This document shows, in pieces, positions 1 to 64,000 of a DNA stretch of 64,000 bases (within the stretch, counting starts at the first letter, position 1; the number at the start of each line of letters is the position of its first letter). The DNA is taken from NCBI RefSeq assembly GCF_001540865.1, contig NC_033630.1, positions 11,688,003-11,752,002 of the forward strand. The letters are read 5' to 3'. The notes under the pieces were generated by a model that made no database searches, was not told the DNA's origin, and saw only the letters and a program-made list of their open reading frames with translations. This DNA is from Ananas comosus (lineage: Eukaryota > Streptophyta > Magnoliopsida > Poales > Bromeliaceae). The position numbers and the translations under genes were made by a program.

Positions 1-197
1 GTTGTCATTTTCAAATTCGTTGATTTTATATCTTAAAAGATTATAAAATTTAAATAAAACTCTAAATAAAATCACCCTTTGATGATCTTTATAAAAGTAT
101 TTATGCTATGTCACGCACGTCATTAGAGAAGGTTGATTACCCGTATTTTCAGAGTTTATTGACTGGATTGATTTTCAATGAAAAACATAGAACGTAC

Positions 198-919
198 ATC
201 CCTACGTTTTGCCCGGTCCGCCGGGCAGCCGGCGGGCCAGGTCGTGCCGGAACCCGGTTCGACCTCGTGCCGTGCCCACGACATCGAGGGTACGGCCGTA
301 CCGGGCCTGGCTCGAACTCCCGGCACGACCGGAGAGGAAAACCCGGGCTGTGCCGGGCTTTGCCCAGACTTGGCACGAACCGGCTTCTCTCCGGGCACCG
401 GGCTGTGCTAGCACGGTCGGCTCGGTCGTGCCGGGTTTGGGGTTCCGGGAGGTCTTCTTCCCGGAACTCCAACCTAGAGGACCCGGAAAAACGGGCCTCT
501 AGAGGTGTCGTTTGGAACCCTCCTCCAAAAACCAGGTTAAAACCAGGTGACCTGATTTTGTGAAAGTTAAATAAAAAAAAATTTTTATTATTTTTTAATA
601 TATATAAAAATTTTTTCAAATTTATAAATAATATAATATTAATAAAAATTTTTTAAAATTTATTTTTATTAATAAATAAATATAAAATTTAACATATATA
701 AAAAAATTTTTTATTTTTTTTATTTGAAAAATCCCCAGCCAGGCCTCGTGTCGGTTCCGGAAGGCCCGGCTTCTCGTCACGGCCCGGTCTCTGAACCATC
801 GTAGCCGGTTCGTGCCAGGCCGGGCTTAAACCTTGGCTTTGCCCGGCCCGGCTGGGGACCGGGCTTAGCCGTGCTTTTTACACAAAGCACGACCGCTGTG
901 TCGGGTGCAATGTGGGCAT
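198..919. mobile_element. hAT-like element in mirror orientation, in intron 2 of SABATH gene 1
   Basis: GC-rich arms made of repeated gccggg/ccgtgcc motifs surround an AT-rich core (about 560-730). Read right to left, the ends are tacgggtgtaac and catcccta. Both are flanked by the same 8-bp duplication, seen here reversed as gaacgtac at 190-197 and 920-927. Gene 2 carries the same insertion with the duplication catgcaag at 36671-36678 and 39005-39012. The element (722 bp) lacks the two younger insertions present in the gene 2 copy. An 8-bp duplication and tagggatg-type ends fit the hAT superfamily. No transposase is visible. Confidence 0.85.
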
Positions 920-1691
920 GAACGTACGGGATGCGTACGTATCTATGCATGATAATTTTTCAGTAAGAAAAGGTTAATATTAATATCAACGTTATTATTA
1001 AAAAATGTTATTTGTTTTTAATAACGTTTAGTTAACGATAACACTTTTTATCAACATGAGAATTTTCAATTCGGCTATTTCTTAACACAAAGTACTGCAC
1101 CTGAACTTAATTTAACCTTTTTAATTATTACGGTTCTCATACCACACTGAGCTTAAATCTTGGAGGACTAGACTCAAGCTCGAGTGCAGTCCGAGGATTG
1201 AAATAATTAAAAGAAGTTAAATTAAGATTAGGTGTAGTACCCGGAACGTTTTTCAGTGCTCAGCTCTGTGCTCCTTTACATAATTTATATTTTTTATATA
1301 TTTATGGCCAGAAATTTTCGAATTCGAAATCTTTTGTTGCCAACAAAGTATATAAAGTGTAGTTTAGTCTCGTCCTCCAGGACTCAAACTCAGTATAGTC
1401 CGAGGATTGTAATAATTAAAAAGATTAAATTAAGTTCGGGTGCAGTAGGGTAAATTAAAGGAGGGTCGTAAAAATTAAAAGAGGGTTAAATTAAGTTCAG
1501 GTGCAGTACTTGGATGTGGTAAGAGATTGTTGAAAATCTCATGTTACTAACAAAGTGTCGATATTTAGAACACCGTTTTAAATAGTGTTATTTTATATCA
1601 AACGTTATTAAATTAAAAACTACGTTAATTTAACTATATTATCTTATTTTATAAACGACACTTTCCTGTTCCCTAGCTAATAACACACCTG

Positions 1692-2111
1692 GACCCTCTC
1701 GGTTACTTCCGATCTCCTTCTCATGCGTTTTACATTCGAGAACGATTGTTTGTTGGAGGGTATCTTTCTAGGTCCTTGAGGACTATACTTCGTTACGTGA
1801 ACAAGAACAAGTGAGAGAACATTGAAGGAAAGAGATTCGAACACTTTGAGTCCCTTATTCGATTTCTCTCACAACTTCAGCAAAGGGCCCTCCAGCAACT
1901 CCTTCTGAACCTAGAGGCTACCGGGCGCCAACTCGACTACCGAACGAACGCGTTAGCGCAGTTATTAAAGCCTCCGGTAGTCGTCACGTAAGCCTGGTTG
2001 TCTCGTCGGGTCCAGCCGTTATCAGTAGCAGCACCCCGTTTACCGACGAGCCTTACTCAGCTGCCGACGGAGAACGGAACGACAGAAGCAGTTCAAACAA
2101 TAGTAGAAGAC
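1692..2111. other. Mirrored exon 2 of SABATH methyltransferase gene 1
   Basis: Read from 2111 down to 1692 without complementing, this gives an open 420-base exon, exactly the length of exon 2 in gene 2, with ag before it (2113-2112) and gt after it (1691-1690). It encodes the SAM-binding core: the glycine-rich motif DLGCSVGPN, the NDLPGNDFNTLF loop, GVPGSFYGRLF and the substrate-side SSSSLHWLSQ. The reading has no stop or frameshift. It differs from gene 2 at scattered codons, so it is a paralogue and not a copy of gene 2's own exon. The sequence as given encodes nothing on either strand. Function is as for the gene 1 entry at 3431-7365. Confidence 0.95.
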
Positions 2112-2827
2112 GAACTTTCCTTGAATCTCAAACCAATCGTTCTCTTTTCCTCTGCACTCAAATGTACGGGCAAACACAACTTAATATATTTTGTTAGCAA
2201 TAAGAGGTTTTAAATTCGATAGTTTCTAATATAAGTTATCAAAGTAAGTACAGACTTGAACTTTGAAGCTTATCTGGGTTCTTAATTCTTAGCTTGAGCC
2301 CTGGAAAAATGAAACTATAATATAATTTAATATATTTCATTGAAATTTAGAATTCGAATATTTCTTACTATAAAAATATAAAAATATAAACCCGAGCTCT
2401 GAAAAACTGTCTGAATACTGCACCTGAACTTATAAAAACTTTAAAATACGTACGGTATCGACGAAAACGTATCTATAAAAACTGTTCCCTTGTACGTGTT
2501 TATTAATTCGATCCCAAAATCCAACACGTACGTTAATGGTTAATTCAATGTCTTCGTATATAAGACGGATTTAAAGATGTCTATGTAGTTGTACATAGGT
2601 CTTTTTTCTTTTAATACAAAATTAGACCTTTCGTTTTCCTTTTGTATATAGTGTATATATCGATCTAAGAAATCAATTTCATTTTCCGGTTCTATATGAA
2701 AATTTGGGTTTACTATCCTCAAAGATATATAAATCCGAGGTCTCTTTTCGTTAACCTTCCTAAAATTATTTTTGTTTTTTGTTCGATATAAATATAAATA
2801 TATACTATACTTCCCATTTCACGTTTG

Positions 2828-2902
2828 AACTTGTCATCTTAAGAACCGTATCGAGTACAGTGGTTGAGGTGACAAGTATACATCTTGTGAAACGTGTAGG
2901 TA
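2828..2902. other. Mirrored exon 1 of SABATH methyltransferase gene 1
   Basis: Read from 2902 down to 2828, this is an open 75-base exon starting ATG GAT GTG and encoding MDVQSVLHMNSGVGDMSYAK followed by NSTVQ. It ends at a gt donor (2827-2826). Length and phase equal exon 1 of gene 2 (32773-32847). It contains the SABATH N-terminal SYAxNS motif, which contacts S-adenosylmethionine, and the glutamine equivalent to Gln25 of Clarkia salicylate methyltransferase. The mirrored intron 1 (2112-2827, 716 bp) is much shorter than the 2335-bp intron of gene 2, which has gained MITEs. Confidence 0.94.
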
Positions 2903-3430
2903 CCTCGATATCGATATTTTCTTATCAACACCTCTTTCTATTCTCCGTATCTCGGGAAACTACTTTATCAATACGAAAATATCTCATTTACCAAACAAGA
3001 TACTAAACTTAAAGCGCACCCGGCAATAACCATGAAACCGTTTCATAACCCTCCAGATAAAGTGAATCCCACACAAACCAAACTCATTTTGATAATCTTT
3101 TTTTTTAAGCCACTTTTTTTTAAAAATAAACTTTTTTTCAAAATGCGGTAAATCACAAACCAAATATCCTTTTCTTTTTATCAAAAAGTATTATCAACAA
3201 ACCTACTTTCTTTTTTTTTTATCTACTTTTAGATAAAATATAAAAAAATAATATATATAATAATAATATAGATATAACGTAGTAAATGCTCTAAGTTGGT
3301 GTTTCTACTTTTGTCATATAGAGCATCTCTGGAAATTTTAATAAAAATAGGCCCTAGCTAAGACTTTTTTTCTTTGAAATCTATACAAAACTTATAATAA
3401 TCTCTGCAATATTTTTATTGCCTTTTTCAG

Positions 3431-6400
3431 GTGCCTCAAATGCGACTACAAGATGGAAGTGAAGTACCTCTCAACAACAAGGGAAAAATCTACATATCAC
3501 ATATTAGCCCACCAAGTGTGTTTGAAGCATATAAGAAGCAATTCAAGAGGGACTTCTCCTTGTTCCTCAAGTGCCGTAGGGAAGAGGTGGTGGAGGGTGG
3601 CCACATGGTGTTGACATTCGTGGCAAGGAGAAGCTCCAATCCCTCAACCCCCCTATTGGGTAGCTACTTGTGGGAGCTTTTGGCAAAAACACTCATGGAC
3701 ATGGCCTCACTGGTATGGTAGTTTTGTGACACCGCATTTGGCTCATTTTGCATAATTAGACCTAGCAAACTGGTGGATTGGGTAACTCGTGGATGAGTCA
3801 TTATACCCACAGATCATATGAATATAGATAAAATTAATTTACCTATAACTTTTTAGGTAATCATACCCACCCACGAGTAGGTGGGTGGGTATGCGGATTA
3901 CCTATAATTTTTTTTTTCTACTGTTATATTTTGCAAATACAAAACATATATATACAATTTTTAAAAGTATAATATAATTTATTGTTTGAAATATCATGGC
4001 ATACGATAATCAATACAAAATCTTAAAGCACATAAATTGCATAATATAGAAGTATTTTATCTTTTCAAATTTTTATAACACAAATTAAATTAATAAGGTT
4101 TTCATTGTTATAAAGTAAATATCATAAAGATTATATATTTTTTAATTAAAAAAATATATTTGTGGATACTCGTGGGTATCCGCAGGTTGCCCAAAATATT
4201 TACCACTTAACGAGTATCCACTCATTTTACCCATAATTTTTTGGATAAAAAAAACTAGTATCTATGCTCGCAAATTTTTGAGTAACCTACGTATACCCGT
4301 GGGTATGGATAGAGATTACCAGGTCTATGCAGGAAAGTATGAAGATCTAGGCTTATATGTGATGGGTATTCTAGAACTAATAACTGAGCTCAAGTATTTT
4401 GGACCAGTGGTTTGGGCCCAACAAATTATCAGTGTTAGTAGACTGTGTCTAGGGATGAAAATGGATCTGGGTTAGTGGAGCTTCTATCTCGATCCCCCTC
4501 GAATGGAGAATGTGAGAACCAAAAATATAGAAAAATATAACTTGTTTCGATCCGTCAAAAATTCGCTAAAAATCGGGCTGACGCATCCTGATCACTTGAA
4601 TTCCCTTTCTTCTTTTGATCCATCCTGATCCATCAAATATCCACCAAAAATTTGCTTTTACCCTGAATGAAGCGGTAAATGGGGGCTAAAAATAGAATAA
4701 AAATTAACCTGCCCTAAAACTGTCATGCGCCGCCCTGACAAGAAACAGATGAGCGAGAGGTTGGGGACCCCTCCTGCCTCTGAATCCACCCTGTTTGCAT
4801 CGCTATCAAGGTTTTTATAGTTGCATCCCTAGCAAGGTCATAATAGTTGGTATCAGAGCTAGTTTGCTAGTCAAAAACGTGCTGTGGGGTTTTACATCGC
4901 CCGGTGATCTTTAAATATATATATGAAACCGATTTACAAAAAAAAATGGAGCAGAATGCGGGAGACTTCTTTCTTCTTTTGATTCATCCCGATCTATCAA
5001 AAGTCTGCCAAAAATATGCTCCTGCCCCAATCCGCCTTGCCCATGAGGTAGGGGACCCTCTCCCGCCTCTGGACCTGTTTGCATCCCTAGCTAGGTCATT
5101 ACAGTTTGTATCACAGCTAGTTTACTAGCCGAAAATATGAGATGAGTTTTATATCGCCTAATGATCTTTAGCTATATGTGTGATTAACCTTACGATGGCG
5201 TCAGAGCCTAAAACAAAGGGAGTCTATGACATCCTAATAGTCCCACATTGAATAACATAGAAGGGTGAGGGGCCGATATGTGATGGACACATTAGATTAA
5301 TTAATAACCGAGTTTAATCATTTTAGCCTCGTGGTTTGGATCCGTTGCCGGATTGGAATCGAAAAAGCAATCTTTCTGTAGAATTATATTGAGCTCTTAT
5401 CTATAAAGCTTTTTGTTACAACCGTCGAATTGGAGTCGCAAAAGCAATCTTTGAGAAGAATTATATGGAGCTCTTTTCTATATAGCTTTTTAATAAAGCC
5501 TTCTCTATAGCTTTTTAATAAAGCCTTCTCTATAGCTTCTTACTGCTTTCTACTCAAGCTAGCAAACGCTCCACAGACCCATTTGGCAACGAAGGCCGCC
5601 AAATGCTTTTGTGCAAAACGAAGTTATTATTTGGATGTGGACTATTGAAATTATATCTTAATTGAATCAATACATGTAACGACTCAGCCCACTAGCAACA
5701 ATAACTCGTTGGGCCCAACAACCGGTCCAAAATGCTTAAGTCCAGTTATTATTACTAGTGTCATAAAAATGTGGGATTATTAGGGTGTGACAGACCCTCC
5801 CCGTTAAGGTCCTGGCGTCCTCATCAATCTAATTACACGCACTGCCCAAGCCTTGTCAACCTGTACCCGGCTATGCCGAGACTCGTCACACATTTTCGGT
5901 TGGTGAACTGGCTTTGATGCCAAATGTAACGACCTAGCCTACTAACAACAATAACTCTTGGGCCCAACCACCGACCCAAATTGCTTAAGCCTAGTTGTTA
6001 TCTAGTGTCTAAGTCTTTTATATATCCAATCGCATCCCCATTCCTATCCGATTTGGAATTATTAGGGTGTGACAATACAATCCAATGCAGGATTACAAAA
6101 ATCAAGGCTAAGGGCTTATTTGTTTGGGTGAGAGTGTAGAGAGGTGAAGTCGTTTTCGACTGTAAGCTATCATTTCTGCTAGCTGTTTGGTTCGCGTAAT
6201 AATATGCAGTCAAAACTTAAGTTGCTCAAAACAGCGTAATTAGCTTCGATCCACCCTGAGCCGAAGTCAATTGCGGTGAAGAGAAGTGAAAAAAAAATAA
6301 TAAAATAATATAATAGGTAATGCTAGTTATATATTTAAATATATTAATTATAGTACTAATTATTCACCTACTTGGTACCGTTTGGTTCGGGTATAAGCAA

Positions 6401-7365
6401 GAACTAGTTATTACAGGGATAGGTACAAGTATGGGGATAAGACAAAAAGTGTTTGGATGAAAATTGGTTATTTCCGGGGATAAGAAAAATAGCGTTTGGA
6501 TAGATAACATGGAGTAAGAAAAATATTATATAGTTTTATATAGAAAATGGAGGTGTTAGTGGGGATAGTTATAACCGATTATTATAGGTAACCGAAAACT
6601 ATTGTTCTCGGGTAAAAAATTAGTGTTTGGATATAAACGGGGGATAAGGGCCTATCCCTATCTCTATCCCTATCCCCTAACCAAACACTTAGATTAAATT
6701 TTTAATTATATAGAGATATAATTATATTATTTTTATTTATTATATTATAATTTATTTATTATTTATACATAAATTATAATTTTATATCATTTATCTTCTG
6801 CCAAACAAACAGCAAAGCTGAAGATAACTTTACTTTCATAGCTATGTAACAAATAGCGGGGAGAAATAGTTTTCATCCGAACTCCGTTTCAATTCAGAGC
6901 CCAGTTTCGACGAAACAAACAGGCCCAAGGCATGCATTATTTTCTAACTCTTCTCTCTCTTTTCTTTTTTTTTTTTTCTCTTCTATTCATATGTAGGGCC
7001 TTATTGAAGAGGAAAAGGTGGACTCCTTCAACTTGCCCTGGTATGAACCATCTATGGAGGAAGTGAAGAATGAGATCACAATCCAAGGCTTATTTTCCAT
7101 CAAGAAAATTGAACTCTTTGAAGTAAACCTGGATGATAATTCTCAAGAAGCCCCTCGAAATGATCATAATTACAACCCAGTGGACAAAAGTGCTCAAACA
7201 ATGGCTAAGACGGTTAGAGCTGCTCTTGAATCCGTGCTCAAAAGCCATTTTGGAGAAGCAATTATTGAGAAGCTGTTCGAGAGATACTGCTTCTTGCTTG
7301 AGGAGTATTATTCTAAGAATAAAGCTGAAGTGATCAACATACTTATTGTTCTTGAGAGAAAGTAG
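3431..7365 (+). CDS. SABATH carboxyl methyltransferase gene 1, exons 3 and 4 (5' half mirrored upstream)
   Basis: Salicylate/benzoate/jasmonate-type enzymes of the SABATH family transfer a methyl group from S-adenosylmethionine to a small carboxylic acid (or nitrogen) in the cytosol. Exon 3 is 3431-3712 after tttttcag; exon 4 is 6997-7365 after atgtag and ends in TAG. Introns are phase 0: exon 3 ends at ...MASL before gtatgg, exon 4 begins GLIEEEKVDSFNLPWYEPS. Exon 3 has the family signatures NKGKIYIS, SPPSVFEAY, QFKRDFSLFLKCR and MVLTFVARRSS. Exon 4 carries the C-terminal cap domain with the FxxLFERY-like stretch KLFERYCFLLEE. Exons 1 and 2 lie at 2902-2828 and 2111-1692 but reversed without complement. 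With the block restored the gene has 382 codons including the stop, all four exon lengths identical to gene 2. As printed, the gene is 5'-truncated. The substrate cannot be assigned. Confidence 0.93.
3713..4448. repeat. Intron 3 repeat shared by both SABATH genes
   Basis: AT-rich intron DNA with dispersed cccacgagtaggtgggtggg-type motifs and partly inverted ends (gggtaactcgtggatgag near 3780, gggtatggatagagattacc near 4302). The same structure is at 39641-40446 in gene 2, so it predates the duplication. It resembles a decayed DNA transposon. No coding capacity is seen. Confidence 0.5.
4449..5098. mobile_element. Ac/Ds-type (hAT) remnants with a retroelement primer-site fragment
   Basis: Begins ctagggatgaaaatgg (4449) and has inverted partner ends gttgcatccctag (near 4822-4834) and tttgcatccctag (near 5079-5091), the classic tagggatgcaaa end of Ac/Ds-like hAT elements. 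Between them, ttggtatcagagct near 4848 matches the initiator-tRNA-Met primer-binding sequence of plant LTR retrotransposons. The same mixture is in gene 2 intron 3 (40446-41140), so it was present before duplication. Exact borders are not resolved. Confidence 0.6.
5325..6250. mobile_element. Block private to SABATH gene 1 intron 3, with two LTR-like fragments
   Basis: Gene 2 runs straight from taatcatcttagcccc to gaagtcaattgcgatg (about 41367-41394). Gene 1 has about 920 extra bases between the equivalent points. Inside are two related stretches, 5677-5792 and 5925-6073, each beginning tgtaacgac and ending gggtgtgaca, as LTR fragments with TG...CA ends do. This is either an insertion in gene 1 or a deletion in gene 2. 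No protein domain is seen. Confidence 0.6.
6374..6690. mobile_element. MITE insertion private to gene 1
   Basis: Starts ggtaccgtttggttcggg and ends ccctaaccaaacactt, imperfect inverted ends of the 'gtttggtt' type. The orthologous point in gene 2 (about 41478-41485, attattctttt) is empty. Internal gggataag/cttatccc runs resemble the element at 15018-15870. Borders are uncertain by a few bases. Confidence 0.6.
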
Positions 7366-8290
7366 AAAGGTTTTTTTTTTTTTTTTTTGTTAAAATAAGT
7401 TTGATGCATGAACACTTCGGGTCGTACTTTTAATAGAAAGATATAAAAAATGGATACATGGATATATGTTACTTTGATTACCCTTAAGCTTCCACATGTG
7501 GATGTTATCATGATGTGTAGAAGCTACAACTCTATGCATGAGATGTTTATTCTGTACGTATGGTGCTGCATTGTTAACTATAAAACTTGGCATCAGTAAT
7601 ATTGTTTGATATTAGACCAAAAAAATATATATTTGATATTCTATTGTTAATGTGACTTTGTGTGTTGTTCGGTTAATGATATTGTTTATAAATAAATTTT
7701 TAGATTGAAGTTTACTTGTTCTTGTATGATCATATATATGATTATGTAATATGGTTTGTTTTTATTTATTCTTAGGATTATTTGCATACACGTCCTTCCA
7801 AACATAGTAAATTGCGAAAATATTCCTGCAAAACGGAAATTTCAAAAGTTATCCCTGCAAAAATCTTAAGTTATGCAGATAAGTCCCTGCCGTTAAGGAC
7901 TGTTAGAAAATTTTCGTTAACCACGATTAAAATACTTAACCATAGTTAATTACAACGTGAATTTACGGTTCTACCCTTCTTCTTCTTCCTCCTCTTCTTT
8001 CCTCTTCTTCGTCGCCGACGAGGGCGGCGGCGGCGGCGGCGACGGCGGCGGCGGCAAACCCTCTCCCTCTTTCTCTTCCTCTTCTCTCTTCCTCTTCCCC
8101 TTTTTTCTTCCTTTTCCTTCTTCCAATTGCTTTTCTCTGGAGCCTAAATATATAGAAACTCCTATCATTTGGGCTTAAAAGTATATCTTGGCCTTTTACT
8201 TTAACTAAAGAATCTAGCTATATATGTGATATATGTTTTCCTTTTGCTTTCCAGATTAAAACATAATTTTCTGTTTTCTGGATACATGTT
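7366..8290. other. Downstream of SABATH gene 1: 3' UTR and low-complexity DNA
   Basis: The first 80 bases (poly-T tract, then taagtttgatgcatgaacac) are shared with gene 2 downstream (42185-42260), which marks the right limit of the duplication. Positions 7975-8115 are a CTT-rich tract followed by GGC repeats (8027-8054), compositionally simple and coding-like only by chance. No gene is seen. Confidence 0.6.
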
Positions 8291-8990
8291 GAAGTATATG
8301 CGATATCATTTGCCTAGTGATCGAAGGGGCTCAAAATCAATAATTTTAACGGTCATGGTGAAACGATATTAAAAAATCGCAAAATTTATTTTCTAGGTAC
8401 TTCAAATACTCTAGATCAACTCTAACGGAGCCGATCGTCGATTCGAAAGTCCGAACATTGAAAACAAAGTGGAAGCACGGAGCCCTCCGTGCTTCCATAA
8501 GCATCCTAACCGCACTATATATATATATATATGTGGATGTCAACGCAACGGGATGGATTCGAACCCGAACCCAACTCCAAATCAGAAACCCCTACCCAAA
8601 CCTGACAGGTTTTAAAAATTCATACTTAAATCCGAACTCGATAAAAAATTTGAAATCCGAATCCGAACCCGAACCCGAACCAAAAAATCTAAACCCGAAA
8701 CAATTATTTCTCTTTTCAATATTTCAATATATATTATATTAAACCTATTTTTTTTTAAATACAAATTCAAATATAACATCAAATTTTATATACATATTAT
8801 ATATAATAATGTAAAATAAATTCGGATTCGGGCCAAGTTCAAGTTCGGATCGGATACAATCAAAATCCATATCTAAATGAATATCCGTCGGGTTTTTATT
8901 TTTGATATCCATGTCCGAAATCATATCCATTTAGCATCAGGTAAATCCGCTCCGTTCGGATTCGGATTCGGATAAAATTTCGGGTATCCG
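8290..8990. mobile_element. Partial foldback MITE, then degenerate hAT-like repeat
   Basis: 8290-8520 is the right half of the foldback MITE family found throughout the window (tttgcctagtgatcgaag, ggagccgatcgtcgattcg, ggagccctccgtgcttcc). 8545-8990 has cgaacccgaaccc repeats at the left and inverted ttcggattcggat and cgggtatccg at the right. That is the pattern of low-complexity hAT elements like those at 9805 and 37059, but clean ends or a duplication were not found. Confidence 0.5.
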
Positions 8991-9139
8991 TACCCATTAG
9001 TTGAACAATGCATTAATTACCTTTGGGCCCCCTGCCCCTACATCGGCTACTCTAAACTAATTGCTTGAATATCATTAATTTCATTTAGTTGGTTATTAAG
9101 AGTGGAAAAAAGATTTCTTAAAAAACTAGTAATTAAGAG

Positions 9140-9640
9140 TTGACTAGGCGTTACGGACACTGACACAAGGCACGAGACACAACACGACTCGGGCACTGCA
9201 ACTCGGCAACTTTTAAAAAAGTAGGACACGGACACAGCATGAACACCGCTAATAAAATATAATATTATTAATATAATAATATATTTTTATTATATATAAA
9301 ATATTAATTTTGGTAAAATATTATTATATTTTTCGTACGAATGAAAGCTAGCAAATTTTTCATTGATAATTCATATATTTTAACAAAAGAAATTCTCCAC
9401 CATACATAATTTATTTATATTGTCAAAAAAAATTATATGCATTCATCAAAAAGCTAAAATATTTATCATCTTATATTATATGTGCATAGAAAAAATAAAA
9501 TAAAAATAGATATATATATATTTTAGTTGTATGCACTATAGATCGGTATTAAAAGGGCGTCCAAGAAGTGTCCACATCGGACACGTGTCCGACATGGACA
9601 CGCGAGGCTTACAGAAGTGTTCGTGATACATAGAGAGTTG
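9140..9640. mobile_element. Decayed DNA transposon with ggacac-rich ends
   Basis: cacggacac and gtgtccga repeats near 9145-9240 and 9565-9640 enclose AT-rich DNA. The same element recurs at about 18035-18430 and 30725-31170, inside the introns of peptide units A and C but not B. Superfamily not determined. Confidence 0.5.
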
Positions 9641-9804
9641 ATAACTTATTTCTATCCTGAAAATATATTATTATATATCAATTCGTAGCTAAAATATACT
9701 ATCCTAATTAAAAGAATTTTGATTATTAGACCCTTGCAGTAGAATAATAAAGTTAAACTTCTTTGCCATAGACACCTTTGGGAGTTAGCACGTTATAGCA
9801 CAGA

Positions 9805-10437
9805 TAGGGGTGGAACTGGGCCCGGGCCTAAACAAGGCCCGACCCGATGGGCCATGTTTGGGCCGGGCTTTGGGTATTAAAAATATAACTTTGGATTCGG
9901 GCCGGGCTTAAAAATTTAGGCCCAAAATAATTTTGGGCCTATTTGGGCATGTCCAAGCCCGGCCCGAACCCGACCCAAAAGCCCGATATATTAATTATCA
10001 AAACAAAATATTTAATTATATACATACTATTTATCTATTAAAAGAAATAAATGATATAGTATATCATATATAGTATATATTGTTATTAATGATATGTACT
10101 TATATATATGAGGATATATTATATATTAACAAAATATTTCGTTCATATTATTAGGATATATTTGATGTTAGATATTAATTTCTTTGATGTGATCAAACTA
10201 AAAGTAGATATTTTATTTTGATTTTATACAAATAAAAGTATTTATGTATTATATGATAAATGAATAAAATGGGCCTCCACAAAGCCCGATGGGTATTGGG
10301 CATTGGGCTTGGGCTTGGATCGGGGCTTAATTTTCAAAAAAATTGGGTAAAAGCCTGACCCGAAGCCTAACATTTTCATTTGGGCTGGGCTTGGGCATAG
10401 TATTACCCAACCCAAACCCGGCCCAGTTCCACCCCTA
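9805..10437. mobile_element. Non-autonomous hAT element with perfect duplication
   Basis: Inverted ends taggggtggaactgggc (9805) and gcccagttccacccct(a) (ending 10437) are flanked by a perfect 8-bp target-site duplication agcacaga at 9797-9804 and 10438-10445. The GC-rich subterminal repeats (gggcttgggc, cccgaccc) surround an AT-rich core. There is no transposase ORF. Intact ends and duplication suggest a fairly recent insertion. Confidence 0.9.
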
Positions 10438-10533
10438 AGCACAGAGTTATCCTTGTATAACTTGTTCCGACACCCAAAGAAATATTACGCTCTAGGACTC
10501 AATAATAAGTTTTTTACAAAAGAAAACAGCGAA

Positions 10534-10566
<33 letters not shown>

Positions 10567-11629
10567 GGGAAACCGAAGCCAAAAATGTTCTGAGATGTGC
10601 ACAAACCCACCATATGGATATATAGAAACTCTTCTGTATAAATGGCTAGAATAGAATCTTTCATATACATATATGGCATAGAAATTTAGAGTACAATAAC
10701 ATTTTGGGCGAGGTTTGAAAATTGGTTCCACTACTTTCGGTACAGTCTGGCCAAAAAAGTAACGTTTTTCATTTCATTGAAAATTGTCTAATTTTACAAA
10801 ATAGCTAACCCTTCTGAATCTCATTTATTTAAAATCTCGGTTTCTACAATAAATGCCCATTTCATCTAATTACACAAAAAAAAAAGAAAGAATAAACATG
10901 CCCATGTTAGATAGAATATACACACATGCTCCAAAATAAGTCCAACAACCTTTGATAATTAAACACTCAATCTAGCATGAGACATATATGCATGTAAATT
11001 TTTAAAAAATAAAAAAGAGAAAAAAGGCATTATATATATATATATATATATGAATTAGGCTGGAATACTATTAATAGTAAAACGCTCTTTTTACTATCAA
11101 GTTTTTAACCCTTGGATGAAAAATTGTATATCGTGATTTACGAAGCACGATAGTTATCATAGGGTCAATTTGATATATATATCTCAACCCGACCCGATGA
11201 TAATCATCGTTTTAAGGTAACAACGATGGTCAAAAAATCGGAAATCTAGTTGAGAAAAGTAATAAAGATTGGTAACCTAATTTATGATATTGGGTCACCC
11301 CTGGTGAGTTGGGATCCCCCTGGTGAGTTGAGATTGGCTGATTATAGTAGGACTGGGNATTTAGAAACTAAATTTCATAATTTTTCGATATCATTTACCT
11401 ATCAAACAAGTAGTCTAAAATTGAACGGCTGAAAATAAAAATCTCATAAAAAATGATGATAAAAGATTTAAATTCAAGATCAGATATACTGATCTTACTC
11501 TAAATAGTGAAAAGAATTTTTTATAAAATTTTCATCGCATTTGAATTGTTTTACACCGTTAAACTCACAAACACACCACATCAGCCATTAAAATTGTCAA
11601 TTTTGAGATCTTTTAATCATATATATATA

Positions 11630-12152
11630 TGAGTCCAGCTGCTATACTATCGATAGCACGGGGCCTCCGTGCTACCAAGTTGTTTCGATGATGCGGCTTC
11701 CAAATCGACGATCGGCTCCGTTAGACTTGATCCACACTATTAAAAGTATTTGAAAACTAAATTTCAAATTTTTTCGACAGCATTTGACTAGTGATCAAAA
11801 GATCTCAAAATTGACAATTTTAATGGCCGATGTGATGTGTTTGTGAGTTTAACGGTGTAAAACAATCCAAATCCGATAAAAATTTAATAAAAAATTCTTT
11901 TCACTATTTAGAGTAAGATCAGTATATCTGATTTTGAATTTAAATCTTTTATCATCATTTTTTATGAGATTTTTATTTTCAGCCGTTCAATTTTAGACTA
12001 CTTGTTTGATAGGTAAATGATATCGAAAAATTATGAAATTTAGTTTCTAAATACTTTTAATAGTGTAGATCAAGTCTAATGGAACGGATCGTCGATTTGG
12101 AAGCCGCATCATCGAAAACAACTTGGTAGCACGGGCCCTCGTCCACGATAGT
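11630..12152. mobile_element. Foldback MITE, full length
   Basis: Left end gctgctatactatcgatagcacgg...cctccgtgctacc is mirrored by the inverted right end ggtagcacggg...tagtatagtagc. Long inverted arms include cgatcggctccgttag near 11711 and its degenerate complement near 12085. It is inserted next to ta repeats and a CT microsatellite (12165-12202). It is the reference member of the family described in the findings. Confidence 0.75.
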
Positions 12153-12162
12153 ATAGTAGCCT

Positions 12163-12207
<45 letters not shown>

Positions 12208-12249
12208 CTTCTCCTTCTATATATATATATATAATATATATATATATAT

Positions 12250-12480
12250 AAAATTGAGCTTCTATACTTTTAAAAGTATCAAGTTATTGGTGCTTGTAGA
12301 TTTTTAGCCATTATATTAAGAGATATGCGGTTAGGATGATACGGGCCCCTAGGGTGTGGGTGGGTGGGTTGTGAATAGTATAATCTAATGTTAAAAATGA
12401 TCCGAGGAGTAGATCTAACGATAAAAAACTTACAAGCACCAATGGCTTGGTGGTTTTACAAGTACCATAGCTGGACTATA
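12250..12480. mobile_element. Short MITE, second family
   Basis: About 230 bp: ttgagcttctatacttttaaaagta at the left and the inverted acaagtaccatagctggac at the right, with a conserved core (cccctaggg, gatctaacg). Further copies lie at 19570-19810, 20205-20420, 26680-26925, 33775-34030 and 42625-42845. All sit in or beside ta repeats. Confidence 0.65.
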
Positions 12481-12529
12481 TATATATAATATATATATAT
12501 AATATTATTATATATATATATATATAGTG

Positions 12530-12873
12530 CGGGCTAGGATGCTATGGAAGCACGGAGGGCTCCGTGCTTCACTTTGTTTTCAATGTTCGGACTTTCGAAT
12601 CGACGATCGGCTCGTTAGACTTGATCTAGAGTATTTGAAGTATCTAGAAATAAATTTTGCGATTTTTGATATCGTTTCACCACGGCCGTTAAAAATTATT
12701 GATTTTGAGTCCCTTCGATCACTAGGCAAAATGATATCGAAAATCGCAAAATTTATTTTCTAGGTATTTCAATAACTCTAGATCAACTCTAATGGAGCCG
12801 ATCGTCGATTCGAAAGTCCGAACATCGAAAACAACTTGAAGCACAGAAGGGCTCCGTGCTCCATAAGCATACC
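12530..12873. mobile_element. Foldback MITE, partial
   Basis: Left arm ggctaggatgctatggaagcacgg..., right arm ...ggctccgtgctccataagc. The centre is shorter than in full-length members at 25998-26535 and 42872-43402. No coding capacity. Confidence 0.65.
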
Positions 12874-12879
12874 AGCCCA

Positions 12880-13330
12880 CTCTCTCTCTCTCTCTCTTTC
12901 GTTCCCTCATCTCTCTCTTATCAATTACTTATTATTACTACTCATACTATCCTGACTACTATACTCTTCTCCTCATCTACCTATATAATTGAGCTCATCC
13001 TATGCTTCTTAAACAGTACCAAGTTAGTTGGCTGCTGTAGATTTTTGGCTTTTAACATTAACAGAGCATGTGCGATCACGACTCAGCCGACTGCACTCGT
13101 CGCGCGCCCCCCCTAGGGTCTGGACGTGCGGGTCAGTATTAGGCTCTGGCCAACCTCCCTAACTAACTTAACACGCGAACTCGGACACATCGAATCAAAC
13201 AGGCACTCTACCCCATCTCGTAACGGCTAAAAACTATTACAAGCCACAGTGGCTTCTGTCGCTTTTACAAGCCACCACTAGGCGGACTCAGCCACCGTAC
13301 TAATATATAACAACTCATCACGTACTCACC
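12880..13330. other. Error-like, corrupted MITE copy
   Basis: This stretch follows the short MITE family (compare 26690-26925) but with many extra single bases scattered through it, as in gctcatcctatgc for gctcctatgc and gccactaggcggactc-like for tagccggactc. It begins in a CT run that turns into disordered tta/tca sequence. It may be an old decayed copy or uncorrected long-read sequence. Confidence 0.45.
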
Positions 13331-13369
13331 TAGCTATACCGTTATACTATAGTCTGCAATGTGTTTACT

Positions 13370-13548
13370 TTTTCTTTTTTTATTTTTCTCTTTTGAGAGA
13401 GATAGGTAGCACGCTATCCGCTTCGTTTATTTTATTTAAAAATAAACTTAGCTAGAAATGTGAATCAACTAGGATTTGAATTTGAGAACTCAGATACCAA
13501 CCACAAAGCCCTTTGCCACTTACTCTAGAGACGGTCGGTTATATGCAC
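13370..13548 (-). mobile_element. tRNA-derived SINE
   Basis: On the minus strand the order is gagcaagtggcaaaggg-like 5' region, tRNA promoter B-box-like ttcaaatcc, a aatgaaataaacgaagcgg-type body and an A-rich tail (T-rich on plus, 13370-13390). Flanking direct repeats gtgtttact lie at 13361-13369 and 13549-13557. Better preserved relatives lie at 22298-22457 and 29429-29587 (both -) and 30150-30297 (+). Confidence 0.8.
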
Positions 13549-13832
13549 GTGTTTACTAGATAACAACAAGGCATGTTATATATATATATGCATGATAAGG
13601 AAGTAATAATCACACAAACATATGAGGATATATCAATTAATTATTATGAAAATGCATTTACAAATGATACATATTAGAGTATATAACTCACAGATAATTA
13701 ACATATCCAAAAGTATTACAAACCAAAAGCAAGTTTATTGTAAAGCTATACATATAATAGCAAATTGAAGAGATTTAAATTAAGCATTCTAATTAAACAT
13801 TCACTTCAATTGCTCCATGCAAGCTAAAAACC

Positions 13833-14340
13833 CTAGCTTGGATATGGTGTTCTAGGTGGAAAATAATGGCGCGACGATGCCGGAGTCGGAGGACAATTCC
13901 CCACCCTCTCACCAAGAACCCTTCCTCTCTTATCTACAAAATAAAATCAAACCATATCAACAATAAAAAAGAAAAAAAAGAAAAAAAGGGAAAAAGTTCA
14001 TACAACATTAAGACTTAATTAGAGAACTCTCTATATATATACTCTCTATATATGTACTAATTTGACTTAGTCCTTTTCTTTCTTCATTATGTTCTCTTCT
14101 TGCTACATGATGCTATGAAATGAAATTGTACAACAAGAAAGATATATGTTGGCTTTTGTTAAACAAAAAAAAAAGCTAAAGAGGAAAATAAAAAAGAGAA
14201 ATTAACAAAAGTAGACATTAAAACACTTTAATTACTATAAACTAACCTCCATGTAGCCATATTCCATGAATGGCATATAAAGAAGCAGCTAAAACCAACA
14301 ACAATAATAACAAGAGAGTGAAGGAACTAGGGTTACCCAT
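13833..14340 (-). CDS. Putative two-exon secreted peptide precursor, 64 aa
   Basis: Exon 1 is 14340 down to 14247 (ATG; gt donor at 14246) and exon 2 is 13933 down to 13833 (after ttttgtag; ends TAG). Together they are 195 bases. Exon 1 encodes a typical signal peptide: MGNPSSFT, then seven leucines and VLAASLYA, with the rest reading IHGIWLHG. Exon 2 gives a short basic then proline-rich tail: DKRGRVLGERVGNCPPTPAS followed by SRHYFPPRTPYPS. One cysteine only, so it is not a cysteine-rich defence peptide. The signal-peptide exon plus phase-1 intron plus small C-terminal exon layout resembles plant peptide-hormone precursors, but no known family motif (CLE, CEP, IDA, PSK, RALF) was recognised. 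Splice sites are canonical. Expression is unproven. Confidence 0.6.
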
Positions 14341-15014
14341 CTCCAGTTTCAACTAACATATTCAACTAAGTGAACATCACATATACTTAGTCTCTTCTAA
14401 TGTCTTAAAAGTGGGATTTAAAGAGCCCACCAAATCACATATTTTAATTATATATTGACATTGTTTAATGTGCTATTTTAGTAATATCTTTTTGAGCTTG
14501 GTGAGCGGGCTTTATTACTTTGGACCTAGTAAACATCTGGAAAATTGGTTTAGTTGTGCATGCTTTTTCAATGAACCTTCTACTCCTGTGGCTATTGAAA
14601 GGGACACAAATTGCAATGGTGTTAGATAACTTGTGTGATGAATTTTTGAGTTTCTTTTGTATTGGCTGAGTCACAAATTTTTACCACTTGAAACTTTTGA
14701 TTAGAGAATGCATGAAGCCTTAATAATATAGCTAATGCTTTTGCTTGCACGCCATATATATAGTTTGTTGATGATCTCAGATTTAAGTGCATCTGTTGAA
14801 GAGTGCAGTGTTATTTGATGAATTATTTTTTTATTAGAATTACTAGGAGAAGCATTGTACTATCTTTTATTGCATAATCAAAATTTTTAAATTGAGACTA
14901 CATCTTTTGAGACTCATAATCTTATTTCTAATTTCTTATCATTATAATAGAAATTCTGAACTTTTTTGTTTGTCCAACACTTTTACTGAAAAGTCACTAA
15001 AAACTGCTAAACTT
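14341..15014. other. Intergenic, upstream of the minus-strand peptide gene
   Basis: AT-rich DNA without repeats I recognise. It should contain the promoter of the 13833-14340 gene, but no convincing TATA box was singled out. No coding region is supported. Confidence 0.5.
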
Positions 15015-15017
15015 TTA

Positions 15018-15870
15018 GGCCCCGTTTGGATCGCGGGCATAATTATATCATGTTAATTATTAAAATATTATTTTTATTACATAATATTATTATTATATAT
15101 TGTATAATATAAATATATTAAATCAAATTAAGTTAAATATTCAAATTAATTCAAACTTTAATTCATAACCTTATCGTGATAAGGTGGTTTTACCACCTTA
15201 TCGTTTAGGGAACGATAAGGCCCTATTGGCTCTTATCGTTCTAAACTGGCCCTATTTTATAAGGCCGGTTTAAAGTGGGGCAAACCGCCTTATCGCCCCT
15301 ATTGAAAGCAATAGGGGCGAATANATAAATTATTTTTATTAATTGTTCCCACCACTATTCTTATTTTAAAATTTTAAAAATTAAAAATTTAAATTTTTAA
15401 AATTTATAATTTATAATCTCAAAATTAAAGTTTAAAATTTAAATTATAAATTATAAATTATAAATTTAAATTTTGATATTTTAAATTTATGAAATTTAAA
15501 ATTTGATATTTTATATTTTTTAAATTTAAATATGATCTTAAATTTAAAGTTTGAAATTTAAAATTTAAAATTTTGAATTTAAAATTTGAGATTTTAAATT
15601 TCAAAGTTAAAATTTTAAATTTAGAAATATAAATTTAAAATTTTAAAAATTCAAATTCAAATATAATAAGTGGATAATATAATTATTTTTTATTTACAAA
15701 ATCCATTATCTTTCTTATTCCATCTTATCTAACCAAACGCTATTTTTTTTATTCCAGAAATAACCCAATTTTCATCCAAACGCAAAATTGATCTAATCCT
15801 CGCTTATACCTCAATTTATACCTATCCCTGGAATAGTCACTTTTTCCTTATCCCCAAACCAAACGATACC
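15018..15870. mobile_element. Tourist-like (PIF/Harbinger-type) element
   Basis: Starts ggccccgtttggat (15018) and ends ccaaacgatacc (15870), imperfect inverted ends of the 'gtttgg' class, flanked by tta at 15015-15017 and 15871-15873. The interior is AT-rich with a palindromic ccttatcg/cgataagg section (15170-15300). A single N lies at 15324, so internal length is uncertain. Confidence 0.7.
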
Positions 15871-15939
15871 TTAAGGCTTTGAAACTCCAAGTTCTTTTAT
15901 GTTTGTAAAAGCGTATATGAGTTATACTTTTGAAGCAGA

Positions 15940-16640
15940 GTCATTTTAAACAAGGGGAGGAATAAGGGGAGTAAGGGCGTTATTCCACCCCTTATTTCCA
16001 AACAAAAAAAAAAAGAAAATTCTTATTCCCTTAACCCGTTAAGAGGGTAGAATTGTTGTTCCACCCTGTTGGAGGAACGACAATTTCTTCCCTTTATATC
16101 TCTACTAATTTAATAATAAAATATTACAAATTAATATATATATTATTTTATTAACTAATCAGCTAGATAAATAATTAGCCACTTGATTTATTATTATAAT
16201 AAATATTTCATTAGCTATTTGAGTAATTAATTTATTATTCATAATTAATTAGCTAATTAAAAAATTAATTATTTAGTGTCTTTATGCAATAACTAATACT
16301 TACATTGATTAACCAATTAATATTTTGACCAATATAACTAATTAAATAAATAATTTAATATTAATCTATTAATTTATTAACTTAATTTTTAAATTTATCA
16401 AATTATTTATAGTTAGTAATTTATTAATTAACAGTACTCAAGGTTAATTAGTTAATTTATTTGTTAAATATTATTTAAATAATATTTTGATATTAATTAA
16501 TTATATAAAATATTATTAATTTAAAACTATAATTAATCTTATTCCTATTGTTTCTATCTAATTATCCAAACACTATTTTTACTTGAACAATACCTAAGAA
16601 TTTTTCACGTTTAGGCTATTCAATAGTATGTAAATAGTTT
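15940..16640. repeat. AT-rich decayed repeat upstream of peptide unit A
   Basis: aaggggaggaataagggg near 15950 and tatccaaacactattttt near 16563 look like remnant ends of a 'tttgg' type element. The right end is repeated at 21690-21890, upstream of unit B, which suggests the tandem unit includes it. Confidence 0.4.
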
Positions 16641-16746
16641 CAAATCAAAGTGGAGTTGTAGTAACGTATAATACTCAAATTGAAAAAATTCAAAGAATTA
16701 AATGGCAAGTAATTTTCTTTGTTGAGACTAATTGATAACTTAACTC

Positions 16747-16753
16747 TATAAAT
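16747..16753 (+). promoter_or_regulatory. TATA box of peptide gene A
   Basis: tataaat in the conserved context ctctataaattcacccctt, about 97 bases before the ATG. The same box is present at 22684-22690 (gene B) and 29156-29162 (gene C), followed in all three by a ccattccaagg leader. Confidence 0.7.
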
Positions 16754-16849
16754 TCACCCCTTCTCCATTCCAAGGAGCCAACAACACAATTATATATCTT
16801 ATATCTCTCTCTAAAAGATTAGATTCAAAAGAGTTTAAGAGAACCAAAG

Positions 16850-18544
16850 ATGCATTTAACTCCCTTCCTAAGGGCCCTCCTCCTCATGGCCATTGTTGCA
16901 ACACTCTTTTGTGCTCATTTCAACTTGGTACTTGGACATGGTAAGAATTTTGGCTCTTTAGAACTTTAATTATCTAGAGCTTTTGTAGAAGTGTTGTTCA
17001 AATAAGACTTTCTTTTTAATTAATTTTTTTCTATCTGATAAAATACCACGTAACTTTCTTGTGAGAAGCTTTAGTATCTTTAATTTTGTCGGAAGGATCT
17101 TTTTATGCTTATGCTTAAAAGGATATAATATAATAATATATAGCTGAGCAATAATACTATCTGTAGCAAACGGGCTGTATTGTTACTAATTTATTTTCAA
17201 TGTTGGGGGTTCTGAATTAATGATCGGTACCGTTGAATATGATTTGGACCACTCGAAATATCTAGAAATCGATTAATTTTTTTGTGCATTAAGTGGACAC
17301 AAAAACAGAACGGTTAGAAATAGATTATCTTTCAAAAAGTGCTGACAGGATTCAAGATCAAGAGTGCATATCTTATTTTAAATAGCTTAAAGAACTGTTT
17401 AATCAAAATTCAATTAATTTATATTTCTTTATACAGTTAAACGAGCAAACACCTCATATCAACTATTAAAATTATAAATTTTATAATCCTTTGAAAAGAT
17501 TAAAAATTTGATTTCTAGATATTTCAAGTGGCATATATAGATCATGTTCAACGGTACCGATCGTTGATTTGGAGGCCTCATCATCGAAAATAAATTAGTA
17601 GCAATAAAGCTAGCTTGTTTATTACCGATAGTATTTTAGCCCAACTACTCCATATAATAGATTATATTACGCAACAAGTTTAAATACAAGTTGGGTAGCT
17701 TCTCGCTGAAGGTAGCTAGAAGCAAAAGATTCATATTAAAACTTTTGCATAACACCCACGGCCCGAGCGTAAGCGGCAAAGAGTTTGATGATTGATGCCT
17801 AAAGTCCCCTAATTGCTTCACATTTTTAGCTAAATTTATTTCTAAAAAAATAAATAAAGCAGATAACATGTTACCATTCTCTCAAAAAAAAAAAAAAAAA
17901 ATGCTTGACTGCATTCTCTTCATAGTACCCTACGGATGTCTTCTACTTCTCAAGTAATAACAAAAGCCACTCAACCTGTTATTGTATGGGATTTCATTGA
18001 AATATATAATTCTTTATATTTCTTTCAATCTACGTACGTATCACGGATACTTCTATAAGCCTCGTGTGTCCGTGTTGGACACACGCGTGTTCGTATCGGA
18101 CATGTGTCCGATCTAGACACTCCTTAGACGCGCATTCCATGCCGATCTATAGCGCAAATAATTAAAAAATATATATACATATATATTTTTTTTATGCATA
18201 TATAATATAAGATGATAAATATTTTAGCTTTTTGATGAATGCATACAAATTTTTCTTCTTAAAATATATGAACTATCAATAAAAATTTTACTAACTTTTA
18301 TTTGTATGATAAATATAATAATATTTTACGAAAATTAATATTTGATATATAATAAATTTATATTATTATATATATTAATAATATTTTATATATGAATTAA
18401 TAATATTATATTATATTTTATTCACATCACTGATAAAAGCCATATTTTCTCTGGCTTTATTCAGGGGCAGGGTTGCAAGGAAGGAGTGGCTACAATGGGC
18501 GGGAGAACCCTGCAGTTAACAATCCCCCTTCGGGAAATAAATAA
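16850..18544 (+). CDS. Secreted peptide precursor A, 56 aa, two exons
   Basis: Exon 1 is 16850-16940 (donor gtaag) and exon 2 is 18465-18544 (acceptor ttattcag), phase-1 intron, ending TAA. Residues 1 to about 29 form a signal peptide: MHLTPFLRALLLMAIVATLF, then CAHFNLVLG. The predicted mature part is H-GAGLQGRSGYNGRENP followed by AVNNPPSGNK. Compared with gene B it has lost the RRLL step but keeps SGYNG, AVN and GNK. No known peptide-hormone family was recognised. The conserved tail in two independently drifting copies suggests a function. The intron carries a foldback MITE (about 17143-17640), a SINE-like tail (17770-17900) and the ggacac element (18035-18430). Likely a signalling peptide, by inference only. 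Confidence 0.7.
17143..17640. mobile_element. Foldback MITE in the intron of peptide gene A
   Basis: Ends gagcaataatactatctgtagc and accgatagtattttagccc are inverted. The same insertion is present at 23053-23595 (gene B) and 29655-30345 (gene C, broken by a SINE), so it predates the tandem duplication. Confidence 0.7.
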
Positions 18545-19300
18545 ACAATTTTAAAGCTTATATATAATGATATATATATATATAAATAAAGGGTGTAGAT
18601 TTTAATTTGCACTTCCGTGGTTCAGCGCATTTTTATTTTGCCATCCTATAGTTTAAAAAATTGTATATTATTATTTGCGGTTTATTTTCATTTCACCGTA
18701 AGAATCTACATAAAGTAATATTTTTTATAAATCATATGATGGTATACTATATATGGTATTTTACTATTCTATAATCTGTACTTTAATTACCATCCTATGA
18801 TTTACAAAAAATATAATCACTTTATCCCTTTTAATGCAGAATAATTAAGTGCAACTTTTTAAACCACAAGATGGTGAAATAAAAAAATGCGCTAAACCAT
18901 ATTGGGTCAAATTGAAGTTTACACAACAATAAATAAAATGGATACTACTAATATAAAATTTGCGTAAGTACGTATTTGCAGTGTGTGGATTTGGACATTG
19001 ATATGTTGATACCTGATATACATATAAGTCCATATCATGTCAAATATTTCAGATATTATTGTGTGTTAATTAGAATGAATGTATCAGAGACATAAATATA
19101 ATAAATAAGTTGAGGTTCATCTCTCAAAAATAAATAAGTTGAGGTTTGCTTAAGAAGAATTAATATTGTTTAGAGCATAAAGAATGTATGGTTGATTGTA
19201 TAGTTCATGATCTTTGTGAAGTATTGGGTGATTCATAATATGCAAATTTAACACTAAAAGGATACATATATATATATACTGGTTTTGTTACAGTTCATGA
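18545..19300. repeat. 3' flank of peptide unit A, repeated downstream of B and C
   Basis: Noncoding DNA repeated at 24676-25340 and 31945-32609 (landmarks gtggtttagcgcat, gtgtggatttggacattg, ttcataatatg). It defines the downstream limit of the tandem unit. A minus-strand ORF of 62-67 codons (18845-19033 here) persists in all three copies but has no coding support. Confidence 0.6.
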
Positions 19301-19559
19301 TACATAAGTTTAAATAAGATGCATGTGTATACATGGTTGCACTCTATGGAACCATTAAAGTAATTAATTAATTAGTGCCTGTGCAAAAGAGCTCCCCTAA
19401 GAAAAGATACTTAGCTTCAAATCTAAGCTAATTAAAGTCGGTAATTACTCAAAAACTCAGAAAATTCGACCCAACTTGATAGTAAGCTAAGTGGAGTTTT
19501 TTTAGCAATTTGGTTGAAAATTTGCAGAGTTTTTTTTTAATATATATAGAGATGAGAGA

Positions 19560-19808
19560 GAGAGAGAGAGAGAGAGAGTAAAGCTACTATACTTTCGGAA
19601 GCATAAGGGAGTTGGTACGTGCTTCCAATTTTTTGGCCTTTAAATCAATCATATTGATCATTTCTTATTTTTAGATTAATATTATTACCTTAGAAAGACC
19701 ATTCAACTCTTGGGGACCACTATTATCTCGACCCTATAATCCTCAATCCAAGGGAAAAAAAGTCAAAATGAACAACTCCTTTATACTTTTGAAAGTATAG
19801 TAGCTTTA

Positions 19809-19847
<39 letters not shown>

Positions 19848-20131
19848 CATATATCATAATTAACGCGCGCGAGAGAGAGAAAGAACTAAGCTAGTATATA
19901 TCCGTAGCACGGAGACATCCGTGCTACCAAGTTGTTTTCAATTATGTAGCTTTGAAATCGATGATCGGCTCTATTAGACTTGATCTACACTATTGAAAAT
20001 ATTTAGAAACTAAATTTCAAAATTTTTCGACATTATTTAACTATCAAACGAGTAGTCTAAAAATGAACGGTTGAAAATAAAAATCTCATAAAAAATAAGG
20101 ATAAAATACTTGAATTTAAAATTAGAGGTAC

Positions 20132-20198
<67 letters not shown>

Positions 20199-20934
20199 GG
20201 CTACAATACTATCGATAGCTCCAAGCACTTTGTGCTATTAAGTTTTCTCGTGTTAGATCAACCCCCTTGACCATTTTCACCCGTTATATCATACTATTCA
20301 ACCAACCACCCACTAAACCCTAGGGGACAACTATCATCATAACCATACATCGTTTCTTCCAAGGGCTGAAAACTTAATAGCATCAATGACTTTGTGCTAT
20401 TAATAGTACTCTAGCCTAGTTCTCTCNCCTCCGTGCTACTAAGTTGTTTTCAATGATGCGGCTTCCAAGTCGACGATTGGTTCTATTAGACTTGATCTAC
20501 ACCATTAAAAGTATTTGAAAACTAAATTTCATAATTTTTCGATATCATTAGGCTAGTGATCAAAAGGTCTCAAAATTGATAATTTTAATGGTCGATATGA
20601 TACGTTTGTGAATTTAACGGTGTAAAACAATCCAAATCTGATGAAATTTTTATAGAAAATTCTTTTCACTATTTAGAGTAAGGTCAGTACCTTTGATCTT
20701 AAATTCAAGTATTTTTTTATTATTTTTTATGAGATTTTTATTTTCAGTCGTTCATTTTAGACTACTCGTTTCATAGATAAATGGTGCCGAAAAATTATGA
20801 AATTTAGTTTTCAAATACTTTTAATAGTGTAGATCAAGTCTAATGGAGCCGATCGTCGATTTGGAAGCTGCAACATTGAAAATAACTTGGTAGCACGGAG
20901 GCCTCCGTGCTACCGATAGTATACCAGCCTAGCG

Positions 20935-20991
<57 letters not shown>

Positions 20992-21611
20992 GAGAGAGAC
21001 TCTCTCTCTCTATATATATATATATAAAAAGAGAAAGAGAAAGAGAGAGAGAGAGAGAGAGAGTCTGACTACCATATTCTTATATATGAATACGATTGTT
21101 TTCGTATTCATAAGTCATTTTCGATGATAGAGCGCTTCTGAATCGACATCCATACTGTTAAATATTATCTAGAACATTTAAAACTTCTAGAAAATAAATT
21201 TCATAATTTTTCGACATTATTTACCTTACAATCAAAATGTACAAAATTGACAATTTTTAACGGCCAGTATGAAGTACTTGCTAGTTTAACTGTGTAAAAA
21301 AATTAGAATATATTAAATTTTTAATAGAAAATTCTATTCACTATCTAGATAAAGATTAATAACTCCAATCTTAAATTGAAGGATCCGATCATCCATTTTT
21401 GGGACGTCGTTTGATTTTTACCATTCATTTTATACCCACTTTATAGATTTTATTATGATTTCAAAAAATTATAAAATTTATTTTTTAGAAGTTTTAAATA
21501 CTCTAGATCATATGTAACAGAGTGGATCATCGATTCGGAAGCCCCATCATTGAAAATAACTTATGAGTACGAAGAACTCTATATTCATAAGAATATAGCA
21601 AAACTACTCTC

Positions 21612-21680
<69 letters not shown>
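19560..21680. mobile_element. MITE and microsatellite cluster between peptide units A and B
   Basis: Contains a short MITE (19570-19810), a partial foldback MITE (19897-20125), a second short MITE (20205-20420), a partial foldback MITE starting after the N at 20427 (to 20935), and a divergent foldback MITE (21065-21605). They are separated by (ct)n, (ga)n and (ta)n runs at 19549-19578, 20135-20196, 20934-21062 and 21609-21686. No coding region. Confidence 0.65.
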
Positions 21681-21686
<6 letters not shown>

Positions 21687-22297
21687 TTTGATGTTAATTA
21701 ATTATATAAAATATTATTAGTTTAAAACTATAATTATTCTTATTCCTATTGTTCCTATATAATTATCTAAACACTATTTTTTTTATTCTCGAAAATAACC
21801 TAATTTTTATCCAAACATAAAATGGTCTTATTTCCGCTTATGTTCCAAAATTGTACCTTTCTCAGAAATAATAATAATAAAAAGTTAAACGATACTTCAA
21901 ATTTTTTCACATTTAGACTATTCAATAGGAATCCAACTACTATATTTAGGAGGACAGCGGCCTTCGTCCTTGTAAGTCGTTTTAAATGATAAAAATTTCG
22001 AATCGATGATCGGAACGGTTAAAGTTGATGTAGAGTATTTAAAGTGTCTAAAACTAAATTTTATGAATTTTAAACAGCTTGAATTTTTTATAGAAAATTC
22101 ATTATATTATTTAGATAACGTTTAATAACTCCGATCATGAATTGAAAATGAAAAAATCTAACATCTATTTTCATAAGATTATTCATTTTTAACTGATCAT
22201 TTTTCGACTATTTAATGAACTTATTTAGACAACGAATTTTAAAATATATGAAATTTAGTTCTAAATATTACTCTAAGTCAAGGCATCTCTATTATCT

Positions 22298-22457
22298 TTT
22301 TTTTTTTTTGAGAGATAGGTAGCACGCTACCCGCTTCGTTTATTTCATTAGAAATTAGAAATAAACTTAACTGGAAATGTGAATCAACTAGGATTCGAAC
22401 TTAGGTCTCGGGTACCAACCACCAAGCCCTTTGCCACTTGCTCTAGGAACGGTTTGT
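22298..22457 (-). mobile_element. tRNA-derived SINE with 16-bp duplication
   Basis: On the minus strand: gagcaagtggcaaaggg start, ggttcgaatccta-like B box (gttcgaatcct), then body and poly-A tail. It is flanked by the perfect direct repeat ggcatctctattatct at 22282-22297 and 22458-22473, the hallmark of target-primed reverse transcription. Confidence 0.9.
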
Positions 22458-22784
22458 GGCATCTCTATTATCTAAAACGATTTAGGAGGACTAAGGCGCC
22501 TGCCTTCCTAAAAAGATAGCGACTGGACTCATTCAATAGCATGTAAATAGTTTCAACATGTCACAACAACAATCAAATCAAATTAAGTGGACTCTTAGTA
22601 ACGTATAATACTCAAATTGGAAAAATTCAAAGAATTAAATGGCAAATCGTTTTCTTTGTTGAAACTAATCCATAACTTAACTCTATAAATTCACCCCTTC
22701 TCCATTCCAAGGTGCACAATTATACATCTTATATCTCTCTCTAAAAGATTAGATTCAAAAGAGTTTAAAGAGAACTAATTAAAG

Positions 22785-24675
22785 ATGCATTTAACTCCCA
22801 TCCTAAGGGCCCTCCTCCTCATGGCCATTGTTGCAACACTCTTTTGTGCTCATTTCGACTTGGTACTTGGAGATGGTAAGAATTTTGGCTCTTTAGAACT
22901 TTATCTAGCTAGAGCTTTTATAAAAGTGTTGTTCAAATAGGATTTTTTTTTTAATTATTTCTTTCTTTCTCATGAAAAACCACATGACGCTCTTGTGAGA
23001 AGCTTTAATCTTTTTATGCTTATACTTTTATAAGAATATAGATGTAGTAATAGCTGAGCTAAAATACTATCTGTAGCAAATGGGGTATGTTGCTACTAAT
23101 TTATTTTCGATGTTGGAGGTTCTGAATTAATGATCGGTACCGTTAAACATAATCTAGACCACATGAAGTATCTAGAAATCGATCAACTTTTATTTTTTTT
23201 CGGTATTATTTTCTTGTGCAATTGACACAAAAAATGAACGGTTAGAAATAAATTATCCTTCAAAAAGTGATGATAGGATTCGAGATCAAGAGTGCAGATC
23301 TTATTTTAAATAGGTTAAATAATTGTTTAATCAAAATTCAATTGATTTATATTTATTTTTTTTATACAGTTAAACAAGCAAACGCCTCATATCAACTATT
23401 AAAATTATAAATTTTACAATCCTTTGATCATTCGGTCAATAATGTTGAAAAGATTTAAAATTTGATTTCTAGATATTTCAAGTGGCATAGATTATGTTCA
23501 ACGATACCGATCGTTGATTTGGAGGCATCATCATCGAAAATAAATCAGTAGCAATAAATAGAGCCTATTTGTTATCGATAGTATTCTAATCCAACTCCAT
23601 ATAATCGATTATTACGCAACAAGTTTAAATACAAGCGGGACAACTTCTCGCTAAAGGTAGCAAGAAGCAAAAGATTCATATTAAAGCTTTTGCATAACAC
23701 CCACCATCCCAAGTGTAAGTAACAAAGAGTTTGATGGTTGATGCGTAAGGTCCCCTAATTGCTTCACATTTTTAGCTAAATTTATTTCTAAATAAGTGAA
23801 CGAAAATCTATAAAGTGTTTGGTTACTATACTATGAAATATATATATGGGAAAAAAGAAAAAAAAAATTAATAAAATCAAAAGTAGAAATATATGGACAC
23901 CCCTCAACTATAAGAAATTTTGAAAACTTCAGAAATAGACACTTAACTTTTCTAATATTTGATGATCATACTATCAAGGATGCAACATCAAATGTTTGAT
24001 TAGATAAGTAAATTAATATATATTTTGTCAAAATTTACAAATAGTTCTATCAAATTTAATGGTCTTAATTAATTTTTAACAAATATAATCAAAATAATTA
24101 ATAATTAATAACTAGTAGAAATACTAAATTTAATAAAATTACTTAACTAAGTAGATTACTCTTTCTCTCTCAAAAAAAAAAAAAGATTACTCAAATAGCT
24201 AATTAAAAGCTGGGCCAAACACTTCCAAATAAGAAAACAAAAAAAAATTAATTAATTAATTAATAAACGTGCGTGTATATTTATCTTTCAAATTGAATGC
24301 AAATTATCATAATACCAATCTCTATCTTGAAGCTTAAGTTTTCAAAGAAATTATAATGGTTGTTTCGTATAAAATATATCAGAGTAAGAGATTTCGAGTT
24401 CAAATTTTTTTACGGCCAGTTGCCCCTTGGGCTTATAAAAGGTCTCGTCTCGAGGTAGTAGTGTTGAATATGAATTTTACTAAAATTAATACACATTCCC
24501 TATATCTCAAAATTTTAGGAAAAAAAATTATTTAATTATTTCACATCACTGATGGAATCCATTTTATTTTCTATGGTTTTATTCAGGGCCAGCAGGGAGG
24601 AGACTTTTGGGAAGGGGTGGCTACAATGGGCCGGGGAAAGATGCTGTTAACAGTTCCCCTCTGGGAAATAAATAA
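22785..24675 (+). CDS. Secreted peptide precursor B, 59 aa, two exons
   Basis: Exon 1 is 22785-22875 (donor gtaag) and exon 2 is 24587-24675 (acceptor ttattcag), phase-1 intron, stop TAA. The signal peptide is MHLTPILRALLLMAIVATLF then CAHFDLVLG, followed by D-GPAGRRLLGRGGYNGPGK and DAVNSSPLGNK. RR-LL-GR before GYNG could be a processing site (inference). The tail has no cysteine. Promoter, leader and exon 1 are nearly identical to units A and C. It is the most complete of the three copies. The intron (1711 bp) holds a foldback MITE (23053-23595) but not the ggacac element. No named family recognised. Confidence 0.72.
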
Positions 24676-25339
24676 ACAATTTTAAAGCTTATATATATAA
24701 GGGGTGTAAATTTCAATTTGCACTTATGTGGTTTAGAGCATTTTTATTTTGCCATCCTATATTTTAAAAAGTTGCATGCTATTACCTGCGGTTTATTTTC
24801 ATTTCACTGTAAGTATCTACATTAAATATGGTAGTAACTAAAGTGACATTTTTTATAAATCATATGATGGTATACTATATATATATATAATACTTTACCA
24901 TCCTATGATTTATAAAAAAATATAATCACTTAATTTATCATGTTTAATGCTATGTCCTTATGGTGAAACAAAAGTTAAAATACAGAATATTTAAGTGCAA
25001 CTTTTTGAACCACAAGGCGGTGAAATAAAAAATACGCTAAACCATATTGGGGCAGATTGAAGTTTACACAACAATAAATAAAACGGATACTACTAATATA
25101 AAATTTGCGTAAGTTTGTATTTGCAGTGTGTGGATTTGGACATTGATATGTTGATACCTGACATACATATATGTCCATATCATCTCAAATATCTCAGATA
25201 TTATTGTGTGTTAATTAGAATGAATGTATCAGTGACATAAATATATAATAAATTGAGGTTTGCTTAAGAAGAATATTGTTTGGAGCATATGGAATGTATG
25301 CATGGTTGATTGTACAGTTCATGACCTTAATTTGTGAAA

Positions 25340-25925
25340 TATTTTTTTCTTAATAAGTTGATTGTACAGTTCATGGTTGATTGTATGCATGGTTGACCAT
25401 TTAGTTTTCTTAATAGATGATTTAGATTTAAAGCATAGATATCATTCACCATATATCTATTTAAAAGGTATTTTGGTTTTTGTAAAATATATATTTTGGT
25501 TTACAAAATCAGTTTTATCCAACTAAGAATACTGTGATCTTTTCAAACACCTACAACAATAGTTGGATTTCAAATTACAACCGAATTGTAAATTTAAATT
25601 CAAAACAACATTCAAAACTTAATTATAAATCAAATTCAATTTTTTTAAATATAAAAACACAAATTTAAATATAAAAACTTTCAACTCCAATTCAAAATTT
25701 CAATTTAAATACTTAACAAATTGGATATTATCTAATTTGGTAAGTTACTAAAGTAAATAAGATATTTAATATATAAGATGCTGACAAATTTGGTATATAC
25801 TACTAATTTTTTTTCCAATATTGTTATATTAACTAATTCAAATCTGTAACCTGTTCAACAGGTTACTTCATGTAAAACCCAATTATACCCTTTACTAATT
25901 AAGAGTTAGATTTTAATATTTATGG
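25340..25925. other. Intergenic AT-rich DNA
   Basis: Simple AT-rich sequence with runs of aattcaaa-type words. No gene, repeat family or regulatory site could be supported. Confidence 0.5.
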
Positions 25926-25940
25926 TGTATTGAAGTATTC

Positions 25941-25997
<57 letters not shown>

Positions 25998-26002
<5 letters not shown>

Positions 26003-26538
26003 GCGTCTGGTATGCTTATGGAAGCACGGAGCGCTCCGTGCTTCCACTTTGTTTTCGATGTTCAGACTTTCGAATCGACGATCGCTCCGTTAGACTTGAT
26101 CTAGAGTATTTGAAGTATCTAAGAAGTAAATTTGCGATTTTTCGATATCATTTGCCTAGTGATCGAAGTGGCTCAAAATCAACGGCTGAAAATAAAAATC
26201 TTACAAAATATGATGATATGACATTAAAATTTTAGATCAAAGTTATTGATCTTGTTTTATGTGGTATAAAGAATTTTCTATCAAAATTTCATACGATTTG
26301 GATATTTCTACACCGTTAAACTTGCAACCGGCTCACCACGGCCATTAAAATTATTAATTTTGAGCCCCTTCGATCACTAGGCAAATGATATCGAAAAATC
26401 ATAAAATTTATTTTCTATGTACTTCAAATACTCTAGATCAACTCTAACGGAGCCGATCGTCGATTCGAAAGTCTGAACATCGAAAACAAAGTGGAAGCAC
26501 GGAGGGCTCCGTGCTTCCATAAACATACCAGCCTACTC

Positions 26539-26577
<39 letters not shown>

Positions 26578-27975
26578 CTAAGTGGGGTTGATACAAGGGT
26601 CAAAAAAAAGGAAACACCAACTTTCTTATACTTTGAAAGAATAGTAGCTTTACACGATATATAGTCTGGTTACTATATTCATATATAGAATTGAGCTCCT
26701 ATGCTTTTAAAAGTACTAAGTCATTGGTGCTTGTAAGTTTTCGACCCTTGGATTAAGAAATGTGCGGTTAGGATGATATGGGCCCCCTAGGGTTGAGTGG
26801 GTGGTTGGTTAAATAGTATCTAACGGGTGAAAATGATCAAATGCGTAGATCTAATGGTAGAAAATTTACAAGCACTAAGTGCTTAGTGCTTTTACAAGCA
26901 CCGTAGCCGGACTCTTCATATATATATATATATATATATAGTCCAACTATTATACTCTTATAAGTATGATCGTTTTCGTACTCACAATTTATTTTTGATG
27001 ATAGAGCTTCTGAATCGGCGATTTATACTGTTAAATATTATCTAGAGTTTTTAAAATTTTTAGAAATAAAATTTTCATAATTTTTTATATCATTTATCTT
27101 ACGATAAAAAAATTTCAAAATTGACAATTTTTAACGGCCAGTATATGATACTTGCTAGTTTAACGATGTAAAGAATCGAAATCTCTTGAATTTTTGATAG
27201 AAAATTTTATTTACTATCTAGATAAATTTAGATAAAAATTAATAACTCTAATCTAATATTAAAGTATCCGAGCATTCATTTTTAGGGCATTGTTCGATTT
27301 TAATCATTCATTTTATGCCCGCTTGGATAGATTTTATTATGATTTTGAAAAATAATGAAATTTATTTTCTAAAAATTTCAAGTACTTTAGATCATATTTT
27401 ACGGTATGGATCATCAATTCGGAAGCTCCATCTTTGAAAATAATTTATGAGTACGAAGGGCTCTATACTCATAAAGGTATAGTAACACTACTCTCTAGAT
27501 CTCTCTCTATATTGAACGGAGTGTTTTAGTAATTTAATTGAAAATTTGCAGAGTTTTAAACACACACACAAACATANTTCATAATTTTTCGACATGATTT
27601 GTCTAGTAATCAAAAGATCTCAACAATTGATAATTTTAATGGTTGATATGATGCGTTTGTGAATTTAACAGTATAAAACAATTCAAATTTGATGAAATTT
27701 TTATAAAATTCTTTTTTTTTTTACTATTCAAAATAAGAACAGTATCTCTGATCTTAAATCTAAGTTTTTCATCATCATTTTTTATAATTTTTTTTTTCAG
27801 TCGTTCATTTTTAGACTACTCATTTGATAAATAAATGATGTCGAAAATTATAAAATTTAATTTTCATATATTTTTAATAATATAGATCAAATATGACGGA
27901 GCCATTCGTCCACTTAAAAACCATATCATTGAAAAAACTTGATAGGTCTGCGCTACGGATAACATAAGATATGGA
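25998..27975. mobile_element. MITE cluster between peptide units B and C
   Basis: Full foldback MITE at 25998-26535 (ends gcttatggaagcacgg / ccgtgcttccataaac, arms with cgacgatc/gatcgtcg), short MITE at 26680-26925, divergent foldback MITE at 26945-27490 and a truncated one from the N at 27578 to 27975. Separated by (ta)n and (ga)n runs at 25943-26001, 26538-26577 and 26921-26940. Confidence 0.7.
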
Positions 27976-28112
27976 CTATATATATATATATATAAATATC
28001 ATTAATTGCTTCTAAGCTTTTATTAGTCCAAGTGTTAGGTTCCTATCTTTATAAGGCCTAGGGTTGAGGATAAAATCAAGATATTGAGTTGATCTTTATA
28101 AGGCCTAGGGTT

Positions 28113-29071
28113 GAGGATAAAATCTAGATATTGAGTTGTACATATAAATGTCATTCATTGTTTCTATGCTTTTATTAGTCCAAGTGTTAGGTTCCCATCT
28201 TTATAAGGCCAAAGGGTTGTTATTTTCAGCAACCATGGGGAGAAGGATGAGAAAGAGAGAGAAAGAGAGAGAGAGGGAGAGAGAATTGCATGCTCCTGGT
28301 GCGCCATGTCCATGGCGCACCATTTGAAACCTCTGAAGCTTGAAATAGTCGACTTTTTCAATTCATGATCACAGTTATTAAACGTTATCTAAATAGTGTA
28401 GAAATTTTTATTAAAAATTCGAGTAGTTTGGATTGCTCTGTACTATTAAGCAAATAGTTCATATAGACATTTTAAATACTCTAGATTGATTTTAATAATT
28501 TTCATCATCGATTTGTGATTTTTATTATTAAAAACGACTTGATAGAACGAAAACCTCCATCCTCTTAAAATGAGAGTAGCTAAATTTTATATATATATAT
28601 ATATCTAGCTACTCTCATTTTAAGCGGGTGGAGACCTTCGTTCTATCAAGTCCATTTTAATAATAAAGATCACAAATCGATGATGAAAATCTTTAAAATC
28701 GATATAGAGTATTTAAAATGTCTACATAAGCTGTTTACTTATTTAACGGTTCAGAGCAATCCAAACTACTCGAATTTTTAATAAAAATTTATACACTATT
28801 TAGATAATGTTTACTAAATGTGACCATGAATTGAAAAAGTCAACTATTTCAAGTTTTAGAGGTTTCAAATGGTGCACCACGGACGTGGTGCACCAGGCGC
28901 ATGCAATTCTCTCTCCCCCTCTCTCTCTCTCTCTCTCATAATTCTCCCCATGGTTGTTGAAAATAACAACCCTTGGGCCTTATAAAGATGGGAACCTAAC
29001 ACTTGGACTAATAAAAGCATAGATACAATGAATGACATGTTTGTACAACTCAATATCTTGATTTTATTCTC
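28113..29071. repeat. Large near-perfect inverted repeat (foldback, arms about 460 bp)
   Basis: Left arm 28113-28590 and right arm 28606-29071 are inverted copies around a short (ta)n centre. Matching landmarks: gtccaagtgttaggttccc (28181 on) with gggaacctaacacttggac (28991 on); ccatggggagaagg with ccccatgg near 28946; gatagaacg near 28542 with cgttctatc. A fragment of the left end is also tandemly repeated at 28040-28130. It could be a large foldback transposon. If transcribed it would form a long hairpin. Confidence 0.85.
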
Positions 29072-29428
29072 AAGCCTAGCTAGCTTAATTGGAAAAATTC
29101 AAAGAATTAGATGGCAAATCGTTTTCTTTGTTGAGACTAATTGATAACTTAACTCTATAAATTCACCCCTTCTCCATTCCAAGGTGCCAACAACACAATT
29201 ACCTTATATCTCTCTCTAAAAGATTAGATTCAAAAGAGTATAAAGAGAACTAATTAAAGATGCATTTAACTCCCATCCTAAGGGCCCTCCTCCTCATGGC
29301 CATTGTTGCAACACTCTTTTGTGCTCATTTCGACTTGGTTCTTGGAGATGGTAAGAATTTTGGCTCTTTAGAACTTTATCTAAAGCCACATGACGTTCTT
29401 GTTAGAAGCTTTAGTGTCTTCAATTTTG

Positions 29429-29587
29429 TTTTTTTTTTTTTTTTTGAGAGATAGTTAGTACGCTACCCGCTTCGTTTATTTCATTTAGAAATAAACTTAG
29501 CAAGAAATGTGAATTAACTAGGATTCGAACTTAGGTCTCAGGTACCAACCACCAAGCCCTTTGCCACTTGCTCTAGGGACGGTCGAT
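29429..29587 (-). mobile_element. tRNA-derived SINE with 15-bp duplication, in intron of peptide C
   Basis: Poly-T start on plus (A tail on minus), gcgctacccgctt-like body and B box gttcgaatcct on minus. Direct repeats gtgtcttcaattttg at 29414-29428 and 29588-29602. Absent from the same intron position in units A and B, so it is younger than the tandem duplication. Confidence 0.9.
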
Positions 29588-30149
29588 GTGTCTTCAATTT
29601 TGCTAAAAAGATCTTTTTATGCTTATATACTTTTACAAGAATATAGATGTAGTAATAGCTGAGTTAAAATACTATCTGTAGCAAATGGGCTATGTTGCTA
29701 CTAATTTATTTTCGAAGTTGGAGGTTCTGAATTAATGATCGGTACCGTTGAATATAATCTAGACCACTCGAAATATCTAGAAATCAATCAACTTTTATGT
29801 TTTTTCGGTATTATTTTCTTATTCATTAAATGGACACAAAAAATGAACGGTTAGAAATAAATTATCTTTCAAAAAGTGCTGACAGGATTCAAGATCAAGA
29901 GTGCATATCTTATTTTAAATAGCTTAAAGAATTGTTTAATCAAAATTCAATTGATTTATATTTCATTATACAGTTAAACGAGCAAATGCCTCATATCAAC
30001 TATTAAAATTATAAATTTAACAATCCTTTGAAAAGATTTAAAATTTGATTTCTAGATATTTTAAGTGCCATAGATCATGTTCAACGATACCGGTCGTTGA
30101 TTTGGAGGCCTCATCATCGAAAATAAATCAGTAGCAATAGAGCATGTTA

Positions 30150-30297
30150 CCGACTGTTCCTAAAGCAAGTGGCAAAGGGCTTGGTGGTTGGTACCCGAGA
30201 CCCAAGTTCGAATCCTAGTTGATTCACATTTCCAGCTAAGTTTATTTCTAAATGAAATAAACGAAACAGATAGCGTGCTATCTATCTCTCAAAAAAA
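30150..30297 (+). mobile_element. tRNA-derived SINE, plus orientation
   Basis: gcaagtggcaaagggcttgg, then ccaagttcgaatcctag (B box), aatgaaataaacgaaac and an A tail at 30290-30297. Flanks share gcaatag..agcatgtt, a likely but imperfect target duplication. It splits the foldback MITE of intron C. Confidence 0.75.
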
Positions 30298-31383
30298 AGC
30301 AATAGCTAGAGCATGTTTGTTACCGATAGTATTCAAGCCCAACTACTCCATATAATAGAATATTACACAACAAGTTTAAATACAAGCTGGGCAGCTTCTC
30401 GCTGAAGGTAGCTAGAAGCAAAAGATTCATATTAAAACTTTTGCATAACACCCGCCCGCCCGGAGAGTAAGTGGCAAAGAATTTGATGGTTTATGTCTGA
30501 GGTCCAATAATTACTTCACATCTTTTGCTAAATTTATTTCTAAATAAATAAACGAAACTGATAACATGTCACCATTCTCTCAAAAAAAAATGTTTTGCTT
30601 GACTGCATTTTATTCATATTACCCAACGGATGTCTTCTGCTTCTCAAGTAATAACGAAAGCCACTCAAACTGTTATTGTATGGGATTTCATTGAAATATA
30701 CAAATCTTTATATTTCTTTCAATCTATACGGACACTTCTATAAGTCTCGTGTGTCCGTATCGGACACGCGCGTATCCGTGTCGGATACGTGTCCGATCTG
30801 GACACTTTTTAGACGCGCATTTTATGTTGATCTATAGCGCAAACAATTAAAAAATATATATACATATTTTTATTTTATCTTATTTATGCATATATAATGT
30901 AAGATAATAAATATTTTAGATTTTTGATGTATGCATACAAATTTTTTTTGATAATACAAGTAAATTATGTATGATGGAGTATTTTTTTCTTAAAATATAT
31001 AAACTATCAATAAAAATTTTACAAACTTTTATTTGTACAAGAAATATAATAATATTTTACCAAAATTAATATTTTATATATAACAAATTTATATTATTAT
31101 ATATATTAATAATATTTTATATATGAATTAATAATATTATTATATTCATAAATATTTTATTCACATCACTGATAAAAGCCATATTTTCTCCTGCTTTATT
31201 CAGGGGCAGGGAGGAGACTTTGCTAGGAAGGAGTGGCTACAATGGCCGGCGAACCCCGCAGTTATCAATTCCCTCCGGAATAAATAAACAAAAGATATTT
31301 AAAGCTTATATATAATATATATAATATATTATATAATATATATATATATAATATATATTTTTAATATATATATATATATATAT

Positions 31384-31935
31384 AGCAGGGCTATTGTGCT
31401 CTCAAAAAGTATGGAGGCCTCTGTGCTCCTGAGCCGTTTTCGATGGAGTTTTCGAATCGACGATCGGTTCCGTTAAACTTGATCTAACATATTTGAAGTT
31501 TCTAGAAAATAATTTTTGCAATCTTTCGATATCATTTACCTAGCAATCGAAAGGATTCAAAATCAATAATTTTTAACGGCTGAAAATAAAAATCCTATAA
31601 AAAGTGGTGATATAGCACTAAAATTTTCGATCAGAAATATTGGTCTTGTTGTAGATAGTATAAAGAATTTTGTATCAAAATTTCATCTGATTTGAATACT
31701 TCTATATCGTTAAATTTGAAAACGACAGATATCAACCATTAAAAATTATGGATTTTGAATCCTTTCGATCACTAGGTAAATGATATCAAAAAATCGCAAA
31801 AAATTATTTTCTAAAAACTTTAAATGCGCTAGATCAAATCTAACGGAGCCGATCGTCGATTCGAAAATTCCATCATCGAAAATGACTTAGGATCGCAGAG
31901 GCCTCCGTGCTCCTAAGAGCACAGCAGCCTTACTC
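31384..31935. mobile_element. Foldback MITE
   Basis: Left end cagggctattgtgctctcaaaaag with ggaggcctctgtgctcc; inverted right end ggcctccgtgctcctaagagcacagcagcc. Inserted in (ta)n between exon 2 of pseudogene C and its 3' flank. Confidence 0.7.
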
Positions 31936-32103
31936 TCTCTCTATATATATAAATGGTGTAGATTTTAATTTGCACTTCTGTGGTTTAGCGCATATTTATT
32001 TTGCCATCATGTAGTTTAAAAAGTTATTTATTGTTATCTGCGGTTTATGTTCATGTCACCGTAAAAATCTACATAAAGTAATATTTTTTGTAAATCATAT
32101 GGT

Positions 32104-32149
<46 letters not shown>

Positions 32150-32609
32150 ATTTTACTATTCTATAATCTGCACTTTACCATCCTATGATTTACAAGAAAT
32201 ATATATAATCACTTTACCCCTTTTAATGCAGAATAATTAAATGCAACTTTTTGAACCACACGAGGCGGTGAAATAAAAAATACGCTAAATCATATTGGGG
32301 CATATTGAAGTTTACACAACAATAAATAAAATGGATACTACTAATATAAAATTTGCGTATGTATGTATTTGCAGTGTGTGGATTTGGACATTGATATGTT
32401 GATACCTGATATACATATATGTCCATATCATCTCAAATATCTCAGATATTATTGTGTGTTAATTAGAATGAATGTATCAGTGACATAAATACATAATAAA
32501 TAAGTTGAGGTTTGCTTAAAGAAGAATATTGTTTGGAGCATATGGAATGTATGGTTGATTGTACAGTTCATGACCTTAATTTGTGAAATATTGGGTGATT
32601 CATAATATG

Positions 32610-32610
32610 N

Positions 32611-32682
<72 letters not shown>

Positions 32683-32772
32683 CAAACCATGAACTCTACA
32701 AAAGCCTAACTTATCTCAACTAAGGGCTCTAACTTTCTCAGCAGCTATTCGTTTATATATAGCCACAGCTCC
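32610..32772. other. Microsatellite and 5' flank of SABATH gene 2
   Basis: An N at 32610 is followed by (ct)n and (ta)n (32611-32679), then about 90 bases (gaacaaaccatgaactctac onwards) that match the mirrored flank of gene 1 (3000 down to 2903). This is the upstream limit of visible homology between the two SABATH genes. The break at an N suggests an assembly join. Confidence 0.6.
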
Positions 32773-34581
32773 ATGGATGTGCCAAGTGTTCTACACATGA
32801 ACAGTGGAGTTGGCGACATGAGCTATGCTGAGAATTCCACCATTCAAGTTAATTTGAACCTACACCCTCCTACTTATATGTATTTATATATGTTATATAT
32901 TTGACTTTGCTTTCCAAATATATATATATTTCTGCATGCATGTTTGCGTATCTGTGGAAATTTACACAGGATATATATATGCTTTCCAAATAATATATGT
33001 ATTTATAGTGCTTGTTTGGTCAGATTGGAGGTAGAATAACTTTTACATCCTTCCAAATGCTTTTCACTTAAGCCTAAATAGAAACTTCAATTCTATCATT
33101 TGGGCTTAAAAGTTTATCTTGGCCTTTTACCTTCACTAAAGAACCTAGCTATATATATACGTTATATATTTGACTTTGCTTTCCATATACATATATATAT
33201 ATATATAGAGTTGAGCTGGAATGCTATCGGTAGCAAACGGGCTCCGTTGCCACCCATTTGTTTTCGATGATGGAGCTTTCAAATCAACGATCGGCACTGT
33301 TGAACATGATCTATATCACTTAAAGTATTTAGAAATTAAATTTCAAATCTTTTCGACATCATTTACCTAATGATCAAAGGGTTTCAAAATTAGTAATTTT
33401 AATGGTTGATATGAGGGGTTTTTTCGTTTAACGGTGTAAAGCTATCCAAATCAATTGAATTTTGGTTAGAAAATTCTTTAAACTATTTAGAACAAGATCT
33501 ATATTCTCGATCATGATTACAAAATTTCTATCATCACTTTTTAGAGGATATTCATTTTCAGCCATTTATTTTTACGCCCACTTGATGGACAAGAAAACAA
33601 TATCGGAAAAGTATGAAATTTGATTTCTAGATACTTCAAGTGGTATAGATCATGTTCAACGATGTCGATCGTCGATTTGGAGGCTCCATCATCGAAAACA
33701 AATGGGTGGCAACGGAGCCCGTTTGCTACCGATAGTATTCCAGCTCAACTCTATATATATATATATATATATATAGAGTCCGGCTACTATACTATCGATA
33801 GTACCAACCCCTTGGTACTATTGAGTTTTTTACCGTTAGATCTACCCTTTGATCATTTCCATCCGTTAGATTATATTATTAAACTAACCATTCACTCAAC
33901 CCTAGGGGACCACTATCAATTTAACCGGGGACCACTATCATCCTAACCGCACATCTTTTCATCCAACGGCCGAAAACTCAATAGTACCAAGGGCTTGGTA
34001 CTATTGATAGTATAGTAGTATAATTCTATATATATATATATATAGTTGAGCTAGAGTACTATCGATAGCAAACGGGCTCCGTTGCCATTCATTTGTTTTC
34101 GATGATGGAGCCTCCAAATCAACAATCGGCACCGTTGAACATGATCTATACCACTTGAAGTATATAGAAATCAAATTTTATACATTTTCGATATTGTTCT
34201 CTTATCCATCGAGTGGATACAAAAATGAACGGCTGAAAATGAATATTCTTTAAACAATAATGATAGGAGTTTTGTAATCAAGATCAAGAGTGTAGATCTT
34301 GTTTTAAATAGTTTAAAGAATTTTCTAACAAAAATTCAATTGATTTGGATATCTTTACGCCATTAAACGAGAAAATGTCTCATATCGACCGTTAAAATTA
34401 CAAATTTTGAAACCTTTTGATCATTGGGCAAATGATATCGAAAAGATTTGAAATTTGATTTCTAAACACTTCAAGTGGTATAGATCATGTTCAACGGTGC
34501 CGATCGTCGATTTGGAGGCTCCATCATCGAAAACAAATGGGTGGTAACGAAACTCGTTTGCTATCGATAGTATTCTAGCTC

Positions 34582-34657
<76 letters not shown>

Positions 34658-37600
34658 CTGCATGCATGTTTACGTATCTGTGGAAATTTACACAGAATAT
34701 ATGCTTCTGTAACTTAGTTGGTACGTAGTTGCAAGCATAATCTAAAGTCCTAGAATAATTAATTATTTGTGCATGTCCCTTATCAAGAATATCTATGAAA
34801 GTAGCTATTGCATATGTAAAATTTAAAAATATTCAAGTCCACGCCATGAGTCTATCTAAAAGTCTAGAATCCAGACGTGAGGGAATTAAAGTACTAAATA
34901 TAAAAATATAAAAATATCATCCTCTATATGTTTAAGTTTTTAAAGAATAACGATTATTTTATGTAATTTAATATAACACCAGAGTAAGAAAGTTCTGAGT
35001 TTGAGCCCTCATATCTTGGGTCTTTTAAAAAGTTTTAAGTCTAGATGTGAGAGAGAGTAATGTTAAATATAAAATATACAAATGTCATTCTCTTATAGAT
35101 TAAGTTCTCGAAAATAACAATTGTTTCATATAATTTCACCTCTCTTTCTCTCTCGCTAACCAAACTCTGAGATCCTTTCAAGCAGAAGATGATAGCAAGC
35201 TTCGCGAAAACAGCACGGCAAGAGGCAGCCGTCGACTCATTCCGAGCAGCCATTTGCCCCACAAAGATGACTATCGCCGACCTGGGCTGCTCAGTCGGTC
35301 CAAATGTACTACAAATGGCCTCCGAGATCTTCGAGGCGATTGAGCAGGCAAGTCATCAGCTCAACCGCAAGCCACCGGAGATGCAAGTCTTCCTCAATGA
35401 CCTCCCGGGAAACGATTTCAACACTCTCTTTAGCTTATTGCCTGAGTTTCACAAGCTTAGAGAAAGGAAGTTACAAGAGAGTGAACAAGAACAAGTGCAT
35501 TGCTTCATATCAGGAGTTCCTGGATCTTTCTATGGGAGGTTGTTTGTTAGCAAGAGCTTACATTTTGCGTACTCTTCCTCTAGCCTTCATTGGCTCTCCC
35601 AGGTCCACACAACAATCCCTTATCCTTTCACAGCAAATATTTTATTCTATTATATTAATTTAATTGCATCAAAAATTAAATTATTGCAAACTATATTTTA
35701 TTGCAATAATTTTTGCCACAAGATTCATAGCTGTGAAACAATTATTGTACTCTAAAAGTTGTTAGAGAACGGTAAAGGTCCATGACGTGCGTGGACTTGA
35801 ATTAAATGAGAGAAAATTAATAATGCTAGAAGCCTGATATGACTCGAACTCAGGACCTTCTACTTTGATACTATGTGAAATATATGAAACAACTGTTGTT
35901 CTCTAATTAAAGCTTAAGTTTTTAAAGACCGGTGTTTGTATATTTTTTATATTTGATACTTTTTCTTATGTTTGGACTCGAGACCTTTTGCAAGGCTTAT
36001 GATGTGGACTAAAATTAAATTGAAGAAAATTAATAAAGTTAGGAGCCCGACGTGACTCGAATTCAGAGCAGGAGGTCCTAAGTTCGAGTCACACCATACT
36101 CTTAGCATTATTAATTTTTCCAATTTAATTCTAGGAGGACGTGGACTTGAATTAAATGGGAGGACGTGGACTTGAATTAAATGAGAGAAAATTAATAATG
36201 CTAGGAGCCTGATATGACTCGAACTCGGGACCTCATGTTCTGTTATTATGTGAAATATATGAAACAACCGTTGTTCTCTAAAGGTTAAGTTTTTAAAGAC
36301 CAATGTTTGTATATTTTTTATATTTAAAATTTTTCCTCATGTCTGGACTCGAGACCTTTTGTAAGGCCCATAATGTGGACTAGAATTAAATTGAAGAAAA
36401 TTAATAAAATTAGGAGCCTGACGTGACTCGAATTCAGAGCAAGAGGTCCTATGTTCGAGTCACACCATACTCTTAGCATTATTAATTTCCTCAGTTAATT
36501 CAAGTCCACGTCATGAAACACCATTCTTTATCAGCTTAATTCAACGGTTTTTTCACAATAACAATTTATTTGCAATAATTTTTGTTTATTGTAAAAAATT
36601 ATTATTGCAACGATAATTATAATTGGAAAAGAATGATTTTCTAATAGTATGTTTTTATGCATGCGTAGGGCATGCAAGTACGGGTGTAATGTGGACCGTG
36701 CCGGGCCAGCATGGCCCACAATTTTGGTGCCGATTCGGGCCAGGAGTCGGCCCGGCCAGGCCTAATTCCAAATTCGGACCGGGCCGTGCTTGGCCGAAGC
36801 CCGGCACGGCCCTTCGGCTCGGAAGGCCCCGGCCGTGCTACTGAACGGCCTCTAAAAGGTTATTTTTTAAAAAAAATATATACAATTTAAAATATAAATA
36901 AATAATTATTTTTATTTAAAAATTTAAAATTTATAAAAATAATTATAATATAACAAATATCTAAAAATTTTAAAAAAATATAAATAATTTTTTAAGTATT
37001 TTTTTAAAGAATTTGAAAGTGTTTTTGGTCCATCTCCTCCCAAGAGGTTTGCTATGGCTAAAGGTGTCCGTGGACAGGATCGGGTCTGGATAGTTGATAT
37101 CTTGTACCCGTACCTAAAAAAAAATGGTTAGAAAAAAAAAAAACCCTACCCATTTACCTTCGGGTCGGGTCTGGATCTGAGTACTTAAGTTACTAATATA
37201 TCCATCGGGTCTATTTGAGCGGGTCTGGGTAGTGACTATCCGTATAATATCCGTTCAAAACCGTATACGGGTCGGGTACGGGTACCTATATATATATATA
37301 TTATAGACTTTATTAAATTGTTTGGGTAAAACTTGTTCCGGCCATTATATTTACTGATTAAAAGTCTAAAATTCAAAATAATTTTATATGTAAATACACA
37401 AAAATTAAAAAATTATGATACCATATTATAGATAAAAAGAATATAAGTTGTAATACTAATATTATATACTAACATTCAAAAAAAAAGGGTAAAAAAATAA
37501 AGATGAATCAGAAAATTTATTGAATAGAATATTCATTAAAAAAAACTAGATTGTCGACTATGATTGGAGAAGGGATTTGGAAAAAAAAAACTCACTTGTA

Positions 37601-40600
37601 CCACACCTATAAAGGATTAATATCGCTAATGATAATGACGATGGAAATATTGTTTCATAAAAAACTCTTAGGCGGAAATGAAGCAAAAAAAATAAAGAGT
37701 AAACAAATTAGAAAAAAGAAAGTAGTAAAAGAGCGGCTAGGGTTTCAGTATTTTCCTAGGATGAAAATATTTAGAGATCCCTCGTCTATAAGTTCTATTA
37801 AAATTGATCCCTCAATTTTAAAAGCTCAGAACTTTTATATTTGTTATTGGATATTTCATCGGGTCCGGATCCGGGTCCGGATCCGGATTTAAAAACTATT
37901 CTGGACCCTACCCATTTAAAAGTTGGGTTCGGATCAGGTCCAAATCGGCTATGGGTATAAAATATCTGGACCCATACCCGAAACTTTTTTAACCCGTATA
38001 TTATCCATTTTTTATCGGGTCCAGATAGGATCTGGGTAGGGTCCGGGTTGGGTATGGTATATCGGATATTTTGGATAGCTTTAGCTGTGGCAGACCTTGG
38101 GAGGAGATCTCCTGGGCAGAAGGGCCCAGGAGATCCAACCCCAAGACCCTTCTCCTGGCCCGGCTGGCACGGCCGTGCCGGGCCACGGGCCTTTCTTCGG
38201 CCAGACACGGTACAAACCAGTTTCGGACTGTGTCGGGCCAGACCATCGGGCCCAAAAAGAGAGGCCCAGCACGGCCCTCAAGTTCGGCCCGGGCCGTGCC
38301 AGAATGGGTGCTACATAGGGGTGGTAATCCAGCTCGCTGTTCGCGAGCTAGTTCGTGTTCGGCTCGAAATGAGTTCAAAATCGAATCGCTCGTTTAGTAA
38401 ACGAGCCGAACACGAGTTGAATTTTTCAGCTCGTTAAATAAACGAGCTGAATACGAGCTGGGATCAGCTCGTTCGTGTTCAGCTCGATAACAGCTCGAAT
38501 ACATATATTTTATATTAATATAATTTATTTAATATATATATATATATAAATAAATAATTATATATATAATATATATTTTTATTATTTCGTTTTTAGAAAA
38601 ATTAAAATATAAAGTCGAGCTCAATTATAAAAAAACTCATTTATATGTAAAGTTTCAACCATTGATCAAAGTCTAATGGGTAACATTTTACAAATTTAAT
38701 TTTTATATATATCTAATCTAATTCTTTTAACTTATTGTTCGTTGGCCGGCTTGTGAGCCAGCTCGTGTTCGGCTAGTTTATTAACAAGCCAAACACGAGC
38801 CGAATTTTTCGGCTCAATACTTTAACGAGTCAGCTCGTGTTTGGCTCATTTATTAAACGAGCCGAACACGAGCCGGCCCCAACTCGCTCGTGTTCGGCTC
38901 GTTGACACCCCTAGTGCTAGGGCACCCATGCTGTGCTCCATCCCAGCCCGAGGCCGTGCCGGACCGGGCAGCCTACGGGCCGTCCGGCCCGTTTTACATC
39001 CCTACATGCAAGATACAAAAAGTAACTTTTAGTTAGGTCAAGTTGGTTGAGACTTTTATCCCCATTAGTGGGAAGAAATTACTTCACGCACTGTATGGTA
39101 TTTATGAAAATATTTCTAGTAGTTTCCCACTAAAATAAATCTCAAAAAAAATTTAAAATATTAGAAAATTCTATATTTTAGTTGCTTAAACTTTTACTGT
39201 TGATAGATATAACGTAGTAAATGCTCTAAGTTGGTGTTTCTACTTTTGACATATAGAGGCATCTCGGGAAATTTTAGTAAAAATAGGCCCTAAGACTTTT
39301 TTTTTTGAAATCTATACAAAACTTATAATAATCTCTACAATATTATTGCCTTTTTCAGGTGCCTCAAATGCAACTACAAGATGGAAGCGAAGTCCCCCTC
39401 AACAACAAGGGAAACATCTACATATCACATGCTAGCCCACCAAGTGTGTTTGAAGCACATAAGAAGCAATTCAAGAGGGACTTCTCCTTGTTCCTCAAGT
39501 GCCGTGGGGAAGAGGTGGTGGAGGGTAGCCACATGGTGTTGACATTCGTGGCAAGGAGAAGCTCCGATCCCTCAACCCCCCCAATGGGTTGCTACATGTG
39601 GGAGCTTTTGGCAAAAGCACTCATGGACATGGCCTCACTGGTATGGTAGTTTTGTGACACCGCATTCGGCTCATTTCGCATAATTAGACCTAGCAAACCG
39701 GCGGATTGGATAATCCGCGGGTGAATCATTATACCCACAGGTCATATGGGTATAGGTTAAAATCAATTTACCTATAATTTTTTAGGTAGTCAACAGCTTT
39801 ATCTATACCCATGCGCCCACGAGTAGGTGGGTGGGTATGGAGATTACCTACAATTTTTTTTTTTTTTTTTTTTTTATACTGTTATACTTTTCAAATACAA
39901 AACTTATAAATAAAATTTTTAAAAGTATAATTAATATAACTTATTGTTTGAAATATCATGGCATACCATAATCAATATAAAATCTTAAAGCGCATAAATT
40001 GCATAATATAGAAGTATTTTATCTTTTCAAATTTTTATGACACAAAATTAATAAGGTTTTCTTCTTTTTTTTTTTTTGAGGAAAAAATTAATTAATAAGG
40101 TTTTCATTGTTATAAAGTAAATAACATAAATATTATATATTTTTTAATTAAAAAATATATATGCGGATACTCGTGGGTATCCGCAGGTTGTCCAAAATAT
40201 TTACCACTTAACGGGTATCCACTTATTTTCTCCATAATTTTTTGGATAAGAAAAACTAATACCATACTAACAAATTTGTGAGTAACCTACATATACTCGC
40301 AGGTATATATGGATAGAGATTGACAAGTGTATACATAATGTGGGAAAGTGTGAAGAGGCTATATGTGATGGGCACTCTAGAACTAATAACTGAGCTCAAT
40401 CATTTTGGACCAGCGGTTTGGGCCCAACAAATTATCCGTGTTAGTAGGTTGTGTCTAGGGATGGAAATTTATCTGGGTTGGTGGAGCTTCTATCCCAATC
40501 CCCCTTGAATGGAGAATGTGAGAACCAAAAATATAGAAAAATATAACTTGTTTCGATCTGTCAAAATTTTGTTAAAAATCGGGCTGAAACATCCTGATCA

Positions 40601-41765
40601 CTTGAGTTCCCTTTCTTCTTTTGATCTATCCTGATCCATTAAATATCCACCAAAAATTTGCTTCCACCTTGAATGAAGTGGTAAATGGGGGCTAAAAATA
40701 GAATAAAAATTAACCTGCCCTAAAACTGTCCTGCCCCGCCCTGACAAGAAACAAACGAGCGAGAGGTTGGGGACCCCTCCTGCCTCTGAATCCACCCTGT
40801 TTGCATCACTATCAAGGTTGTTGTAGTTGCATCCCTAGCAAGGTCATTATAGTTGGTATCAGAGCCAGCTTGCTAGTCGAAACATCGCCTGGTGATCTTT
40901 AAATGTACATATGAAACCAATTCACAAAAAAAATAGAGCATAAGACGGGAGACTTCTTTCTCCTTTTGATTCATCCCGATCTATCAAAAATCAGCCAAAT
41001 ATGCTCCTGCCCCAATCCGCCTCGAATAAAGCAGTAAATGGACGATAAAAATAGGACAAAAGTTAGTCCGCTCCAAATCCGCCTTGCCCAAGAGGTAGGG
41101 GATCCCCTCCCGCCTCTGGACCTGTTTGCATCCCTAGCTAGGTTATTACAGTCTGTATCACAGCTAGTTTACTAGCCAAAAATATGAGGTGAGTCTCATA
41201 TCGACTAATGATCTTTAACTATATGTGTGATTTACCTTACGATGGCGTCAGAGCCTAAAACAAAGGGAGTCTATGACATCCTAATAGTCGCACATTGAAT
41301 AACATAGAAGGGTGAGAGGCCGATATGTGATGGACACATTAGATTAATTAATAACCGAGTTTAATCATCTTAGCCCCGAAGTCAATTGCGATGAAGAAAA
41401 GTGAAGAAAAAATAATAAAATAATATAATAGATAATGCTAGTTATATATTTAAATATATTTAATTATAGTACTAATTATTCTTTTCGATTAAATTTTTAA
41501 TTATATAAGGATATAATTATATTCTTTTTATTTATTATATTATAATTTATAATTTATTAATTTATTTATTATTTATATATAAATTATAATTTTATATCAT
41601 TTACCTTCTGCCAAACAAACAGTAAAACTGAAAAAAACTTTGCTTTCATAGCTATGTAACAAATAGAGGGGGAGAAATAGTTTTCATCCGAACTCCATTT
41701 CAATCCAGAGCCCAGTTTTGACGAAACAAACACGCCCAACACATGCATTATTTTCTAACTCTCCT

Positions 41766-41796
<31 letters not shown>

Positions 41797-42184
41797 TCTT
41801 TTTTTTCATATGTAGGGCCTTATTGAAGAGGAAAAGGTGGACTCCTTCAACTTGCCCTGGTATGAACCATCTATGGAGGAACTGAAGGATGAGATCACAA
41901 TCCAAGGCTTATTTTCCATCAAGAAAATTGAACTCTTTGAAGTAAACTGGGATGATAATTCTCAAGAAGCCCCTCGAAATGATCATAATTACAACCCAAT
42001 GGCCAAAAGTGCTCAAACAATGGCTAAGACAGTTAGAGCTGCCCTTGAATCCATGCTCAAAAGCCATTTTGGAGAAGCTGTTATTGAGAAGCTGTTTGAG
42101 AGATACTGCTTCTTGCTTGAGGAGTTTTATTCTAAGAATAAATCTGAATTTACCAATATACTTATTGTTCTTGCGAGAAAGTAG
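32773..42184 (+). CDS. SABATH carboxyl methyltransferase gene 2, complete, 381 aa
   Basis: Four exons: 32773-32847, 35183-35602, 39359-39640 and 41816-42184, all phase 0 with GT-AG introns; 382 codons including TAG. Typical family length is 350-390. SAM-binding features: SYAENS at residues 17-22, DLGCSVGPN from 58, NDLPGNDF with Asp98, GSFYGRLF at 139-146. Gln25 and Trp162 correspond to Gln25 and Trp151 of Clarkia salicylate methyltransferase, which hold the substrate carboxylate. The neighbouring Met150 of that enzyme is His161 here, a change seen in benzoate-accepting members. The reaction is S-adenosylmethionine-dependent methyl-ester formation in the cytosol; the exact acid is unknown. 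A usual GRLFP proline is Val147. Intron 1 has three MITEs and intron 2 a nested hAT. Acceptor before CAG-AAG at 35183 was chosen over 35186 because it keeps two residues after Gln25, as in relatives. Confidence 0.92.
33210..34585. mobile_element. Three MITEs in intron 1 of SABATH gene 2
   Basis: Foldback MITE 33210-33755 (ctggaatgctatcggtagc / gctaccgatagtattccag), short MITE 33775-34030 (ctactatactatcgatagtacc / ggtactattgatagtatagtag) and foldback MITE 34045-34585, joined by (ta)n runs and ended by a (ct)n(ta)n tract (34586-34655). None is present in the mirrored intron 1 of gene 1, so all postdate the gene duplication. Confidence 0.8.
35770..36510. repeat. Tandem duplication in intron 2 of SABATH gene 2
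   Basis: Two copies of a unit of about 390 bases (about 35775-36140 and 36165-36510). Each has gatatgactcgaactc at one side and the partial inverse gttcgagtcacacc at the other, plus gtgaaatatatgaaacaac. The mirrored intron of gene 1 has a single unit plus a fragment, so the doubling is private to gene 2. Confidence 0.7.
37059..38083. mobile_element. Nested hAT-like element 1
   Basis: Ends taaaggtgtccgtgga and tatccaaaat-type inverted ...ttttggatagcttta, flanked by 8-bp repeats gctatggc (37051-37058) and gctgtggc (38084-38091), 7 of 8 identical. The interior has subterminal cgggtccggat/ggatcgggtc repeats and an AT-rich centre. The empty site is visible in mirrored gene 1 (around 500-515). Confidence 0.82.
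38316..38913. mobile_element. Nested hAT-like element 2
   Basis: Ends taggggtggtaatcc and gttgacacccct(a), rich in cagctcg/cgagctg and cggctcgt repeats. Flanks gtgctaca (38308-38315) and gtgctagg (38914-38921) share six of eight bases. Absent in mirrored gene 1. A related fragment lies at 56300-56492. Confidence 0.82.
39641..41815. repeat. Intron 3 of SABATH gene 2
   Basis: Parallel to gene 1 intron 3: the gtgggtggg-rich repeat (39700-40310), Ac/Ds-like remnants (tagggatgg at 40456; ttgcatccctag near 40826 and 41125) and a ggtatcagagcc primer-site fragment near 40856. It lacks the 0.9-kb block and the MITE found in gene 1. Confidence 0.65.
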
Positions 42185-42530
42185 AGAGTTTTTTTTTTTT
42201 TTGTTAAAATAAGTTTGATGCATGAACACTTTGGGTCTTACTTTTTATTGAAAGGGAATCTTGTACTCTAATACCATATTAAATTACGTGGGGCAACTAT
42301 TATTCTGATCGACTCAAAAGTTTATTCTATCAGTGTGACACCTCAATAGTTCTACATTGAATTATGTGTGGAAGTGTGATGAATTTATAAGTGACAGACA
42401 TATTAGTAATAATAACTGGATTTAAATACTTTCAACCCAAGTTCGAATTCTAGTTGATTCACTTTTCCAGCTAAGTTTATTTTTAAATGAAATAAACGAA
42501 ATGGGTAGCGTGCTACCTATCTCTCAAATA

Positions 42531-42561
<31 letters not shown>

Positions 42562-42565
42562 ATAT

Positions 42566-42613
<48 letters not shown>

Positions 42614-42620
42614 ATATATA
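42185..42620. other. Downstream of SABATH gene 2, with a SINE fragment
   Basis: Homology to the gene 1 downstream ends near 42260. 42430-42527 carries a 5'-truncated SINE in plus orientation (aagttcgaattctag, aaatgaaataaacgaaatgg, ctatctctcaaa), followed by a (ta)n microsatellite. Confidence 0.55.
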
Positions 42621-42624
42621 TAGA

Positions 42625-43402
42625 GTTGAGCTATGATACTTTTACAAGTATCACCATCATGGTGCTATTAGGTTTTAAGCCATTGGATCTACTTTTTGAT
42701 TATTAATAGTCCTTGGATTAAACACTATTCCACCTACCACCACCTACCACCATCATCTCAACCTCACATCTCTCCATCCAAGGGCTAAAAACACACAAGT
42801 ATCACCCCCATGATACTTTTACAAGTATTCTAGCCCTACTCTATATATATATATACATATATATATATAGAGTGAGGCTACTATGCTATCGGAAGCATAG
42901 AGCCTTCTGTGCTTCCAGCTCGTTTTCGATGTTGCGACTTTTGAATCGTCGATCGGCTCCGTTAAACTTGATCTAGAGTATTTGGAGTACCTAGAAAATA
43001 AATTTTATTATTTTTCGATATCATTTGCCTAGTGATCTAATCGGCTCAAAATCAACAAATCGTAGTGAGCCGTTTGCAAGTTTAACGGTGTAGAAATATC
43101 CAAATCACATAAAATTTTGATAGAAAATTCTTTATACTATATAAAACAAGATCAATATCTTTGATTTAAAATTTTAATGTCATATTATTACATTTTGTAA
43201 GATTTTTATTTTCAACCGTTGATTTTGAGCCCCTTCGTTCACTAGGCAAATGTTATCGTAAAATCATAAAATTTATTTTCTAGGTACTTCAAATACTCTA
43301 GATCAAGTTTAACGGAGCCGATCGACGATTCGAAAGTCGCAACATCGAAAACAAGCTGGAAGCACGGAAGGCTCCGTGCTTCCGATAGCAAAGTAGCCTC
43401 AC
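42625..43402. mobile_element. Short MITE followed by full-length foldback MITE
   Basis: Short MITE at 42625-42845. Foldback MITE at 42872-43402: left gtgaggctactatgctatcg, inverted right gatagcaaagtagcctcac, with arms of about 165 bases (gcctagtgatc/cactaggc mark their inner ends). Followed by a (ct)n tract (43408-43458). Confidence 0.78.
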
Positions 43403-43405
43403 ACA

Positions 43406-43459
<54 letters not shown>

Positions 43460-43461
<2 letters not shown>

Positions 43462-45375
43462 ATATATAACACAATATCTTGATTTATCAGATTTAGAGAA
43501 CCCAAATCCTCTTCCCGTCTCAATCATTGATTTAGATATTATATTCTAATTAAGGTCCCAAATACTTTTATCTACGTCCATATATTTTACCCTAACTTTT
43601 GAAATAATTTTTCTACTTAAAAAAATAAAAAGGCTACGACCACCAAAAGTGGAAATAAAAACAGGCCCAAAGAAGATCGAAAATAGTGTTTTGTTTGGAA
43701 ATTTTCATTGTGAAATAAGAAAGAAATATCCTAAATTAATATTTTAAACTCTGGTCACATTCCAAATTATCCATAATTTAATTTAATTATTATTTTTTTG
43801 GTTTGATAATATCAGAAATAGCTTTGACAATATCAGTTTCCATATCCACTAATCAAATTGTGGAATGCAAATAAATTTAAAATATTATTTTCTAAAACAG
43901 TTTAATGTATGAACTGTAACTTTTAAATTAGATATTAGAGATTCTAAACTTTTAAATATTTTGTTTTAGTTCTCATCTTAGAATAAAAATTATTATTGCT
44001 TGTGCCTAGTTCATCCTCATTATATTTACCAAACAATTAAACTTTTGAATATAAAAATATAAAAAATACTGTTCTATAGCATCATCTTATTATCCTTGTG
44101 ATTAATTCGTTGATTTATATAGCATGTGCAATTAATGGAAATTTCTCAATGGGTAAATTTTATTTTGGTTTCCGAAATTTTAAATTTAACTAATTTTTAA
44201 CAATATTTTTTTGTTTAATCACAAAAATTTTTAATAATAGTTTATTTAATTTTAATTTTAGAGTTAAAAAAAATTATTTTGTGAAATTACGATTTGCCAT
44301 TCGAGAGGAGACGTGTATGTTTCGTGCGATTCTGATGTGGGCCCCTCCAACCGTTCATCAGCGATCCCTCAAATTCCATGACCCACCGTTGGATCACAAT
44401 CCTTTCCTTTTTAACGGTTGTGATCAAATGTTAACGGAACCGATAACCCCGCTAACGCCGTTATCTTACATAATAGTGTAAAACTGCAAATATAGTCCTT
44501 GTACAATCCAGATATTGCTATTGGTTCTTGTCATTTTTCCTTGTGCAACCCCCTGAAATTTTACATATATTGCACTGTAGTCCCTATTTTTTGAATTTAA
44601 CTTTCTATAAATATGTTGTTTTATAGAAAAATCAAAGTTTAGATATTTATGATGGCAAAATTATCGGGTTTAGCTGATATATTCGTTGTGTTCAAACCCG
44701 ACCCGTGTTTGAATTTCGAATAATATATTATATGCAGAATGCGATTCGATATTAATGCATATAATTTGACTAAATTTTAATAATATCGTTAAAAAGAAAC
44801 TTTATTTAAAAAAAAGTATGATTGGGATCTCCTTACCTATTAATTTTTTTTATTAGAGTTTTTGTAGCTAGTTAAGTTAAAAAGTTTGCTAGATTTAATG
44901 ACTCTGTTAGCACTAAATTTAAATATATACGGAGGCTTAGAATTAAAGTGATTAACGAAAAAGTAAAATATTTATGGGACCTCTCCGCCTATAGATGATT
45001 TTGATTAAGATTGGCTTAATTTTTAATCTTTTAGAATTACATAATTTTAGTAAAAAAGAAATTTTATCAAATCAAATAATGATTTTATCAATTTTTAATA
45101 ATTTTAATTATTTGTTACCAATTAAACTAAAATAATTAGTGATTAATAGCTAAGTTGACCGTAAATTTTTTTAAAAAAATTTGACTATAGAAACTAGAAT
45201 AACTCAATTCCAATAAATTAGAAGTTAATGGGTCTTATTCAAAATAATAAAAAGTTCAGGGGTCATTTCAATTTTTCCTATACAATTGAGGGGTTCTGCA
45301 TGTAATTTTACCACGTGAAAAGTTTAGGGACAGAATAACAATAACACGACACTACAGGGACTGTTAAATCATTTT
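43460..45375. other. Intergenic, upstream of the ARM-repeat gene
   Basis: AT-rich DNA with no recognised gene. Segments such as 44465-44600 (ctgcaaatatagtccttgtac) look like decayed transposon sequence. 44281-44481 is slightly GC-richer but has no domain. Confidence 0.45.
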
Positions 45376-45382
45376 ATCCCAC

Positions 45383-45390
45383 TATAAAAT
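45383..45390 (+). promoter_or_regulatory. TATA box of the ARM-repeat gene
   Basis: ctataaaa about 100 bases before the ATG at 45482. The leader between them holds a (ct)/(ga) microsatellite (45423-45478), common in plant 5' leaders. Confidence 0.6.
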
Positions 45391-45443
45391 TCCGGGTCGA
45401 GAGTACTCTACTGCTCACACCCCCGTTACCTCTCCTCTCTCTG

Positions 45444-45478
<35 letters not shown>

Positions 45479-45481
45479 GCG

Positions 45482-48400
45482 ATGGAGTCGTCGCCGGAGA
45501 TTCCGATCTCCGGCGAGGTGAAGGGCGAAGGTGCGGGGGAGGCGGCGGCGGCTAGAGGGGTGGTGGAGCGGCTCCGGGCGGCGGAGGACGCGGCGGAGAG
45601 GGTCGCGGCGGCGGCGGAGATCCGGCGTCTGACGCGGACGTCGGCGAGGCACCGGCGGCGGCTCTCCGGCGCCATCGAGGCCCTCGTCGAGATGCTCCGC
45701 TCGGGGGTCGTCGGATCCGGCGAGGCGGCGATCCTCGCCCTCCTCAATCTCGCCGTCAGGGACGAGAGGTATAGGAAATCATTTTCTTAGTCTAATATTA
45801 TTAGATCGATTTGATGTGTTTTACATAATTGTTGATTTCGTTGTGGCTTGGATCGATTTAGGTTCTAATTTGATTAGATAGTCTCTTTTTTTAGCTTTAG
45901 AGAGGAGCAAATTAGAAGGAATTTGATCTATTGTTGAAAATTGTAGAGTTTGTGGTTTCTTAGCGTTTGTAACTTAATTCTGGGAATATATTCGGATAAA
46001 CCACAACAACTTTCTTGTGCTTTAGCCTCTGCGCCAATTACCCGTGCGAAAGTAGCATCAATTTCAAAGTCCTGCATTTAGCACTATTTCGATTAGGCCT
46101 AAAATTTGACATTATTGTGAATTTGGATGCAAAACTTGACGAAAATGAGTCGGTGGGTTATGTTGTTTCTATTTCACAAAATAGATTTACATAATTTGAA
46201 CAAGTTGTCTAAGGAATTGTCGATTCTTGTTACTTAGTAAAGTAAGAGATCTCTTTTATTTAGCTTTAGATCTACCACTTAAGTTGCAACTCAGCTAGAT
46301 ATAAAACCTATGATATGTGTTGTCTCCTTCCAATAATCTGCAGTTGAATTTAACAATCGTCCCAAATTTTTGGGCCTATTTGTGGTAGTATTAAAGTCCA
46401 TGGCTCTTTGGTATTTTTTTTGGCGCCCCGTGCCTGCATGTAGAGGGATAATAACTGAAATGTTTGCTAGAGTGCTGCAGGGTCTTTTTGTAGTCTAGCC
46501 AATATATTAGTTTGTCTATTTATTTGCATATTAGTTGAATGATGTGAATTTTGGGTAGAGGATGTCAGAAAATCCTTAACTTATAACCTGTAATCTTGAT
46601 GAGGATTCTTGTTGGGGCGCAATCATATAACTTAGATGAACTTGCAATTAGGTACTGTGTGCGCTACAGTTGTTAGCTATTGGGGTTTCTTCTAATTATC
46701 TTTTTTTTTTTTTACTTATCACTGTACTAAACACCATTGTGCTGGACTTTGTGACATACTTGGCTAAGAAGATTGGCATTGAATTTTACCCTGGATTTCT
46801 TCCTTGATCTAGCTACTATTATTTCTTCCTTAGATCTATTTGTTAGTCTTGGTAGCACTTCGTCCTAGTTAAAGGACATGGAAATAATTAATCTCCTTTA
46901 TTGTGTGTTAGTGAAATCTGTCGTATCATTTCATTTCACAATTTGAACAAATTTACTGATACTAATTGGTTGTAGGTGATATTCTATTAGAAGAAAAATT
47001 AGGCCTGCCTCTTTTAGTGCCTCTCCAAAGTCCGCAAAGGTGATAGTTCAAGCTCTTTTGTAAATTGTACTTTTAGGAAGGTTTATGGTGGCATTAAAAT
47101 TTTACCTAAGCCAGCGTTTGGTGAAGAGGTAGAGTGGCGATAGTAGTAAATATTCCACCGACCACAAAATTCTGGAAGTCTCGACTATTTCTATAGATAA
47201 ACGTAAACTTATGGCATTCTCTTCTAAATCTATTTCTGTAGTCTAAAATTGGGCCCTAATGATCTCCTTAAAATGTCTAGCTGGTTAACATGTTGGCTAT
47301 CACTTCATAGCAAATAGTTGAAAATATATGTACAATTTCTTTGCTCTCTTATATGTTATACTCGGAAGTCGGAAGGCCCTAATAGTCTATCAGTCATCTG
47401 AGGACCCTGATCTGCCTCTTCTATTAGCTAATAAACACCCAGGAGTTGTAATCTTGACCATTTTCTGCTCTGAAAGCTTTCTATGAAAATTTTTTGGTAA
47501 ATTGATTCTAACAACAGCAATCATCATAAAATTTACAGTGCTCAATCCGGGACTTATTTGCAAGATATCTCAAACAATTTCTTCTTTTCCTTGGAAGGAT
47601 AATAAGAATTTCTATGGTTTTATCTTGATCCTTATGTCAAGTTACGGTATATTCACTTAGTTTTCTATGTTTTTATGACAAGCTGTGAAATCTATGTGAA
47701 TTGTTCTAGTCTAATCTTTGTACAAGTATCTCGTTTCTTATGTGATAGACTACACTAGCCCTGAACTTTTACTAAACTGTAGTGTGGATTTTGCATATTC
47801 AGGAACAAGATTAAGATTGTGAAAGCCGGAGCACTTGACCCGCTAATTAGTTTCCTACGATCGACAAATTTAACTTTACAAGAGTATGCGACCGCTGCTC
47901 TTCTAACACTTTCAGCTTCATCAGTAAACAAGCCTACTCTGAGTGCTTCTGGTGCAATCCATCTCCTCATCAAGATCCTCAGAGATGGAAACTCGCAAGC
48001 TAAAACTGATGCTCTCATGACTCTGTACAATCTCTCCACAATAACAGGGAACCTACACACCATTTTATCTCTTCAACCTCTCTCTCCTCTTATAGATATA
48101 TTGAAGGGATGCAAGAAATCATCCAAGACTGCCGAGAAGTGCTGTGCCCTTTTGGAATGTTTACTTGATTTCCATGAAGGTAGGGTAGCTTTGATTTCCG
48201 AGGAAGGCGGAGTACTTGCCATTGTTGAAGTACTTGAAGAAGGCTCTCAACAGGGTAGAGAGCATGCATTAGGAGCTCTCCTGACAATGTGTGAGAGTGA
48301 TCGAAATAAGTACCGGGAAATAATTCTTAAAGAAGGGGTGATTCCGGGTCTTCTTGAGCTTACTATTCAAGGGACACCGAGGTCTCAATCTAAAGCTCGA

Positions 48401-48634
48401 GTTCTTCTAGAATTGTTAAGGAACACTACTTATTCAAGATCACAATTTCGAGCGGAGAAAGTTGACAAGGTTGTAAGTGATATTGTGTCTCAAATGGTCG
48501 GTGAGGATCAGTCGGCAAAGGCAAAAAAGATGCTAGCGGAGATGGTGCAGGTTAGCATGGAGCAGAGCTTGAGGCATTTGCAGGAGAGGGCTCTTTGTGT
48601 GCGCACTCCGGCAAATGAAACACCTGTTGGGTAA
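45482..48634 (+). CDS. ARM-repeat protein (PUB4-like, no U-box), 372 aa
   Basis: Exon 1 is 45482-45768 (donor gtatag) and exon 2 is 47803-48634 (acceptor attcag). The split codon AG|G gives RDER-NKIK. Total 373 codons including TAA. Exon 1 is about 70-75% GC and alanine/arginine-rich; exon 2 is near 45% GC. From about residue 25 on the protein is tandem armadillo helices: GAIEALVEMLRSG, ILALLNLAVRDE, GALDPLISFLRS, YATAALLTLSAS, GAIHLLIKILRDG, DALMTLYNLS, LSPLIDILKG, GGVLAIVEVLEEG, HALGALLTMCES and GVIPGLLELTIQG. There is no U-box, so E3 ligase activity is not expected from this protein alone. ARM repeats bind protein partners. Arabidopsis has similar short ARM proteins of about 355 aa. Specific role unknown. 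Confidence 0.93.
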
Positions 48635-48861
48635 TTGCTCCTCAAATGTCTCATCAAAATGACTATTAGGTGTTGTTATTTGTAATTTAAATTCTCTGCT
48701 GTATGAATAATTTTACTCATGCCAGTCCAGGCCACGACGGTATCGAGCGACTGGTGAAATGTTCATACCTAGCTCTTCTTTTTGTTTCTGTCTGTGTGTG
48801 TGTGTGTTTTCACTTGTATGTTTTTCTGCAACCTGTGTGATCTATCGTCTGTTGATAGAAG

Positions 48862-48868
48862 AATAAAA
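48862..48868 (+). promoter_or_regulatory. Possible polyadenylation signal of the ARM-repeat gene
   Basis: aataaaa about 230 bases after the stop codon, in T-rich 3' sequence. A second candidate, gaataat, lies near 48704. Confidence 0.4.
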
Positions 48869-49039
48869 GTTCAGCTGCTTTGTGCAGATAACTTGGCCTT
48901 TTATTTTGTGCCTTGCTGTTTCTGTAGTTTAATTGTTTTAGGAAGATTAGATGAAGATCAAATCTACTTGTGCTTGGGTGCAAAGCATCATACAAGTTTG
49001 TACTCCATCATTTTCAACTTTTGAAGTGTTTTATTTTGA

Positions 49040-49890
49040 GTGTATATCTTCTCTTTTTCTTTAGTAGTATCTTACGTTGGATCCATTTCACTAACATAAA
49101 TGCTATCTAAGTTTTCGGTTTCTTACACAAATACTCTTATTTGAAATAAGCCTATTCAGTTAATGCGAGGGGCGGATGGTTTTGAATTAATCGAAACTTT
49201 CACAAACGGACATTTATCAAAAAATTTTTTTAAAAAAATGCAGTTTAACTGTTTAAGTAGTCAGTATATAAAAGTACTACGTTATAGATGCAAGTACATA
49301 ATTTTGTAGAGATATATATGTAATTATCTGAAAACTTCTAAATCAAGTAGTAGTTTGATTACATATTTCACTCTTAACTTTAGATCTTTTCGGAAATATA
49401 TAAAATTTTCTCTTATTATATGTTTGAGCTCCTAGGTGTTAGCTGGCTAAGACCATCTAGCTAGTAAGTTTTCAACATTGGAGATGAAAATTTTTCATTT
49501 ACTGCAATTTTCTTGCATTTGGAGTGAACACATTTCCTGTTAATAGTCAAGGTTATGCTCTAACTTTGAAGTTTGTTGCGAAGTGTCTTATTACTCGCCG
49601 TTGGAAGTCTTATTTACCTCGTGTATTATGTACTATTAATTCTTCATTACTCTGGAGAAATATCGTATTATGATTATTTACTGAAGTCTTAGTCGACTTA
49701 TTGTTTTTCCAATTATTTCTCCAAATTGTGATTCTCTCAATTGATGACTGTGCTTATGTTGTTTGATGACACACCATTGATTACACGTCTTCTTTACATA
49801 TTCTTTACGGCTAACCAAATTTTTTTTATTTATTTTTCATCATATTAACATCATATAATGGTACTCCTAATTGTGATTCTCAAAGATCGA
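49040..49890. other. Intergenic AT-rich DNA
   Basis: Nothing recognised: no domain, no intact repeat ends, no RNA gene. Confidence 0.45.
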
Positions 49891-49894
49891 CAGT

Positions 49895-50054
49895 GCTTGT
49901 GCCGTGTATTGACAACGTTGCATATATGTTTTCTTTACTTGTTGACAGTGCCTGTATTTTATGTCGACATCATTGCTTGTGCCGTGTATTGACAACGTTG
50001 CATATATGTTTTCTTTACTTGTTGACAGTGCCTGTATTTTATGTCGACATCATT
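49895..50054 (+). repeat. Perfect 80-bp tandem duplication
   Basis: Two identical 80-base units (49895-49974 and 49975-50054) beginning gcttgtgccgtgtattgac and ending tgtcgacatcatt. Degenerate relatives flank it (near 49720-49800 and 50180-50280, cctaattgtgattctcaaag). The ORFs across it are by-products of the repeat. Confidence 0.85.
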
Positions 50055-50279
50055 GTATACATGTCTTCTTTACATTATCTTTAGTAGTGATCAAGTATTT
50101 TTCTATTTTTCTTTCATCACATAACATCATGCTCCATCATTATGTATGATTATGTACCAAAGCCGTGGTTACGTCATCTTTTCCAACTATTTCTCCTAAT
50201 TGTGATTCTCAAAGATCGACAACACCTTTGTTTTATATTGTCAACATTGCATGTATGTTTTCTCTACTTAAATTGTTGA

Positions 50280-52325
50280 CTAAAGATCAAGTTGTTATTA
50301 TTGTTGTTTTCATTATTGCATCATTTTCATTCTTCCTATTACATATCATATTATGTCCCTTTCTTTTACGTTTGCAACTGTATCCATCCAACATTGCCTA
50401 CCATTTCCTACAAGCTGATGAAGCTGTCACATTCTTTTAATATTTATGGTAAAAAATTTTGTTTCATATTTTGTCGACTTGAGTCGAAGTTCACATATTT
50501 GCACTTTTTAGCAAAAGTTCTGAGAGATATTACTCTTTTGTTTTTTTTTTTTTTTTAATATGTGGTTGAATGAAATTAGCAGATAAAGTTCTGTTATATT
50601 GTAATTGTTAGTTTGTAAATTTATCATTTTTAGGAAAACAGCAAAGGAGTGAGAAAAAGTTGCTACTAACTTTTCATTGTCTTGCCAAGAAAGAATATGT
50701 AGATATTTAGTTTGCAGCAGACCTTGTTTTTCACTGGCGCTTTCGATCGCATCGAACAAGAGGAACGGAAGAAGAGACGAAACAAAAACATGTGAGTATA
50801 GCCAAATGAGGCCTAAGTTTTTTTTTTTGTGTGTTTTTCTTTCATTTTTTCCCCCTACAAACTACTGAGATTGTACTTATGTCTAGCTACTTGCTTCACA
50901 ATTGTATAGTAGATGTTATCGTCATTTCCGTTAAACACCATCTCGCTGTCCTTATTTTTATTCTCTGTCAATATTTGACGTCGGAATTAATTTTAACTTC
51001 GCCATCAATTAGATTTTTATTCTCTAAACTTCATGATTCTGCTGTGATTACTTTAGACATGTCATCATCCCTTGATTTGTTGCTTGAACATTGTGATTAC
51101 ATCCATTAAACACACTCATATTGGTTGTAGACGTTGATTTAGTTGAGATCTCATCAAAAGATACATTAAACTCTGATCTTTAACTGTTGACACTACAAAA
51201 TAAATTGGATTTTTGTACCTCAATAGCATATTATTTTATTAGAATATTCCTCTGTTATGTATTGAGTTTGTGCTTTGAGATTCGGCTGTCTTGTACAATC
51301 TTTACTGTTGCATGTAAATAGTATTAGTATAATATTAACCTTACTATGATCATTTGAAATGTGGTTACTAATGATTTAATTTTGTTAAATAATGTAGGTT
51401 TTGAGCATATTATGCTGCTGATCTATTGTATGATGCCTGTCAGAAGTACATTTGTGGGCTATCTTAATGGAAAATGAGAGTTATACTAAATTGAATAAAT
51501 GTTTGGGTAATTTTAGATATATTTGAATCATTTAAGCATCATGTATTTGAAAATTGTTAAGGAAAAATTTAAGAGAATTTGGATAAGATAGTTGTTTGAA
51601 ACAACATATAGTTTATTTTAATTTTTTTGGGAGAGTTGATGGTGATTTGTAATTGCGCAGATGTGGGGAGGGTTTGACATATTTTGGTTTTATTTTTGTG
51701 TTACTAAATTGAAAATACAATAGTGTTGACAATCAATCAAATGATAATATGAAAGTTAATAAAAAAAAAAAAAAAGAAGAATAATCAAATTGTAAAATTG
51801 AATTCTTTTGCAATGGAATGTATCTATGGGGGGGTGTATGGTTGGATGCAATAATTGTTTGTAATTGTAAATGTAGTGTAGTTAAAAATATGTATAGTTG
51901 AAAATGCAGCAGTTATAACTATATGCATGTTTTTTTGTTGGATACAATAGAAAATATCATAGTTGTAAGTAATTTGTCTGGTCTCATGCCGTTGAGTATT
52001 GTATTTACAAATTTTATTGCTTTACATATAGGATAATTAAATTACCTTCGATGCAAAAGGAAATTTTTTTTTTGTGAAAGGTGGTTAAATAGGAAATCTT
52101 TTTTTTTTTAATTACTATCTCCAACTCTGTATTGAAATTGTGATAATTATTGCAGTTAAACTTTCTTATGCTGTTTTAACTATAGCAACTATAGCAGTTA
52201 AATTTAAATGTATAAAAAAATACCGTAATTAAATTTATATGCAGTTATAATTATTACTATGTGTGATTTAATATTTCCATTTTAAAACGGCAGTAATCAG
52301 TGAGTGTGTTTCCACCACCTGCTAT
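50280..52325. other. Intergenic DNA, possible noncoding exons
   Basis: No protein-coding gene supported. 51830-52270 resembles the interior of the 63050-63503 element (gcaataattgtttgtaattg, gcagttataa) and may be a decayed relative. Confidence 0.4.
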
Positions 52326-52330
52326 TGCAG

Positions 52331-52406
52331 GATGTTGAGGAGCGAGATCTCACGTCGCAATCACGGGAGCGGTCCGATCGCGACTCGACGGTGATGACGG
52401 CGACGG
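52331..52406 (+). other. GC-rich exon-like island
   Basis: A short stretch (gatgttgaggagcgag ... gatgacggcgacg) with about 60% GC inside 30% GC DNA, preceded by attgcag (acceptor-like) and followed by gtacac (donor-like). In frame it reads DVEERDLTSQSRERSDRDST. No neighbouring exons could be tied to it. It may be an orphan exon or remnant. Confidence 0.3.
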
Positions 52407-52409
52407 TAC

Positions 52410-54230
52410 ACCAACCTAAACTTTTCTTTTAGCAAGCTCAAAAGTAAATATGGAAAGAAAATCAAGTAAAACTTGTGTGACTTGAATGTGTTAGATCAAT
52501 TACATGAGATCTAGAGCAATCTCTTTAGTTAGGTAACTTTTTATTTTAAAAATCCTGATTAATTAGACATAATCAAACTGGTAGGTCTCAATTGGCTTTA
52601 TTAGAAAGAAAATAGGAACTTGGTAAGTTTCATAAGTTGAAAAATGCTGGATCAATTGTATATCTAAGATCTATGTCTCCTTGATTAGGTAACTTTAGGT
52701 TTTAAAATGTGATTAATTAGGGTGATTCACTTGGCTTTAGTAGATTGGACTAAGATAAAGGTCCATTAATAAATGAATTAACCAGTAGGTTTCACATGGG
52801 TTTAGTGGATTGGACTAGGAAAAGCTCCATCACTAGAGATGTAGGTGTCTAATTTAATTAGTAAAATGTGACTATTTGGTACAAACTATAGCATATAGTT
52901 AATAAATTCTTTCTAAATTTTTATTTTTAAGGTCCAAGTCTATTTATACCTTTGATTAATTTTAGCAATAGAAAACCTGCTCTAATTTGTGAACTTGAAA
53001 CTCTTTTTCTTTCTCCCTAGTATATATTTTTGCCACTTTTTACTTATATACCAAAATTGGTCAACTCTAAATATTCTAATCTATTAAGGAAATATTAATT
53101 TTACATGCTAACAAAATCCTTTAGAATAGAATATAGTTAAAATACATTCCACATTGCCCATGAAAGCTAACTACAACAACATTCCACATGTGCCCATGAA
53201 CATATGGTCAAAAATTATTCATAAAAATATGATGGGGATCATACTATTCCCAAAATCAAAGGCAATTATGCTATTGTTCTTGTACATTCTTTCAACAGTG
53301 AGATCCAAACTATTCATTATGCCAACCCTAGAAAAGATAGGGCTACCTTGCATTAAAACCTTGCTTCTTTTCTTTTTTTTTCTTGTTTTGTTTGGAAAAA
53401 GGCAAATAATATATGGAGACCCACTTAATTATAGGTTATTTTGAAATAGGCCCCTTTCGTAGCTAAACTTTTTTGACTCTCTTGATTTGTGTTATTTTTC
53501 TAAATAAAAATGAAGATTTCGTAAGATCATCAGTATATTCTGTTAGTTATCAGCCTTTAATATCTCAAAAAAATTGCAGTTTTACTGACTAAAAAATGCT
53601 TTCAAAATAGCAAAACATTTTAAAAAAATCACCATAAAAACCCACAAAATTCCTTATTTGATCTATAAAAACAATTTAAATTAAAAAAAAATTAAAAGTT
53701 ATGGTGTAACTATTCAAAGGACAAAATGAGGGGCATATTTCAAAGTATCCTATAGTTGAGGTGGTCTTGGTACATTTTTACCTTTTAAAAATTGTTACTA
53801 AGAGGACCTTTGTGAAAGGAGGAGAATAATATGAAATAGGAAAAGTAAAACCCACCTCCCCCTTCCCTCTACATTTCCCAACAAAGCATTTTCCCCCCAC
53901 TCACACCAACCATTCATGCACCTAATTCTCCATCCATTTCCTATCATAAGAATCTCAAATATATAAAATATTTAAATTAAATAAACATTAATTAAAATAA
54001 AAGATGAATGAGAGAGAAACTAATTAATATAGCTACATTATTCCTTTCCTAGTAACCAAAAAAAAAAAGAAGAAGAAAAATTGGCATTTAATTGCTTGGA
54101 AAAATAACAATCATAAAAAGGGAGCTACATTATTATTGCTCTCATAATTAATACAAGAACAATTGCTACATTAATTAATACCTCTTATGAAGAATTACTC
54201 TTTACTAAGTACTGAACCAAAAAAGAAAAA
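52410..54230. other. Intergenic AT-rich DNA
   Basis: No gene supported. 53154-53444 is open but T-rich and lacks codon or domain signals. Confidence 0.45.
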
Positions 54231-54234
54231 AAAA

Positions 54235-54450
54235 TTAAAAGAGAACCAAACTTAAGACACCTATAATATTCAGAACCACGACTGAGATCGTCAACATAAA
54301 ATTATCATATTGCCCTTGAAGAGTGTTGGGAGCGGAGGATGGGGGAGTTTGGTAGTACCAGGGGTACCAGGGCAATATCGGGTTGGGCGGCGGCGGCGCG
54401 GGGAATGCGTAGATGGAGAGGAGGAGGAGAAGGGTGGTGGAGGTGGTCAT
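54235..54450 (-). CDS. Small proline-rich secreted or membrane protein, 71 aa
   Basis: Single exon from ATG at 54450 down to the stop at 54235. N-terminal MTTSTTLLLLLSIYAFPAP looks like a signal peptide. A proline/tyrosine-rich middle follows (PPPPNPILPWYPWYYQTPP), then a hydrophobic C-terminus (FMLTISVVVLNIIGVLSLVL) that could be a membrane helix or lipid-anchor signal. The frame stays open upstream, but there it is (SL)n coded by (ct)n repeats, so the ATG at 54450 is preferred and the repeats are taken as 5' leader. That layout resembles arabinogalactan-peptide precursors, though the proline context differs. No named family. Confidence is moderate because it is short. Confidence 0.5.
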   Translation of the reverse strand: MTTSTTLLLLLSIYAFPAPPPPNPILPWYPWYYQTPPSSAPNTLQGQYDNFMLTISVVVLNIIGVLSLVLF

Positions 54451-54453
54451 GGT

Positions 54454-54455
<2 letters not shown>

Positions 54456-54494
<39 letters not shown>

Positions 54495-54528
54495 TTAATG
54501 GAGAGAGGAGGGGGTGGTAGTGCAATGC

Positions 54529-54569
<41 letters not shown>

Positions 54570-54613
54570 TTAATGAAGGGAGGGGGTGCTGGTGCAATAC
54601 ATAACAGAGGGGG

Positions 54614-54644
<31 letters not shown>

Positions 54645-54645
54645 C
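54456..54645. repeat. (ga)n microsatellites in the leader of the 54235-54450 gene
   Basis: Three separate (ga)n runs (54456-54491, 54531-54567, 54616-54643) interrupted by similar 40-base spacers (gtttaatg, gaggaggg...ggtg, atgcat/aatacat). The spacer similarity means a repeated unit of about 75-80 bases. Confidence 0.7.
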
Positions 54646-54719
54646 GGTCTCATCCACCGTCCATCATATGGTCTGGACGACTCTCAAAGCATGATGGACG
54701 ATGAATGAGTGTCCGCATA

Positions 54720-56118
54720 AAATTTTTGTCGGTGTAATTGGAGGGGTTGGAGCGTTTTGTTTTTTTTTTTTTTGTTTTTTTGTTATTTTTTTTTGTGGGG
54801 TTATAATGCTATGGAGAGGAATAACTTGTCTTGACTTTATTTTGTTTTTATTTTTCGATTTTTTATTTCTTTATGTGATTTTTACTTATATACCCATAAT
54901 GATACATGTATTTGTGTTTATATCCCTTGAAAACCAAAAAAATTTGCATATATACGCTTAGAATTAGTCTATTTTTATCCAACCTTTTATTTATTTATTT
55001 TCTAAAACTGTACTTAGAATCGGTATATAGAGGTAAAAATATGTCAAAAATTTATTTTCAGAATTATAGAAATATATGTCAAAGGGGTATATATACGTGT
55101 AAAAATTTGCATAACTAATTAATAGATATTTACATAAATAAGAGTGGTAAATATTTAAAAAAAGCTTTTTTTTTCTTTACTTTCAAAATTCGAAGAATAT
55201 TAGACTAACATAGCATAACAATAATCAGATATGAGCCATGAGATAACGCTTAAATTTATTTTCAAATTAACTAAAAATTAAGACGCGTCCTACTAATATT
55301 TTTTTTTTCAAAAGGGACCCTAGTTAATAATAATGGTGTTACTTGTTAAGTAGTGGTGGGGCCTAATTTGGTGTGTTCAAAACAGAATATTAAAAAAAAA
55401 GGTGTGGAAATTTTTAAAGTAGGGTCCATATTTTAGGTTAAAGTTTGGGTGTACGTGGGATAATATTAATAGTTGCATGGTTAAGTTAATCAAATGTAAC
55501 GGCTACATTAATTGGAGGTGGAGTGTCAAAAGAGAATTAATGGTCATTGATGATTGAATTGTAGAGGGGGTGTCAAAAGAGATTGGATATGTGTGTAAAT
55601 TAATAAAAAGTTAGGGGGGAAATTAATAAAAAGTTAAGAAGGGATGAGGCTTCCCCGTTAATTTAGGTTGCTTATAAAGGTTGGAGACTCAAAAATAGTC
55701 TAAGGCATTAAGTACACTTTTTACACCACTTTTTTTTTAATGCTTTCACACTAGGAAAATTAATTTTATACAAATTTCTACTTCTTTAGAATAATTTTAC
55801 ATAAACTTTTTGTTGGCTCGATATTTTTTTTTCCCGCTAAAAAATAGGTCTATCGACATACTCAAATTTGAAATACGTGTTTTTATATATAGTATAGATA
55901 TATAATATTTATAAATATAATATATTTTAATTTTATATAAGATTTAATTTAATTTGGGCCATTATTGTTGGCCCATAAAATAAACCCAACAAGTACAACC
56001 GTGCAATTGAGCCCAACTCTAAATTTACATAACACACTATCTCTTTCAGACTTTTACTATTACACATAATCCTAAAACATGATAACATTCAAATTTTCAA
56101 ATCTCTAATTTTTTTCCC

Positions 56119-56125
<7 letters not shown>
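54720..56125. other. Intergenic AT-rich DNA
   Basis: Nothing recognised beyond poly-T tracts. Confidence 0.45.
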
Positions 56126-56128
<3 letters not shown>

Positions 56129-56167
<39 letters not shown>

Positions 56168-56170
56168 CCT
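56129..56170 (+). repeat. (ct)n microsatellite
   Basis: ctctctct run in T/C-rich context. No gene leader could be identified beside it. Confidence 0.8.
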
Positions 56171-56299
56171 CAGACCCTCACCCAGTCAGGCAGTCACCCT
56201 AGCTCACATTTCTTGCAATTATTTTGTATTTGGAACTATTGGACGTATTGCATCAAATTGTAGATAATATTATATAAAAATTAAACTATTGATTATATA

Positions 56300-56492
56300 A
56301 TGTCGAGAATTTCAATCGGCTCGTTTAGAGCTCGAGCTCGGCTCGACTCGAAATTAGGCTCGCTTGAGCTCGGCTCGAATTAATTTCAAGCCGAGCTTGA
56401 GCCTAGATTTAGGCTCGAAATTAATTTCAAGCCGAATTTGAGCTGATATAAGCTCGCTCGAGCTCGGCTCGTTTCCACCCCTAATTGCACTT
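56300..56492. mobile_element. hAT-like fragment
   Basis: gctcgagctcggctcg repeats ending cggctcgtttccaccccta (about 56492), matching the subterminal repeats and end of the element at 38316-38913. The left end is not preserved. Confidence 0.6.
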
Positions 56493-57039
56493 CTAGTCCC
56501 TAAAGTTTGAATGAAAGTTTTATTTTGGTATTCAAACTTCTGATTTCGGTATTCGAAATCCTGAACTTTGAGTAGTATATGTCACTTTAGTCCCTAAACT
56601 TTTAAAAGGCATTTCATTTTCGGTCCTTAACTCTGATTAATAATTATTGCTTATACCTAATTTATCTATTTTCTCACTGAAAATAAATTTACTGTTTTTT
56701 CATCCATCTTTTACTTTTTAATTCAGTAATCTAATTTTTTATATTAAGAAAAGTGAAGCTCAATAGGTAGTAGGATTGAAATATGCGCGAAAAAAATAGC
56801 CAATAAATGCATGATGAATAGATGAATAGATGCACTTGGTGCAGCCAATAATTTATCCTTATTATTGGCTGAAATTAAAACTTTTTTTTCGTTGTAGACT
56901 TTCCTTTTTTATTTTTATTTTTTTTTACTGTTTTAAGAGTTGAAGGGACCACTGATGCCAAATTTAAAAATTTGAGGACCAAAATGAAACTTGGCTAAAA
57001 GTTTGGGACTAGTGATGCAATTTATCTTTATCAATTTTG

Positions 57040-57362
57040 AACAGGAAAGCAAAAAGAGCGAATCTGGGAGCGGGAGGGGTCCGACCTCTGACTCTGTTTT
57101 TTGTTTGGCCGGGTCAGATTTACGGCGGGCGGGCTAATTTTAATTCTATTTTTGGCCCTCTCTTACCACTCCATTCAAGAAGACGAGAATAACTGTTTGG
57201 CGAATTTTTAGCTGATCGGAATGAATTAAATGAAGAAAGGGTCTAACGGGGGAGAGATTCAAAACGAGTTATATTTTTTTTATAATTTTAGTTTTTACTT
57301 ACAATCTCATTTGGAACGGATCCGAACGGAAGCTCCACTAATCTGAATCCATTTGCATCCCT
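57040..57362. mobile_element. Ac/Ds-like remnant
   Basis: Right end ccatttgcatcccta (57348-57362) preceded by ggatccgaacggaagctcc. The left end is unclear. Related to 4449-5098 and 59250-59595. Confidence 0.45.
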
Positions 57363-57857
57363 AATTTTAACTATTGTCTTTTCCTACAATTTTAGCCTTC
57401 CACCTTGACATGCAGGTTGGGTGTTTGTGGAATTAATGAAGCTTCCACCATTTGTCGGTTGTTAAATGTTGAAGTCATAGACTTATCATAAGCATCACCT
57501 CATTTAAAATGGACTCCCTTTGATCATCTCCCCCCAAAAAAATTAAAAATAAAAAGATAAATAAAATCACAGGTCACTAATTTATGAAGTTTTATTTGGA
57601 TCATCAAACTTTTAACTTCTATTTCACTTGGATCATCACCACCGAAACTTCGACTAATTTTTTAACGAGATAATGTATGTTGCCCTTAAAAGTACTCTTT
57701 AGACAATTATTCTTGACTTAAATGGGTCAGCATCTTGTCTTGTGCGGATTGGATCGAGTCACGTTTGAAATAGAGGAAAATCGGATTGAGCGGAGTCATA
57801 TTTGAAATAGTATGAGACTAATAAAATCAAATCATAATAAAGATCCGCGGACACTGT

Positions 57858-58667
57858 GGGCGTGTTTGGTTCGAAGTCGGAGTCGGAATCGGAATCGGAA
57901 TCAAAATAAGTTGGAATCGGAATCGGAATGACTCATTATCTAATTCTGTTTGGTTCATCACCTGAATCGGAATCGGAATAAATCATTTCCATTGTCGGTG
58001 TTTGGTTCAGGTGATATAAAAAACGTAATCAAATTAGTATATTAACATTATCTTTATAATATATTAATTTAAATTCAAATTAAATATTAAATATTAAAAA
58101 ATTACATCAAAATTTTGAAATAATGTCAAAATTTTAAATGTATGTTTTTTTAAAAAAATTAAACTTTGAAGTTGAGTGGATAATTCAAAATATGAAACTA
58201 AATTTTGATTTATTCAAATTCAAACTTAAAATTACAATTTAAATTTTAATTTGAATCCATAAATTTAATTTAAGTTTGAAATAAAATTTGAATAAAACTT
58301 TATATAAATTAAAATTTAATTTAAATTCAAATTATAAGTTAGATTCGAAATATTTGATTAAATTTTAATTTTTAATTTAAGTTTAAATTAAAATTTAAAA
58401 TAATATATTTAATTTTTAAATTTTAACTCATATTTTAATTAAAAAATTTGAAAAAATAAATTTAATTCGAATAAATATCCATTCCGTCCGGATTCAACTT
58501 TCAATCCGGCCTCCTAGGCCGGATTGAAAAAAGAGGTGATTGGAGGATTTCCATTCCACTCGGGAATTGGAATCGGAATGGGACTCCCGCGTACCAAACA
58601 TCCACAAACGGATTCAGCCATTCCGATTCCGATTCCATGATGAAAAAGAAGCGAACCAAATACGCCC
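57858..58667. mobile_element. DNA transposon with gggcgtgtttggttcg ends
   Basis: Starts gggcgtgtttggttcg and ends cgaaccaaatacgccc. The flanking trinucleotide tgt (57855-57857, 58668-58670) may be the target duplication. Subterminal cggaatcggaatcgg repeats are inverted at the right as ccgattccgattcc. The core (58020-58480) is AT-rich. Looks like a PIF/Harbinger-type MITE, but the superfamily is uncertain. Confidence 0.75.
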
Positions 58668-58669
58668 TG

Positions 58670-59024
58670 TATGTATGCTTTAAATGAATTTATTGCATAC
58701 TTTTAATAGTTTAAACTTTTGAAGAAATTGATTTGGCTCAAATCCAAATTATTTAAGTAAAAGAGAGAACCTTAAAATTTATCCGAAAGATTCCAAATTG
58801 GTTGTGGGCAAGGTGAGGCTAAAAAAGAATAAAATGAGAAGCTCCCATATTTATTATTTAAAGAAAATTTAATTAAATTAATATATCAAATTAAATGAGA
58901 GGATAATAAACAATGAAAGCGCCAAGAAATATCATGGCATCTAGTGGTGTCTTTTGGTGCCTTGGCCTTTTTCGACTTCAATTTTGAGTCAAAAAATGAG
59001 AGAAAAAAAAAAAAGATTAATATT

Positions 59025-59073
<49 letters not shown>

Positions 59074-59245
59074 ACATAATTTTATGAATAAATGAATGTA
59101 AGGAAGATTCCACACGCCACTTTCACAAGAAGTTGTGACAAGTTAGCCCCTTCCCCAGCTACACCTTTCTAGTATCTTTGCTACTGTCTGGTGCAGTTGA
59201 TTCGTATCTCGGCGGTTACTAAAAAGATTAAAATTTGATATCTCG
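58670..59245. other. Intergenic with (ga)n microsatellite
   Basis: (ga)n at 59027-59070; otherwise AT-rich. The minus-strand ORF over it is a repeat product. Confidence 0.5.
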
Positions 59246-59249
59246 TATG

Positions 59250-59595
59250 TAGTGATGCAAATGGATTAGGGTTGGTGAATATTCTGTATTGATCTACTTC
59301 CGATGGGACAATAAGTGAGTGCCAAAAATTAGAAATTTAATAATTCCAATCGAATCCTTCCTGCTCCGCTAAGAAATAGAGCGAGAGGCGAGAAACTTTT
59401 TTTTTTTTAATTTGATCTGTCCCGATCCTCTAAAATCTACTTCTATCTCTTTCTGTCTCGAATGGAATAGTAAGTGGAAAAAAAATAATAAGATAAAATT
59501 CAACACACTCCGAATCTATCATGACCTGTAAAGAAAAACAGAGCAGGAGGTGAGAGGTCCCTTTCACCCTCGAATTCGTCTCGTTTGCATCCCTA
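59250..59595. mobile_element. Ac/Ds-like (hAT) element
   Basis: Inverted ends tagtgatgcaaatgg and gtttgcatcccta enclose about 345 bp. A clean 8-bp duplication is not visible, so it is probably old. Confidence 0.6.
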
Positions 59596-59931
59596 TCTGT
59601 AGGTACTTTCAAAGAAAATAATTTAGTCCCCGACTACTTAAGTATCCATCCATACTTATTGTCGCATTAAAGAAGAGGTTGATCATATCACAGGACAAAC
59701 AAGGGACATATTTATCTCTCCCTCCTCCTCTTCAACAATATTGCATATCACATACATCAAACTTATTTTTTTAATTATTAATATTTTAAAATTAAAATAT
59801 AATTTAATAGATATAATCTGTATCATATAAAAAGTGTATGTATAAAATATTACAGAGTTTAAAGTTTTATGATAGGATTTATTAATACAGTGCTGTTGAT
59901 GGCTTTTTAGAACAAGACCTACGAGTGTGTT

Positions 59932-59932
59932 A

Positions 59933-59967
<35 letters not shown>
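59932..59967 (+). repeat. (taa)n microsatellite
   Basis: About 11 consecutive taa triplets. Confidence 0.9.
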
Positions 59968-59968
<1 letters not shown>

Positions 59969-60100
59969 GAAAAAAAAAAGGGAAATTTGAGAAATCCCAA
60001 TGCTAATGTCCTTTTTAATAAACTTAATGTCCCATAAATAAAACTTGTTCTTTGGTTGAGAGATCTCATCAATACACTATTTGGAGAGGCTTATGTCAAG

Positions 60101-60438
60101 CCTAGTTAGTTAATTCGCGAATTATTCGCGAATTAATGAAAATCCGAATTAAACGGTCCGTTTACGAATTTTTCTCAAAAAAAGAGAATTATTCGCGAAT
60201 TTTTGGGCCAGCCGAATTATTCGCGAATTATTCCCGAATTATTAAAAATATGAGTAAAAATCTTATATTTTGTATTTTTAAATATAAATTATCTTATATT
60301 TTATATCTTATATTTTATATTTTATACCGAATCCGTTTTTTAAGCCGAATTTTTTAACGAATTTAAAAATTAGAAAACGAATTTTATGCGTATTATATCC
60401 GTACTGAATTTTTGTCAAATCCGAATTAACTAACTATG
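60101..60438. mobile_element. hAT MITE with perfect 8-bp duplication
   Basis: 338 bp; ends cctagttagttaattcg and cgaattaactaactatg; flanked by atgtcaag at 60093-60100 and 60439-60446. Inside are repeats of attattcgcgaatt. No ORF. Confidence 0.88.
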
Positions 60439-60449
60439 ATGTCAAGTGA

Positions 60450-60875
60450 AATGCTTGTACACTAAAAACCAATTAGAATGCAATGTATAGTGACAAAGTG
60501 ATTCATCATGAATTAATGAAAAGACACTACATTACAAAGAAATAGTAATCGTTAACAAGGAATATGTTTGTTGCATATTAATGACAACAATAAATTAAAT
60601 AATACAATAAGCTAGTAAATTTATTTGATAAACTTATTGCAACAATTTGAGAAAGAACTTAAATGAAAAAAAAAACAAAATATTAAAAAGCATATAGCAT
60701 AGATAATAAATATGTATAACATAAGTAATTAATGCAAATATCTTGGATAATATCTTGTTCGAGCTGATCTTAAATCCCGTAAATTATAAAAGAATTGATA
60801 GCATAAATTGTTGTTTTCTATCTTTCGTTAACCCCTTTTATTAACTAAGAATTGCATGTATCTAATTTAAATATT

Positions 60876-60943
<68 letters not shown>

Positions 60944-63040
60944 TAAATATTCCTCTTTTACAATCAAATATACAAAGTTGTCACTGGTCTCTAATGCTTA
61001 ATAAGTTACCTTATAAATAACTTATAAAATAAACAAAGAAAAACTTGTACACAAAGATATATAGATCAATTATTGGTAGGGTACTATTTACACAACATCC
61101 AAATTCCACATCTTTTCACAAAAAGGAAAATGAAAGGGAAAACTCTAAACGGTTTAAAAGTATCAATTAATTTTTTTCCTCTATTTTATTGAATTGCAAA
61201 TAGGTAAAGTGAAATGTAGTTAGCTTGTCAAATTTCAAATGTCACAATGCTAAGTTTGAAAAGTTAAACCACTCTTAACCACCACGAGCGCAAATTAAAG
61301 TTGGGCTAATCAATGGGTATAAGTTACGTTACTAATCCTTGACTTTTTTTTTCTATTAGATTGATATACATTTTGGATAATATAACATCAGACACGTTGC
61401 TAAATTTTTAAATTCTAAATTCTAAATTCTAACTCTTTATTCTAAGATAATGTAAGTTTTTTCTGCATTCACTAATCTGTGTAAATATTGTTGTCTCTGT
61501 CACCTTTTTAGTTAGTGCGTGCGTTAGGATTCGCCTAATATTCAATATATATAAGAGCGAGATAGTTAAGACTAATTTTGATCTTTTTTATTTGATAAAT
61601 CTTTTAAATAATAATTAGTGTCTTGGAGATGAGTTCAAAGGTCATTTTAATTTAGGAGAAAAAGAAAGCATCATAGCCATTATTAATTCTATTTTCATTC
61701 TATTTTACATTTTGTTTTCTTCTTTCCATTCCATTTAGCATAAAATGTAGAGCACCACTTATAAATGCGCCATAGACATTCAAATACAGTTAGTCATTTA
61801 GATTTGAAGATTTCGAATACAATATACAACCTGAATGTAAAGCTAGAAAAATTAAACCAAATCATAATACAGAAAATCGACTTGTCAACGATATTTTATA
61901 TTTTAAGATACGTATAATAATACACATTTTAGAAAATATAAATGAGTTTATCTAATAAAATGATAAATCATAACTAACAATCATTTTATTGTACTTACTT
62001 TCTTTTTCTCATTTATGATTCTCCACAACTTTGGACTCCATCACTTTTCTTTTCTTTTCTTTTTTTCTATTTATTTGGACTCTCTTTCCTTTCAAAAGTT
62101 TATGAAGAAGAATCATTCTTTTTAACTTATTGTTTCCTTTGCTTCTCAACTTCTTATGCACTTTCCACTACTCTTCCATGTGCATATGTCACATTTCATG
62201 TGCTCTTGTATAAGTTGCATAGCTATAAAATATATTTATTTATGTATCCTTATATGGTGTATGTATAAAGCACATACTTTATTTGCTTCTCAAATCCCAA
62301 TTTTTATTCTTTTTCATGCTCTTATTACTCTCTTTTTTCCCCTCACTTTTTTCTTTTCCAAAGAGTGCCAACTTTTTCCAAAATATTATGTTTTTCTCTC
62401 TCTCTTGATAAGAATTAAGTAATATCTTAGTCAAAAATTTAAAAAATTTTGTCAAATATATACTTCAGTAATTTTACTAAATTCAAATACTACTATTTTT
62501 TAGCTGGTGATAGAACTAAATTAATCAAGTAAGATTAAAACTATGTGATTAAATTTGATAAATTTTTTTACTAATTAAGTTTAAAAACTTAAATAAAAAG
62601 ATTGGAAGTTGAGCGGGTCACAATTAAAAAATAATAATAATAGAAATAAGTTGAGGGAGGTATTTTAAAAATGGCATATAGTTGAGGGGTCTCCATACAT
62701 ATTTACCTTTTTTTTTTTTTTTTTTTTGAGTAAAGTGGAGTACAAATCAAGTTTCCTTGTCATTCATAATTCCGCTATTTCTACTTCAATCATTGACTAC
62801 AACTTTTCAAGATTGGTCCACATTATCAACATTGAATAGCCAAAATTTAAAAAAAAAATTAAATTCAAAAAAATAGATAGATAGATTTTTCTTTTTTACC
62901 CTTTCTCTTTTTTAGAGAAATAAACTTATGAGTTAGTTAATTGAGGGCCCAACGGCTTGATTAATTAACTATGATCACTGTCTAATCTGATTCGAATTTG
63001 TCAATTGCGCGTAATTTATTTCTTAATTGATCTATGGTTA
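60450..63040. other. Intergenic AT-rich DNA
   Basis: (ta)n followed by (ttta)n at 60882-60945. The remainder shows no gene, RNA gene or element with recognisable ends. The 62156-62422 ORF is T-rich with no coding support. Confidence 0.45.
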
Positions 63041-63049
63041 ATTAATTTA

Positions 63050-63503
63050 GGGACCATTTGGTTCTATATAGTTGTAATTGTATATAGATTCAAATTTGAA
63101 GTTTGTTTTGATGTATTTGAATTCAATTGCTACAGTTGTAACTGCACGAGAAGGCTCAACTGCAGCAGTTGAAATTATGCCCAAATTAGGCGCAGTTTTA
63201 ACTACAGCACTTAGATAAAGTAAATTTAATCAAAGATAAGCTTATATACTTTCACAATAGCTTTTTAAATAGATTTTTTTTCTTTTCTACATAGAGAGTA
63301 ATCTCACCAAACCATATATAAAATAATAGAAACTCATAAATGCACTTCCAACTGCATAAATTTAAATAAAGTATTTATAGCTGCAGCACTTTTTTATAAT
63401 ATTTACTAAACAAGATGCATATAATTATAATTATTATATTTTTAACTACATTAATTTTTAACTATATTATATTTACAATTATATAGAACCAAAACAACCC
63501 TCA
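63050..63503. mobile_element. Tourist-like MITE
   Basis: Ends gggaccatttggttctata and tatagaaccaaaacaaccct(ca), flanked by tta at 63047-63049 and 63504-63506. The interior has repeated cagttgtaact/gcagcagttg words. TTA flanks fit PIF/Harbinger. Confidence 0.7.
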
Positions 63504-63602
63504 TTAGAGTATTAAACTTAGCATTTTAATAATATCATACATCCTAGTCCAATTAAAAAATAAAAAGATGAATTTCCACTTCCAAAATAAAAAAAAATTG
63601 CA

Positions 63603-63607
<5 letters not shown>

Positions 63608-63643
<36 letters not shown>
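63608..63643 (+). repeat. (ct)n microsatellite
   Basis: Pure ctctct run in an AT-rich tail region (63504-64000) where nothing else was recognised. Confidence 0.85.
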
Positions 63644-63648
<5 letters not shown>

Positions 63649-64000
63649 GTTTTGATTTTTTTTAATTGGATTAGATAAAATTTTTCTCCCTTACTATATT
63701 CTACATTTGCCTTGTCCTAATTTACCCAATATGAATAAAATATAGTACTTCATTAATAAATTTTTAAATTGCAAGTTCCTTGCATAATAAAATAGCACTC
63801 TAAAATAGAGGACATTTTCCACTTGTTTTATGCATGAAACATTTAGATGAAATTTTTTAACATTAAAAATTAAAGATTAATATAGAAATCAACATTAAAA
63901 ACCTCTAAATTAACAAGTGAACAAAAATAAATGACATTAACTACAAGTGCATATGTAAAACAATGAAAGTATGCTATATATAATTAGTAAATATACATCA

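Follow-up and report, generated by a model that had tools for sequence, protein, structure and literature searches.

The question raised by this locus is why its first 3,267 bases resemble nothing else around them when they are searched in the usual way, and whether the answer lies in the plant or in the text. The first-pass annotation of the window (the whole 64,000-nucleotide stretch of pineapple DNA analysed here) had claimed that 1-3267 is mirrored without complementing, since the reversed text aligns to a second gene copy, gene 2, and had placed the join at about 3267/3268. We found that the mirrored block is indeed a real property of the printed text. It can be described as follows:

1 to 3267, no strand assigned: block printed in plain reverse, or, equivalently, its minus strand complemented without reversal (evidence: alignment, word model and join score).

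When 1-3267 was reversed without complementing and compared with gene 2, the best aligned piece reached 1011 bits at 83% identity. The matching pieces were collinear across the gene 2 region 32677-39202, with identities of 80-92%:

1 to 286 in the block, with 38916 to 39202 (91.6% identical)
281 to 427, with 38155 to 38315
451 to 505, with 38103 to 38158
550 to 1458, with 36150 to 37032 (83.9% identical)
1466 to 2604, with 34655 to 35827 (83.0% identical)
2626 to 2762, with 33047 to 33185
2825 to 3002, with 32677 to 32850

The end-to-end match to gene 2 that had been claimed thus holds as collinearity over 2845 of the 3267 bases but does not extend to 3003-3267, for which the reversed text had no match in the gene 2 comparison. 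Read on both of its normal strands, 1-3267 gave no match at E ≤ 1e-3 elsewhere in the window, not even to gene 2 (low-complexity filter on). Accordingly, the comparison of the two orientations came out in favour of the plain reversal over the reverse complement, and the prediction that a standard two-strand search misses the block was confirmed within the window. Controls underlined the specificity of the alignment. In a comparison of the whole reversed window with itself, matches at E ≤ 1e-8 always involved one partner in 1-3267. Eighteen other blocks of 3267 bases, which span 3268-62073 and leave the final 1927 bases of the window outside this control, reached a maximum of 47.3 bits after plain reversal, and none had a match at E ≤ 1e-8.

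To examine the right edge of the block, we fixed the left edge at window base 1, reversed the first 50 bases and placed them directly before position n+1, with n ranging from 3258 to 3277; each construct was then scored against 39153-39252. The cut at n = 3267 was best with a score of 98, compared to at most 91 for the other 19 cut points. The restored join of base 1 to base 3268 lies inside 100 bases that are identical to gene 2 (54 to the left, 46 to the right), shows neither a gap nor an overlap, and brings exons 1-2 to exons 3-4 of the gene that we refer to as gene 1:

3267 to 3268, no strand assigned: false join; the restored order runs from base 1 to base 3268, as 39202 runs to 39203 in gene 2 (evidence: join score and identity run).

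Because base 1 belongs beside 3268, the reversal begins right at window base 1, and we infer that the altered text likely began there. No N marks the 3267/3268 join, although single Ns are found at five other positions in the window; we counted this against an artefact. Two other extents of the mirror were considered and rejected, namely a wider one reaching past 3267 and one confined to a repeat.

With the block turned round, gene 1 and its paralogue are composed of the following parts:

2828 to 2902, read right to left, no strand assigned: exon 1 of gene 1, 75 bases, with donor GT
1692 to 2111, read right to left, no strand assigned: exon 2 of gene 1, 420 bases, or 417 with the second AG (1692 to 2108)
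3431 to 3712, plus strand: exon 3 of gene 1, in normal order, 282 bases
6997 to 7365, plus strand: exon 4 of gene 1, in normal order, 369 bases including the stop
32773 to 42184, plus strand: gene 2, the intact paralogue in normal order, with exons at 32773-32847, 35186-35602, 39359-39640 and 41816-42184

Two exons with splice sites had been reported as readable from right to left, and both could be restored and joined in frame to exons 3-4. Their lengths had been given as exactly 75 and 420 bases, as in gene 2. This is correct for the first, while the second measures 417 or 420 bases depending on the AG chosen in the tandem acceptor AAGCAG, equally in both genes. The pineapple models P0002, P0004 and P0008 read QQKM, which corresponds to the 420 form. 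In the 417 form, the four exons of gene 1 join in frame to encode a protein of 380 residues, which agrees with that of gene 2 at 340 of 381 positions (89%) when the stop is counted into the alignment. A single Methyltransf_7 domain (PF03492) occupies residues 47-379 and scores 403.6 bits, above the cut-off of 29.8; across all 380 residues, the protein furthermore matches salicylic acid carboxyl methyltransferase (1m6e) at 1.1e-87. Named by homology, restored gene 1 is thus a predicted carboxyl methyltransferase gene. It shares with the known SAM-dependent enzymes both the domain and the similarity over its full length, and there is nothing unusual about its enzyme in comparison with them; the oddity lies only in how exons 1-2 are printed. 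The family goes by the name of SABATH. Gene 1 (1-7365) and gene 2 (32773-42184) form a tandem of carboxyl methyltransferase genes with equal exon lengths and proteins that are 89% identical. Downstream of the methyltransferase genes, an armadillo-repeat reading frame resembling the ARM region of plant U-box proteins (PF25598, PF00514) is located at 47783-48634 on the plus strand. RNA families and tRNAs were searched for in the window, and none were found.

The differences between the two genes carry information on the direction in which the block was once read. Exons 1-2 differ at 39 positions, of which 8, 7 and 24 fall on codon positions 1, 2 and 3, respectively (13 each if even), and the right-to-left reading keeps a coding stretch of 164 codons open. 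With 24 of the 39 differences at third positions, exons 1-2 were likely under selection in their right-to-left reading. In that case, genes 1 and 2 would have diverged while exons 1-2 were in normal order, and the mirror would have come later. The third-position gauge is not general, given that the differences in exons 3-4 (17, 8 and 10 by codon position) show no third-position excess. Codon differences with and without an amino acid change numbered 17 and 19, respectively, in exons 1-2, compared to 24 and 8 in exons 3-4. On the basis of these counts, the C-terminal half of the two methyltransferases may be under relaxed or diversifying selection.

The block furthermore contains an element and a repeat copy that have counterparts in normal order elsewhere in the window:

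198 to 919, no strand assigned: element of 722 bases, 50% GC, in an intron and also present in gene 2, with 8-bp duplications at 190-197 and 920-927
2579 to 2759, no strand assigned: mirrored repeat copy, which after plain reversal is 97.8% identical to 8120-8300
8120 to 8300, plus strand: repeat copy in normal order, the counterpart of mirrored 2579-2759

The transposon and its 8-bp duplication had been listed among the features that read correctly only from right to left. Both exist, the duplication appearing as GAACGTAC in print and as CATGCAAG from right to left. However, such a duplication and inverted ends provide no evidence of direction, because a plain reversal preserves them. The support that the element lends to the mirror is its similarity to gene 2: read from right to left it reaches 209 bits, whereas the printed text scores no more than 43.6 bits against any other part of the window. 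The element, which is presumably hAT-like, was found by eye, after a scan under strict criteria for matching ends flanked by 8-bp duplications had yielded none within the block. Gene 2 carries the same 8-bp duplications at 36671 and 39005, and the insertion therefore likely predates the split of the two genes.

Alignment-free evidence was obtained with a strand-symmetric word model of order 5, which was trained on the remainder of the window and used to compare the log-likelihood of the printed with that of the reversed text. Block 1-3267 scored -147 nats, whereas the 18 other blocks, each excluded from its own training, scored +44 to +192. The minimum of the running sum was located at 3281, 14 bases off the edge derived from the alignment. 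When 8061-8360 and 32601-42300 were held out of the training, 1-3267 was negative throughout orders 1 to 5 (-32.0, -42.9, -69.1, -76.7 and -79.2, respectively). The three gene 2 blocks were positive in the same test, apart from a single block at orders 1 and 2 (-4.7 and -2.3), which we counted against this line of evidence. In steps of 500 bases, all six segments wholly within the block were negative versus 6 of 122 others, the latter starting at 10001, 11001, 15001, 37501, 45501 and 58001; the weakest of these were 10001 and 58001 (-1.4 and -2.3). The four most negative outside segments (11001, 15001, 37501 and 45501) provide no evidence for more mirrored blocks. No within-window match at E ≤ 1e-5 was found in either reading for 14901-15600, 37401-38050 and 45401-46000, and 10901-11358 showed short within-window matches both ways, the best being 60.2 bits as printed and 49.1 bits reversed. 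At 15001-15500 the words fit a reversal somewhat better (-18 nats), and a single N as well as AT-rich simple sequence lie inside this segment.

Public pineapple gene models offered an independent view of the locus. The best nine of 120 listed protein matches were all from Ananas comosus. Exon 2 of P0003 is 98.6% identical to the reversed block over 144 residues, compared to 90.3% for gene 2, and that of P0006, from var. bracteatus, is 100% identical over 139 residues, compared to 89.9% for gene 2. P0007, in turn, is a 100% match to exon 2 of gene 2; P0003 and P0007 are listed on contigs of equal length (456,674 bases). Both P0003 and P0006 place exon 2 of gene 1 before its exons 3-4, an order that was established by comparison at the protein level for exons 2-4 only. 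P0003 lacks exon 1 and the end of exon 3, while P0006 lacks exon 1 and changes its reading frame within exon 4, at around residue 284. As far as these two models reach, the locus reads normally in other pineapple records, which makes the printed block most likely wrong. Their differences to the reading of the window suggest that P0003 and P0006 come from records other than its own. A mirrored public record would be expected to leave a truncated or a spurious gene model. The open reading frame at 66-563 had no database match at E ≤ 0.01 that would represent a spurious public protein, and no model consisting of exons 3-4 only was among the nine matches to these exons at E ≤ 1e-60. We counted the absence of such models against an artefact in the record.

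Taken together, the mirrored block is most likely not biology. Since exon 2 precedes exon 3 in the normal way in public pineapple models, we are highly confident that 1-3267 is an artefact of the text, wherever it was made. In the likely scenario, a short piece that opens a scaffold went through just one half of the reverse-complement step. Two routes would lead to an identical text: a plus-strand piece may have been reversed with the complementing omitted, or a minus-strand piece may have been complemented with the reversing omitted. The latter would be the simpler slip and probably the likeliest route, because minus-strand pieces need both steps on joining, and half of this operation leaves the piece in place, as seen here. 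The piece itself would then be correctly placed, and its text alone would be wrong.

Single Ns at 11358, 15324, 20427, 27577 and 32610 break up the window, leaving pieces of 4-31 kb. Repeat self-matches begin directly after three of them (at 11359, 20428 and 27578), a pattern that would arise if one N had been used to link contigs within repeats. Related repeats of about 0.5-0.6 kb with mutual matches in both orientations are found at 11619-12237, 20428-20992, 25943-26554, 33185-34587 and 42851-43477. Should the Ns be contig joins, they would fit a pineapple assembly made up of short contigs. Contig N50 values of 0.02 Mb for F153 and 0.05 Mb for MD2, compared to 0.42 Mb for CB5 and 2.97 Mb for GL1, are given in Table 1 of PMC8824783. 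The literature searched on pineapple assemblies named no program as the culprit.

A text artefact might also have been made outside the public record. According to this explanation, the record contains no such error, and the reversal of the first 3267 letters happened afterwards, in preparing or passing on the text of the window. This would account for a block that starts at window base 1, as the fit of the restored join indicates, and for the lack of any trace of the mirrored text in two protein searches. The normal order of the public models points the same way, though these are likely from other assemblies. However, a window taken from a scaffold start with a mis-oriented first piece predicts the same edge, and we assign to a later reversal a sizeable but minority share of our confidence in a text artefact. 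It appears rather unlikely that the public record holds the block as the outcome of a systematic software fault, in which case mirrored pieces that are invisible to searches would be present at scaffold ends, in other assemblies too, and be counted as novel or lineage-specific sequence.

A true mirror-image copy in the plant DNA, generated by a parallel-strand process hitherto not described, has the printed text as its sole support and is extremely improbable. Known replication, recombination and transposition preserve strand polarity, and none of them is known to produce a plain reversal; the earlier statement that inversion, gene conversion and transposition cannot give one is thus supported. 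Such a copy would also have to be recent, considering the 164 open codons, the predominance of third-position differences and the near-identical repeat copy. In addition, exon 2 is in normal order in two pineapple gene models, and the edge falls on the very first base of the text. A match by chance or composition, through AT-rich or palindromic words, might be invoked given the AT-rich and GC-rich stretches of the block and its plain-complement matches of up to 78.7 bits at 1093-1447, likely its inverted repeats, but was rejected as practically inconceivable, with the control blocks far weaker than 1011 bits and with splice sites and 164 coding codons restored. An ordinary inversion of the 5' half of gene 1 would likewise part exons 1-2 from exons 3-4, but is refuted by the lack of any reverse-complement match at E ≤ 1e-3 elsewhere in the window (low-complexity filter on) and is equally negligible.

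The text artefact has counterparts of two kinds. As in a mis-oriented assembly piece, a stretch of sequence runs the wrong way between definite bounds and regains its true neighbours on turning. The usual error, however, leaves a reverse complement, which a two-strand search detects, whereas 1-3267 underwent one step only. The same text operation has been used deliberately: according to the Dfam paper, reversed, non-complemented sequence serves as a benchmark for false positives (PMC4702899). In contrast, the block described here stands in sequence presented as natural. The open-licence literature that was searched contained no report of a plain-reversed block in a deposited genome, which is weak evidence of absence.

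With regard to data quality, a plain-reversed block is overlooked by two-strand searches and may pass as novel sequence, and a gene model would be truncated by it. Reversal without complementing followed by alignment, and the word-model comparison of the two reading directions, can be applied to whole assemblies to gauge the frequency of such blocks. For the biology of pineapple, the mirrored block likely has no significance, as the gene is normal in other pineapple records.
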